A DNA stretch of 64,000 nucleotides from Onthophagus taurus (taxonomy: Eukaryota > Arthropoda > Insecta > Coleoptera > Scarabaeidae): positions 12,035,501 through 12,099,500 of the forward strand of contig NC_091970.1 in NCBI RefSeq assembly GCF_036711975.1. The letters are read 5' to 3'. This document shows, piece by piece, positions 1-64,000 of the stretch. A program made the position numbers and the translations under genes. Under the pieces are notes generated by a model. That model ran no database searches. It saw only the letters and a list, made by a program, of their open reading frames with translations, and was not told where the DNA came from. Positions within the stretch are counted from its first letter, which is position 1; each line of letters opens with the position of its first letter.

Positions 1-1616
1 ACTAAATTTTTCCTTTACGAATTTCAAAGACAACATTATGAAAACGAATTTTACATTCGTGAGAATGAATTTTATGTTTATGAAGATCAGTTTCGAAAGC
101 ATTTTACTAGGCTGTAAATAAAGACCTATATAAACATGTTTATTCAATGGAATTTTAATAACGAGTATTTAAATAATTACAACAATATAATTAAATTAAA
201 CAATTAAATGATAACTATATATAAATTATTGCTCCCTTAGCACAGCAGCATAATAACGCTCCACATGATTTGTATACCCCAAAAGATGTTGCTGGGGAGT
301 ATCCCTAATTGCTTCATCTGCGATTAAAATCCGCATTCTACGTTCGGCAATAGTGAGTCCTTGATTATTATTTAAACGCACATAGTTCAGTACGTTTGGC
401 ATTCTAACTTGTATCTGTCTCTTCACTTTAGATTTAAAGGAGCTCCATAGGAGTTCAATAGGGTTTAATAAATATGAATACGGTGCTAAACGTATTATTT
501 GAACATCCTCTTGGGGTTGCAAAACACTTTCCAAGTTTGGGTGCACAGGTGCGTTCTCGATAATAAAACTCGGGTGCAAAAATCCTAAATTTCTACATGT
601 TGCAATGAAACCTCTAAATTATACTTTGCATTCTGCACCTTTATACGAACCTCTTTTATGCTCAAAAGATACAATTTGTGTGGAACACATCGCGCCAATG
701 CAATGCAAATTATTTCCTTTACTTGCCGGAACAACCACATGAGCTCTATTGCCAATTTTTAATCTACCCTCATTTCGACGGCAATATAAATTAAAGTTGC
801 ACTCATCAATCCAAATGAGGTCTCTACCGTTACCCCGGCTTTCTAAAAGTTTTTCAACATACTCCCTTCGTTTGACTTTATTTTCGTACGTATTGATGTT
901 TGCAACATGTGGTCGAATTTTTTTAAGCGAAAATAATTTACCGTCAAGCCAGTTCTTTATCGTATTAATTGAAACACGAAGTTCAAATTCATTATGCACG
1001 CGATTAGATAGATCTTTAAGCGTTAACGTACTATCTTCTTCGATCCACCTTACTAACGCTTCGTCAATTGCAAGAGTTTTTTTAGACTTGGAACCTCCTT
1101 TAGGTTTCGGATCTTCTTGATCATTTTTTAACCATTCGTACGCAGTGCGAACGTTGCCACCCAAGTCTTGAGCAGTTTGCCTCCAGTTTTTACCATCTTC
1201 GTAAGCTTTCATTATTCTTCTATCAGCAGCACTAACCTTATTGTATTTACCGCGAGGCATTTTCATGGAGTTACGAAAGTTTAACGTTTATTAAAACAAA
1301 TACCAAGCATACATGAGTTATTCTTCGCAATTAATTGTCTTTCTTTAGGTGAGATTCCAAGTGTAAGTATGCTAGATTTTTTTTTAAATTGATTTTCATA
1401 AATTTAAAATTAATTTTGACGTGTATGAAATTCATTTTAATAAAAACAAAATTAAAATTCGTAAAAGAGAAATTCAGTTTCTTTAGTGTGAAACTGGTTT
1501 TCGTTAGTAGGAAATTGATTTGTCGTTAGTGCAAAAATGATTTTCATTTGTGTGAAATCCAATTTCGTAAGTTTGCAATTGAATTTCATAACTGCGAAAT
1601 TGATCTGGAAATGGTA
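1..1616 (-). mobile_element. IS630/Tc1-type DNA transposon, left end outside window
   Basis: The element encloses the transposase at 226-1266 and ends at 1616 with the terminus ATGGTA followed by TA. The copies at 17147-18989 and 37417-39644 end in a very similar AAAAGGTA plus TA. Both flanks of the gene are filled with short degenerate repeats built on motifs such as TTCGTA and GAAATT, matching the subterminal repeat arrays of the other two copies. The other end and its target duplication lie left of base 1. Confidence 0.75.
226..1266 (-). pseudogene. IS630/Tc1-like DDE transposase, one nonsense codon
   Basis: One reading frame of about 346 codons starts at the ATG at 1264-1266 (MKMPRGKYNK) and is broken by a single in-frame TAA at 619-621. 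The N-terminus has a helix-turn-helix region (residues about 10-50, ...NVRTAYEWLKN) and a second HTH near 85-115. The DDE core shows WIDECNFNLY as the first catalytic Asp and NPIELLWS as the final Glu. The middle motif reads IIENAPVH, so the expected catalytic Asp of DNAPxH is Glu here. Nonsense codon plus altered active site mean a dead copy. Family assignment is firm; the subfamily is not. It is related to, but clearly diverged from, the copies at 17.5 and 37.8 kb. Confidence 0.88.
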
Positions 1617-1618
1617 TA

Positions 1619-2202
1619 GACGTTATTCTCTTACAAAATCTGTGTGTGATTCCAGTGCTATTGAGAACGTTACTAATATCCTGATCAGGAATTTCTAAGT
1701 CGACCGATAACAAAACAGCTGAATAAGAGGCCGAAGGATTTTTTTTGATATATTGTGGATATATTGAAGTCTTTAATAATATTTTTTTGACGTAGGTTTG
1801 AAAGGATTACCTTTTTGTTTTCAGATTTTACAATGAATCCGTTTTTTGTTTTAAAAATTCAGAGACATTCAGATATCAGACATTTGAATTCTTGACAAGG
1901 GTTCACAGGTATTAAAGGAGAATACAGTATTGTATAATTTTGTTTGTTTAAAACGTTCAGGAACTTTTGGTTTTTTATTAGTTCGTATAGTTACGGTACA
2001 GTATGAGGTTGTGAATTTAACGGGTTTTGTGGAATTTTAAATCCTTTATTTGTTTCGCTCAATATTTGTTTCTTTGCCGGCCTATTTTTGGTTGGCGAGT
2101 TTTTTTTGGGTCGACTACGTTTTCGTTGTGACCTGAATTCATCCTTTTCCGATTCGGACCGGGATGAAAAAGTTTTTTGGGAAGACATTTCTAAAACGAA
2201 TA
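1619..2202. other. No gene recognised
   Basis: AT-rich sequence to the right of the IS630-type element. I see no coding homology, RNA gene or repeat structure here. Confidence 0.5.
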
Positions 2203-2350
2203 ACGCAAATATCTCACTTATTACCAAAGATAATTATAGTAGAATTAAAACATTGTATGGGCTACTTTTTATTAAGAATTCAGTGGCGTGGTACAATTTT
2301 TTTCCCATCTTTTATTTTCGAGATTTTGGATACAAAAAATTACATAAAGT
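2203..2350 (+). repeat. Solo fragment of the inverted repeat of the 49.6-51.9 kb element
   Basis: The sequence matches, with scattered substitutions, the arm at about 49752-49880 and its inverse near 51590-51720. Shared landmarks include ATATCTCACTTATTA, CAGTGGCGT and CCCATCTTTTATTTTCGAG. It is a truncated relic with no coding content. Confidence 0.75.
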
Positions 2351-2465
2351 AATTAATTAAAAATAATTAAACATTAAAAATAAAATTATTAGTTTCTTGG
2401 TTATTTTATGTTTTGAACGCTTCGAATTTCCTAAAATAATATTGAAAATTCATTAAATTATTATA

Positions 2466-2640
2466 CAGAGTGGTCCGTTACTAATGGGACACAGCTACAA
2501 TGAATTCCTTATATTAAATTATTACGATTTAACCCAATTTATGTTAGTCCAATAATACAGAAGATACAGATGGGTAAAGTTTATACTTTATTTTAGTTTT
2601 TCTTTAATAATCTTGCTATTGCTTAAATTAATACTACAGT
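2466..2640 (+). repeat. Truncated terminal repeat of a DD41D mariner-like element
   Basis: Begins with CAGAGTGGTCCGTTACTAAT and continues like the left terminal repeat at 6728-6900 (ATGAATTCCTTA versus GTGAATTCCTTA, then ATTTATGTTAGTCCAAT). Only the outer part of the repeat survives. Confidence 0.78.
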
Positions 2641-4104
2641 ATTAATACTAGAGTAATTGACAGTGAAAATTATTAAAGAAAACTTGTAAGTTATTATAAG
2701 TTAATAATTTATTATTATATAAGTTATTATTAACTTTTCATAGGGATTATAAAGGTATTTTGAAATTAACTAATTAACAAAACTGACTAAAACACTCCAA
2801 TTAAACTCATTTAAATGTTTGTGAAAATTTATTAACATTTTTCAAGAATACAATTTTTCAGGAATTTTTTCAAGCTAGTTCAACAAACGGCAAAGCTTCC
2901 TAATTAAGTTTAATAATTTATATTACAAAACGGGTTTATTTAATAATAGCCGACAATTAGCCGTTTTCCAAATCCAGATCATATCGTCTAAAATGTATTA
3001 AAATGCAATTAAAAACTAGAAATTATATCTACTATCCGTGCCCAAAAGGAAAGGTAAAGTTTTTTATTTTTTACGTCTTCGTGATTTTTTTTCTAAAAAA
3101 GCTATCTGACAAAAAACATTCAACTTATTTCTTGATATTTGACATAGTTTCGCGGAAATTCGCGGTTTAATAGGTCGAAAACGACTCACAGTAGTCAATT
3201 TCACGAATTTAGGACAATATTTACACCTCGAAAACCCAACAAGCTACGGCAATGAATTTCGTATGTAGCTGTTAGTAACAAAACTTAAGATTTGTATCAA
3301 GTTCGAGTCATATTCGTCAACAGGAGGTGGTACTTTATTTGAAACTAGTACTATTAAACTTGTTGTTTAAAGCGAGTTAAACAAATAAAATATTGTGTAA
3401 GCTATTAAAATAATGAGAAAGATTCATATCATAAATTTCACTCGAACTGTGTAACCAAAAGTGGTTCCTTATCTGACCACCATCTATCATTTTTTATATA
3501 AACTAGCATTTTTACTAGATACTAGATATTTATTTTATAACGTAGAATGTTGTGCTGATTCTGAAACTGTCTTCAGTTTTTCTCTATCACGTGCAGTTTT
3601 CGAAATATACCCAAAAATGTGGAAAATCGTAAATTTAAAAAAATAGTAACGGTTCATGTTCAGTATATTTTTTATTTTGCATAGTGTGCTTCTGTAGCTA
3701 TATAAACATGAAAGTAGAGATCCAGACGAACATTTTGAGGTATTGATGGCATAAATTGGACTCTCCGTTATTTTGCTACATTTTTTTATCACTTAGGCCC
3801 ACTACTACCACTCATAGTTAAAGTCTCTGATAGCGTTATCTATCAGATAGCTTAAAAATTGGTTACTACCATTGTATATATCTTATAGATACCGCTATCC
3901 AAGGGATAACTTTTGAAATATCTGTAACCCGTGGATTGGGTGTCGGATAAGTTGCTATCTAAGGGATAACTGAGGATACCTAACCTCAAATAGGATTTAT
4001 ACTGACGTATAAAATTCGAGCATTTTACTATTTCAGTTAAAATAAGAAAAATAATGTAAACTTAAATAACAAACTATTAATAATTAACATTAGATAAAAT
4101 CATC
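2641..4104. other. No gene recognised
   Basis: AT-rich stretch with only short unconvincing reading frames (for example 3461-3646 and 3535-3792). Around 3785-4000 there are repeated GATAGC/GGGATAAC words. These may be the decayed end of a Harbinger-type element ahead of the fragment at 4105, but I cannot show that. Confidence 0.4.
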
Positions 4105-4218
4105 ATGGATAATTTCTTCAACATTGGAGATGAAGAACAAATTTTTGAAGAAATCAAAAGCGAAAGGATAATAAGGAGTAGAGTTGACCATTTAAATATT
4201 CATTCAGATGTTCTATAA
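4105..4218 (+). pseudogene. Short N-terminal fragment, possibly PIF/Harbinger nuclease
   Basis: An ATG at 4105 opens 37 codons (MDNFFNIGDEEQIFEEI..., then ERIIRSRVDH) before TAA at 4216. The acidic start followed by a basic IIRSRVDH-like segment resembles the N-terminus of HARBI1-type nucleases. Nothing downstream continues it: a short inverted-repeat element begins at 4300 and LINE sequence follows. The call rests on a general resemblance and may be wrong. Confidence 0.35.
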
Positions 4219-4299
4219 TAAAACCTTCATCCATGACGTAAGTAATTTGTTGATTCCTATTATTTAATGTAAATTCATCATAATTTTAGTAATAATGCT

Positions 4300-4501
4300 G
4301 TACAGTCGTGTTCACGGGAAATGCGCAGTCAAGGTCAAGCGCTGTTATGAGATCCGACATGCCGCTGGCTAACCTGGACCGCCACAAGTCCCTTCTCCAC
4401 GAGCTTCGTGTGCGCTCGGCTTAGCCCGTTTAGCCAGCGGCATGTCGGATCTCACAACAGCGCTTGACCTTAAGTGCGCATTTCCAGTGAACACGACTGT
4501 A
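4300..4501. mobile_element. Short inverted-repeat element (MITE-like)
   Basis: The outer sequences GTACAGTCGTGTTCAC and GTGAACACGACTGTAC are exact inverses. Pairing continues inward for about 75 bases each side with a few mismatches (GACATGCCGCTGGCTAA against TTAGCCAGCGGCATGTC). The spacer is GC-rich compared with the surroundings. No coding potential. It abuts the degraded LINE at 4502. Confidence 0.8.
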
Positions 4502-4976
4502 CCTTCTTCAAACCGTTTGTTGCTGACTCTTCGGTTTTATGCAATAGGTAACATGTTGCTATCCATAGCAGATTTTGCAGGAATGAGTGTACTATTGGCA
4601 TCAAAAATTTTTATGACGCGAGGTCATGTACCGATTGATAAGATTTACATCGGGTGCAATAGCAGGAATAGAATCGACAAAATGATTATTAATATCATTA
4701 ACGCGTTTGAGGTAATCGGGGACACTGTTAGTTTTGGATTTCGAGTGGATATTCAGAGTTTTAAACACTTTCCAAAGTTCATTCCGATTAGTTGCCCGAA
4801 TTCTTGTATTAATGTACGACTTCTTTTCATTAATAACTGCCGTATTAGTGAGGTTACGCAATTGCTTATAATAATTAAAATGTTCAGGATTACGGGTACG
4901 TTTGAATCGTCTCTTAGCAGAATCTCTCATACTCATCATAAGCTTTAGATTATCCGTCAACCACGGAGCAGAAGGC
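4502..4976 (-). pseudogene. Non-LTR retrotransposon ORF2 fragment (retro A, downstream part)
   Basis: Read on the minus strand this starts ...SKPSAPWLTDNLKL and covers the linker between the endonuclease and reverse transcriptase domains of a LINE ORF2 (APWLTDNLK, RDSAKRRFKRT, NELWKVFKTLN). A frame change lies near 4605, where coding resemblance continues in another frame. Its upstream half is at 27197-27470. The two halves are separated by the 22-kb insertion 4987-27186 and share the 10-bp duplication. No catalytic motif survives in this piece, so the clade cannot be given beyond an APE-type LINE. Confidence 0.8.
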
Positions 4977-6727
4977 TTTGAGAAACACCTATGCGAAGTT
5001 AACCCCCAATTTTTCTAGCCCCAAATTAGATAGGATTTTGCATGTATAGTATTTTGATTATAACAAGAGAACCAGTCAACCGATTTCGATAAACAATGTC
5101 TCATTCGAAAGCTCAATCCTTGGCCAATACGAAAGTGTAATTGCCTGATTCGAAATCTCTTTCAACTCGAATAAAACGTCAAAATAATGCGAAGGTACAC
5201 GAAAATAACACAAAAATGACCTTTTTTAAGTGGTGATAACTCGTAAACGATGTACCCGATGATCAAGATCTATACGTCATTCGATTCGTCATAGTTTCTT
5301 CTATCGAAATCACAAAATGCCCGATTTCCATCAACATCTCGATCGAAAGTATGATCTACAATGAATACGAAGGTGGAAATGCCCGATTTCAAAATTTACT
5401 AATTACCTGCGTACGGCTATTGAAATGATTCCGTGAATCTGCCGACTGGAAGTCTAGCTCCCAAAGTCGATTGAGATATACACTTAGTCACAAAAGTCTT
5501 CGTACAGGTGAAAAAACAACAAAATAATCGATTATTTATAAATTTTGCTACATTTCGTTATCGAAATGTATAATATAAAACAGTTAATAACGTTTTATGG
5601 ACAAAATAAAGTATATTCTATTTAAATAAATAAATAAGTTAAAAAAATATCGTTTTTTGATGTCATGAAAATGTTCGTACACTGATACGACACTGATCTT
5701 GCTTCATTATGATGATTTGCCGATTGTTAATTTTCGGTTCACTTCGTTTAACTTTGGTATATCGTAAATTTTGACTTGTTAAGACGTGTTCAGTGCGACA
5801 ATTGCATCACATTTACAACATCAATTTACAATGAGCGCCCATAGAAAAGAAACTAGTGAAGAATTAAGAAATTTAATTGTTAAATTCAAAAACGAAGGGA
5901 AATCGTTGAGCACAATCTCAAAACATGTTAATAAACCACGATCTACAGTGCAATATATCATAAAAAACTTCAAAACTAATAATAATGTGAGTAATAAACA
6001 GGCAGGTCGCCCTTCGAAGTTAAACTCACCGGACAAACGAAATATTATTCGTAAAGTATTAAAAGAACCAACTTTGAGTGGTCCAATATTTTTTAATTTT
6101 TGTTATTTATCTATATTTAAAAAATACAGATTTATTTTTGGATTCAAACCATTAGCTATAACACTTAAATTAAATAAATAAAAAGTGAGTAATAATATTA
6201 CTATTTTTATATTATAAAAAATGAGTATTGAGGTATAACGAATATCTGCGTATTTAAGATATTATCATACAAATGTTGTAGCACTTCGAATTTCAATTCT
6301 TATCCCTTCTATGACTTTAATTCCGAATAACTCACTAGTATACATGATGTTTCTAAATTGATGCGAAACACCCTGTATACTAGTGAGTATACAAATTGAA
6401 ATAGTATACAAATTTAAATTGATGCGAAATTGATGCGTTAAAGAAAACAGGAAACACGAAAGGATATCCACCCAGAATGTATTCGTCGGCTGTTACGGAA
6501 GCATGGTTTTAATGGAAAACATATGCGGAAACACGGTATTGTTTAGTGATGAATCTAAATTTAATATTTTTGGATCGGATGGACGGGGTAAAATATGGAG
6601 AAAACCGAATACTGACTTCAAACTCGAGCATCTCTTACCTACACAGGAAAAAATATAGAGTAAAAATCAACTCTAAAACATGGTTCAGATCGGTCCAATT
6701 TATTTAGAGTTATTTTTTTGCACTATA

Positions 6728-9117
6728 CAGGATGGTCCGTTACTAATGGGACACAGAGCAACAGTGAATTCCTTACATTAAATTATTACGATTTAACCCA
6801 ATTTATGTTAGTCCAATTGTTAATAACAACGAAGATACAGATGGTTAAAGTTAATACTTTATTTTCGTTTTTCTTTAATAATTTCGTTGTCTCTTACATT
6901 ATGAACATGAAAATTGGTACATTATCATTTTTTAATACAATAAATAATAATTTGGTGTTAGTTTTGATTTATCTTTCAGATGGCGCTGTCTACCTTAAAA
7001 AACCACCCTTAAAGTAGTCATATCTTTTTCATCGTTAAAATTTTTACAACTCACATAACATAAAACAGTTTCTCAGACATTTTTACATAAATTTGGTATA
7101 CCTATCAATATTCTCTAAAGTTCTCCGTTCCCGAGATAATCACTGTTTAAGGGCACTTTGCAAAATTTAATATCTCAGTAACATCAGTTGGCGTTGACAA
7201 AGTTTTTATTTAGTCAAACACTAGACAATCAGTTTGACATTCAGTTTCATTTTACGCTCAGTATTATTGTAATCAATGTATTTGTTACTTTGAAATAATG
7301 CCCCGGCATAATTTTTTTTCTAACACGGAAATGCGTGATATGGTGTGCATATACGCTCAAGAAAAGTTTAATGGAAGGGAAGCGTGCAGAAGATATTTAT
7401 TAAAATACCCCAACAGAAGACAACCAAATCACAAGTTATTTAAAAATTTGTATGACCGCTTAGGTGAGACTGGTTCATTTCGTCCTAAATGAAATACAGG
7501 TCGTCCAAAAAAGATTTCCGTTGATGAAGAAGATGAAGTTTTAGTACGAGTTAGTAACAACCCAAAAGTTAGCTCTAGACTATTAGAATTTGCTAATTTT
7601 ATCAAAAATCGGCAAAATTCTGACCCATCGTTTATTGCCAACATTTTATTTACTGACGAGGCGACATTCACTCGTAGTGGGGTTTTTAATTTTAAAAATT
7701 ATCATGTTTGGGAAACTGAAAACCCACACATGACACGGCAACGGCATTTTCAACATAAATTTAAAATAAATGTTTGGTGTGGGTCCGCGGGAATTACCAA
7801 ATAATTTGAACGGCCACAATTATTTACAGTTTTTGCAAAACCAAGTAGACGATATGTTGGCTGAGTTACCATTAAATATTTGGACTGTCATGTGGTTTAT
7901 GCAAGATGGAGCACCACCCCATTTTTCCAGGCAAGTGCGAGATTATCTCGATATGAATTTTTCACGAAGATGGATTGGCCGAGGTAGTCATTACACTTGG
8001 CCACCACGAAGTCCCGATTGTAATCCTATGGATTTTTGCGTATGGGGATTTGTAAAATCCCTTGTTTACAAAGGCAATCCTGAAACTCGTGAGGAACTGT
8101 GGCAAAAAATTGTAAAGGCAGTGGATATCATTAGGAATGAACAAATATTATTTAACATAAGAAGATCATTTTCTAAACGGATTGGAAAATGCATTGAAGC
8201 TAACGGTGGTCACTTTGAACACTTACTCTAATGCAGTTCATTTTAATTGTTATTATTGTTTCCTCTTTTTGTTCGATGTTATTATTATTAAAATGTTTAA
8301 ATAAATTATAGTCGTTATTAAAATCGATTTTTAATATAGTAATTATGTTAATATTTTTGTAACATCAACTTATGTTTGTGGATAGTTAAATTATATCTGA
8401 AAGATAGATCAGAACTATACTAATTTATCATTTATCATCTTAAAAAGTAATAATATAAAAATTTTAATGTTCATAATTTAAGAAAAAGCGAAATTATTAA
8501 AAAAACAACGAAATTAAAGTATTAACTTTAACCAACTCTATCTTCGTTATTATTAACAATTGGACTAAGATAAATTGAATTAAATCGTAATAATTTTACG
8601 ATTTAACCCAATTTATCTTAGTCCAATTGTAAATAAAGACTTTTTCACCGCCAACTAATGTTTATTGAGCATAGTGAAATTTTGCAATGTGCGCTTAAAC
8701 AGTGATTATCTCGGGAACGGAGAACTTTAGAGAATATTGATAGGTATACCAAATTTATGTAAAAATGTCTGAGAAACTGTTTTATGTTATGTGAGTTGTA
8801 AAAATTTTAACGATGAAAAAGATATGAGTGCTTTAAGGGTGGTTTTTTAAGGTCGACAGCGCCATCTGAAAAAGAAATCAAAACTAATACCAATTTATTA
8901 TTTATCGTCTAAAAAAATACTAATGTACCAATTTTCATGTTCATAATGTAAGAGACAACGAAATTATTAAAGAAAAACGAAAATAAAGTATTAACTTTAA
9001 CCATCTGTATCTTCGTTATTATTAACAATTGGACTAAGATAAATTGGGTTAAATCGTAATAATTATATGTAAGGAATTCACTGTTGCTCTGTGTCCCATT
9101 AGTAACGGACCATCCTG
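6728..9117 (+). mobile_element. DD41D mariner-like element with terminal repeats of about 450 bp
   Basis: The ends are CAGGATGGTCCGTTACTAAT and its inverse, next to TA. The inverted arms are unusually long: 6728 to about 7190 pairs with about 8660 to 9117, down to GTGATTATCTCGGGAACGG. A second diverged right-arm copy lies at about 8360-8590, so the right side looks duplicated. The enclosed transposase is broken. Confidence 0.9.
7298..8231 (+). pseudogene. Mariner-like transposase (DD41D type), broken
   Basis: Starts MPRHNFFSNTEMRDMVCIYA, an HTH of the type common in insect mariner-like proteins (REACRRYLLKYPNRRQPNH). A TGA at 7490 falls in the hinge before NTGRPKK. Much of the second HTH is deleted before FIKNRQNSDPSF. 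The DDE core has FTDEATFTR, then a frame change near 7785, then QDGAPPHF and PPRSPDCNPMDF. By my count 41 residues separate the second and third acidic positions. The end is NGGHFEHLL, as in the copy at 9635-10679. All three acidic residues remain but the frame is broken three times, so the copy is dead. Confidence 0.9.
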
Positions 9118-9455
9118 TATAGTGTAGGTGAATAGATTAAAAATTCACACTAAATAGTGAGAAGATGGTGTTTATTAAATAGTGTAAAATCGTTACTCTA
9201 TAACAGTGTATTATATGTAATCTAACTAGATATTGTCGTGACTCTAATTAGATACATTTCTAATCTAATCAGTGTAAATTATTAAAAATTCGCTCTAATT
9301 TTACTCTATTAATTGACAAAATATCACTAAATAGTGTGTATCTTTCACTTATTAGTGTTAATTTTTAATAGGAAGTGGAATATTTTTAGGGAAGTTTTAC
9401 GTTTGTAATAAAAATCAAAATTATAAAATATTTCTTTTTATTTTTACTTGTAATA

Positions 9456-11072
9456 CAGGGTGATTCATTAGCTCTATGACAAACTTTGGCAAATGAAAGG
9501 TGATGCGATTCTAAGGAAAAAATGTTATATGAATATGGGTCCGATTCATTTTGGTTAAAGAGTTACAAGCCTTTGAAAATTTTACACAGTTTAATATTCA
9601 AATGAAAATGTAACATAAAAAATAAGTTTAAAAATTACAAAAATTGTTCGAAATGTCCGCCTTCAGCTTGAATGCACGCCTCACATCGACGAAGTAAAGA
9701 TTCTATCACACGACGTATGATATTTGGATTATTCCGTATGCTATTAGCTGCATCTTGAATTCTGTCCGTAGTTGCTGACGGGTAGTAATTTCTACATGCT
9801 ACACAAGCTGCTTCATGTGTCCCCAGAAATAATAATCCAGCGGATTTAGATCTGGGGATCGTGGTGGCCAGACTACTGGACCTCCATTGCCAATCCATTT
9901 GTTTGGAAAATGTTCATGTAACCAAGCGATGACTTCTCTTCCTCGATGTGGTGGTGCACCATCGTGCTGATACCACATATTTTGAACGATGTTAAGTGGT
10001 ACGTCGTCGATAAAATCGAAAAGGTTATGTCCCAAGAAATTTCTGTACATATTTGCATTTAAGCGTTCATTTATCACCCTTACAGGTAGCAAAGAATTGT
10101 TAAAAATGCCACCCCAAACGTTTACACTAAACCGTTGCTGAAATCTTCCTGGTCTAATTGCATGTGGATTTTGCAAGGACCACACATGTTCGTTATGATA
10201 ATTATTTATGCCGTCCCTAGTGAAACACGCTCCATCAGACCACAGAACTTGGGAAATGAAGTTATTATTTTGAGCATGTTGCTGAATAATCCAGTGGCAA
10301 AATGCTAAGCGTTGCTCAGTATCTCCAGGTAATGCTTGAACATTTTGGCGATGAAACGGATGTAACATTTCTCGATTCAATACACGCCATACAAAACTTC
10401 GGCTATACGTCGAGTACTAATTGAAGGGTCGTCAAGTACTAAATCAATAACACGTTCTTCATTTTGTACATTCACATCATGGGGACGAACGGAATGTAGT
10501 GGAGCGGGGTTACTTGTTTCTCTCAGTCTGCGAAATGATGCACTAAACACTGTATGGGCAGGTTGATGTCTATTTGGAAACCTACGAAGGTATTCTCTTG
10601 CTGCTTGCCGAGCGTTTCCGTTACAAAGCCCGTATACAAAAATAATATCTGCATATTCTTCAGTCGTAAATACATGCATTTTCGTTTTCGATCAAAACTC
10701 TGACAATTATAAACTTTGAAACACACAGAATAGAGTAAATTGAAATGTTTGACATAAAGAACTCAGTTTTGTTATCACAGCCAACTCTGTATTTGTGTTT
10801 CATAATTATTGTTGCGATTGTTGCAAATCTTTACTTCGTCGATGTGAGGCGTGCATTCAAGCTGAAGGCGAACATTTCGAACAATTTTTGTAATTTTTAA
10901 ACTTATTTTTTATGTTACATTTTCATTTGCCTATTAAACTGTGTAAAATTTTCTAAGGCTTGTAACTCTTTAACCAAAATGAATCGGACCCATATTCATA
11001 TAACATTTTTTCCTTAGAATCGCATCACCTTTCACCTGCCAAAGTTTGTCATAGAGCTAATGAATCACCCTG
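9456..11072 (-). mobile_element. DD41D mariner-like element with terminal repeats reaching into its gene
   Basis: The ends are CAGGGTGATTCATTAGCTC and its inverse, next to TA. The inverted arms (9456 to about 9685, and about 10838 to 11072) are long enough to include the 3' end of the transposase. The right arm therefore carries a second, inverted copy of the codons for the last ~17 residues (CEACIQAEG.HFEQFL). Confidence 0.92.
9635..10679 (-). pseudogene. Mariner-like transposase (DD41D type), frame breaks
   Basis: The ATG at 10677-10679 gives MHVFTTEEYADIIFVYGL, an N-terminal HTH followed by REYLRRFPNRHQPAHTVF. The frame stops near 10377 and resumes overlapping it with NREMLHPFHRQNVQ, consistent with a small deletion before the second HTH. 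The DDE domain shows VLWSDGACFTRDG, QHDGAPPHRGRE and PPRSPDLNPLDYYFWG. By my count 41 residues lie between the last two acidic positions. Another frame change near 9830 joins the C-terminus (AANSIRNNPNIIRRVIESLL). The active-site residues are intact, so this is a fairly young copy damaged only by frame breaks. Confidence 0.92.
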
Positions 11073-11125
11073 TATATTGTTATAACTTAAATTTAAAAAA
11101 ATTAAATTCTGTTTATATACATATA

Positions 11126-11999
11126 CAGGGTGGTTCACTTTTTAATCGGGAAACTTTACTAGGATGTAGTACTTGCCAAAATAACATAAATTTTTTATAT
11201 AAACATAGGGTCGCAACTCATTTATTTTCGAGCTATGAGCGATCAAAGTTGAGAAAAAAATTTACATTTTGTTTTGTATTTCGGCTGTAAGTAAACCGTA
11301 GAATTTGAAACTTTGTACGTATGTATTACTGGTTAAGACCTTATTTTCAAGCATACCTTAAACTTCCGCAGCGCCCTCTAAGGGGATGAAATTCATCACC
11401 CCCTTGATTTTTTTTATAATAACTTTTTAACGTTGTGGAATATTAACATAAAAAAATATGGGTTGTAAAGCTCATTCTTTTGTGGTACTTTTTTGTCTCT
11501 TTAGTATTTTCCTTAAAGTTAATAGTTTCCGTGTAAAAAAATAAAATACCGTGCCATGTACCGCTATGTGCCGTCATGTTTAGCTAAAATTATTCTAAAA
11601 GTTGGCTCTGAGAACTTGTAAGTTTCATTTACAGTGAATCCTCATAATTATTGCTGGTTATTAATAATTTTTGACGGTTATTGAGCAAGAGTATCAATTT
11701 TTAATATTGTTTAAAACAACGTAGTTTGTACCTTATTTATGGTTTTTCTTATGAAAATCTCAATTAATTGGTGGTATTTAGTTAGTACTAGATCCTAGTA
11801 AGTGCACAACTTCCATAGCCACCTACAAAGAAAAAAAAAATTTTATAATAGCAGCAAATTTCAAATTCTATTTTTGGTTTAACTTTGAAAAGCTCGAAAA
11901 CAAAAGAGTTGCGACCCTATGTTTATATCAAAAACTTTTATTATTTTGGCAAGTACTACGTCCTAGTAAAGTTTCCCGATTAAAAACTGAACCACCCTG
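11126..11999. mobile_element. Non-autonomous mariner-type element (0.87 kb)
   Basis: The ends are CAGGGTGGTTCACTTTTTAA and its near inverse, both next to TA. The inverted arms run about 150-170 bases (TTACTAGGATGTAGTACTTG against CAAGTACTACGTCCTAGTAA). The interior has no transposase remnant that I can recognise. Confidence 0.85.
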
Positions 12000-12505
12000 T
12001 ATAACATATATAATACTTAATTCATTTTAAAGTTTCCACCGAGTCACCATCAAAACTGCATCTAATGACTCTTCTCTAAGTTTCCTATATGTATAGTTGC
12101 ACATACTTACCAATCTTCACAAGGAACTCGTATGTAAAATCTTCCGGAAGTTCCACTAATTTCACATCATGAATGTTTTATTTTGGCAAACATAATTAAA
12201 ATTAAAATAATCGTTCTTTCTTTTTATATCGCGTAAATCAGGTCTCGAGACGCTATCGAGTTCCGACTCGTTTAGTAGATGATCGTTAAATTTTAGCTGT
12301 ATCACACCACATGTTGATCACGTGGTACCGACGAGTAATCCCGAGCAAAATAGTGCGGTGCCTACGAAGTACCCGAAGGAAAAGTACATGTCTATATAGT
12401 GTAAAATTTAATGTTTTATATATTACATAACTTCACTAACATAAGTAAAAAAGAACTCTCCTTTAGAGAAATGTAAAAACTACTCTATTAAGTGAATAAT
12501 ATATC
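12000..12505. other. Own sequence of the CACAGG element, no gene
   Basis: AT-rich filler between two nested elements, ending in ACTCTAT/AGTGAATAATATATCGTCGG. I see no coding sequence or hairpin. Confidence 0.45.
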
Positions 12506-12506
12506 G

Positions 12507-15224
12507 TCGGTATACAAGAGAATGTGACCAAGTCCAAAATTTTAGATTTTTAGGTTTCAATGCTCATGTACCGGAAATTCAATATTATTTTTCTGGAAAA
12601 AATGAACAAGTCCAAAAATGCCATAATAATGCTTATAATTTCAAATTCCATAATGACCAAGTCCATTTTGTAAAAACCTGTACAGGAGAAAATGACTAAG
12701 TGGACTTAGTCATGTTTTCTTGTCAATATTTTTATCTCTAGGATTTGTCTTAAATTAAGATAGCCATACATTATGCTTAACGAAAAAAAAACGAGAGAAA
12801 AGCTACAGAAATATGATGTGACAGACAGGGAAAACAGAGTGACGTTTGAAGTTTAAACAGTTTATCATAACAATAATTATTACTTAAATCAAAATAAAAT
12901 TGTGTTCTATGTTATTAGACTTAATCTTTGGTAACTATCTACACGTATTACAATAATTTTGTTTTTCGGATATTTAGTTTTAAAAAATAATAAGCTAATG
13001 TAATAATACCTTATTTTAGTGGCAAAATGAGTTGTTCGAAAAATTATTATAACAACGCACAAGAAATTATTAATGATCTTAGGGATGTTCCGGTAGAATT
13101 TGCTACTAATTCTAGTAATACAAGCCCTACGACTTTAATAATAAATGAACCGCTAGTAAATCCTACGCAAGTTATAGCAAAACGCAGATGGGTAATAAAA
13201 AATCCTCAAGGAACAAAACGTGAGAACAACAAGTTATTAAAAAAATCGTGTTTAGCGTATATTAATACTAAAGGCAAACAAATGCCTGCAAAGTCCCCTA
13301 GAAATGTAAATTGTGACAATTGCCGCTACAAATGTACAGAAGTATTTCCTGCAGATCGTCGACAAGATATCTGTAAACAGTATCACAGTCTATCCTATGA
13401 CAGACAAAAGGACTTTATAATTAATACCGTTGCAACTTCTGAATGCCGAAGAAAACGAACGAGGGACTCTAGTAGACCTGCAAAAAATGTCTCTAAAATG
13501 TATACATTTGTTAAAAACGGAGAAAAGAAAAGAATTTGTAAAAATTTTTACTTAATAACCTTGTCGATAAGTCATGGACCGGTTGATTCTGCTATAATGA
13601 ACATAGACACAAATGGAATAAATCATTCAATTCAAGATCGACGAGGAAAAAGTTTCCCAGGAAATAAGACTAAACCTGTCATTTTGAATGAGGTGAAGAG
13701 ACATATAGAATCATTTCCTGTGATGGAATCACACTATTGTAGACGTGGAACTACACGGAAGTATCTTGACTCTACCTTATCCAGTCTTAAAAAGTATGAA
13801 TTGTACAAAGATTTACAGATCAGCAATCAAAAGGATTTTGTTTCTCCAATAACATATAGGAGGGTGTTTTGTACGCAGTATAACTTATCTTTCTTCAATC
13901 CAAAGAAAGATCAATGTTTGCTGTGTGTTAAAGAAGCTAAATCTATTGAAAAATCAGAAGAATTTCTTTCTCACATAAAGCGAAGGGATGATGCTAATAG
14001 AGCAAAAGATTTAGATAAACAAAGAGCAATTCATGACAAAACTTTTGTATCAGTAAGTTTTGACTTACAGAGTGTCCTGCAAATTCCATGCTCCGATGTA
14101 TCACCTCTTTACTACAGTCGAAAGCTATGTGCATACAATTTAGCAATTTATGAAGCAGCTCCACCAAATAAGGGATATTGTTACCTTTGGTCCGAAGTTG
14201 ATGGCCAACGAGGAAGTTGTGAAATAGGTACAGCTTTATTGAAGTGGTTTAAAACTTTACCTGATACTGTCAAAGAAGTGTCACTTTAGCGACACGTGTG
14301 GCGGCCAAAACCGAAATAAATACATTGCGGCTCTTTTGTTGTTTGTAGTCAACCAGTTACCTATAGAGATTATTACTCACAACTTTTTAGAAAAAGGTCA
14401 CTCGCACATGGAGGCCGATTCGATGCATTGAAAGTGCAAAAAAATACATTCCTGTATTTTGTCTTAATGATTGGAAGACAATTATGACACTAGCAAGATC
14501 CAAGAGAGGCAAAATTAAAACTTCTGGTGCCTACATTGTAGAGCAAATGACTTACCGTGACATTATTGACTTGAAAGCACTCAATACATCTGTACTACAA
14601 AATACAATTCGGGATGAAGGAGGAGAAAAAATAGAATGGTTAAAGATCAAACAATTAAGGTACGAAAAAGAGAAAAAAAAGTTTATAATGTTCCGATACA
14701 ACATACAACTATGATGAAGAGTATAAAATATTTAACATTAAAGGCAAAGCAAAAGGTAGGCCTAGTAATAATATTCCAAAAGAAACTGAGTTAAAGAAAT
14801 GTTATACTGAACCCTTGCCTATATCGATCAAGAAGAAAAACGATTTAATTCAACTTTGCCGTAAGGGGGTAATTCCGATCGAATACCATGAAAGACAAGT
14901 GTCCAGAACCCTCACACAATGAATATAGTGATGAAGACCTATGAAGTTGAAACTAGTTACTACTACTTGTTTAATTATAGTCTTTTTTAAGTTTAAATAC
15001 ATATTCTAGAATCTGCATTGTTCATAGAAACCATTACAAACCTATGCAGTAGACTTTTTTAATTTAAAATACATATTCTAAAAACTATATTATTTATAAA
15101 AATCATTATAAACTAATCTCACGTAAAATAATTGATTTTATAATAAGAAGCAAAAATTAGAATACTAATAACTCAAAACCACTATCTGTGGACTTAGTCA
15201 CTTTCTCTTGTATACTGCCGATAT
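12507..15224 (+). mobile_element. 2.7-kb DNA transposon carrying the GGQNRN-motif gene
   Basis: The left end reads TATACAAGAGAATGTGACCA and the right end is the inverse of TATACAAGAGAAAGTGACTA, giving terminal repeats of about 22 bp (CAAGAGAANGTGACYAAGTCCA). TATA lies at both borders, either a 4-bp target duplication or TA plus two terminal bases. Extra copies of the ACCAAGTCC/GACTAAGTGGACTTAGTC words lie between 12600 and 12715, so the left side has subterminal repeats. The only gene is at 13027-14930. Confidence 0.78.
13027..14930 (+). pseudogene. Uncharacterised transposase-like protein with SDTCGGQNRN motif
   Basis: The first frame, MSCSKNYYNNAQE to TVKEVSL (13027-14289), has an N-terminal Cys cluster (CDNCRYKC), a basic middle, ESHYCRRGTTRKYL, a second Cys motif (KKDQCLLCVKEA) and the strand-like segment VSVSFDLQSVLQIP. 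After an indel in a T-run near 14284 it continues in frame with SDTCGGQNRNKYIAALLL, HNFLEKGHSHMEADSMH, then, after further breaks, YRDIIDLKAL and a C-terminus near 14930. I recognise this architecture from multicopy arthropod and cnidarian proteins usually left unnamed. The FDLQ, SDTCGGQNRN and EADSMH blocks could supply a DDE-like acidic triad. That role is inference from the terminal repeats around the gene. A Sola-type assignment would fit a 4-bp duplication but is unproven. Confidence 0.72.
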
Positions 15225-16070
15225 GAACTCTATATTAATATTAAATATAGTGTACATTAGAGTTATTTTTACCATGTGATATTACAATTTTTACTCTAAT
15301 TCTTTTTACCAACTACTCTAAAATTTTTACACGACACAATTTTTTCCTGTGTACTGTGAAACACGATGGTGGATCAATTATGGTTTGGGGATGCATGGCG
15401 GCGGCTGGGGTAGGGAATTTGGTTTTTATTGATGGAATTATGGACCATTTTTATTATCTTAACGTATTAAAGGAAAATTTGCGTGCCAGCGTTGATAAAC
15501 TAAATATAGGAAGGATATGGATATTTCAGCTATATTTCAGATCCTAAACATTCAGCGAAGATAGTTAAGGAATGGCTGTTGTATAATGTTCCAAAGCAAT
15601 TCAATTCCCCACCTCAGTCCCCTGACCTAAATCCCATAGAACACTTATGGAACGAAATTGAAAGAAGAGTGAGAAAAAATAGGATAATGAGCACAGCCTC
15701 CCTTAAAGAAGCGATTTTGAAAGAATGGGAGAATATTACGCCCGATGTTACTAGAAACTTAGTATCGTTGATGAAAAACCGTTTAAAAACTGTTTTAGAG
15801 CAGAAAGGTGGACCGACACGATACTAGTTATTTATTTAATAGGAATTTTTCTTCAATTATTTTGTTAATAATTCGTTGTACAAACACTTTCGCGTGATCA
15901 GAAAAAGTAATTTATGTTTGTTATCTTTTTTAATTCTTACTAGAAGCATATATTTTAATTTTAAATCATTATTAATATGTAAAATGTTTCATAACAGTTA
16001 TAAATAAATAATTATTTTGTTCATAAATACGAATTTCTAGCCTGTACGAAGACTTTCGTGACTAAGTGTA

Positions 16071-17146
16071 AAACATTAAAATCAGTCAAACCGTTCTCTA
16101 GTTATAGTCGATTTAGTTTAAATTAATTTTTTTATATTGGGGGATAGACTTTCTTTTGCAGGACATTGAAATTCGATTAGTGCGTTTTATTTTAGTAAAA
16201 TGACGTAAGTTTTATTTGAAATGTTTCGAGAAAACGAGTAATTTTTTTATTGAAAGGTTGAGTTTTAAAACCAAAAAACGATTTAAAACCGCTTCGCCCC
16301 GTCGTCTTTACATTTTATGTTTATTCACCTCCAGTATTCCTTCTTCCCACAATAAATTAAGGAGGGGATGTTTGGAAGTTGATTCGCTAATAACGCATTT
16401 TAGTTGATATGCGGGCATTTAAGGGTGATAAAGTAGTTTAGAAAAAAAGACTTATTACTTAAATTAAGTGATAAATGCGTGCTATATTTATGCTAAGTGT
16501 TAGGTGATATTAGTGATGTGATATAGGACATCATGGGATTGCTATTTTATGGATGTTAAAAGGTATCGTATTAATTCATTTTTTTGTCACAATAAATTAG
16601 TTGATCGTTTCTTTCCAGCTGAGCTTCGAAGTAAAATCCAAAGAAAACAACATCAATTCGGTGAGTCGTTTTCAATTTTATTAATTGATCAAAACATATC
16701 GGGAAAATTCGCGATTTGAACTTTGTAATTTTTCCAGATAAAAACCGTTTGAACGCTACTCCTTGGATTTGTGCTTGAAAAACGGTACCATTCAATAAAT
16801 TTTTGCATTTTGTGCTTGAAAAATTATAAAGCTTTAATCAATATTGTCAAAACATGAAATAATTTGAAATTGAGTGTAAACCACTCCAAATAATACTAGT
16901 ATAATTCAAACTTTTTAATGGGGGAGTCTCTTTTTTAAATTATGTTCAAATTATGTGGTATTTCAATTTAATCTTTTGCATATTATGTTTTCATGATATA
17001 TTTACTTATTTAAAAAGAATTGTTTATACAAAATAATCTTTACATTGTTTCTCAACCAAGTTGGTACGTGGATTGTCTAAGTTGCTGGTTGACATCCTTG
17101 AAATGATCTGAAACTCAAAAATCAAATTATGTTTTTTTCTATATAT
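16071..17146. other. Interior of the 22-kb unit, no gene recognised
   Basis: The first ~90 bases (ATTAAAATCAGTCAAACCG...) repeat, in the same orientation, the segment at 25520-25610 just upstream of the PHD ORF1. They also invert the end of the left arm (GACTGGAAGTCTAG). From 16160 on I find no homology. Near 16770-16830 there are two GTGCTTGAAAAA words like the termini of the IS630-like copies. Confidence 0.5.
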
Positions 17147-18989
17147 GTAGGTACTTGTGTTAAATTGGCACTAATCAGAATCAAAATGACATTAGTCAAA
17201 ATCATATTGGCAATGTCAATTTCAAATTGGCATTAGTCAAAATCAAATTGACATTAATCAAAATTAAAATGGCATTAATCAATATCAAATTGGCAATAAA
17301 CAATATCATATTGGCATTAATCAAAAGCAAATCGGCATTAAACAAAATCAAAATGACACTAGTCCATATCGTATTGGCACTTATGAATTTTAAATTGACA
17401 TGGAAATAAAATTATATATCAGCATTAAATAAAATGAAATGGGCAAAAACATTTTATTGACTTACAAACACAGTAGATAACAATTATATTACTTAAGAAA
17501 GTAGGTAACGTTATGTTTTAAATAACACTCTTAAAAATTTATATCTTGCATATTCAATGGAGAAGGGATAAATCGTTGGATGTGGGCAATAAACATTGCG
17601 CAATTGGCAACAGTAATCTTGTCCATATTATTATGAACGGTGTTCTCTAATTTCTACATTCGATATTCTGTTTGAGTCAGATCATCCCGGTCAGCACCAG
17701 CCAAGATGTTATTTAGCTGTACAGCCATATCTGCTTTTACTTCTGCTTTTAATGCAGTCCACGCTTGTTCAATAGGATTAAACATAGGGCTGTACGGACT
17801 TAGTCGTAAAAGTGTGTGGTGTTCAAATTCGTTTTCTGCAAAAACCTCTTCAATAGTAGAGTGGCATGGAGCATTATCAATAACTAATACAACTCCAGTT
17901 TGGTAAAGGCCTTGCGCTCTTCTTAGGCATTGCCTCACAAATTCATTTGCTTCCGGCTTCTTGAAAGAGCCCCGACGTAGTTCGGAATGAATTAGCCCCA
18001 TGTTTCCAATGCATCCTATTAGGTGAATATTCGACCCTCTGCAACCTGCAGACACTGTTGTGCAGCGAGTCCCTTTTTTTGAACGACCCTGAGTCCGCGA
18101 TATGAACAAATTAAAGTTTGTCTCGTCCATGTATATGATAGGTATATTTTGTGCTTGAAGATCCAATAAATTTTCTACATAAATACTCCTGCTTGTTTTC
18201 GTTTGAATACTATTCGCGTTCTCTGGTTCTCTACGAGCAGTCTTCATCATCCATTATCCTACATTTATCGTATTATCATACATCAATCCATTGAGAAGCT
18301 GTCGAACGCATTCGTTGGAGTCATTGAGTGCAAAATCTTCACGGATTTTTTCACTCAGTCCTTTAAGTGTAATTTTAGGATTTTCTTCGACTGAACGTTC
18401 CATGAATTGACGGTGCTCATCAGTTATTTTAGCTCTACGTTTACCTCCTCGCCGCTTTTCCGGTTGTTCTTGGTTGTTAACCCATCGATACGCGGTTCTT
18501 TTTTGGCACCTGTAGTACGTTTGCAAGATTACGCCAGTCACCATTGGCATTATACAAAGCGCAAATCTGTGTCCTCAGATTTGCAGCAACATTTTTCTTT
18601 AAATAAGGCATCTCGTGTGAATATAATAGTTGAAATCTCGCAATAAATTACCATAAACTTGACAATAACCGATAAGTTAACAATTGTTTGACACCGATTT
18701 ATATATTTAATTTTCATGCCATCTTGATATTGTTTGGTGCCAATATGATATGGACTAATGTCATTTTGATTTTGTTTAATGCCAATTCGCTTTTGATTAG
18801 TGCTAAATTTGTTGATTAATGCCAATATGGTATTGTTTATTGCCAATTTGATATTGACTAATGCCATTTTAATTTTGATTATTGTCAATTTGATTTTGAC
18901 TAATGTCAATTTGAAATTGACATTGCCAATTTGATTTTGACTAATGTCATTTTGATTCTGATTAGTGCCTATTTGTGCTTGAAAAGGTA
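17147..18989 (-). mobile_element. IS630/Tc1-type transposon with subterminal repeat arrays
   Basis: The right end is GCTTGAAAAGGTA plus TA at 18990. The left end, around 17147, is decayed (TAGGTACTTGTG). Each end carries an array of degenerate ~20-bp repeats of the form CAAATTGGCATTAGTCAAAA (about 17160-17440 and, inverted, 18720-18985). Short open frames in these arrays are not genes. The transposase is at 17531-18611. Confidence 0.88.
17531..18611 (-). pseudogene. IS630/Tc1-like DDE transposase, several breaks
   Basis: Starts at the ATG 18609-18611 (MPYLKKNVAANLR). The frame is lost within the first HTH, resumes as KRTAYRWVNNQEQPEKRRGG (18550-18254) and again from ARREPENAN (18250). The catalytic core is complete: IIYMDETNFNLF, VLVIDNAPCHST and PYSPMFNPIEQAW. 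By my count 35 residues lie between the second Asp and the Glu, so DD35E. A nonsense TAG follows TEYRM near 17654, and the tail resumes beyond it to TAA at 17531. The copy at 37795-38809 carries Gln at that codon. It is dead through small indels, although the active site is untouched. Confidence 0.9.
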
Positions 18990-19417
18990 TAGAACTAAGC
19001 AAAAAAAATGTTATTGGCAAATTGGCGCCTAGTCAAATTAAGATAATCGATTTTGTTCTTCAAATCGATAAGTTTATCTCAAAAAGAAATCATGTGTATA
19101 TCGTATCAGTTTCTCTATAGATCATACGATAGAAAGATACTATTTGAAAGTGCAGTTCAAATTTTAAGTCAATCGAATGAGTAGTTTTTTAGGAATCGTG
19201 TTACTAGATGTAAAAAGGATGTTTCGAGAAAAATGCACTTACAGTTTCATGTAATACAATGTTATGCGTGTATACACCTTGTTAATTTAATGTTTATAAC
19301 TTCTACATTCAGCCAGACGCAAGCTTTTCATTTGCGATAATAACAATAATAATAAGCTTAATTTCCATCTTAACAAAAATGCACAGAAAACGTCAAATAA
19401 TATTCAAACAGTCTGAT
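18990..19417. other. Probable 3' untranslated part of retro B
   Basis: AT-rich sequence between the IS630-type element and the stop codon of the LINE on the minus strand. No coding resemblance. A poly-A or short-repeat tail is not evident, so the exact 3' end is not fixed. Confidence 0.4.
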
Positions 19418-21668
19418 TTAATCTACTGTAATGGTTCCAGAAAAAAAATCATTTATCGAATACAAGTTTCGTTCTAAAAGATGTTGTTTGAGATAGCTTT
19501 TGAATCCCGTGGATGGCTTTATTTTCAAACTATTAGGTAGATGGTTGAAGAATCATTTGAAGTTCGAAAACTGCTCTCAAACATTTCTTCTGCGCTATGA
19601 AGATACGACTTAAATCAACCGAATGACCCCAGAAAATGACCCCATACCGCAGTCGCGACTCAACACATGCGTAATACGCACTTGTAGCCGCTTGCACTGA
19701 TACTACGCGCGAAATAGTTCTCAATTCATAGCACGCCCGATTTATCTTGATAGCTAAATCGTTAATATGCTGTTTCCATGAAAGATTCACATCAATTTTA
19801 ACACCCAAGAACATCACCTCTTCTGCACGGGTAAGTTGTTTGCCATTGAATTGCAAATTGATGTCACAGTTGGTCGCTGCAGCACTCCCAATCATCATAA
19901 TGTTTGTTTTTTCAATATTAAGTTGAAGGTTGTTGTTAGAAAACCAGTTATACAGTAAACTGAGGTTATTTTGTATTTGTGCTGACAATTGCTGTTTCGT
20001 TTTCGCAGTTGATACTGTAGTAGAGTCATCCGCGAATAATATTAGTAAATCATCAATTACTCCAGGAAGATCATTGATAATATCGATCCTTGCGGCACTC
20101 ATTGTAGAACCCGTACCCATTTTGATGCTAGTTCATTTCCCTTTTGATCATAAGCGATAACACACTGTTCCCTGTCTGAGAGGTAAGATCTGAACCACTC
20201 TAGCGCAATACCTCGAATTCCCATCTTCATTAAAAGGGTGTCGTGACGAACACTATCAAACGCTTTGGTTAGATCCATCATTATGCAACCGGTAAGTTCG
20301 TTATTGTTTATTCCAGTTAGAATTTTTTCCATCAACTGAAAAATTGCTCTGGTTGTAGATCTACCCTCAATATAGCCATTTTGTGACTCATTCAGTATTT
20401 GATTTTTGTAAATGTAGCTTTTAAGTCTCATCAGTACTATCTTTTCAAAAACCTTCGCAACATTAGGTATTAAAGCGATTGGCCTATAATTCGAAAAGTC
20501 TGATTTGTCACCTTTTTTATACAATGGCTTTACTAAGGTTCTTTTCAGGTGGTGTGGATAAGTTGCAGAAGCAAATGACAGGTTTATAATACTACTTAAA
20601 GGTTCAGCAAGATAATCGACGCAAGCTTTAGAACAGAGATCGGAACTTCGTCGTAACCAACTGCAGACGTATTATTTAAAGACATTATGACTGATTTTAT
20701 TTCACTAGGATCAGTCAGATAAAACGCAAATGATCTGTTTACGTCGATATTTGTTTTTATAGTGTTGTGTACTTGTACATTAATCATTTTATCAACCGCT
20801 ATATTGGCAAAACAAATATTTATTGCATTCAACAGTTCATTATTACTTTTGTAATTGTGTTGAAAATCACATAAATCGAGATCTTCAGATTGCTTATTTT
20901 GTCTGAGCGTATTGATGGTATTCCATGTAGCCCTTACTTTATTTTTAGCTGTTTCTATAAAATTGGTGAAAACAGTTCTTTTTGATATCGCTATTTCGTT
21001 TCGAACATGTCGGGAGTAAATATTGCAATATTCTTTATCAATTTTACCCATTAACATTCCTTCATATAGTTGACGCTTCACACGCGTTTTGTTTTATATT
21101 TCTTTTGTTAACCATTTATTAGTAGCCGATTTAACATTGGTTTTAATTAACTTTTTCTCTGATTTTTTAATTATGCAATTATGTATTACATCTATGAACT
21201 TGTCATATAACTCGTCAGTCTCTTTATAGCTACTTAAAAAATTCCCATCAATTATATGTATTTCAGCATGTATTTCTGAGAGAATTGTATTGCCAAATAT
21301 ACGTTTTTTTTAGCATTTTTACTTGTGTGTTGCCATCTATAGTTGTTATTGGAAAAGATATCTTCTGCGCTGTATGATCGGAAAGAGTTGAAATGATTAC
21401 TTCACTGTTACAACTTTCTATGTTCACATAAATATTGTCAATAAGTGAGCTGGAATATTCAGTTATCCGTGTTGGTTTGTTGATAGTTGGTCTAAGATTG
21501 TGTCGGTTAAGCATATCTAACAATCTGAGAGTATTAGTATTTCTATTTTCTAGATTTATATTTAAATCACCAGTTAATAATAATTTAGTTTTCAATGTTT
21601 GCGGTGAACATTCTAATAGTATGTTCTCTAAAATGTTAAAAAAAGTCTTCTATATCCGATTTTGGTGA
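19418..21668 (-). pseudogene. Non-LTR retrotransposon ORF2 (retro B): endonuclease end, RT and C-terminus
   Basis: Read on the minus strand: the second half of an APE endonuclease (KLLLTGDLNIN, then LSDHTAQKISF), a linker, then the RT fingers (VGYDEVPISVLK, LYKKGDKSDFSNYRPIALI), palm (MMDLTKAFDSVRHD, LILFADDST) and the terminal KPSTGFKSYLKQHLLER, ending in TAA at 19418. Breaks seen: a frameshift near 20625; TGA replacing the Gly codon before VPQGSIL; a deletion right after it that removes the usual GPLLF segment; and a larger C-terminal deletion near 19545. The FADD catalytic motif is intact. Sequence style is CR1/Jockey-like. The 5' part of the endonuclease lies at 24649-25190. Confidence 0.88.
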
Positions 21669-22950
21669 TCGGTGTTGTAATAATAACCATTACCAGCAGT
21701 TTAGTCTTGTTTGATTATCGTATTGATCGTAGAAGAGTTTTTTTTAAACAATTATAAAATAATGTTAGATACTATACACTAGTGAATTTCGGTACATTTT
21801 ATTGTTCTTTAATGTTCTAATCCTAAACTATCACTTGTAAAGTCGATGCGAAGTAATTTTAAAGATTCGATATTAGATAACCTCAATTTAATTTTTTCAA
21901 AATTATTTATTTAAATCTTTATCTACCCGGATCATACCTATTTATTAGAACGATAAACTTAACTTGGTTAACAAAGAAAATAATTAATATTTGTATGGAA
22001 TAATGAAATTTGGATGAAAATTTACAAAATTAGTTTGAACATATTGGAAAATTTATAGTTGAGATCAGAAGAAAATGAATGGATATTTGAAAATTGTTTT
22101 AAAAGAGCATCAAAACTACGAAATATCACGCATAATTATAAATAATTTTAAAAATTTAAATAATAATTTGACAAATTGAATTAGAGACATTTCAAATGTC
22201 AAAGTTGGCTACATTGAAAAAACTAAGACACAAATTCCAAATCCATAAATTTAACCAATCAGGAGAGGTTATTTGGAAATTTAACATCCGAAAAACGGAA
22301 TTTATCAACAAAAAGAGTGTGCTTCCTGTTGTCTAAAGAAACACACACATTTTTTTTGCTCTGCTGAAAATTATTTAAATCAACGTGTTAACGAGTTTAA
22401 AAAAATATATCCGTTCCTGTTTAACTCTGAAAAAAAACAATTCATCTTGTTCCTATTAAAGAAGAATATCCGTTCCTGTTCAATAATTTCGAAGAAACGA
22501 TTAAATTCGCTCCTGATCAAGTAAAGCAATTGGTTCCGTTTCTGGTAGAAACCATCATCACTAGTGAAGAGAAAAATTGGTTCTCAATCCTGAAGCCAAC
22601 CATCACCTGTCACGAAGAAAATATTATTCTGAGTTTGACCTCCAAGGTTCCCATAGAAACTAATTGGCTAAGTTATTTTTTTTTATAATTTATTGTTTTT
22701 GTTGATACATTTTTTAAAGAAAAAAACTCTTCTTACCTTCAATAAGAGAAGTTCTTGATAAATTCAATATAATTTTTGAGATTACTATTAAAATTTCCTA
22801 ATTAATTTAATATTTGACGAGTTGTTATACATATCTGAGTTGATAAATATTACTTCGAATCAACTAATTTAGAATATTTATTTATATAATCAGTATATTT
22901 TGTTAATTTTGTCGACAACATCTCAATTTGATTGCACCTTAAGTTGTGTA
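21669..22950. other. No gene recognised
   Basis: AT-rich insertion between two parts of retro B. A pair of near-repeats (ATATCCGTTCCTGTT at about 22409 and 22469) may be decayed coding sequence, but all frames are broken and I cannot assign it. Confidence 0.4.
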
Positions 22951-24563
22951 CAGGGTGGGCAAATTTGGGTGTTATTATAGGCTATCTCAGAAACTATAAG
23001 AGATACAAAAAAAGTAGGTGCCATGTCCCGGTCTCTTTTTCCGAGACTAATCCAATCGCGTAAAGACCAAATCTCTATCTTCTTTTGTTTTTAAGTTATC
23101 GCCAAAAAGTCAAATTCTAGTGATTTCAAAAAATGCTCATATTTCGTTTATTTTTCAAATTAGAGAAATGGGGTTAATGCATTCTTAAGACACTTTTTTG
23201 AGTAGAATTTTTGAGATATAACATAAAGTTGTATTTTTTTAAATACAAACTATACTTTATTATGATATTACTGAAAAGAGCATATTTTTAGCTTTCCAAT
23301 GATGTATCGCACGCATGATGTTTCTGCGGAAAATAAGCGTTATTTTTCAATTTTTAAAATATTAAAGATTAAAATTCAAATTTTTAATTATAGTAGGCGA
23401 GGAAAACGCTAAATACTACTTAGTTACTATAGCAACGTGAGTTTACTTGTCATTTCATTCATGAATTTTGCGAAACAAGTTTCCCGTTTAAGAAGTTCCG
23501 CATTATCTTTAAATAAAACGATAAAATTAAATATAGAATATATTGGAGTCCGCTTTGAAGATGATACATAAGTCTTCATATCCCCATTCAAACGGTGTTT
23601 CTCCGAAAGTCCGCTCCCAGTTTATGATTCCTAATTTTCCTCTATCTCACTCAATTTCAAAAGAAAAGATTGCTGATATCAAAAAACTTCTACATCTTAT
23701 GTTTGGGGAAAACTGGGAAAATACTACCGAAGATTTCATTCATTGATACCGAACTGTTCTAATCTTACAACCAGTAAGTTGAGTAGAAGAAGATGACAGT
23801 TTATGACTGTTTAGTTCCTGAAGTTGTCCATATTTAATTATTCATTAATTAATACATTTCTTGTATTTTTAATAAACAAACTTTAAATGCTAATCATTTT
23901 TTATTGGTAAACAAAGTCAGGGATAAGATGCTGAGAAATTTAAATTAACTATTCAAAGTTTTTATTCGTTGGTACAAAACCAACTTATCCTGAATAATGG
24001 TACAAAACCAACTTTATTCTGTCATATTCGTGCAAAACCATATATTATAGCCACTAGGTAGTATTTACTGTCCGGACACGCCTACTATAATCAAAATTTT
24101 GAACATTAGCGCTTACTATTTTCGAATTGAAAATTAACGCTTATTTTCTGCAAATACACCATACATGCGATACATCATTGGAAAGCTAAAAATATGCTCT
24201 TTTCTTTAACATCATAATCAAGTATAGTTTGTATTTAAAAAAACACAACTTTGTGTTATATCTCAAAAATCATCAAGTATATTTAAAACTTTTCAACGGC
24301 AGTATATTCTACTTAAAAAAGTGTCTTAAGAACGTATCAACCCCATTTCTCTAATTTCAAAAATAAACGAAATATGAGCATTTTTTAAAATCACGAAAAT
24401 TTGTCTTTTTGGCTATAACTTAAAAACAAAAGAAGATAGAGGTTTGGTGTTTGCGGGATTGGCTTAGTCTCGAAAAAAGAGACCGGGACATGGCACCTAC
24501 TTTTTTCGTATCTCTTATAGTTTCTGAGATAGCCTATAATAACACCCAAATTTGCCCACCCTG
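22951..24563. mobile_element. Palindromic mariner-type element with arms of about 500 bp
   Basis: The ends are CAGGGTGGGCAAATTTGGGT and its inverse, next to TA. The arms pair for roughly 500 bases (GACATGGCACCTACTTTTTT against its inverse, then GTGTCTTAAGAA, then CTTTCCAATGATGTATCGC). No transposase is present. The centre holds a short coding-like segment (23543-23746). Confidence 0.88.
23543..23746 (+). CDS. Passenger coding-like fragment inside the palindromic element
   Basis: An open frame of 67 codons (MESALKMIHKSSYPHSNG, PLSHSISKEKIADIKKLLHL, FGENWENTTEDFIH). It has normal amino-acid composition, unlike the AT-driven frames around it, and no obvious homology to a mariner transposase. 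It may be a captured host exon or the relic of another transposon gene. I do not recognise the family and it may not be expressed. Confidence 0.35.
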   Translation: MESALKMIHKSSYPHSNGVSPKVRSQFMIPNFPLSHSISKEKIADIKKLLHLMFGENWENTTEDFIH

Positions 24564-24648
24564 TACATGTTTGTCTTGACAGTATTACCAGAACCTGCCT
24601 TAACCCTGAGATAATTCGACAATTCTGTTTAAATATTTAATTTTTTTT

Positions 24649-25190
24649 TCAATTTAATAAAAAACAAATTATTATAAAATTTAGTAATGTTGTTTTCATT
24701 AAAATAATTCTTCTCAAAAGAAGAGGGACTATTTGCAGTCCATTTGGAAAAACATTACAGTATATACAGATAATCGTTACTTTTTGTACATTTAATTTTA
24801 TAGCACTACATTCAATAACAAATTCTTTACTTTTGTCTTTTATATTCATCAGCTCCGTGTACTTGAGATCGTTACGTACTAGTATACAGCTGCCCCCATG
24901 TTGATTATTTACCCTTGAAAATGTTGAAGCCACTTTATAACCATCCACTAGTATTACTTCATCAGCTTTCAACCAATGTTCAGTCAAAGTTATTACATTT
25001 ACAGTGGTATCTAAGGATTCTATGAAAACAAGCAGTTCATCAATTTTATTCCGAATACTCTGAATGTTCTGATGAATCACTGTGAAAATCATTGGATTGT
25101 TTGATTCGTTGGTAGTAGTTATGGTATTAATATAATTAGTAAAAGTAGGAGCAGTTGTTATAGATACATCATGTTCTTCTATGTTGATAC
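24649..25190 (-). pseudogene. Retro B ORF2, N-terminal half of the APE endonuclease
   Basis: On the minus strand the frame runs from about 25190 (EEHDVSITTAPTF) through MIFTVIHQNIQSIRNKIDEL to VTIICIY. It shows the QN motif (HQNIQS) and the catalytic Glu (TLTEHWL) of the AP-like endonuclease. Near 24755 the resemblance ends. The domain resumes at 21668 (SPKSDIEDFF...), so intervening DNA, including the palindromic element 22951-24563, has split it. Joining is inferred from domain order and strand; I have not aligned the halves to one reference. Confidence 0.78.
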
Positions 25191-25225
25191 GTACTCCTGA
25201 TGGTCATAGCGTTGGTTTTTTTGTT

Positions 25226-25507
25226 TCATTTTGATATTCTATAGGTACTGATGTTATCGATATATGTCTTAAATTGTTGAAAAAGCGGATTTTCTCCTTC
25301 CAACTCATCCGAGTTTGAGGTTATATCTTTAGTACAATTACAGCAGATCCATGTTTTAATAGATCCGTCTTCTTTCATGGTGTTGAACTTTCCGACACTC
25401 ACTTGTACACATTCTAGGTGGTAATTGTGACCACAATTTCCGCGACAAGCGATATAATCAGAATTTCTTTGTATGTTTTTAAAACAAAGCGCACATTCAA
25501 TCGCCAT
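25226..25507 (-). CDS. PHD-finger ORF1 of retro B
   Basis: Starts at the ATG 25505-25507 (MAIECALCFKNIQ); an upstream in-frame ATG at 25543 is less likely because the family start is close to the first Cys. The 93-residue product is nearly all PHD-type zinc finger: CALCFK, then CRGNCGHNYHLEC and WICCNCTK, giving the Cys4-His-Cys3 order. A PHD finger in ORF1 occurs in several CR1- and Jockey-like LINEs, where it is thought to help bind nucleic acid or chromatin. ORF1 is usually longer, so this copy is probably truncated (stop after STYRISK). It lies immediately upstream of the endonuclease segment. Confidence 0.75.
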   Translation of the reverse strand: MAIECALCFKNIQRNSDYIACRGNCGHNYHLECVQVSVGKFNTMKEDGSIKTWICCNCTKDITSNSDELEGENPLFQQFKTYIDNISTYRISK

Positions 25508-26201
25508 GTTGAAATTTATATATATAACATTAAAATCGGTCAAACCGTTCTTTAGTTATAGCGAATTTAATCAAAATTAATTTTTTCGTATTGGGGACTA
25601 GACTTCCAGTCGGTAGATACGTGGAGTCATTTAAATAACCGTACGTAGGTAATTAGTAAATTTTGAAATCGGGCATTTCCGCCTTCGTATTCATTGTAGA
25701 TCATACTTTCGATCGAGATGTTGATGACTAAAATTGATCAATGACTTATTTGATTAATTAATTTTTTTGTGTTTTAATCAAAATCCTTATATTGTATTCA
25801 AAATTGGTTGCTGGGCGATTTAGATAAAAATAAGGCAGATGGTACAATAAAAAAATTGCATATTTTGCATATTTTTACAATTTTTTTGATTGTTGCATAA
25901 ATTGGCCTTTTACTGGCCAATTACTTGGCAATTACTATTTACTTGGCCTTTGATTGTTGCTTAATAAAATAAATATAATGACTGCGTGATTTTTAAATAT
26001 GCGAATATACGCGTACCTTTTAGTTTAAAGCACAATACAGGATATTTTTGATTACGGGTTGGTTTCTCGTTTACAACGATTAACAGAAACATGCGGGGAA
26101 TCCCTAGCGCTGTTGAGTTTAAGTTCAAGGAAATCCCCAACCATAGTTACTGTGGCTATGTTCAGTGTGAGTGAACATTAATCTACCAATCTATAACAAC
26201 A

Positions 26202-26294
26202 ATGCCTAAAGTGATATCGTGTCTTGTGTCCCAGTGGGTAAAAAGTTATCCCGAGCTAAATTTAAATAATGAGGAATTATTTTGTAAAACTTGA
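26202..26294 (+). pseudogene. N-terminal fragment resembling hAT/CGGBP1-type proteins
   Basis: ATG at 26202 opens 30 codons (MPKVISCLVSQWVKSYPELN, then ELFCKT) to a TGA. Beyond it the same frame continues as AKNHVVAF, so the TGA probably replaces a Cys codon of the usual FCxxC pattern. The layout (short N-terminus, W..SYPEL, LFC.TC.K) matches the beginning of CGGBP1-like/hAT-derived proteins. Nothing further of the protein is present. Confidence 0.5.
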
Positions 26295-26436
26295 GCCAAA
26301 AATCATGTCGTAGCGTTTTAGCCATAGATTTAAGTTAAAAATTAGAGTTTTCAGAGGAGTTGCCAATGGTTTGTTCCGAAATTGTATTTCTCATAGACTT
26401 TTACACTAGGTTAGTTTGAAAATCCATGTTGCAAGT

Positions 26437-26598
26437 TTACAAATTTTGAGAATGGAAATTGAAACTTCTTACTTGCTTTTTGAAATTTATTTTAACGGTA
26501 CCAGTTTCGGTACTGAGTTTTTCCCGAAACTGGTACCGTTAAAATAAATTTTAAAAAGCAAGTAAGAACTTTCAATTTCCATTCTCAAAATTTTATAC
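26437..26598. repeat. Near-perfect hairpin, arms about 72 bp
   Basis: TTTTGAGAATGGAAATTG ... AACGGTACCAGTTTCGG is followed after a ~12-base loop by its inverse CCGAAACTGGTACCGTT ... CATTCTCAAAA, with very few mismatches. It lies inside the hAT-like relic. Confidence 0.88.
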
Positions 26599-27196
26599 TA
26601 GGAGTTAAAAAAATGGAAAACTGTTAAATTAAAACTAAATAAAACTATATTATAGAATTAAATTTTTTTTCTGTTAGAGTATCTATGGTTAATTTATTTA
26701 ATTATTCTTTTTTAAGATAACGTGTGAGAGGAAGTCCCAAATAGAACAACATGCGAAAAGTGCAAAACATATACAAAAATGTGGCAGAAATAGATTGATA
26801 ACAGCTATAAGAAAGGTATATGTTTGCATATTTCCACATATTTTTGCATATTTTTTGCATATTTTGAATAAAAAGCTTGCATATTTATGCGCATATTTCC
26901 TATAATTTGACTGCATAAAAATCCGAGCTCTAGTTATCACCACTTAAAAAAGGTCATTTTTGTGTTGTTTTCGTGTACCTTCGCATTATTTTGGCGTTTT
27001 AGCGGAATTCGAAAGGGATTTCGAATCGGGCATTTCCACTTTCGTATTGGCCAAGGATTGAGCTTTCGAATGAGACATTGTTTATCGAAATCGGTTGACT
27101 GGTTCTCTTGTTATAATCAAAATAGTATACATGTAAAATCCTATCTAATTGGGGGCTAGAAAAATTGGGGGCTAACTTCGCATAGGTTTGAGAAAC

Positions 27197-27470
27197 GGAG
27201 AATTTTAGTAGGTGCAAACCAATCAAATATTGTTGTGATTAAATTCGAAAAATTAGAAACCTTATCATCTACATTATCAATATCGTAAATCTCCCATAAA
27301 GGTAAACTTTCAAGAGCACATCTAAATATAACAAGATCAAACCCCGAGTAATCCCGCAGTGCTCTGAAAATTGGTCGCACATTGTCCTCTTAAATTTGAG
27401 AAATTGTGCGGCTGGGTAAACACGGTACAATGCGGTTAAAAAATATGTCATACAATTGCGTTTATCGGAT
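27197..27470 (-). pseudogene. Non-LTR retrotransposon ORF2 fragment (retro A, upstream part)
   Basis: Minus-strand frames give ESLPLWEIYDIDNVDDKV and FNNLI/FDWFAPTKILRFS-type sequence, the linker after an APE endonuclease. One frame change lies near 27380 (FLKFKRTMCDQFS to FRALRDYSGF). The frame runs into the 10-bp duplication at 27187-27196. Taking out 4987-27186 plus one duplicate joins it with no frame change to SKPSAPWLTDN at 4976. Upstream (right of 27470) the LINE is lost. Confidence 0.8.
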
Positions 27471-28332
27471 CCCGTTATCAGTTTTTCAAAGTTATGTTAC
27501 GTAGAAATGTTCAATGATTAGAACGAACTTTGCCACAATTGTTTTTATCGAGCGGTTGCGAAGATATCGATCTCTAAAATGAGGGGCCTTTACTTTTGGC
27601 ACGGATAGTAAGTAATCATTATTTGTTGTTGACTTATTATTAGGAAATCTTACCACTGCTATTTGTTCGAAGAAGCTCCACCACGATAATTAATAACGAC
27701 CCGCTCGGTTATTGTTGTTTGAATCCGCTTATTGTTATTGTTATATTTTCTGTCTATAACTTTTTCCAACGCAACTGGAATTCCTGACTTGATGCACGAA
27801 GCGACTGTACGCTTGGTAGGCTGAGAATTGTAGGAGACTATTTGTTTAGAGTCGGGCATGTCTACGAGATGTAAATTATTGTTTTAGAAATAACAAACTT
27901 TTGTAGTATTTGAATTCGGGTATGTTTTGCCAAATTGGTCTTTCAACTTTTTCCGTTTAACTTTGCAATCCTTTTCTATAAAAGTAAAAAATATTAGTTC
28001 TTTGTAGCAATATAAAAATTATTTTATAAATATGTTTATACACACCTGGTAACTGACAGAAGTTTGCTGTGGTATGACTAATGAATGATTAGTAGTTGAC
28101 ACAACATACGCTTATGTACCTACCGTATGCTTCATATGTAACTCCCCTCCTGTCTAATTTGGAGATAAAACTAACCGTTTTTGCGCAATTTCTAAATGAT
28201 ACTCCCTCCCATAAATCATTGGTCATTGAGTACACCGTTAAAAATACGGAGTTAAATTTAACTCCGTTTTAACTACATTTGGTCGTTCCCTTGCGACCAT
28301 CCGTATCCGTAGTTACACAGTCTATTCAGATT
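27471..28332. other. No gene recognised; one short unassigned frame
   Basis: A minus-strand frame at 27659-27859 (MPDSKQIVSYNSQPTKRTVA, then SGIPVALEKVIDRKYNN) has a balanced composition but no family I know. Around 28230-28270 is a small palindrome (ATACGGAGTTAAATTTAACTC). Otherwise AT-rich. Confidence 0.4.
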
Positions 28333-30111
28333 TCTAGCACTTCCGGTTATACCGGAAGTCGCCACCTACTCTATTTTTTTAAATGGAACACCCTGTATAT
28401 TTTTACATATTTGGATTTGTCTGTTTTGAAGGTTTATAAATAACTTTACTTTTTGCAATTTGAACCAGCAATTCTCGAGTTATTCGAATTTTTCTAAAAA
28501 AATTTGTTCCAGCGGACATTTATTCAAAAATCATAGAGCACTCAATTTTTGAGATATCAATTTAGGATTCAGAACATGCTTAAACAACATGATGGAGTAT
28601 GTTTTGGTGCCGAGAACGGCTGTGTAGATCGTTTGGTCACTTTACTATGATACGTTAACTTTTCGAAATTTGGAAGCATCATAACTTCATTTTTTTAAAT
28701 GGCACCCCCCATATTTTATTACTTAGTCGTCTTCGGCGTCTCATTTTACATCTTTTATATTGCATTTGTCCTATGCCGAACATTAATAGTTTGAGAAATA
28801 ATTAGGGTTTTTTGAAAAATGCTCATATCATATGGATATTAACCTAGTGTGCCATGGAAAACAAATGTTTAATGACTTATTGATAAACGTCAAAGTCTAA
28901 TTTAGGTTGTTTGATGCTTGTGAGTCTAAAACCAGTTAAAATGGATATTAATAACGTAAATAATGTTTATACAAATGAAGAAATCCATAATTTATTTTTG
29001 TGCATGAAAAGTGCGACAAAGTTCTTAGTAGAACTTGCAGAATGTTTAATGAAAATTATCCACATTTATCTCCGATGACAAAAGGTAAATTTAGAGGAAT
29101 AGAAGCAAATTTTTTGCATTTTGGACGAATTAATCACGTGTTAAACTGACCAAAAAATGTAGTAGATAATGCAACGGAACAGGTGAATACCTTGGCTTAT
29201 TTCGAGCCCAGTCCCAACACCTCAATTCGAGCTGCCAAAGAAGATCTGGGAATCATACTACGAACTTTGTCGCTCTTTTCATGCAAAAAAAATAAATTAA
29301 GAATTTCTTGATTTGTGTAAATATTACTTTCGTTATTGTTATCGATTTTAACTCGTTTCAGTACTAATATTAAGGGACATAACAGATAATTATTAGCTCA
29401 CATGCATCAAGTGACGTAAACAAGTGAGTCTTTGACAAGAACTCATTGAGAAGGCTTGTTTTTCATGGCACACTAGGCTAAATATCCATATGATATGTGT
29501 GCATTTTTCAAAAAACCCTAATTATCTCCCAAACTATTAATATTAGATGTGGGTCATATGGGATATAAAAGATGTAGAATGAGGCACCGAAGACGACTAA
29601 AAAATAAAATATGGGGGGTGCCATTTAAAAAAATGAAGTTATGGTACTTTCAAATATTGAAAAGTTAACGTGCCATAGTAAAGTGATCAAACGTTCTAGA
29701 CCGCAGTTCTCGGCACCAAAACATACTCCATCATGTTGCTTAAGCATGTTCTCAATCCTAAATTGATATCCCAAAAATTGAGTGTTTTCTGATTTTTTGA
29801 ACAAATGTCTGCTGGAGCAGATTTTTCTAGAAAAATTCGAATAACTCGAGAACGACCGAATCAAATTGCAAAAAGTAAAGTTATTTATAAACCTTGAAAA
29901 CAGATAAATCCAAATATGTAAAAATATACAGGGTGTTCCATTTAAAAAAATAAAGTTGGTGGCGACTTCCGGTGTAACCGGAAGTGCAAGAAATCTGAAA
30001 ATATTTTAGACGAAGAGATTGTAATTGATAATACTTAAGTCTGAATTCTCAAATTTTTATTTTCGCCAGAACCCCAGAAACGTCTAATGACCGGTCTCGC
30101 TGAGACGCCTG
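28333..30111 (+). mobile_element. Palindromic mariner derivative with arms of about 580 bp
   Basis: The arms pair from CAGATTTCTAGCACTTCCGG (left) to CCGGAAGTGCAAGAAATCTG (right) inward through GGAACACCCTGTATATTTTTAC, ACAACATGATGGAGTATG, and CATATCATATGGATATTA. The right side extends to CTGTATAG at 30112 while the left is truncated. CAGGGTG-type ends occur inside the arms. A decayed transposase N-terminus lies between the arms. Confidence 0.85.
28941..29300 (+). pseudogene. Decayed N-terminus of a mariner-like transposase
   Basis: ATG at 28941 gives MDINNVNNVYTNEEIHNLFL. After a frame change near 28998 the sequence reads SRTCRMFNENYPHLSPMTKG and, further on, FLHFGRINHV and AKEDLGIILRT. This matches the HTH region (about the first 110 residues) seen intact at 10377-10679 (RREYLRRFPNRHQP type). 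The DDE domain is absent, so the element could only move with a transposase supplied in trans. Confidence 0.65.
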
Positions 30112-30366
30112 TATAGTGTAGGTGAATAGACTAAAATTTTACACTAAATAGTGAGAAGATGGTGTTTATTTAATAATGTAAAATCGTTACTCTAATTAGA
30201 TACATTTCTAATCTAATCAGTGTAAAATTAGCACTGTAAATTATTAAAGATTCGTTCTAATTTTACTCAATTAATTGACAAAATATCACTAAATAGTGTG
30301 TATCTTTCACTTATTACTGTTAATTTTTAATAGGACGTATAGAGCATTTTTAGGGAAGTTTTAGGT
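30112..30366. repeat. Fragment related to the interior of the CACAGG element
   Basis: The sequence from TAGTGTAGGTGAATAGA to AGGGAAGTTTTA matches 9118-9400 closely (ACACTAAATAGTGAGAAGAT, AATTGACAAAATATCACTAA). It abuts the palindromic element on its left and the 9.6-kb element on its right. Confidence 0.85.
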
Positions 30367-30703
30367 GAGTGCGGGAAGTTAGCCCCCCTTTTTTTGATTT
30401 TTAAATTTTTTATTGTTGTTCTAGATTGTTCTAGAGTTGTTCTAGAGTTGTTCTACATTGTTCCAAAGCGGCAAATCGAAAAAATAAGAACTCCGCGAGA
30501 AACTCGAAAAAACGGGTTTTTAGGCTAGCCCCCCATTTTTGGAAAAATCAAATTTTCTTTGTTGTTCTAGTTGTTGCTCTAGAAAATCAAAATTATGGGA
30601 TACAGCATTACGAAGTTATAACTAAAAATAGGTTTGGCCGCGGAAATGTCTAGTTGATTGCTGTGACGATAGTTTTTCTATTATCAATTCCATATTACAA
30701 ATA

Positions 30704-32818
30704 CAGGTGTCCCGTTAAGCGTACGGAGCGGCTGTATCTCGACAACGGTAAGGCCTAGAGGTTTGGGAAAAAAATCTTTATAAGCAAAGTGTCCAAGAGA
30801 AATAGCTGGAAATTATTTTGAAGTTCGTAATTCGACCGCTAGAGGGCGTAACTGCCATTGAGAAACATAAAATTGCCGCTATCTCAGAAACTTAGACGAT
30901 GAGCTACTATAATTTTGACAACATCATTTAATAGCTTGGATAATGCCGCATCGCTTTTATTTTGCGATATTTCTCATTATTGTCATAATAAGGGAGGGGG
31001 AGGCCAATGCATTTTCATATGATTACATTTTAATATCTCCTGGACCATTCAACCGATTTGAATATTTTTGGTATTGTTTGAAAGAGCATTTTATGCTCTT
31101 TTTAAAGATATTTTCAATAAGACTGTTTGCTTTAAAACAAATAAGCTAGAGGGCGTTATCTGCAGCGATTACATATTTTTGTGATTTTTTAAGAAAAGTT
31201 AAATGGAACGATACTATTTACTTCACAGATTCTTGGTCACCTTAAAATTTGCTAATTTTAGTGAAAACCGCATCTCGATATCGCCACCCGTTCTCGAATT
31301 ATAGAAGAAAATGTTAAAAACTCGAGTGCTATCAATCGGATCCAGTTACCTCATCGATAAAAACAAATCACATAACCACGGTAACTGTAAACATGTCATT
31401 TACTAACGCCGAAGCGTATTATAGAGTGTATGATGATTTATTTTCAATGTTTCGAATGCGATGCAACTGCATGGCAAACATATGCAATGCAATTACGACA
31501 AAGAAAGACATTTTTCTCTAGAAGTGTTTTTAAGATTGATTTAGCGTTTACGGAAAACTGGCAACGTGTAGCCCATTCAGACATCTCTATGAATTTGTAA
31601 ATCATATTGGTGCGTAATGTGATCCCACATAATCTGGGAAAACAATTGTCCACAAGATTCCTCAAGAGAATAATATCTCCACCACGTTGTTTTACATCAG
31701 GCCTTAACATATACCGATTATGATAACAGACTGAACTATTATCGTTAACTTTTAAATATGATTTGGACAAATCCAAACCTTTTATCACAAATGCTATGGA
31801 TGCATGAAGCATCTGTCCACAAGCTGGTGTAAACTAGCATAATATGCATTCTTGGTTCGAGCAAAACCCACATTGCTTTCACCCCTTTATCTATTGCGTA
31901 GACGAAACGACCTGACTTTTCATGAAAAACCAATAACCAGGGAGAATATGACAAAACTCTAAATACCAGTAGAAACGTGTCCAGGGCCGAGACTTAAGCT
32001 TTTAAGTTTTTTTTCGTCGAAACTAGATTAAATAAATGCATCGAGGTTTATGGAAGGCATTTCGCACATTAGTGAGCTATTTTTGCCAAAAATTTAAGTT
32101 ATTCTAAGTGTTTTGGTTTATTTTGTTTTATTATCATTGTTGATGTTTCATTGATCCGTTAACTTTTAAACACGCCTCAAAAGTAGTTTTGAAGCAGTTC
32201 TAGGCTTGGATAAAGTGTGATGAAGGGTCTAGATAATAAAATTTTTGTGCTCTCTTATTTGTTTCCTAAGATAACTTGATCCGATTAAAATATACGAATT
32301 TTTAACATTCTTCTATAATTCGAGAATGGATGGAGATATCGAGATGCGGTTTTCACTATTATTTAGCAAATTTTATAGTGATTAAGGGTCTGTGAAGAAA
32401 ACAGTACCGTTCCATTTAACGTTTTTTCAAAAATCACAAAAATATGTAACCGCTGCAGATAACGCCCTCTAGCTTATTGGTTTTAAACCAAGCGGTCTTA
32501 CTGAAAATATCTTTTAAAATGCCTCCCCCTCCCTTATTATGACAGATATGAGAAATATCGCAAAACAAAAGCGATGCGGTATTATCCAAGCTACTAAATG
32601 ATGTTGTCAAAGTTATAGCTCATCGTCTAACTTTCTGAAATAGCGGGAATTTTATGTTTCTCTATGGCAGTTACGTCCGCTAGGGGTCGAATTACGAACT
32701 TCAAAATAATTTCCAGCTATTTGTCTTGCCCACTTTGCTTATAAGGATTTTTTTCCCAAACCTCTAGGCCTTACCGTTGTCGAGATACAGCCGCTCCGTA
32801 CGCTTAACGGGACACCTG
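30704..32818. mobile_element. Palindromic TA-inserted element in the left arm
   Basis: The ends are CAGGTGTCCCGTTAAGCGTA and its exact inverse, flanked by TA; the target sequence is seen uninterrupted in the right arm near 37350. The arms pair for about 650 bases (CAGCCGCTCC... and AATAATTTCCAGCTATTT against its inverse). In the centre a start-like frame at 31393 (MSFTNAEAYYRVYDDLFSMF) resembles the first residues of mariner-type HTH proteins. The opposite strand (31444-31954) holds an unassigned frame with VFHEKSGRFVYAIDKG. No DDE motif is visible. Confidence 0.85.
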
Positions 32819-33634
32819 TATATACTTATTATAGCTAACGCAATCTGGAACAGCTATTATTTTCACTAGAACAACTCTGTAAAGGGCACTTTACTCTTTG
32901 AAAATTAAAGTTTTTGGAAGTTTCAGACAGTAATTCTTGTGTCAGCGGTTTTATATTACACAATAAGAATTAAAAAACATAGACCAATCTAAAATAACTC
33001 AAACTTTGCCGATTGAAATTGTTCTAGATGTGTTTTATGTTTAACACGGATATTAATTTTGCAAAATCACATATTTTTTGTTGCTCTAAATTGTTCTTGT
33101 TGTTCTAGGTACTTAAAATGTTTATTTAATCACTGCTTTAGTTCTTTTAAAGTTTCATATTAAAAATTAGTACTTACAACAATTAAAACAATTCAGAACA
33201 GCTGTTATTTTCAATGAAAAAATCTTAAATTTGAGTTGTTGTGATATCGGATAGGTTTTGTTGAATCAGCACCTTTAATATAATAATAGTTTTAGAAAAT
33301 TAAAAAATATGGAATAATCTGACCATCTAATTTCCTAAAAATCACCTTTCTCTTTAAACTTATAATAATAAAACATAAGTTGCGATTTAAAGAGTATTTT
33401 ATTTTGTAAAACAAGGTAATAAATTAATAAATAAACTAAACTAACAAAACTAGGTTAGGCTGCCAAAATGTCTAGTTGATTGCTGTGACCATAGTTTTTC
33501 TATTTTCAGTTCCATATCACAAATATATACTTATTATACCTAAGCAATCTGGAACAGCTAATATTTTCACTAATACTTTTTAAAAATTAAAATGTTTGTA
33601 AGTTTCAGTTAGTAATTCTTTCATAAGTTCATAA

Positions 33635-34346
33635 GTAAGTTTCAAAAATATCTATTTCAATAAAAAATATATTGTTCAAAATACTTGCGGATTCGGCAGT
33701 ATATTTCATAGTTTAGCATTTGCCCGTACACACAATTCATTTAGAAATCATGTTGAGAATGTTTGCAGAGATTGCTTTAGTTTCCTAAAATTATTTTTAA
33801 AAACCGGTTCTATTAAAGCAACATATAAAAAAAGAGCTGAACTATTAATAGGAATAAATTATTTTGGAAACCAGAATATTGCTGGCGTGATAATAGTGAA
33901 ACCTTTTTCAAATATTGCGTTTCTTTGCACAGAACTATTTAAAGAAGAATTTAGTTATTGTAGGACTAAAAACTGCAATAATAGTTTAAACGTTACTTTC
34001 CATAAAAACATAATTTTACCAATCGATATTGACATCGTAACAATATTTGGCTATGCGCAGCTAAAGAAAGTAATAGAAAACTACATGCAAACTCTAAGCA
34101 ACAATTGCAAAAAATGTGGTCTGTTTATAGAAACAACGAATGGAGAGAACAATAAAACAAAATTGAGTGATTTGCACGCAATTTGTCTTTGAATCTTTAA
34201 AATCTTTGAATGATGTAGGACACTACCCGGCATTTGTGCCCAACAATGCCAATTGGATATTATTTAATGACTTACGAAAAAAAACCGTACAAGTTGAAAA
34301 AGCTACTGAAATAAATGCACAAATGTGCAACCGTATTATTCCATGA
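33635..34346 (+). pseudogene. USP-like (C19) ubiquitin peptidase domain encoded in a transposon
   Basis: The open frame follows TAA at 33632. QNTCGFGSIFHSLA (Cys at 33686-33688) matches the USP Cys box NTCYxNSxLQxL. A middle region has paired-Cys sites (YCRTKNC, then NCKKC about 60 residues later), like the zinc-binding fingers domain of USPs. After one frameshift near 34185 the C-terminus reads LNDVGHYPAFVPNNANWILFND, matching the His box GHYxAYxxxxxxWxxFDD. About 235 residues, short for a USP (normally 300 or more), so it may be a minimal or truncated domain. USPs cleave ubiquitin from proteins. The role in a mobile element is unknown; shielding an element protein from proteasomal turnover is one guess. 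Apart from the frameshift it looks intact. Confidence 0.66.
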
Positions 34347-34818
34347 TATTAGTTTATTTACATAATTTAGTTTATTTAGTTATAGTTTACCTTACACTGA
34401 GAAAAACCGTTATTCCCTTCCTTCCTTTTCTTAAAAAACAACCAATACCTATATGCAACGTTATTTTTCTGGTATAAAAATTAGCGACCTCTTCGCATCT
34501 TTTTCCATTACTTCTTTCTTTCCTTTTCTCAGTCTACTTTTAAAAGGTCAGGGGCGTATTTCGGATTATTAATTTTTAAAATAAAACAATATTTATAATT
34601 AAAACTGCAACTTCGTTATGGCACCGACCTGTTATTTGCTAAATTGATAACGATAACTAAATGATGGTATGATACATATTAATAACTTACCAATATTACA
34701 AACAGGTGACTTACAGATACCACTTGCTTGATTAATAAAGAAAAATGGCAGGCGCCAGTTGAATCGACTTGTCGTCTTGATGGCGGCGCGTCCCTTTGTC
34801 AGGGCTAGCTGCATTATA

Positions 34819-36030
34819 CAGGGTGTATCTGAATGACTGCAACAAACTTCAAGGGGTGATTCTTTAGGGAATTTTAAGGGTACTTTGATATATGAACCAT
34901 TGGCGAGTTCGGGTCCCCTAAGGAGCTACACCCCTCCAAAAATGGCTGAAAATTTTGGTTTAATTTGTTTTTCTCAAAAACCATAAACGCTAGGAAAATG
35001 AAATTTGGGGAATATGTTTAACTCATAATAGGGCATGTTTTGACCATACTTGTACTTTTAACCTACCCTTCTAAACTACTAAACGTAACCACCCCCTTCA
35101 CATTTTTGCTAATATTTTTTTTATAGATAATAAATACATTAAAAAAATTTTATCTAGGTAGATGAAAGTATCCTAAAACTTTTTTGTCTCTCTAAAATTT
35201 TTCCAAAAACGACTAATTTTTGAGAAAAAAAAAATAATAAAGCAAACACTGCCCGTTAAACAACGGGGTTGTCGATCAAAGATGGAATGAATTTTTAATG
35301 AAAAAATCTTAGTAGGCTTTGGAAAGTTTGTCAGAAATATTTTTGACGTTTAAATGTCAGTGTTTTTCTTATTATTATTATTGTTTTTCAAATTAATTTT
35401 TAAATAAAGTTCTATCGCACTTACGCTCGTTCACTCGACGTTTCAAAATTTTAAATAAAACAATAATATAATAGTACGAAAACCACTGACATTTAAACGT
35501 CAAAAATATTTCTGACAAAGATTGCAAAGCCTACTAAGATTTTTTCATTAAAAATTCATTCCAACTTTCGATTAACAACCCTACAGCTTAACAGTTAGTG
35601 TTTGCTTAATTATTTTTTTTCTCAGAAATTATTAAATTTTCGAAGAACATCAAAGAGACAAAAAAGTTTTAGAATAGTTTTATCTATTTAACTGAAATTT
35701 TTCCAATGTATTTATCATCTTCATAAAAAAAATCTAGGCATAAATTGAACGGGGGTGGTTACGTTTAGTAGTTTAGAAGGGTAGGTTGAAAGTACAAATA
35801 GGGTCGAAACGTGCCCTATTATGAGTTAAACATATTCCCCAAATTTCATTTTCCTAGCGTTTATGGTTTTTGAGAAAAAACAATTAAACCAAAATTTTCC
35901 GCCATTTTTGGAGGGGTGTAGCTCCGTAGGGGAGCCGAAGTCGCCCATGGTTCATATATGAAAGTACCCTTAAAATTCACTAAAGAATCACCCCTTGAAG
36001 TTTGTTGCAGTCATTCAGATACATCCTGTA
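34819..36030. mobile_element. Palindromic TA-inserted element in the centre of the 9.6-kb element
   Basis: The ends are CAGGGTGTATCTGAATGACT and a near inverse (one substitution gives CATCCTG), with TA outside. The arms pair for about 590 bases, including TTGCAGTCATTCAGATAC and GGGGTGTAGCTCC. Only a short spacer (about 35380-35430) separates them, so it is almost a perfect palindrome with no coding capacity. Confidence 0.88.
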
Positions 36031-36032
36031 TA

Positions 36033-37414
36033 GCGCAATCTTAAAAAAATGTTTTGAAAGTTCCAGTTAAATAACAAAATTCAAAGCACGTATTTTTAAT
36101 TTATAATACGGTATTAACAACTTACCTTAATTTATTTAGTTTATGCCTTAGTTTAAACTTCACTCTTACGCGAGCAGAAATGAATAAACGTTTTCCATAA
36201 AAACTGTCGCACATATTTCGGAATATGTTTGTTGTAAATATTAAGTATCTTTACTATTTTTAATTATTTAAGCAATCTGTACTTTTTAAAGAGATTGAGA
36301 ATTTGCTTAACCCGAAATGAGTAAATGTTTTCTATAAAAACATTCGCATTTATTTCGAAATATATTCGTCCTAAATATTAATTGTCTTTAAAGTTTAAAA
36401 AAAAGAACAAACCATACTTTTTAAAATAATCATGAAATATCTTACTTCAAAATGAGTAAACATTTTCCATCAAAACTTTATCACTTATTTTGAAATATGT
36501 CCGTTGTTGATATTAAGTGTCTTGCTATTATAAATGAACTAACCGTACCTTTTAAAACAATCATAAAATATTTTACCCCAAAATAAGTAAACATTTTCGA
36601 TAAAAACTTTCTGACTTACTTCAAAATATATTCATAGTAGTATTAAGTGTCTTACCTATTTTAAAGCAAAAAACCTCACTTTTTAGAATAATCATAACAT
36701 TTTTTAAATTGAACTAATAAGTATTCATCTTAAACGTTTTCGCACTAAATTCAAGAATTTTTCGTTAACTACGCCACCATTTTAATTTAAAGATGATTTT
36801 TTCTCTCAGTGTAGAATAAGTTATTGTACTGATATAGTTATTATTATAAGTTTAAAGAGAAAGGTGATTTTTAGGAAATTAGATGGTCAAATTATTCCAT
36901 ATTTTTTAATTTTCTAAAACTATTATTATATTAAAGGTTGGGTTCACTGATTCAACAAAACCTGTCCGATATCACAACAACTCAAATTTACGGTTTTTCT
37001 AGTGAAAATAACAGCTGTTCTGAATTGTTTTAATTGTTGTAAGTACTAATTTTTAATATGAAACTTTAAAAGAACTAAAGCCGCAGTGATTAAATAAACA
37101 TTTTAAGTACCTAGAACAACAAGAACTATTTAGAGCAACAAAAAATATGTGATTTTGCAAAATTAATGTCCGTGTTAAACGTAAAACACATCTAGAACAA
37201 TTTGAATCGGCAAAGTTTGAGTTATTTTAGATTGTTCTATGTTTTTTAATTCTTATTGTGTAATATAAAACCGCTGGCACAAGAATTGCTCTTTAGAGAG
37301 TTGTTTTAGTGAAAATAATAGCTGTTCCAGATTGCGTTAGCTATAATAAGTATATATTTGTAATATGGAATTGATAATAGAAAAATAGAAAAAAGTATGG
37401 TCACAGCAATCAAC
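36033..37414. other. Centre and right arm of the 9.6-kb element, no further gene
   Basis: From 36130 to 36720 there are several diverged tandem blocks (GAGTAAACATTTTCCATAAAAACTTT-like, each followed by a TATTAAGTGTCTT word) at spacings near 120 bases. After 36840 the sequence is the inverse of the left arm (33400 down to 32819). Confidence 0.6.
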
Positions 37415-37794
37415 TATACCTTTTCAAGCTCAAATAGGCACTAATCAGAATCAAAATGACATTAGTCAAAATCAAATTGGCAATGTCAATTTCAAATTGG
37501 CATTAGTCAAAATCAAATTGACAATAATCAAAATTAAAATGGCATTAGTCAATATCAAATTGGCAATAAACAATATCATATTGGCATTAATCAACAAATT
37601 TAGCACTAATCAAAAGCAAATTGGCATTAAACAAAATCAAAATGACATTAGTCCATATCATATTGGCACCAAACAATATCAAGATGGCATGAAAAATAAA
37701 TGTATAAATCGGTGTCAAACAATTGTTAACTTATCCGTTATTGTCAAGTTTATGGTAATTTATTGCGAGATTTCAACTATTATATTGACACGAG

Positions 37795-38809
37795 ATGCCT
37801 TATTTAAAGCAGCATTTGCAAATCTGAGGACACAGATTTGCGCTTTGTATAATGCCAATGGTGACTGGCGTAATCTTGCAAACGTACTACAGGTGCCAAA
37901 AAGAACCGCGTATCGATGGGTTAACAACCAAGAACAACCGGAAAAGCGGCGAGGAGGTAAACGTAGAGCTAAAATAACTGATGAGCACCGTCAATTCATG
38001 GAACGTTCAATCGAAGTAAATCCTAAAATTACTCTTAAAGGACTGAGTGAAAAAATCCGTGAAGATTTTGCACTCAATGTCTCCAACGAATGCGTTCGAC
38101 AGCATCTCAATGGATTGATGTTTACTTTGACGATTGCTCGTAGAGAATCAGAGAACGCGAATAGTATTCAAACGAAAACAAGCAGGAGTATTTATGTAGA
38201 AAATTTATTGGATCTTCAAGCACAAAATATACCTATCATATACGATGATATGGACGAGACAATCTTTAATTTGTTCATATCGCGGACTCAGGGTCGTTCC
38301 GACAACAGTGTCTGCAGGTTGCAGAGGGTCGAATATTCACCTAATAGGATGCATTGGAAACATGGGGCTAATTCATTCCGAACTACGTCTAATTTGTGAG
38401 GCAATGCCTAAGAAGAGCGCAAGGCCTTTACCAAACTGGAGTTGCATTAGTTATTGATAATGCTCCATGCCACTCTACTATTGAAGAGGTTTTTGCAGAA
38501 AACGAATTTGAACACCACACACTTTTACGACTAATTGTAAGTCCGTACAGCCCTATGTTTAATCCTATTGAACAAGCGTGGTCTGCATTAAAAGCAGGAG
38601 TAAAAGCAGATATGGCTGTACAGCTAAATAACATCTTGGCTGGTGCTGACCGGGATCATCTGACTCAAACAGAATATCGAATGCAGAAATTAGAGAACAC
38701 CGTTCATAATAATATGGACAGGATTACTGTTGCCAATTGCGCAATGTTTATTGCCCACATCCAACGATTTATCCCTTCTGCATTGAATATGCAAGATATA
38801 AATTTTTAA
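37795..38809 (+). pseudogene. IS630/Tc1-like DDE transposase, frameshifted
   Basis: The homologous start is the ATG at 37795 (MPYLK), not the longer upstream frame, which is made of subterminal repeats. An early indel moves the frame, then LRTQICALYNANGDWRNLAN and KRTAYRWVNNQEQ form the HTH. The core has MDETIFNLF, with a two-codon insertion just before it and Asn changed to Ile, then a deletion after RTQGRS. The frame resumes near 38396 with VIDNAPCHSTIEE and MFNPIEQAW. An extra two codons (IV) lie before SPYSPM. The tail LENTVHNNMDRI to stop at 38807 is intact here, unlike the copy at 17.5 kb. Catalytic residues are present, but the frames are broken at least three times. Confidence 0.9.
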
Positions 38810-39254
38810 GAGTGTTATTTAAAACATAACGTTACCTACTTTCTTAAGTAATATAATTGTTATCTACTGTGTTTGTAAATCAATAAAGTGTTTTTGCCTA
38901 TTTCATTTTATTTAATGCTGATATTTAATTTTATTTCCATGTCAATTTAAAATTTATAAGTGCCAATATGACCTATTGAGACCTAAATAAACCCGCATAT
39001 ATATATATAAAAATCCCTTTAAACCGTAATTACTCCAAATAATTGACTTAAATTGGATAAAGAAAAATATTTTTGGTCTACTTCCCCTACTGGTACAATG
39101 TTTTTAAGGAAATCCATCAAAATAGAACATCTGTACATTTCAACTGATTGACGGTAAAATTAAAAAAGAATTTTTATTATAATTATGTTTCATATGCTTA
39201 CCTCTCGCGGAACGATTTATTATATAATGCAATGTATTTATGTGTTTCTCAGTC

Positions 39255-39292
39255 GTGCCTGAAGAAGATTGTTAAATCGAAACATGTCGCAC
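39255..39292 (+). ncRNA. Hammerhead-ribozyme-like motif in a Penelope-type tail
   Basis: GTGC pairs with GCAC (stem I). Then come the core CTGAAGA, one extra A, a 4-bp stem GATT/AATC with loop GTTA, GAA, the self-complementary ACATGT (minimal stem III), and C before GCAC. Order and core bases match the short hammerheads reported in Penelope-like elements. The extra A before stem II departs from the consensus, so self-cleavage is unproven. An AATAAAG tail follows. Confidence 0.5.
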
Positions 39293-39938
39293 TGAAACAA
39301 ATCTAAATAAAGAATTTTCATCGTTTCTATGAGATTTATTGAATTAATACTTACGATGAACACCGAATCCACTTTAACAAAAATATGATATGGACTAATG
39401 TCGTTTTGATTTCGTTTAATGCCGATTTGCTTTTGATTAGTGTGATTAGTGTGTTGTTTAAATTTGTTGATTAATGCCAATATGATATTGTTTATTGCCA
39501 ATTTGATATTGACTAATGCCATTTTAATTTTGATTATTGTCAATTTGATTTTGACTAATGCCAATTTAAAATTGACGTTGCCAATATGATTTTGACTAAT
39601 GTCATTTTGATTCTGATTAGTGCCAATTTGTGCTTGAAAAGGTATAGACATTTCGGCGGCCAAACCTATTTTTAGTTATAACTTCGTAATGCTGTATCCC
39701 ATAATTTTGATTTTCTAGAACAATAACTAGAACAACTAGAACAACCCAGAACAACAAAGAAAATTTGATTTTTCCAAAAATGGGGGGCTAGTCAAAAAAC
39801 CTGTTTTTTCAGTTTTCTCGCGGAGTTTTTATTTTTTCGATTTGCCGCTTTGGAACAATGTAGAACAACTCTAGAACAATCTAGAACAACAATAAAAAAT
39901 TTAAAAATCAAAAAATGGGGGGCTAACTTTCCGCACTC

Positions 39939-40679
39939 CCAGATAGAAGGAAATATCCACCCATATATTGTTTATATTTTCTAACCGTTAATTGAAATAA
40001 CACCTCTACAAATACTATTCGCTCCTTTTGTGTAGTAAAAGTGTTTTCAGATATAATTTACACCTTAATTTTAGTTAAAATAACTCGCTTTTTTAGTTAA
40101 AAGTATCCTACCGGATTAATTTTAGTGAGGTATCTAGGTTTAGAGGACTATTATCAGGGTTGGACGTAAATAAAAACATTTCTAACATTTTTTACAAAAA
40201 ACATTTTTATTGGCATCTTTAACGAAAATAACATAAACAAATTAAGACTGTTTTGTAAATAAATAGGGCGCGTTGACAACAAAAAGAAAAGTTTCAACCT
40301 TATGGCTATCATAAAAGGAATAATAATTAGTACCCTTAAATTATCTTACAGATATTTTTTCCATTCTTAGTCTTACTTAGAACAAAACCACTAAAACCAA
40401 ATAAGTACAGAAGTTTTCCGAAGATAAATAAAATATTAATTACCTATTGTATTTCAACAAACATTTTTATTATCTAAACGAAAATATTTTAGAATATACA
40501 GGTTAAATAAATATGTTTATTATAAACATATCTAACCACTTATACTGCTATACAAAGTGTTACTGTGTTTTGCACATCTTCAATTTTTAGAAATTTATCG
40601 AATTCGGTGATTCAGAAAATGTTTTAACAAAATGTTAAATATGTTTAAAACCAACATATCTATCAGAAAATCCCATTAT
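39939..40679. other. No gene recognised
   Basis: AT-rich flank of the 9.6-kb element with no coding resemblance or strong inverted repeat. Confidence 0.5.
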
Positions 40680-40790
40680 AACAATAAATAAAAGAAATTA
40701 ATCGATCGTAATTGATAATAATTAATAATATTAATTTTTTAATATTCGTGAGACGATCTTTTTTATAAAAAGAAACTATTTTATAATAAT

Positions 40791-40822
40791 ATTTCGATCG
40801 TTTTTTTCGATCTTCATCAGAG
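40791..40822 (-). ncRNA. Hammerhead-ribozyme-like core
   Basis: On the minus strand the core CTGATGA is followed by one extra A, a perfect 5-bp stem GATCG/CGATC with an A7 loop, and GAAAT. CTGATGA and GAAA are the canonical conserved segments. Stems I and III are weak here. The inverted copy near 47150-47170 is degraded (CTGATAAAAAGATCG). Confidence 0.5.
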
Positions 40823-41287
40823 TATAATTAAAATACAAAAGCAACTAAAAATAACAATCTTAAATAAAAGTTAATTACTTACAAATTATGTTTCTTAAGA
40901 AAATAACATAAATGAAACTATAAAACGTTTATAACAATAAATTGGAGATGTAAAAAGTTTATGAAAAATAAAACGTGAAAAGTAACAACAACTATATTGA
41001 AATAAACAAATCAGTACTCGTCTATAGTAGAAACCACGAGAGCTGGCAGTGATTTGACGTTTAAAAATGGTATGAATCAAGATATGGACGTACGACTTAG
41101 ATTATTTCACCACATGCATTTAAATGTATGTTAGGTTAGTAATGGAGGTTATATGTCAAACATTGTCAAATTTAGGAGAGGTTATGCAGCGAAAAAGCGT
41201 TAATATTAATTTATAATAAAATTTATATAATTATTTATTTATTTATCGAATACTTTAAAAGTTTATTTACAGGTCGCAAGGGATTAA

Positions 41288-42423
41288 CCCTTTGTGTCCC
41301 GACGGTACTTTAAAGTACCGGTCTTCTCTTTTGACACTTTTAGGTTATTCGAAAATGTAAGTTTTGTTTCAACATTTTTTTTTTCTATATATTTCCAATC
41401 CAACCCAACAATTATTATACATCATTTTAAAGAGAAAGCTTTGAGCTTTAATTTAAAATAAGTTTCATTCCTTAATTTCAATAAATACGGCTTCCAGGAA
41501 TTTTTAAATTAGCATCTTTTTTTGACACTCTTAGGTTATACGAAAATGTAAGTTTTATTTCAACTTTTTTTTTCTCTGTATTTTTCCAATCCAACCCAAC
41601 AATTATTATACATCATTTTAAAGAGAAAGCTTTGAGCTTTAATTTAAAATAAGTTTCATTCCTTAATTTCAATAAATACGGCTTCCAGGAATTTTTAAAT
41701 TAGCATCTTTGTTGACACTTTTAGGTTATTCGAAAATGTAAGTTTTGTTTCAAAATTTTTTTTCTCTATATTTTTCCAATCCAACCCAACAATTATTATA
41801 CATCATTTTAAAGAGAAAGCTTTAAGCTTTAATTTAGAATAAGTCTCATTCTTTAATTTCAATAAAAACGGCTTCCAGGAATTTTTAAATTAGCATCTTT
41901 TTTGACACTCTTAGGTTATACGAAAATGTAAGTTTTGTTTCAATATGTTTTTTGTCAATATTTTTCCAATTCAACCCAACAATTATTATACATCATTTTA
42001 AAAAGAAAGCTTTGAGCTTTAATTTAGAATAAGTCTCATTCTTTAATTTCAATAAATACGGCTTCCAGGAATTTTTAAATTAGCATCCTTTTTGATACTT
42101 TTAGGTTATACGAAAATGTTAGTTTTAACTCAATACTCTTTTTCTCAATATTTTTCTAATTCAACCGATCGATTGTTATACATCGATTTAAACAGAAAGC
42201 TTTAAGCTTCAATTTAAAATAAGTTTTATTTCTCAATTTCAATAAACACGGTTTCCAGGAATTTTTGAATTAGCATTTTTTTTTACATTTAGACTATGCG
42301 AAAATAGGGGGATTGCAAAATTTTATTCCAAAGGCCTTTACTGAGTGTATTTTGATAGCGTTTTAATTCTGTCTGATTCTGTTACAAAGTTTCAAAATGT
42401 TTGACTTCTTGGGACACAAAGAG
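41288..42423. mobile_element. piggyBac-type MITE (TTAA-flanked)
   Basis: TTAA lies at 41284-41287 and 42424-42427. The ends are CCCTTTGTGTCCC and GGGACACAAAGAG, an inverted repeat of about 13 bp with one mismatch. TTAA duplication and CCY-starting ends are diagnostic of the piggyBac superfamily. There is no transposase; nearly the whole interior is a tandem repeat. Confidence 0.8.
41317..42300. repeat. 190-bp tandem repeat, five copies
   Basis: The landmark TTCCAGGAATTTTTAAATTAG recurs near 41491, 41682, 41872, 42062 and, diverged, 42252, giving periods of 191, 190, 190 and 190. Each unit also has CCAATCCAACCCAACAATTA and GAGAAAGCTTTGAGCTTTAA. The first two units are nearly identical and the last is most diverged. 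Confidence 0.95.
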
Positions 42424-42771
42424 TTAAGTAAGTTTTATTTAAACAGTGGTTCATAATTTATTCATTAATTATTAATTTATTTCATTTTTGGCTTGTGAAA
42501 ACACCAACAGATTCACAAGACGTTTTGATTTGAGGTTATAATTATAGAGTTACATCCCTTAGAAGAACAGACGTACTTTTTCGACGTGGTTATTTGAATT
42601 GTACGGCAGACATATTAAACTAATGCTATCTCTTTCTAACACATATTACTCTCTAGCGGTTTGTGAATTTTAATTTATTACGTATGGCATTTGTAAGAGT
42701 GGAAAACGATGATTTACTGCCAGCTCTTGTGGCGTCTACTATATCATATTACTTCACAAATAAATTCATTT

Positions 42772-43027
42772 ATTTTTATCTATTTGAAAAAGATATGAAT
42801 AAATGTTACTTAAATTTTCTGTATCTAACTTGAAATTTACAATATTATTTTCAGCGTTAATATGTAACATTTCAAGGAATAATCTATTATGATAATTTGA
42901 TTCCTTGTCCAAAATTATTGTGTTTTCAAAATCAAAAATATGGTTATGATCAACAGCATGTTTTGAGAGAGCACATGATGTTTTCTTTAATTTAGTGTCA
43001 CTTTTGTGTTTATTACTAATATTCCTT
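42772..43027 (-). pseudogene. Penelope-like element, C-terminal tail of the GIY-YIG region
   Basis: The minus-strand frame reads CALSKHAVDHNHIFDFENT, ILDKESNYHNRLFLEMLHI, then a stop at 42772. The pattern HA..H.H.FD..NT.IL..E.....R...E..HI is the segment after the GIY-YIG endonuclease in Penelope-like reverse transcriptases. The GIY-YIG core and the RT are missing: at 43027 the sequence meets the start of retro C on the other strand. Confidence 0.8.
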
Positions 43028-43031
43028 TAAT

Positions 43032-43530
43032 AAATCAGCAGAATTGGCTCTACACAACTTAGTTGGTAGAGTATCCAGGACGCCGCAGGATAAAGAAATC
43101 TTGGTTTGTGCGTTTCTGGATATAGAGGGAGCGTTCAACAACGCAATACCACAATCTCTTGAAAGAGCTGCTTTGGTCCCTCCTAGTTGACGATCTGATT
43201 ACGATAGTCGAAGCCGTTGGTGTGGCTTAAATACAAGCTTATGCTTATGACATTGTCATTATGGTCAAAGAAACCTGTTTGCCGAGGATATCTAAAGTCC
43301 TCCAGGTGACCCTAGATACCATTTCCGCTTGGTGTAAGGGAGAGAACCTCTCAATAAACCCGCTAAAGACAATTGTTGTGCCCTTCACCAGGAAGCGAAA
43401 GTTGGATGGACTAATCCGCCCAACTATCCAAGGTGAAGAAACTCCTTTCTCAAAGGAAGTCAAATATCTAGGAGTAATCCTAGACAAAACCCTGTCATGG
43501 AATGGACATTTGCAGAGAGTTTTGCACAAA
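43032..43530 (+). pseudogene. Retro C reverse transcriptase, fragment
   Basis: The frame begins KSAELALHNLVGRVSRTPQD and contains the palm motif FLDIEGAFNNA, stops after LVPPS (TGA near 43188), and resumes as QAYAYDIVIMV. This is the catalytic YADD box with the first Asp changed to Tyr. The part between (normally including the PQGG motif) is deleted. The thumb follows: ISAWCKGENLSINPLKT, EVKYLGVILDKTLSWNGHL. The sequence then runs into Penelope coding sequence without a stop, producing an artificial fused frame (43261-44061). Both the deletion and the changed catalytic residue show it is dead. Confidence 0.85.
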
Positions 43531-44640
43531 GTTTTTATCCCTATAAACTCCTACAACTGTAACCAACATAAACAAGCAAACTTCCGTTTTCTTTTTAGCC
43601 GTATCTACAACATCCCACTTAACACAGATAAAATAAAGACGGAGATCAGGAATATAGTCAAAATCGGTTTAAATAACGGATTCAACGTAAAGGAGATGCA
43701 AAATATATATAATAGAGTCCACATATCCAGGATTAATAACATTATATTCCCACACTTTAAGACAAAGACTAAACATATAGGTATCCCTTTCCACCCACTA
43801 CTTGAGCAAAAACTAAAAAGAAACCTACTAAAGTTTAACATTACTACAGCTTTCTCCTCTGGTTTTAAGATTAGTAAACTGCTCATGAATAACAAACAAA
43901 AACCTAAACATGAAGAACTCAGCGGTATATATCAAATCAACTGTTCAGACTGCCCAAAAATATACATAGGGCAAACCGGTAGGAACATCTTAACCCGTTT
44001 CACAGAACACTCCTCTAAAGAAAACTCAGCTGTCTTTAAACATAAAAAAAACGTCACATAACATTCCTGCAGAAAACATAAAACTGCTGAAGAACCTTAA
44101 AAAATCGAGAGAGATGGACCTTTATGAAGAGTTACACATTAACATTAATAACAAAAAGAACATACTAATGAACGATTTCGTTGATACCAATAACAATAGA
44201 CATTTTTTGAATTTCCTGTAAAAATAAAAATAACTGCCTTTTCACACATTTTCCCGATGAATAATATCAATTTAAAAACCTGTAACTCCCGCACATGCTC
44301 AATTGCACTCCACTTTTCTTATTCTATCGTGTTTTAACCTTCGATGTGATACCTGTTTTCTTCGTAAGATTGCCGCGTTGTGATTTTATTAAGAATTAAA
44401 TATGTTTTACAAACGGTTTTGAATGTTCAATTCCATCAGACAACCTAATTTTTGACGGTAGATTACCTTTATTATATATTTTATAATTTTAACTCCAATT
44501 CTTTATGTAATACTTATATGTCATTTCCTCATGTTTTTTCTTAAATTTTAATCGTGCCAAAGAAGAAGAATTGTTAGATTCGAAACATATGTATAGCACT
44601 GATTTAATAAAGAAATTTATACATCGATTCAACTTATGAA
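43531..44640 (+). pseudogene. Penelope-like element fragment with GIY-YIG endonuclease
   Basis: Frame from about 43540 (NCNQHKQANFRFLFSRIYNI) covers the RT-endonuclease linker and the GIY-YIG domain: GIYQINCSDCPKIYIGQTGR then TRFTEH. The CxxC within the GIY-YIG segment is typical of Penelope-like enzymes. A frame break at 44060 follows KHKKNVT. The tail continues as HNIPAENIKLLKN, MDLYEELHINI, ending at about 44220. The rest is 3' noncoding with a hammerhead-like relic at 44554-44599 and AATAAAG. The reverse transcriptase part is absent. Confidence 0.88.
44554..44599 (+). ncRNA. Degraded hammerhead-like motif in the Penelope tail
   Basis: Same layout as 39255-39292: GTGC and GCAC as outer stem, a GAAT/ATTC stem with loop TGTTAG, GAAA and ACATATGT. 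The first core segment reads CAAAGAAGA instead of CTGANGA, so it cannot be active. The similarity supports a common Penelope tail. Confidence 0.45.
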
Positions 44641-44662
44641 CTTTTATTCTATTACCCCTTAA

Positions 44663-45940
44663 AGACTGTACTGGCTCTATGTGACTGTGGTTAGACCTAT
44701 GATCACATACGGAGCAGCAGCCTGGTATAGGAAAGTCTGACAGACTTCAGTTATCAGTAAACTTTCACGAATTCAACGAGTAGCTGGATTGGCAATCTCT
44801 GGTGTGATAGGCACAACGCCAACTCTAGCGATGGAGGTTCTGCTTGGCCTATCTCCTCTGCATTTGCATATAGAGAAAATGGCTAGAACAACCATTTACA
44901 GATTTAAGCAATATGCTCAAAACTGTTCCGACATGTCCTACCAATGGGCTGCGGAAGACATTATAAGCACTGATACTGTGCTATCAATGCCGTCAGATTT
45001 GGCGGTATCACTATCAGTGATTAATGCTCGATACCAGATTGTACTGCCTGAGCGGCAGTCCTAGATCGAAAATGACAATTCTCTGGTGCAGGCAGACATT
45101 TGCTTGTACACAGATGGATCAAAAGCGCCTGATGGGGTAGGAGCAGGAGTATACTGCCAGACACCTCGAATTAAGCAAGCTTACAGCCTGGGTACGTACT
45201 GTACTGTATTCCAGCCGGAAGTATTTGCTATTGACATGGGTGCTAAAATCCTTCTTGAAAGAGGGATGAAGAACATGACAGTACGAATTTTCTCAGACAG
45301 TCAAGCCGCTCTCCAGGCGCTGCAAGCCGTGAAAACGGTGTCGGCTCTGGTTAATGATTGTAAGAGAACATTAAACACACTGAGTTGTGATAACAGGGTC
45401 CCGGGTCACTCTGGGGTTGCTGGCAAAGAAGCGGCAGATAAGCTAGCACGAGATGGCAGCGCTGAAGCGTTTGTGGGGCCGGAACCAGCAGTTGGTGTAT
45501 CATTTGCGATGGCCAAATATAGGATTGGACTGTGGGCTGAAGAGAGACTTCGCCTACTGTTGACTAGTTCTCCTAGAATGATACATGCTAAGGTGTTTAT
45601 TAACATCGCCACTGTCAAACCCGGGATTATTTTAGGACTTGCTAGTAGTAGCATAAAAGTTCTAATGGGTGTTTTTACTGGGCACTGACGATTAAAAGCA
45701 CACCTCAACTTGTTGGGTTTAGCCGACGATGTTGAATGCCGACTATGTGCGGAGGAAGCAGAGACGGTTGAGCATGTTTTTTTGCCACTACGCTGCCGTT
45801 AACCGTATCAGATTGTCGATTTTTGGGTCGCAGTTTATCTCCTCAAAAGATCTGAATGACCTTTCGCCGAGCAAGGTATTAATGTTCGTTAAGAGCATTG
45901 GACTGCACGATGAAATTTGATAACCATATCTATCGGGGTA
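44663..45940 (+). pseudogene. Retro C: RT end, RNase H and C-terminal zinc knuckle
   Basis: Resumes with WLYVTVVRPMITYGAAAW, TGA after WYRKV, then GVIGTTPTLAMEVLLGL. An RNase H domain (45086-45688) keeps all four acidic positions: LYTDGSKAPDG, QPEVFAID, RIFSDSQAAL and HSGVAGKEAAD. About ten residues before HSG appear deleted. After a TGA at 45686 the C-terminal knuckle ECRLCAEEAETVEHVF is recognisable, followed by broken frames. RNase H downstream of an APE-type RT places it among R1/LOA/I-like LINEs. The exact clade is not determined. Confidence 0.87.
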
Positions 45941-46022
45941 CAATAGATCCTTAGGGTCGCGGTGCAAGGTTGGTTGGTCCGCCTACCCGATATGTATTCT
46001 ATGTAATGTAATGTAATGTAAT

Positions 46023-46981
46023 GGGATGTAAAAGATGTAAAATGAGACACTAAAGACCACTAAGTAATAAAATATGGGGGGTGCCATTTAAAAAAATTAA
46101 GTTATGGTACTTCCAAGTTTCGAAAAGGTAACGTGCCATAGTAAAGTGACCAAACGCTCTAAACAGCCGTACTCGGCACCAAAACATACTCCATCATGTT
46201 GCTTAAGCATATTCTGAATCCTAAATTGATATCCCAAATATCGAGTGTTCTCTGATTTTTTTACAAATGTCTGCTGGAGCAGATTTTTCTAGCAAAATTC
46301 GAATAACTCGAGAGTTATTCATAAACCTTGAAAACACACAAATCCAAGTATACTGAGGGAAATATATTCTTGAACGAAGATTATTATTCTTGGCACAAGC
46401 TTATCATATTCTTGTACATCCACAAGAAGATCATTTTGTGAAGTGAAGAAAAACCACATATTCTCGAAAAGTATACAAATATTCTTGAGAATCAAGAAAA
46501 CGAATTTTTAGTGAAAGTAAATTAATCATCTTGAAAAAGAGTATCTTACTGTTTCGTTAACAATCCCATTTTCGTATCGAGAATAAATTTCTTATGTCAG
46601 GAATAACGTATCTTTCTTTTTAGAAAAACTTATTCATTGAGTATTATAAATTATTGACGCAGGAATGAATTTTTTGATACAAAGAATTGATATTCTTCGA
46701 TGCTAAGAATATGAGATAATATTTCTATTCTTAAAACAAAAAAATATTTTTGTTTTAAGAGTATCTTATACTTGTTTCTAAGAAATACATTTTTCTTGAC
46801 AATCAAGAATAATTTCCCTCAGTGTAGGTGGCGAGTTCCGGTATAACTGGAAGTGCTAGAAATCTGAAAATATTTTAGTCGAAGAGAACGTAATTGATAA
46901 TACTTAAGTCTGAATTTTCAAATTTTTGTTTTGGCCAGAACCCTGTAAAGTTCTAATGGACGATCGTCGTGGATGACCCTG
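46023..46981. mobile_element. Right-end copy of the palindromic element seen at 28.3-30.1 kb
   Basis: Matches 29560-30111 (GGATGTAAAAGATGTAAAATG-like start, CATACTCCATCATGTTGCTT, ATTTTTCTAG, GAAGTGCTAGAAATCTGAAA, CCCTGTATAG). The left half was lost where retro C inserted. A short element interrupts it at 46352-46824. Confidence 0.88.
46352..46824. mobile_element. MITE with ACTGAGGGAAAT ends
   Basis: The left end is ACTGAGGGAAATATATTCTT and the right end is the inverse of ACTGAGGGAAATTATTCTTG, with TA-rich flanks. About 470 bp, rich in TTCTTG/CAAGAA words on both strands, no coding sequence. It interrupts an otherwise continuous match to the 28.3-30.1 kb element, although ~35 host bases are missing at the junction. 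Confidence 0.82.
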
Positions 46982-46984
46982 TAT

Positions 46985-47238
46985 AGTTGTCACTTTTCAC
47001 GTTTTATTTTTCATAAACTTTTTACATCTCCAATTTATTGTTATAAATGTTTTATGGTTTCATTTATGTTATTTCCTTAAGAAACATAATTTGTAAGTAA
47101 TTAACTTTTATTGTAAGATTGTTATTTTTAGTTGCTTTTGTATTTTAGTTATACTCTGATAAAAAGATCGTTTCACGAATAATTTTTTAATATTATTATC
47201 AATTACGATCGATTAATTTCTTTTATTTATAATTATTA
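46985..47238 (+). repeat. Inverted copy of the Penelope-type terminal block
   Basis: Inverse of 40680-40997: CACTTTTCACGTTTTATTTT, CATCTCCAATTTATTGTTAT, TTTGTAAGTAATTAACTTTT, and CAATTACGATCGATTAATTT are shared. It is shorter by internal deletion. Confidence 0.85.
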
Positions 47239-48740
47239 CATCTTCCATTATTACTGGAGATTGAGTTACGCGAGCAAACCAAAAAGTATTATTTAATTCA
47301 TTTCTGCACCCAAACAAATAATTCGTTATAGCAATGTGAATGGTCATCAAAATCAGTCGAATGCACAAATTATTGACGCAATGTAGGTACCTATATTTTT
47401 TTGTCTGCAGTACAATAAACTTAATCATAATTTTTTTCATCGAGCGGTTTCGAAGATAGTAAAAATTCGTTGAAACAATAATTTTTGTAACGTCATGTTC
47501 AATAAATCGGATTTCGTAGTATTAAGAAACGCGTTATCTAATCATAAAAAGACGGTTACAATTTTTTCATTGTATTGATGAAAATTTCATTGTGACGATA
47601 GATAACTTTATGTAATATTAACAATTTAAAAACTTAATGTACTATGGTTTAATTAAATTGTTTTGGAGATAACGTCACTCGTTCGCGAAATTCAAGTAGG
47701 TTTTGATTTGATTTTTTCATTTCCGTTCACCGACCTAATCGGGATCTGGAGTCAAACGGGACGTGGTTCGATCAAGGTCTAAAAAGATCTTTTAGGTTTA
47801 TTCTAGTTTTTTTATTATTGAATTATTATTATTATTATTATTATGTTCCACCATTTATTCTTATATTCAACGTTTAACGTTTCATTATTCGTTTTACAGG
47901 AGTCTCACGTAATTACTTAGTTCATTAGAACTTTTTTAGGTTCCACTATTCGAGGTTTGAATTTTGGTAACATTCCAAATTTTCGATCTAAAATACTTTC
48001 AAGATGGCCGTTATTTTAAATTGAAATAGTTTTTATTACACCTTTTACTTGAATCTACATATATCTGAGAATCTGGAATACTCACATAGCATTACAATTA
48101 ATGGAGCCGTTAAAATGTTTTCGATTTGCGTGGTTTTTATCTACAAAGATTGCTAAACACTTGATAACAATCACTTTCAACACATCGATAGAGCGAATCA
48201 GAATTTAAATAGTGATTTCTTTTAAAATGGAAAATAAGCAACTTAGTGCATTAATTTTTTTTTCCGTCGACTGTGTATTTATATGATTTATAAATGTATA
48301 CAAAATCATTCATTAATGACACCTATTAATAAACGATTTTCTATTAATAAACGATTTTAAGAAAGTCCGACCGAACTAAATAGTAGTCAATTTAATAAAT
48401 ATTCTCCAATGAAATTTGTAATACCGACCCAACCGACCACTATATCTATTCGGTAAGACCATAGATAACTTATATAGATGTGACATTTACGTAAAATTTT
48501 TGTACACAGCACCAGCGCTCCGAACGGCTCGGACCAATACTAATATTAAATAGCGGGTAACGTGATAAATCTTAAATATAAAATTTTCTAATTTTGTTGT
48601 GTGGAATTAAATAAAAAAAATAAAGACATTTGTGGATTTTAATAATCTTTTTATTAAAATTATTATCATAACCATAAAGTCTTATTTTAATATAAAAGAA
48701 CAATAACTATAAACTATGTGTAATAATCTAATGATTAATG
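47239..48740. other. No gene recognised
   Basis: AT-rich sequence with an (ATT)n microsatellite at about 47821-47844. CATCGAGCGGTTTCGAAGAT near 47440 echoes ATCGAGCGGTTGCGAAGAT near 27548, so a decayed interspersed repeat is shared. No reading frame of interest. Confidence 0.5.
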
Positions 48741-48951
48741 ATACACTGTTAAAAATTTTACGAAGTGATTTAACTCTTTCGATATAAGATGAAATATTAC
48801 CGCGAAAAAGTGGTAAATTTAACTAAATTCTAATAGGTTTGAAATCTGTTTCTAATAGGTTCAACACATTTGAATGTCAAAATAACTTTGTTAAAAGATG
48901 TTAAAAATACGGTGTTAATCTGTTTATTCCTCACAGTGTAATTTTACACTT
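48741..48951. repeat. Possible small MITE with TACACTG ends
   Basis: TACACTGTTAAAAAT on the left and the inverse of TACACTGTGAGGAATA on the right enclose 200 bp with ACGGTGTTAA words. The ends match over only 7-8 bases, so the call is weak. Confidence 0.35.
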
Positions 48952-50030
48952 TATAACACCTTATACCCCTTTCCATTTTGTAGCATTAAATGTAATGCCA
49001 ATATTTTGTCTCAAGTGTATAACGCCTCCCCTGCAACCTTCTTCCTTCGTTGTCATATTGGCTCAAAAAAAAGGATTGTTTTAGTCTGTCTAAACTTGAA
49101 ATTGACTGCTTAAAAAGTTGTCTCTTTGGTAATAATTTTCTTTTATTTCTTTAGGATGTTATACTCTGGCGCTGGAATTTCCTCTTATACATCACTGCTT
49201 TCCTGTATAAATGTTGGGCTTTTATTTATTTATTTATTTTACTTCCGACATTACAGGGTTGCCCCTAATTACAAATTTCAGAACTTAAGTCTACTAGTAC
49301 ATAATATAACCAACAAAAATAACAAAACAACCAAGATCAAGCATAAATGTTAATTAACCCATCACAGAACGCGCGGAGGATATATTGAACCAAAACATTA
49401 AAAAATGAATAGAATTACATCACAAATTACAGAATTCAATGACAAAAATCAAGTTTGGCTACTGGGTGGCTGCAGCACTTATTAAAGGTGTCAAATGTTG
49501 TTTAAACGATCTAATACCAATGCCAAACAGAGGTATGAAGGAAGAAGCCGACAGTGTGTTGTACAGGGTGTCCCAATTTCGATGTCCGCATAGGCTATCT
49601 CCGAAACTAAAAGAGATAGGAAAAAAAGTAGCTTACATGTCATGATCTCGTTTTTCGAGGAAATGCTAATGCCGAAAACTCCGAACAGCTATCGTCTTTT
49701 GTTTTCGCCCTATCGGCAAAAACTGAAAATTTTGCGAAAACGACAATAGCGAATATCTCACTTATTATCAAAGATGGAGTATTATAAATAAAACATTATA
49801 TGGGCAACTTTTTACGAAGAACGCAGTGGCGTAGGTAGAATTTTTTTCCCATCTTTTATTTTCGAGATTTTAGACGTAACTTTATTTTTTAAATGGAAAC
49901 CATAGTTGGCTATGACTTAAAATAATTTTTTATTTTCTTCTGATAACAAATATATATAGTTTGTGGGGTATATTTCTTATAGTTATTGAATAATTAATAA
50001 AAATTCATTTTGTTCCATCTAAATCTAAGG

Positions 50031-50172
50031 CACGCAACTTTTGTAACAAAAGGATACGATTTCCCCCCTCCACTTGTTCTCAGTGGCTTCCTAGAAAACA
50101 AATCCAGAAAACTAGCCAATGAGAACAAGTGGAGGGGGGAAATCGTATCGTTTTGTTACAAAAGTTTCGTGC
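50031..50172. repeat. Hairpin MITE, arms about 55 bp
   Basis: GCACGCAACTTTTGTAACAAAA...CCCCCCTCCACTTGTTCTC pairs with GAGAACAAGTGGAGGGGGG...TTTTGTTACAAAAGTTTCGTGC after a loop of about 35 bases. No coding sequence. Confidence 0.85.
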
Positions 50173-50340
50173 CCTAGTGATAATCATACATACTATGATG
50201 GAATATAATGTATCAATTTTTTTTGTTCTTTCTAAAACTATTGTATGTATTTAAAACTTAATGTTGTTATGGTGATAACCATACTATGAGGGAAAGCATT
50301 GTTTCCAATTATTGGCAAAGTTTGTAGCAAGGACAGTAGA

Positions 50341-50649
50341 ATCTAACAGGACTGCTACATCCATTGTATTTTTGTACTCGACTACGGGTTGGTTGCCCGC
50401 ACTCTACGTCACACTATTTGCCACGCCTGGTAGATAACTGTCTATATTTTTAGAGGTTATATGATAGACATTAATACGTCTAAAAACATAAAACTTCAAA
50501 ACTAATATGAATACGTCTAGGATATAACCTCTAAAAACACACAGCAAACGCATAGACCATAACAACAGCTGGGCGTGGAAAATGGTGTGACGTAGTTTGC
50601 GGGTAGGCTGTCACAACAATGGATGTAGCAGTCCTGTTTGATTCTATTG
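50341..50649. mobile_element. Small inverted-repeat element, 0.3 kb
   Basis: The ends GAATCTAACAGGACTGCTAC and the inverse of GAATCAAACAGGACTGCTAC extend through ATCCATTGT. The interior has a second inverted pair (TTTTTAGAGGTTATATG against TATAACCTCTAAAAA). It lies inside the decayed transposase. Confidence 0.82.
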
Positions 50650-50669
50650 TCCTTGAGTTTGTAGTAGTA

Positions 50670-51248
50670 TTTAAAAATTCACTAACAACTCTGGCATTAT
50701 GTGCTGGTGCTCCGTCATATTGAAAATATATCATTTATATTATCATTAAGTTTTTATGGTAGATACTATATGTCAAAATTCTATTATCTAAAAGGGCACA
50801 CCATATATTGAACCCCAATCTTTTTTGAATACTCAGAGACTTCATCGGTCCAGATAATATTTTGAACAAACAGCAGATTATTTAATTTTTTTAAATATCA
50901 TCTACAAAATTCTAATCTTCGATTGACATCTCCGGCACGTAAATAATGAGTTAGTCCCGCTTTGTATGGTTTATACTTATTTTTCTTTCATATTCGGGAG
51001 CAGCGGCTTTTGGGTCAAACGTCTTGTTGCAATTTCTCCTGCAGGTCATTTTGGTATCTTTTTGTATGTGGTTTGGGGAAGGACCAAATATCTATTAAAT
51101 TTTCTGCTAACCGGCTGAAGGTTCTTACGTGCGGTTGTCTTCTTTCCGGATATCTTGTGAAATACAATTCTGCGGCTAACGTCGCATTCTTATCTGATAA
51201 CATATAACATTCCATCATGTTACATTTTTCATAATTTTCGAAATTCAT
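50670..51248 (-). pseudogene. Remnants of a mariner-like transposase
   Basis: The N-terminus at 51248-51015 reads MNFENYEKCNMMECYMLSDK, then AAELYFTRYPERRQPHVRTF, the same HTH pattern as in the DD41D copies at 7.3 and 10.4 kb. After heavy decay (about 50990-50740) the middle catalytic motif appears as YFQYDGAPAHNARVVSEFLN (50734-50675). The first and third catalytic motifs and the C-terminus are not found. Parts have been replaced by a hairpin element and by arm duplication. It belongs to the same broad family but is far older than its neighbours. Confidence 0.72.
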
Positions 51249-54200
51249 TGTAAAGTTTTATTCAGTTTTGTTATACTTTGACACTTAACATGCTGGTGCA
51301 TCGTACCAGCACATAATGCCAGAGTTGTTATCGAATTTTTAAATACAAACTTTGACAATTATTTGATACATTATGTTCCATCATAGTATGCATGGTAATC
51401 ACCATAGCAACATTAACTTTTAAATACATACATTAGTTTTAGATAGAACAAAATGAATTTTTGTTAATTATTCAATAAGTATAAGAAATATACCCCACAA
51501 ACTATATATATTTGTTATCAGAAGAAAATAACAAATTATTTTAAGTCATAGCCAACTATGGTTTCCATTTAAAAAAATAAAGTTACGTCTAAAATCTCGA
51601 AAATAAAAGATGGGAAAAAAATTCTACCTACGCCACTGAATTCTTCGTAAAAAGTTGCCCATATAATGTTTTATTTATAATACTCCATCTATGATAATAA
51701 GTGAGATATTCGCGATTGTCGTTTTTGCAAAATTTTCAGTTTTTGCCGATAGGGCGAAAACAAAAGACGATAGCTGTTCGGAGTTTTCGGCATTAGCATT
51801 TTCTCGAAAAACGAGATCATGACATGTAAGCTACTTTTTTTCTATCTCTTTTAGTTTCAGAGATAGCCTATGCGGACATCGAAATTGGGACACCCTGTAC
51901 AGTGAAAGGATTCTAATAAGAGGAGAATTTCGTCTCAGTTCAGTTGAAAACCGAGGAATATAGAAAAGATTCTTTAGCCTACCACAATATGCAGGCGCAT
52001 AGAAACCAACATTTTCTAATATTAATGGAGCATTTACACTATTATTCAACATTTTATACAGAAAACAGAGTGATATAATTTTTCTTCTGAGAGACAACCT
52101 GGTGATCTTAAATAATTTGCGTGCAAATTCGTACGATCTAAAACCAATGAAAACACGGAATTTTTTGTAGTAGAGATACCTAATGAATTTATTTTGAATA
52201 GTTTCTATTAAATTAGAATAAAGAATTGACCCGGGATTCCATACTATTACCGCATATTCCAGCTTAGATCGCACTAAAGAATTGAACAGTAATTGCAGCG
52301 TCTGTAAATTTGAGAAACTGTACCCATTTCTAATGACAAATCCTAAGAGACGCAAAGCTGTGGTTGCTGTGGCTTTAATATGTTCAGCAAAGCATAAACC
52401 AGGCGAAAACAACACACCCAAGTCTCTCTTTTTAACAACACACCTCAAATTCACATTATTTATTTTATATACAAATTCTATCGGCCTCTTCCTCAATGTA
52501 TACGTCATTGACTCACATTTAGACACATTAAAATGGAGCTTGTTGAGCCGACACCAATTAAATACGTTATCTAAATCAGACTGTAAGGACCGGCAGTCAG
52601 TTAAGTCGTGTACAGTTGTGAATATCTTCAGATCGTCCGCAAAGAGTAAGCATCTGGTTGAGTTAATTACCAGGGGCAAATCATTTATAAATAACAAAAA
52701 TAACAAAGGTCCCAGATCCCCAACATATCTGATACTGCGTTTTTATAAGAGACGTAATAAAATCTGTTGGACAAATATGAAACAAAAAAATTAAGAGTAG
52801 AATAAGAAAACCCGTGTTGTGCCAGCTTGTGCAAAAGCGTATCATGATCCACCCTATCGAACGCTTTTGCAAAATCCGTGTAGATAACATCCACTTGAGC
52901 TCTATCATCCAATGCTTTGGAAACGTAATCCGTAAGGATAGTTAAGTTGGTCTCCACAGAGCGACCAGGAATAAATCCATGCTGATTAACATTCAACGAA
53001 AGTTTTACTTGATTGAAAATCCTGCGATAAATCAATTGTTCGAAAAGTTTAGCAAAACAGGAGATTACCGATATAGGTCTATAATTTCCTACATCACCAG
53101 AGGGGCCAGATTTGTGAATCGGAGTCACTCTTGCGACCTTCCAAACATTTGGAAATGTATTCGTCACAAGTGATAAATTAAAAATTATGTATAATGGCAT
53201 TACAAAGGCGTCTTTGCAGCCCTTCACAATGTAAGAGGGAATACCATCTGGTCCCTCTGTACGTTTAGATTTAAGCTTATTTATGGCATCACCAATTTCA
53301 TTCATTGAGAAGGATTCCAAGTTGAACAAATCGAATGAGTTATTGTTGATAATGTCATCATAGAACGAAAGAGAATAATTCGACGTTGAACCATAAACGG
53401 ACTTAAAATGATTTGCAAAAGCAGATGCGATATCTTCGCTAGAAGCAAGAGGGACTCCGTCGGAACAAAACTGACTCTGGTTAAAGTTATCCCTTTTGCT
53501 ACCAATAAAATTCCAAAATGCCTTCGGATCAGCTACAATATTATTTTCAACATCTCGTGTATAATTATTGTAAGCTATTGCAGTGTCCCGCTTGACCCTG
53601 GCCCTCAGTTCTCTGTATTTATCCAAATGGTACGTGGAATCTTTTCTGTGTTTAAAATGGAAATTCTTAGCCTTAATATCTTTTATTATACATTGATTAA
53701 ACCACACTGGATATTTACGAGCCCCAACCTGCTTTTTCGGGACACAATCAGCTAAGATATCATATAGAATATCATAAAATACAGCAACTGCATCATCCAC
53801 ATTATCATACGTACTCAAAAAAGAAAAATCCGTATCAGTTAAACGTCGATATAAAAGCATGAAATCCGCATTCTTATAGTCCTTCATGTAATGTGTTGGT
53901 AAAGTTAATTTATTTGCCGGTTTGCAAGATAATTTGATTTCTAGACAAGGGTGGTAAAGATCTTCCACCACAAATGGCAAGTCAAAAAGGCCAACATCAA
54001 GCGCAACATCTGACAAAACTAAATCCAATGTTTTTCCCTGTATGTTTGTTACACTGTTGTGCGAGTTGCAATTACAAAAACTAAGAAAGTCGCCAATTAC
54101 ATTGTATTTCACACTGTTGACAGCAAAAAAATCAAAGCCGGACTCGTTCACCAAAGGCAAATTAAAATCACCTAGAATTATAAACTTGGCATCATGCGAC

Positions 54201-54928
54201 ATATATAAATTACTCATAAGCTCGGCAAACTCCTGATACACCTCCACACCGCTAGCTGGCCTAATGTAAACCACCACAAAGATAATAGAAATATTAAAGA
54301 AATGCGTCCTGGCCGCAACAATCTCCAAACCAGTATCCAACGGAATCTGAGATGATAAAAATTTTGAGCTAATAGCCAGCAGTACACCGCCACCCAGTGA
54401 ACCATACCTACGATCAATTCTGTATACATTGTATCGAGAATCAATTACTTCAGCATTATAAATTGACTCATTTAACCAAGTCTCGGTAAGACAAATAGCT
54501 GAAAAATTGTGATTAAGCACATTTAATAAGAAAGAAGTTGTTTTAGATCGCAATCCCCGCACATTCTGATAATAAATCAACAATTGTTTCATTAAATGAA
54601 AATTAATTAAACGATACGATCAAAATAAAACAAAAATACTGTTGGTTTAAAAAATATGAACTATATAGTAGTAGAAAAGAAAAAAAAACTACAGTAGTAA
54701 AAAATAATAACAAATTTGTAACAATATAAAGAAAACAATTATTATGTGAAAATAATAATAAGTTGTACAGTATTCACTCCGCAAAAAGTAGAAAAGAAAA
54801 AAGAAGAAAAACTATTCATAAGTTTAGCAAGATCAATCTCACTTATAAAAGTATTACAGACCTACAGAAAGTAATGAATACAACATTATGTTCATTATAA
54901 AAAAAAGAACAAACAAATAGAATATCGA

Positions 54929-55606
54929 TTACAATAATTTATCTAAATCACCTAAACTTGATATTCCAATCTTCTTACCATTAAGACGAGCAAAAATTCT
55001 ACCATCAGAGGTCCATACAGATTTTATATCTAATTTGGTGACCGCCTTTTGATATAATTTATATCGAGTCGCCGTAAGGTCTTCTGTAACTCGAACGCGG
55101 GACCCCTTTAGCAACTTCCGCTTTTGAAGAATCAATTGTCGATCTTTATAGAAAACAAAACGCACGATTACGCTTTGTTTACCATTTACCAGCTTTCCAA
55201 CATGATGACATCGATCGATATTAATAGTGTCAATGGGGACTTCTAATTTTTCATTAAAAAGACGTAGAACATTAGTTTTCACTTCATTATTCGGACAGTG
55301 GTCCATACCGCTAATTCTTACCGACGTACGTCGGGAGTACTGCTCCAAAGCATCGCAACGTTCGACTGTTTCTTCGTTCCGATCCTCCAGTTCAACAACC
55401 AATCGTTCGAGTCTCTTGTTATCCTCCTTTAACTCAGTTACGCACTCTTCAAGTTTGGCAATTTTTTCTTTGAAAACTCGATCCACCTCTTTTGCAATAT
55501 TTTCACTTAATAAACGCAAAAATGTTTGGTCATTTATAATCTCTAACATGCAGGATTTAATAATATCCTTCTTCTCAGAGGCGAATCGAGTTCTATCACC
55601 TGCCAT
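54929..55606 (-). CDS. Retro D ORF1 (coiled coil plus RRM-like nucleic-acid-binding protein)
   Basis: ATG at 55604-55606 gives 225 residues, open to the end. Residues about 30-95 are a heptad-rich, charged coiled coil (VFKEKIAKLEECVTELKEDN, then LVVELEDRNEE), likely for multimerisation. Residues about 95-170 form an RRM-like block beginning SRRTSVRISGMDH and containing NIDRCHHVGK and VIVRFVFYKDR. A basic C-terminal region has SRVRVTEDLT and VWTSDGRIFARLNGKKIG. This layout parallels L1-type ORF1 proteins, which coat the element RNA and act as chaperones in the RNP. No stop or frameshift is visible, so it is one of the few intact frames in the window. It ends about 335 bases before the ORF2 start. 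Confidence 0.82.
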   Translation of the reverse strand: MAGDRTRFASEKKDIIKSCMLEIINDQTFLRLLSENIAKEVDRVFKEKIAKLEECVTELKEDNKRLERLVVELEDRNEETVERCDALEQYSRRTSVRISGMDHCPNNEVKTNVLRLFNEKLEVPIDTINIDRCHHVGKLVNGKQSVIVRFVFYKDRQLILQKRKLLKGSRVRVTEDLTATRYKLYQKAVTKLDIKSVWTSDGRIFARLNGKKIGISSLGDLDKLL

Positions 55607-55640
55607 TCCTCGAATTATTCACTAATCAGAAAATAAACTA

Positions 55641-56204
55641 ATAATAAATCTCGTAAACAAGTCGTCTTTAGGCGGAGCGAAATAAACGTACACCTCACGC
55701 ATCAGACATTTTTCTACTTATTTTGGTGATAAGTCGTCTTGTTTGTGGACACCAACTTCCTCCAATAAACTCTCCCTTTGTTTAGCTGTCAAAAAATATC
55801 CAATAATGATCTCGATTAACGCTGTTTCCCCATTAAGCGGGGTTACCCAGTAATATGAAATCAAACTTTAAAAATATTATACTACATTCTTTTGTAATAA
55901 AAGGGAAATTAAACGTTTTTTGAATGATGTTTCGTTTATTAATAAATAACTCTTATTAAGAGTTATATGCCATTATAGGTAATTTAACCAGAGCTTTTCA
56001 AAATAAACGATTTATAAAACACATAATTTCTTACCTGAAGTCTCCAATGAGATTGCACTGGTGGATGTTGAAGCAACCTAAAGTCCCATATCTGCATATG
56101 GAGTAGTGGGCGTGTTATTCGAAGCACTTGAAGTACTGACTTCTAAGTAATGATATCCTACATGTGAAAAAAAATGCCTCAGTCCTAACAACATTTTGAT
56201 AATT
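55641..56204. other. Probable LINE leader and a Ser/Thr-rich coding-like stretch
   Basis: 55641-55860 may be the 5' untranslated part of retro D. On the minus strand 56157-56036 reads VSTSSASNNTPTTPYADM and, after a TAG, VASTSTSAISLETS. It is followed by a good splice donor (CAG/GTAAGA), which fits a linker exon downstream of the THAP exon at 56205-56472. Phases do not match cleanly, so this is tentative. Confidence 0.35.
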
Positions 56205-56472
56205 TTATACACATACTGGCAAATTTAATGATGGTACTACTCCTTTCAACAATTTGTCGTTACGTCCAACATCCTCTCGTCGAAAAGGCTTATCACAAAC
56301 CCGAAAATTATTATAAACCCTCAAGTGTTCACACTGAAGCAGGTTTTCTCGCACACAACATAAAACCCATCTTTGATATATTTCTGGATACATTTGTGGG
56401 TTTGGAAATCGGTAGAAACTTCCATACCTTTGTACGCATCCTTTTTACACTAATGGCGCAACTTTTTGACAT
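56205..56472 (-). pseudogene. Degenerate THAP-domain exon
   Basis: The minus-strand ATG at 56470-56472 begins MSKSCAIS, as THAP domains do. After a frameshift it continues FYRFPNPQMYPEIYQRW, matching the FPxxPxxxxxW core, then VCDKPFRREDVGRNDKLL and KGVVPSLNLP, matching the C-terminal AVPTLxLP box. Two zinc-ligand faults are visible: the second Cys is lost at the frameshift, and the His of the C-x2-H pair is Pro (CDKPF). GTATGT directly after NLP is a strong splice donor. THAP domains are the DNA-binding part of P-element-type transposases and THAP proteins. This exon lies 6 kb from, and downstream of, the P/THAP9-like gene at the right edge, so the two are not one gene in this arrangement. 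Confidence 0.6.
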
Positions 56473-57640
56473 TTTCTGCTACAAGAAAATAAGATGCATA
56501 TATATTTATTTTACAAATAAAAACGGTTCCATAATCAATGTTTAAATTTCAGACGTTTTTTATGAGCATTAGTTTCCATATTATTTTAAGGGCAACTTAT
56601 ATTTAAAAATTTATTATGCAACTGGAGATCATAATATAATATGAAATAAATAAAAAAAAGTATATCAAATGTACTTACCACGAATAAAATTTCGTAAATT
56701 TCTTTTTGTAATTCGCTACGGTAATGGAAGCTATAACAGTACTCAAACGGGTGCTGTAATGAAATTTTAGTAACATTTTATGGAATCAGTTCAAGTTGGT
56801 GACATTGGGTCATTAATTTTTCTAGTTGTCAATGTGACAATTTTTGTCTATGGATGTTTAAACACGTTCTTAGCATCAAATACAAGGTCCACAATGATGA
56901 GGACATTGACTCTGAGCAATTTCTCTTATTTTGGGAAGTGTACATCAAAAATTTTTTTCAGGTGAATATATTTTGTGTTTTGACAGTTTCTAATTGTCAA
57001 TTCAAAGTTTCTCTTTTCAAGTGTTCCGGTGTTACCAACTGCTACATACCTATTTCCCTACATTGCCAAAATTTATTTTATTTTTGTTAAAAAAAAGTAT
57101 AAAAACGCGAATTACAAAAAATAGCATAAAAAACACGTTTCATAAGACTTAAAGCACTCATTCATTAAAAAACTCGTGGCTTCGCCACTCGTTTTTCAAC
57201 TTGAATTCGTGCATTTCAAGCGTGTCTTACGAAACTTGTTTTTTAATATACTATTAAAATTTACTATCAAATACAAAACCGCATCAAAACACTAACCAAC
57301 TTGACAATCAACTTAGAAAACAGTAGAAAAACAAATTGACGAAACGATTACTTAAATCCTAAAATATTTATTAATTTAAACTGCCAAGATAAAGTAGATA
57401 TCTACATAATATAATGCAATATAACGCCATCTATCCCGTCGGCCCGATACTAAAAATGACGTCACTTTGTACGAACACGACGTTAATAAGTGCCAGGGGT
57501 ATGGGTAAGACTACAAAAATAAATTATGACACATTAAAAGTGAGGTTATTTTGCCCGTGACAGAATTGGGAGATTTTTCAACGATGGATTTTCTCTATTT
57601 TGTTGAAAAGACGGTCAACGGAAAAATATTGTAACTAACG
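56473..57640. other. No gene recognised
   Basis: A plus-strand frame near 56854-56965 (IKYKVHNDEDIDSEQFLLFW) has a balanced composition but no family I know. At about 57165-57210 is a short palindromic segment (CTCGTGGCTTCGCCACTCG). The rest is AT-rich. Confidence 0.4.
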
Positions 57641-57646
57641 GTACGT

Positions 57647-59394
57647 TCACACACATACTGTTTACAGGACCGTTTTTTGCGGATCCGATTTTATTTCTGC
57701 GAAGACGTATATATCATGCACCAGTCACTCGTATTCATAGATAAGATATAATATATTTGTTATATAGATGGGCAACTATAAACGTTTGATTGAAATGCGC
57801 AATTAGTTTTGGATACTGTCACCTACAGCGCTGAAATCATTGGCAGGCGGGAAATATAAATTAAATTTGTTATTTGAAAGGTTTATCGATGATTTTTTAC
57901 GAAAGCATTGCTTGGCGACAAAACTTTACAAACTGTGCAAAACTTTAAACACATTAAATTTTGTCGTTTACAATGTTTTACAAAAAAACATCAAAAAAAC
58001 ATGACTAGGTATTAAATTATTATTTGGTACAGGGTTTATTAAAAAGTCTTTAAATGACTAACAAAGACTTTATTCTTTAATTTTTTTATTATTATTTTTA
58101 CCACATCGTTTCGTTTTAATTTTATTGCATTTATCCAATGCTGCTTCCGCATCAATCGAGGTGTACTTATTATAAAGCAACAACAACAAATCGCTTTTTC
58201 TTCAAATCGCTAGCAACTCTTCCACTGTACACAATACAACGCAATCAAAAATAGTATGTCAAACCTGGTCAAACCAGTCAAACTGACAACTCAAAAAATT
58301 GCCAAAATGGGTTCTGTAATCGAAAGCAACGCCATAAGTGACAGTATCCAGAATTAAACGTATGTTCCCAACTTCATTAATACGAGCATGCACCAGTCAC
58401 TCGTATTAATGAAGTTGGCTTTTTCTTCAAATCGCTAGCAACTCTTCCACTGTACACAATACAACGCAATCAAAAATATTAGTATGTCAAACCTGGTCAA
58501 ACCAGTCAAACTAACAACACAAAAAATTGCCAAAATGGGTTCTGTAATCGAAAGCAACGCCATAAGTGACAGTATCCAGAATTAAACATGCACCAGTCAC
58601 TCGTATTAATGAAGTTGGGAACATATGTACGTTTAATTCTGGATACTGTCACTTATGGCGTTGCTTTCGATTACAGAACCCATTTTGGCAATTTTTTGTG
58701 TTGTTAGTTTGACTGGTTTGACCAGGTTTGACATACTAATATTTTTGATTGCGTTGTATTGTGTACAGTGGAAGAGTTGCTAGCGATTTGAAGAAAAAGC
58801 GATTTGTTGTTGTTGCTTTATAATAAGTACACCTCGATTGATGCGGAAGCAGCATTAGATAAATGCAATAAAATTAAAAGGAAACGATGTGGTAAAAATA
58901 ATAATAAAAAAATTAAAGAATAAAGTCTTTGTTATTCATTTAAAGACTTTTTAATAAACCCTGTACCAAATAATAATTTAATACCTAGTCATGTTTTTTT
59001 GATGTTTTTTTGTAAAACATTGTAAACGACAAAATTTAATGTGTTTAAAGTTTTGCACAGTTTGTAAAGTTTTGTCGCCAAGCAATGCTTTCGTAAAAAA
59101 TCATCGATAAACCTTTCAAATAACAAATTTAATTTATATTTCCCGCCTGCCAATGATTTCAGCGCTGTAGGTGACAGTATCCAAAACTAATTGCGCATTT
59201 CAATCAAACGTTTATAGTTGCCCATCTATATAACAAATATATTATATCTTATCTATGGTATATATTTAAATGGGCGCGTTCAAATACATGACAGTATACC
59301 GGATCCAGTAAAAAATACTGATCATCACATCCAGTAGTGACGGATCGGAGAAAGAACGGTCCTGTAATATCGGGCCGCTGTGTGAACGTACCGT
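57647..59394. mobile_element. 1.75-kb foldback element with internal duplication
   Basis: The outer ends ACGGTACGTTCACACA and TGTGTGAACGTACCGT are exact inverses, with AACT-like flanks. Inside, arms of about 600 bases pair (57760-58370 with 58600-59240), sharing GATGGGCAACTATAAACG, GGCAGGCGGGAAATATAAAT and TGCTTCCGCATCAATCGAG. The innermost ~170 bases of the left arm are repeated directly (58199-58365, again 58422-58590). Each ends in GCACCAGTCACTCGTATTAA. No transposase; superfamily unknown. Confidence 0.85.
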
Positions 59395-60012
59395 AACTCG
59401 TATATTAAAATGCGATTAATTATCTCAATAATTAACGCGTTCGCTTCGCTTCGCTCGCTCACGCGTTAAAATATCTCGATAATTAATCGCCTTCATTAAT
59501 AGACTTATTGGTTAAATAACTATTATCTACGACTGCTCGGATAAGTCATTACCGCACTCATTTGAGGCGATTTGAGTTACGTAATGTGTTCATTACCGCA
59601 CTGGTTTCATTACGTAACGTATTTTTAGCCCAATACAAACGAGCAACAATACAAAAGAAAAAGTGCTACCTATTTAAAGAGAAACAATACTATTTATTAT
59701 AAACATTAACAGGCCTATTTTGTAACTCTCAACGACGTCGTTACGAGTCGTTTGTCGTTTATGAACGACAATTCGTATTTTGTAACTTCTAACCACATCG
59801 TTGCCTAAAGACTTTGAGGTTAGGTTTGGTCGTTAGGTAACGATACTGAGATAGCAGTCGTTTGTATGTCGTTTATGTGATTAGCAGAAAGAATCAAGTT
59901 ATTTTATTCCGGATCAAAGATATATTGTGAGGTGATGGATGCAGAAAGAAGATAAAAAACGTGAGACTACCTACATATACATTTAATTATATCATAATTT
60001 TATGTATTAATT
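59395..60012. other. Flank and possible 5' region of the Harbinger element, no gene
   Basis: 59410-59505 is a palindromic stretch (GCGATTAATTATCTCAATAATTAACGCG against its inverse). 59720-59830 has repeated ACGACGTCGTT/GTCGTTTATGAACGAC words that could be element-end sequence. No matching inverted end was found on the right, so the Harbinger borders are unknown. Confidence 0.4.
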
Positions 60013-61013
60013 ATGTATTATTTTATGTTATTAATGTATATTAGGAATGAAAATAAATTGTATATGCGACGATTGAGAGATGTGAGCAACCCATTTGAAA
60101 CGCCAGATGACATTTTTCGAAAATTGTATAGATTTCCAGTAAATTTGGCCCATGAATTTTTTCTTGAGCTGAGTCCTTTTCTTGAAGCCGGTACAAGAAT
60201 TACAAGAATACCGACAACATTACGATTTATTGTAGCATTACATTTTTATGCTCAAGGAAGCTATCAAAAATCTGCAGGAACAGACAACCGTTGCTCAATG
60301 TCTCAGTCACCTGTCAGCAAATGCATAAAAAGTATCACTGACGTAATATTACACCATTTTTCGGGAAGATATCTTAAATTTCCAACAACTTTAGAGGAAA
60401 TTACTGCAATAAAGAATGGGTTTTCCCAAAACTTTAATTTTCCTGGGGTAATAGGAGTTATAGATGGAACTCACATCGCAATTGTACCTCCAGTATTTGG
60501 TAGATTTCCACCACGTGCGGTTTTCTTGAATCGTAAAAATTATTATAGTATTAATTGTCAAATAATTTGCGATTCAGATTTGAAAATATTGGCACTTTGT
60601 CCTAAATATCCGGGAAGTGTCCACAATTCAGCAATATGGATGATGAGCAATATTTATAGGGAACTAACAAGTCGTTACAGAAATGGAGAAAGGAGTTCTT
60701 GGTTGCTGGGGGACTCAGAATATCCATTACAGCCCTTCTTACTGACACCTGTGTTGAATACAGTAGAAGGTACACCTGAAGGACAGTACAATAGAACTTT
60801 ATGTTTGACAAGAAGTTGTGTTGAGAGATGCATCGGAGTTTGGAAGGCAACACGTTCAGGTGCCTTGTAAAGGACAGAACGTTACACTATAGCCCAAGTA
60901 GTGCAGCAAAAATAACTATAGCTTGTGCAACTTTATATAACATTCTTAAAATTGCAAATGTAGATGTTGCTAATGAAGCACCTGATGAAAATGAAGATGA
61001 ATTGTGTGATTAG
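60013..61013 (+). pseudogene. PIF/Harbinger nuclease (HARBI1-like), one frameshift
   Basis: The ATG at 60013 is tentative; the conserved part starts about NENKLYMRRLRDVSNPF. An N-terminal helical/HTH region (TTLRFIVALHFYAQGSYQKS, SQSPVSKCIKSIT) precedes the DDE_4 nuclease: GVIDGTHIAIVPP with the first Asp, KYPGSVHNSAIW, LLGDSEYPLQPFLL with the second Asp, and ERCIGVWK with the Glu. A one-base deletion near 60858 moves the frame; RCLVKDRTLHYSPSSAAKI then continues to TAG at 61011. Total about 333 codons, normal for the family. The active site is complete and the only fault is a one-base indel, so a recent or still-active lineage is plausible. It is convergent with the Myb/SANT-like partner at 61344-62067. 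Confidence 0.92.
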
Positions 61014-61192
61014 GAATTATTTTCAATAAATTTAGTTGCAATAGTTTTAAACATTTTTTATTTAAAAAAACTAAAACAAAAATATTCATTAAGAAAAAAC
61101 CATATCACAAAAAAAACTAAAATAAAAATATTCATTAGAAAATAACTGATATCACAAAAAATTAAGATTAAATTACACCTAGAATTCGCTAT

Positions 61193-61345
61193 ACTGCCGG
61201 GGCAAAAGGTCATAAGTCTATTTTTTTTAAATATGCGTTATTCTTCATATTGTACAATTGTATCAACATGAAGAATTCAAATTTGCCTCAAACACCATAT
61301 AAAAAAAAATAGATTTATGACCTTTTGCCCTGGCAGTAGCGAATT
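61193..61345. repeat. Hairpin between the convergent Harbinger genes
   Basis: AATTCGCTATACTGCCGGGG... pairs with ...CCCTGGCAGTAGCGAATT over about 45 bases each side, with a loop of about 60. The right arm's last two bases fall in the stop codon of the minus-strand gene. It could be a MITE or a shared 3' end structure. Confidence 0.85.
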
Positions 61346-62067
61346 AGTCTTCATCTTCTATGTTTACATTATATTTTAGCTCCATCTTTAGCCTCATGAG
61401 CTGCACCTCTTGTTTTTTAACTCTACTAATTGTTTAAAATTTAAGTTTATTTCCTCAAGGGTATTAGAATCAGTTTTTTTTTTCTTTAAAGAGTTTGAAA
61501 GTTTTTGCTGCTCTTTATTTTTTTCTTGATCCACAGCAACTGCAATATTTTCATTATTATTTATTCCTATTTCTGGCACACCTTCCATTCCTTCTATAAC
61601 AACCTCGCCTGTCAGATATAGTAGTTTTTTTTCAATTTCGGAAAGTTCGCGTTCTGGTGCACCTTTATTTCCTGTCTCAGTATAGCTGTTTTTAATTATC
61701 CTTGCCCTTTTACGGACTTGGCTTTTCCAATCTACGAAAACCTAAAATAAAATAATAAACACTTATTCCAGAACATTATATAATTATTTACTCTCTTCCA
61801 TTCATTTAAGGATTTCTGAGGTCCGCCACTAGAATTTAAACTATTAACTAAGTCCTCCCAACATTTGGTGAGCGCATTTGGGTGATCAGGAGTAACTTTG
61901 TTCTCTCTAAAATATTTATTTGTTTCCAACATATTGATGTATAGTTCGTATTGGTTTTGAGTGGTTCTCACTCTACGTCTTTTTGCTGGTGTCTCTAATC
62001 TAAAATATATTTTTTTAATAACAAAAACATTTTGCTTTATTACAATATTTTGTATTTACCCGGCCAT
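61344..62067 (-). pseudogene. Myb/SANT-like partner protein of PIF/Harbinger, three exons, one frameshift
   Basis: Exon 1 is only 8 nt (62060-62067, ATGGCCGG). A 60-nt intron (62000-62059, GTAAAT...TTTTAG) leads to exon 2 (61792-61999, from LETPAKRRRVRTTQNQYELY to SLNEWKR). A 50-nt intron (61742-61791, GTAAAT...TTTTAG) leads to exon 3 (VFVDWKSQVRKRARIIKN...). Phases agree at both junctions. The product has a Myb/SANT/MADF-type domain in the first ~80 residues, a TGNKGAP hinge, and a charged coiled-coil C-terminus. One base missing in an A-run near 61422 moves the frame; the natural end, EVQLMRLKMELKYN to IEDED, stops at 61344. In this superfamily such proteins bind element ends and help the nuclease reach the nucleus. 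Confidence 0.85.
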
Positions 62068-62754
62068 TCTTTAAATATATTCTATTATAATTATAGTATT
62101 ATAATTTTTATTTTTTTTTTATTTTGATATTTGCGAGAACACAGGCTGTGACACAGGTACACAGGTTTTAGGTTGATTGAGGTTATGTTGTTAGTTCAAA
62201 CCATGTTCAAATCACAGAACAGTAGTATAGAGAAGTGCGCACTCTGTGTTAAAATAAGAGCAACACTACCCCCTCCAGATTCGTATGGCACACCCGCGGG
62301 AAATTTGATTTCTATATACTTTCCTTTCACTTCTCTATTTTCCTAAATTGAATTCTTTATTTCAAAAACCACCAAAAAGTGCCATTTTAAAATATTTGGC
62401 ATTTTTTAGTTGGCTTTAGAAATAAAAATTCAATTTATTTCATGTTGTAGTTTTTATGTATTGAGAAATAATAACACAAAACACGTTATGTTGGGAATTT
62501 AAAATTTATATTAAAACAAAAATTTAAATACAAAAATAACATATATTGTTTTTAAAAAATATATGAATAAATAAACAAATATAAATACAATATAATACAA
62601 CAAAAACTTAAAAATCATTTTAAACAAAATATAAAAAAAAACTTAACCATCTTTGATAAAATAATACTTCTTGGTAAAAATAAATCTTGTATTCTTCTTC
62701 CATGTATATTGCACCCATGCTCACATAAAACAAAATAAACTGTTAGGAACATTC
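62068..62754. other. No gene recognised
   Basis: AT-rich spacer between the Harbinger partner gene and the P/THAP9-like gene, with long A/T tracts at about 62500-62650. I see no terminal inverted repeat or tandem structure. Confidence 0.5.
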
Positions 62755-64000
62755 TTAATGCTTTTTTTTTTTTAACTTTCTCTTGTTGACTTCGTTAATA
62801 TTCTTATCTTTTAAATATTTATATACATTTAAACGAATACATTTATCCATAATCAAACATTTAATATCATGAATTTGACAAAATTGATAAGAATTAAAGA
62901 AGTCTACATTAGAATTTTTAAATGTGCTCTCAATTGGGCTTAAGTGACCATACTTATCAAGAAATTGATACATTCTTTCATGGACTGCATCCACCATCTT
63001 AATAAGCTCGTCACTTGCATAATTTAAATGTGTCTCATTGTTATACTCCTTGAAAGAAGTAAACAAATGATTCTCGTTACATTCTGCAGAATATAAATTT
63101 TCTCGGCACGTATCACAGTCCGGAATATGTATATTTTTCAGAAAATAACCAGCCACATAAGCCGTTGCTTGATTATCTTCTATACTTGGGTTTAGTTCGA
63201 TATCTGAGAAAACAGGATTTGAATCCATTTTATCACTAGAATGAAAATCCTCTGGAAAATGTACTAACAAATCTTGTAGGTTCCCCAAAGACTCACAATA
63301 ATCGTCTTGACAATTCCGTCCCCTACTTAAGGGTACAGAAAAGTTGTTAACGACAAGAGTCTTTAAGGCAGCTACAAATTGATGACATGTAGGATTAGTG
63401 TTAAAAAAGCCATGTTGGCGCACTTGACAAAATAAATTTTCCAGCGGATCTTGATTCAGTGATCTTAAAGAAAGAAACAAGACGCCTTTTTCACTTAAAT
63501 GATTCCAAAGGAAAATAACTGATCGTATGGTAGTCTGCCAACCTTTAAGAAATCTAACTGACTTTGTACAGTCCCTACCGTTCCGATCAATCATTTGCCA
63601 TTTGGTGATTTTAGGTAACAAATTGGACCAGAACTGTAAATGTGGGGAATCTTTTGATAACGCGCACCGAAACTCTTTACCATTTTTTGGATATCGAACC
63701 CACCCATTCAGCGAATCAAACAATTGATCCATCAAATGAACAAATTCGGCAGTAGCTAAAGATTCAGCAGGTAAATCTTTAGTTACATGAAATGTTTCTA
63801 TTGATGCAGTAACTGTGTGACTCAACTGAGCAGCAGCCACTTTCACCTTCATTTTAATATAACTATTATCAAAATTGAAATACTCTGATTTTAGTTTTGG
63901 CAACTGTTTGTAGGTTCTACGCTGCTGATCTAAATTGAAGGCAGACTGAATATGTACAAACTTTGCGCGCTTATTGCTTTCATACGCAATATCATATCGC
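62755..64000 (-). CDS. P-element/THAP9-like transposase, C-terminal part (continues beyond window)
   Basis: The frame is open from the right edge (RYDIAYESNKRAKFVHIQSA) to the stop at 62755, about 414 codons. The 5' end with the expected THAP domain and first catalytic residues is outside the window. Visible features: KGWQTTIRSVIFLWNHL; LNQDPLENLFCQVRQHGF, which matches the segment with the catalytic Glu of P/THAP9 transposases; a Cys-rich segment (AYVAGYFLKN, CDTCRENLYSAEC); and a C-terminal region with CQIHDIKCLIMDK ending in a Lys-rich tail. P/THAP9 enzymes are cut-and-paste transposases with an inserted nucleotide-binding region. No stop or frameshift is seen here, so this may be an intact gene or a host-kept derivative. 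Confidence 0.85.
   Translation of the reverse strand, partial: RYDIAYESNKRAKFVHIQSAFNLDQQRRTYKQLPKLKSEYFNFDNSYIKMKVKVAAAQLSHTVTASIETFHVTKDLPAESLATAEFVHLMDQLFDSLNGWVRYPKNGKEFRCALSKDSPHLQFWSNLLPKITKWQMIDRNGRDCTKSVRFLKGWQTTIRSVIFLWNHLSEKGVLFLSLRSLNQDPLENLFCQVRQHGFFNTNPTCHQFVAALKTLVVNNFSVPLSRGRNCQDDYCESLGNLQDLLVHFPEDFHSSDKMDSNPVFSDIELNPSIEDNQATAYVAGYFLKNIHIPDCDTCRENLYSAECNENHLFTSFKEYNNETHLNYASDELIKMVDAVHERMYQFLDKYGHLSPIESTFKNSNVDFFNSYQFCQIHDIKCLIMDKCIRLNVYKYLKDKNINEVNKRKLKKKKH

What the first reader, a model, noticed from the sequence alone, without database searches (positions are those of the whole stretch)
30367..39938. Long-arm transposon family with AAGTTAGCCCCC ends, one member carrying a deubiquitinase-like gene
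Two large units in one window (30367-39938 and 4987-27186) have inverted arms and nearly the same terminal words (TGCGGRAAGTTAGCCCC and TATGCGAAGTTARCCCC). I see no known transposase in either; the one gene not explained by nested insertions is the USP-like gene at 33.6-34.3 kb. Either this is a non-autonomous family that captured a peptidase, or an autonomous family whose mobility protein is unrecognised.
Basis: partly seen in the sequence, partly recalled or inferred. Interest (0 to 1): 0.88.

Follow-up and report, generated by a model that had tools for sequence, protein, structure and literature searches.

The report
Foldback transposon with a transposase–deubiquitinase relic
The long-armed units are non-autonomous foldback-type jumping genes of the NOF-FB kind, and the deubiquitinase-like gene is not captured cargo but the broken tail of their own transposase, which in better-preserved relatives ends in what looks like a working ubiquitin-cutting enzyme.

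Summary
Both units are real; their end word occurs 781 times in this 290.8-Mb eukaryotic genome against 22 for a reversed control. They are two families that share only the terminal motif (GAAGTTAGC core) and make 9-bp target duplications: 13 of 24 end pairings are exact, including the 22-kb unit but not the 30367-39938 unit. The window unit is a 2.8-kb non-autonomous element plus nested insertions. Its "USP-like gene" is a decayed fragment; 29 of 34 sampled copies share one 36-bp deletion. The parent gene was found. At C3 a broken gene flanked by pieces of the same arms runs from a DDE transposase into this USP domain. At C7 a related element has 99%-identical arms with 162-bp repeats, a 9-bp duplication and a 917-aa transposase-USP frame. 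Relatives in ants and wasps bear NOF-FB names. Profile and fold searches give an ISCth4-like DDE core and a C-terminal USP domain with conserved Cys-His-Asp/Asn. Two distant relatives in the same genome carry a ULP1 peptidase instead. The window element is ordinary; the transposase-USP architecture is the interesting part.

The parts
30367..39938 (.). Family A non-autonomous foldback element, ends GAGTGCGG(G/A)AAGTTAGCCCCCC, interrupted by nested insertions; no matching target duplication
   Evidence: colinear with the clean 2.8-kb copy L009 in six pieces at 88-97%
30367..30703 (+). Outer part of the left inverted arm
30701..32821 (.). Nested insertion in the left arm, with its own inverted ends (AGGTGTCCCGTTAAGCGTACGG), apparently at a TA site
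32819..33371 (+). Inner part of the left arm
33660..34321 (+). Relic of the C-terminal USP domain of the element's transposase; two frames (33635-34189, then 34167-34346), shares the 36-bp deletion
34391..36814 (.). Further insertion (inverted ends near CACTGAGA), itself holding an inverted-repeat insertion near 34810-36037 and a 131-bp tandem repeat; absent from L009
   Evidence: borders approximate, read by eye
36838..37385 (-). Inner part of the right arm
37414..39647 (.). Nested transposon with 21-bp tandem-repeat ends and a degraded IS630/Tc1-like transposase (weak HTH matches), apparently at a TA site
39678..39938 (-). Outer part of the right arm
4987..27187 (.). Family B element, ends ACCTATGCGAAGTTA(A/G)CCCCCA, spread over 22 kb by nested insertions; no similarity to the transposase-USP proteins found
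4978..4986 (+). Left 9-bp target duplication TTGAGAAAC
27188..27196 (+). Right 9-bp target duplication TTGAGAAAC

Best explanation
These are non-autonomous members of a foldback (long-inverted-repeat) DNA transposon group of the NOF-FB / Mutator-like kind. An autonomous element makes one protein of about 1000 residues: an RNase H-fold DDE transposase that recognises the shared end motif, cuts the element out and inserts it with a 9-bp stagger, and a C-terminal USP-type cysteine peptidase. Shown: the ends, the duplications, the fusion, the predicted fold and the conserved catalytic residues. Inferred: which transposase moves which family, and that the peptidase is active. I commit to it removing ubiquitin, or a ubiquitin-like protein, from the transposase or from chromatin and repair proteins at the insertion site, so protecting or enabling transposition. 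The window copy keeps only a dead piece of that peptidase because the rest of the gene was deleted.
Against: No intact family A autonomous copy was found: the C3-type core occurs once, with 19 other matches of at most 55% identity, and that gene is broken into several frames, interrupted, and without its outer ends. For family B the mobiliser is inferred from ends and TSD only. The C7 frame changes once near its N-terminus. TSDs were read on C1 copies and the window only; 8 of 24 pairings fail clearly. At E <= 0.01 only 1 of 33 members matches Pfam UCH and 2 of 33 MULE. Two of 21 complete proteins have lost catalytic residues (P0042, P0053). Enzymatic activity is untested. The Drosophila NOF protein itself was not compared.
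Confidence: 0.83

Rival explanations
1. The family captured a host USP gene fragment, as Pack-MULEs capture genes, and the peptidase has nothing to do with transposition.
For: Some non-autonomous copies carry only this fragment; Mutator-like elements tend to acquire host gene fragments (PMC6446971, start of abstract in the listing).
Against: The same domain is joined in one frame to the transposase at C3 and C7; 49 proteins reach both the E and the Cys column and 44 of them have both residues.
Confidence: 0.04
2. The USP fragment is kept by selection in the non-autonomous copies as a trans-acting regulator or helper.
For: 15 of 34 copies have no stop in the projected frame (frame changes not counted); pairwise dN/dS 0.49 over 244 of 253 pairs, and diversity is lowest at codon position 2.
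Against: 29 of 34 share a 36-bp deletion, 10 of 34 have Gln for the catalytic His, and segregating sites are even over codon positions (32/32/31 of 153 each, 23 copies).
Confidence: 0.06
3. The C-terminal domain acts on SUMO or another ubiquitin-like protein, or cuts the transposase itself, rather than removing ubiquitin.
Against: The 13 sequence-profile hits are all named ubiquitin carboxyl-terminal hydrolases; fold does not decide the substrate.
Confidence: 0.3
4. A different Mutator-type transposase in the genome moves families A and B, and the C3 and C7 elements only resemble them at the ends.
For: No DNA similarity beyond the ends between A, B and C7; a genome search for other MULE transposases did not complete.
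Against: Family A carries the C-terminus of the C3 gene, and pieces of its arms flank that gene.
Confidence: 0.12

Closest known systems
NOF-FB (foldback) elements
   Same: Long inverted arms with short tandem repeats (11-bp and 10-bp units here; the FB pattern itself is recalled), 9-bp duplications, and a transposase homologous to proteins with NOF-FB names.
   Different: The window copies lack the transposase. A USP domain in NOF-type proteins was not described in any paper found by the ten searches. The Drosophila protein itself was not compared.
Rehavkus elements
   Same: 9-bp duplications; long arms with 162-bp tandem repeats at C7 and in L078, like the 164-bp repeats of Rehavkus-1_TC (PMC10218199, passages).
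   Different: Rehavkus is described with a PHD finger (PMC6446971, passages). Pfam PHD was not matched by the USP-type proteins scanned; a match below cut-off occurs in the ULP1-type relative L077.
Mutator-like elements (MULE) and IS256-type transposases
   Same: 9-bp duplications, DDE with a D(2)H motif, best fold match ISCth4.
   Different: Pfam MULE matches 2 of 33 members, best E 0.0017. Mutator fusions named in PMC2836005 (passages) carry ULP1, not USP.
Ginger1 and VTD/OTU Helitrons
   Same: Transposon proteins with added ubiquitin- or SUMO-type peptidases (PMC2836005 and PMC9741609, passages).
   Different: Other transposition proteins and other peptidase families; PMC2836005 mentions a C19 peptidase in a Trichomonas transposase_11 protein.

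Membership tests
NOF-FB foldback elements | Transposase related to proteins named NOF-FB | tested here: met
   P0012, P0017, P0071, P0086, P0091; P0017 is 47% identical to C7 over 290 core residues and 35% over 356 C-terminal ones
NOF-FB foldback elements | Long inverted arms with short tandem repeats | tested here: met
   (that this defines FB is recalled)
NOF-FB foldback elements | Homology to the Drosophila NOF protein itself | not tested
   the Drosophila protein was not retrieved; P0091 is named 'Similar to NOF'
Mutator-like superfamily | 9-bp target duplication | tested here: met
   13 of 24 pairings exact, and C7
Mutator-like superfamily | DDE with C/D(2)H in an RNase H fold | tested here: met
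   (predicted model)
Mutator-like superfamily | Pfam MULE (PF10551) at its curated cut-off | tested here: not met
   P0002 scores 15.2 against 27.6 at E 0.029; the best of 33 is E 0.0017, whose score is not printed but must lie below the cut-off by the same scale (inference)
Rehavkus | Long arms with a minisatellite | tested here: met
   C7: 162-bp repeats, 4.2 and 7.0 copies
Rehavkus | PHD finger in the transposase | tested here: not met
   no PHD match in C7 and P0001-P0006 at E <= 10 or in the 33 members of A1 at E <= 0.01; L077 matches at 19.0 bits, cut-off 24
USP peptidases (MEROPS C19) | USP fold with zinc ribbon | tested here: met
USP peptidases (MEROPS C19) | Cys-His-Asp/Asn triad | tested here: met
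   19 of 21 complete proteins
USP peptidases (MEROPS C19) | Cleaves ubiquitin conjugates | not testable with these tools
   needs an enzyme assay
Ginger1 | C-terminal OTU or ULP1 peptidase domain | tested here: not met
   the C-terminal domain is a USP
Phantom | Transposase groups with Phantom MULEs | not tested
   no Phantom reference sequences were at hand

The most novel reading that the evidence does not exclude
A whole clade of foldback transposases from insects is fused to a catalytically conserved USP deubiquitinase, and a sister lineage in the same genome carries a ULP1 peptidase in the same place. If both are active, cut-and-paste transposition in this group depends on removing ubiquitin or SUMO at the transpososome, and the enzyme class has been exchanged while the activity was kept.
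Probability: 0.5. Interest if true: 0.75.

Novelty: new variant of a known kind. Interest (0 to 1): 0.55.

Why it matters
Foldback elements are old genetic curiosities, and the transposition of Drosophila NOF-FB is still called 'not currently known' (PMC8834629, passages). A transposase with a built-in deubiquitinase gives a concrete, testable link between transposition and the ubiquitin system. Together with ULP1, OTU and VTD domains in other transposons (PMC2836005, PMC9741609, passages), it suggests that several kinds of transposon have recruited this activity. It may also account for some 'USP domain-containing' gene predictions in insects, such as P0054.

Tried and rejected
Gene capture of a host USP: rejected because the domain is the tail of the transposase. 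No search for host USP genes in this genome was made.

Purifying selection on the relic: tested and not clearly supported. The dN/dS of 0.49 and the lower position-2 diversity (0.0245 against 0.039 and 0.044) speak against full neutrality; even segregating sites, the shared deletion and the lost His speak for decay. The five copies without the whole deletion show no third-position excess either (41/49/38).

The 131-bp repeat at 36.2-36.7 kb as a Rehavkus-type minisatellite: rejected, it lies in a stretch that L009 lacks.

Single-sequence scans of the window frame and of the C3 frame gave chance-level matches only. The family profile was needed.

Transposase or USP similarity in 4987-27187 and in the family B copies fetched: none outside nested family A parts. 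In that call the C3 piece also matched 49565-49627 and 51834-51896 over 21 residues, which looks like the edge of an insertion in the C3 gene.

Literature: ten searches of the held library listed no paper describing a USP domain in NOF-FB or Rehavkus proteins; of the listed papers I read passages of PMC6446971, PMC13359780, PMC4079207, PMC10218199, PMC8834629, PMC2836005, PMC8277862, PMC9741609 and PMC12910113, none in full. Most subscription journals and Repbase reports are not held; Yuan and Wessler 2011 was not held.

Full report
What is in the window. The unit at 30367-39938 begins and ends with GAGTGCGG(G/A)AAGTTAGCCCCCC, and the unit at 4987-27187 with ACCTATGCGAAGTTA(A/G)CCCCCA. The end word occurs 396 times forward and 385 reverse in the genome, against 14 and 8 for the reversed pattern. 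Twenty C1 loci and the two window units gave 24 end pairings, two of them alternative partners of one left end; an unpaired family A end inside L012 was left out. Thirteen have identical 9-bp flanks, two differ at one or two bases, one fits if shifted by a base, and eight do not match; the 30367-39938 unit is one of the eight. The C1 loci come from the 100 of 781 places that were listed, all on C1, so this is a sample. Missing duplications could come from recombination between copies, which is inference.

Two families. A clean family A copy, L009, is 2797 bp with 883-bp arms at 94% and TSD CCCGATTTC. The window unit is colinear with L009 in six main pieces at 88-97% identity; the rest is nested insertions. 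Family B (L017, 2900 bp) shows no blastn match to A or C7 beyond the ends, and the 22-kb unit is a B copy split by insertions.

The USP-like frame. The relic has 156 matches in the genome, with 150 of 348 candidates scored, so this is a lower bound. In 34 copies compared with the C3 gene, 29 share a 36-bp deletion, 10 have Gln for His, and 15 have no stop in the projected frame, frame changes not counted. Segregating sites among 23 copies (six C4 copies left out as near-identical by their equal scores) are 32, 32 and 31 of 153 by codon position. Pairwise dN/dS is 0.49 (244 of 253 pairs usable) and against C3 0.30 (23 copies). I read this as an old, selected frame in autonomous parents and decay in the derivatives.

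The parent gene. At C3:15253628 the same domain ends a 575-aa frame that also holds the transposase E motif. Upstream lie pieces with DATG, CDFDKAL and HLDISH motifs in several frames, interrupted by other repeats. Pieces of the family A arms flank the gene on both sides. A search with the C3 core found itself and 19 further places, none above 55% identity. At C7:19737911-19744396 a related element is nearly intact: TSD TGGTTTCAG, ends ACGTCTGTGAAGTTAGCACC, arms 99.3% identical over 913 bp with 162-bp repeats, and a 917-aa frame with both domains that changes frame once near the N-terminus.

A second peptidase in the same place. Two distant relatives of the transposase in this genome, L077 (977 aa) and L078 (1143 aa), end in a Pfam ULP1 peptidase at E 2e-10 and 1.1e-10, above cut-off; L077 also has a PHD match below cut-off. 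They group with P0092 at support 1.000 in an unrooted FastTree of 68 cores. L078 has inverted arrays of a 162-bp repeat, at least 11.8 and 7.1 copies, not similar in sequence to those of C7. They resemble the published description of Rehavkus (PMC6446971, PMC10218199, passages).

What is known. Ginger1 transposases carry OTU or ULP1 domains, some Mutator elements ULP1, and one Trichomonas transposase a C19 peptidase (PMC2836005, passages). Helitrons carry VTD and OTU domains, suggested to protect proteins needed for transposition (PMC9741609, passages). I found no paper on a USP domain in NOF-FB or Rehavkus proteins in ten searches of the held library, but Repbase reports and most subscription journals were not covered. 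The finding is therefore ordinary as an element, and a new variant as a protein architecture.

Noticed in passing
L077 and L078 (G000:C3:1636300-1643800, G000:C11:12819500-12827000): Distant relatives of the transposase that end in a ULP1 peptidase (and a weak PHD match in L077) instead of a USP; L078 has long inverted arrays of a 162-bp repeat.
   Followed up: partly
L072, L073 and L078: C7 and L078 arms both use a 162-bp tandem repeat, and published Rehavkus-1_TC uses 164 bp, yet the C7 and L078 units are not similar in sequence. The shared period is unexplained.
   Followed up: partly
window 17162-18976 and 37414-39647: Nested transposons whose ends are long arrays of a 21-bp repeat; a DDE_3 domain is recognised at 17657-18250.
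   Followed up: partly
window 41325-42305: A 190-bp tandem repeat with 5.2 copies at 90% matches.
   Followed up: no
G000:C4:1.96-2.55 Mb: About 20 USP-relic places along 0.6 Mb of one contig, many with equal scores, as if the relic were part of a large tandem duplication.
   Followed up: no
L013, L016: The C-terminal USP piece matches in both orientations, so the foldback arms may have grown into the relic.
   Followed up: no
window 13027-14289: A 420-aa open frame without a Pfam match at E <= 0.01, inside the family B unit.
   Followed up: no
window 43261-63903: Further mobile-element frames: GIY-YIG, RNase H, reverse transcriptase with endonuclease, DDE_Tnp_4 and TNP-like domains.
   Followed up: no
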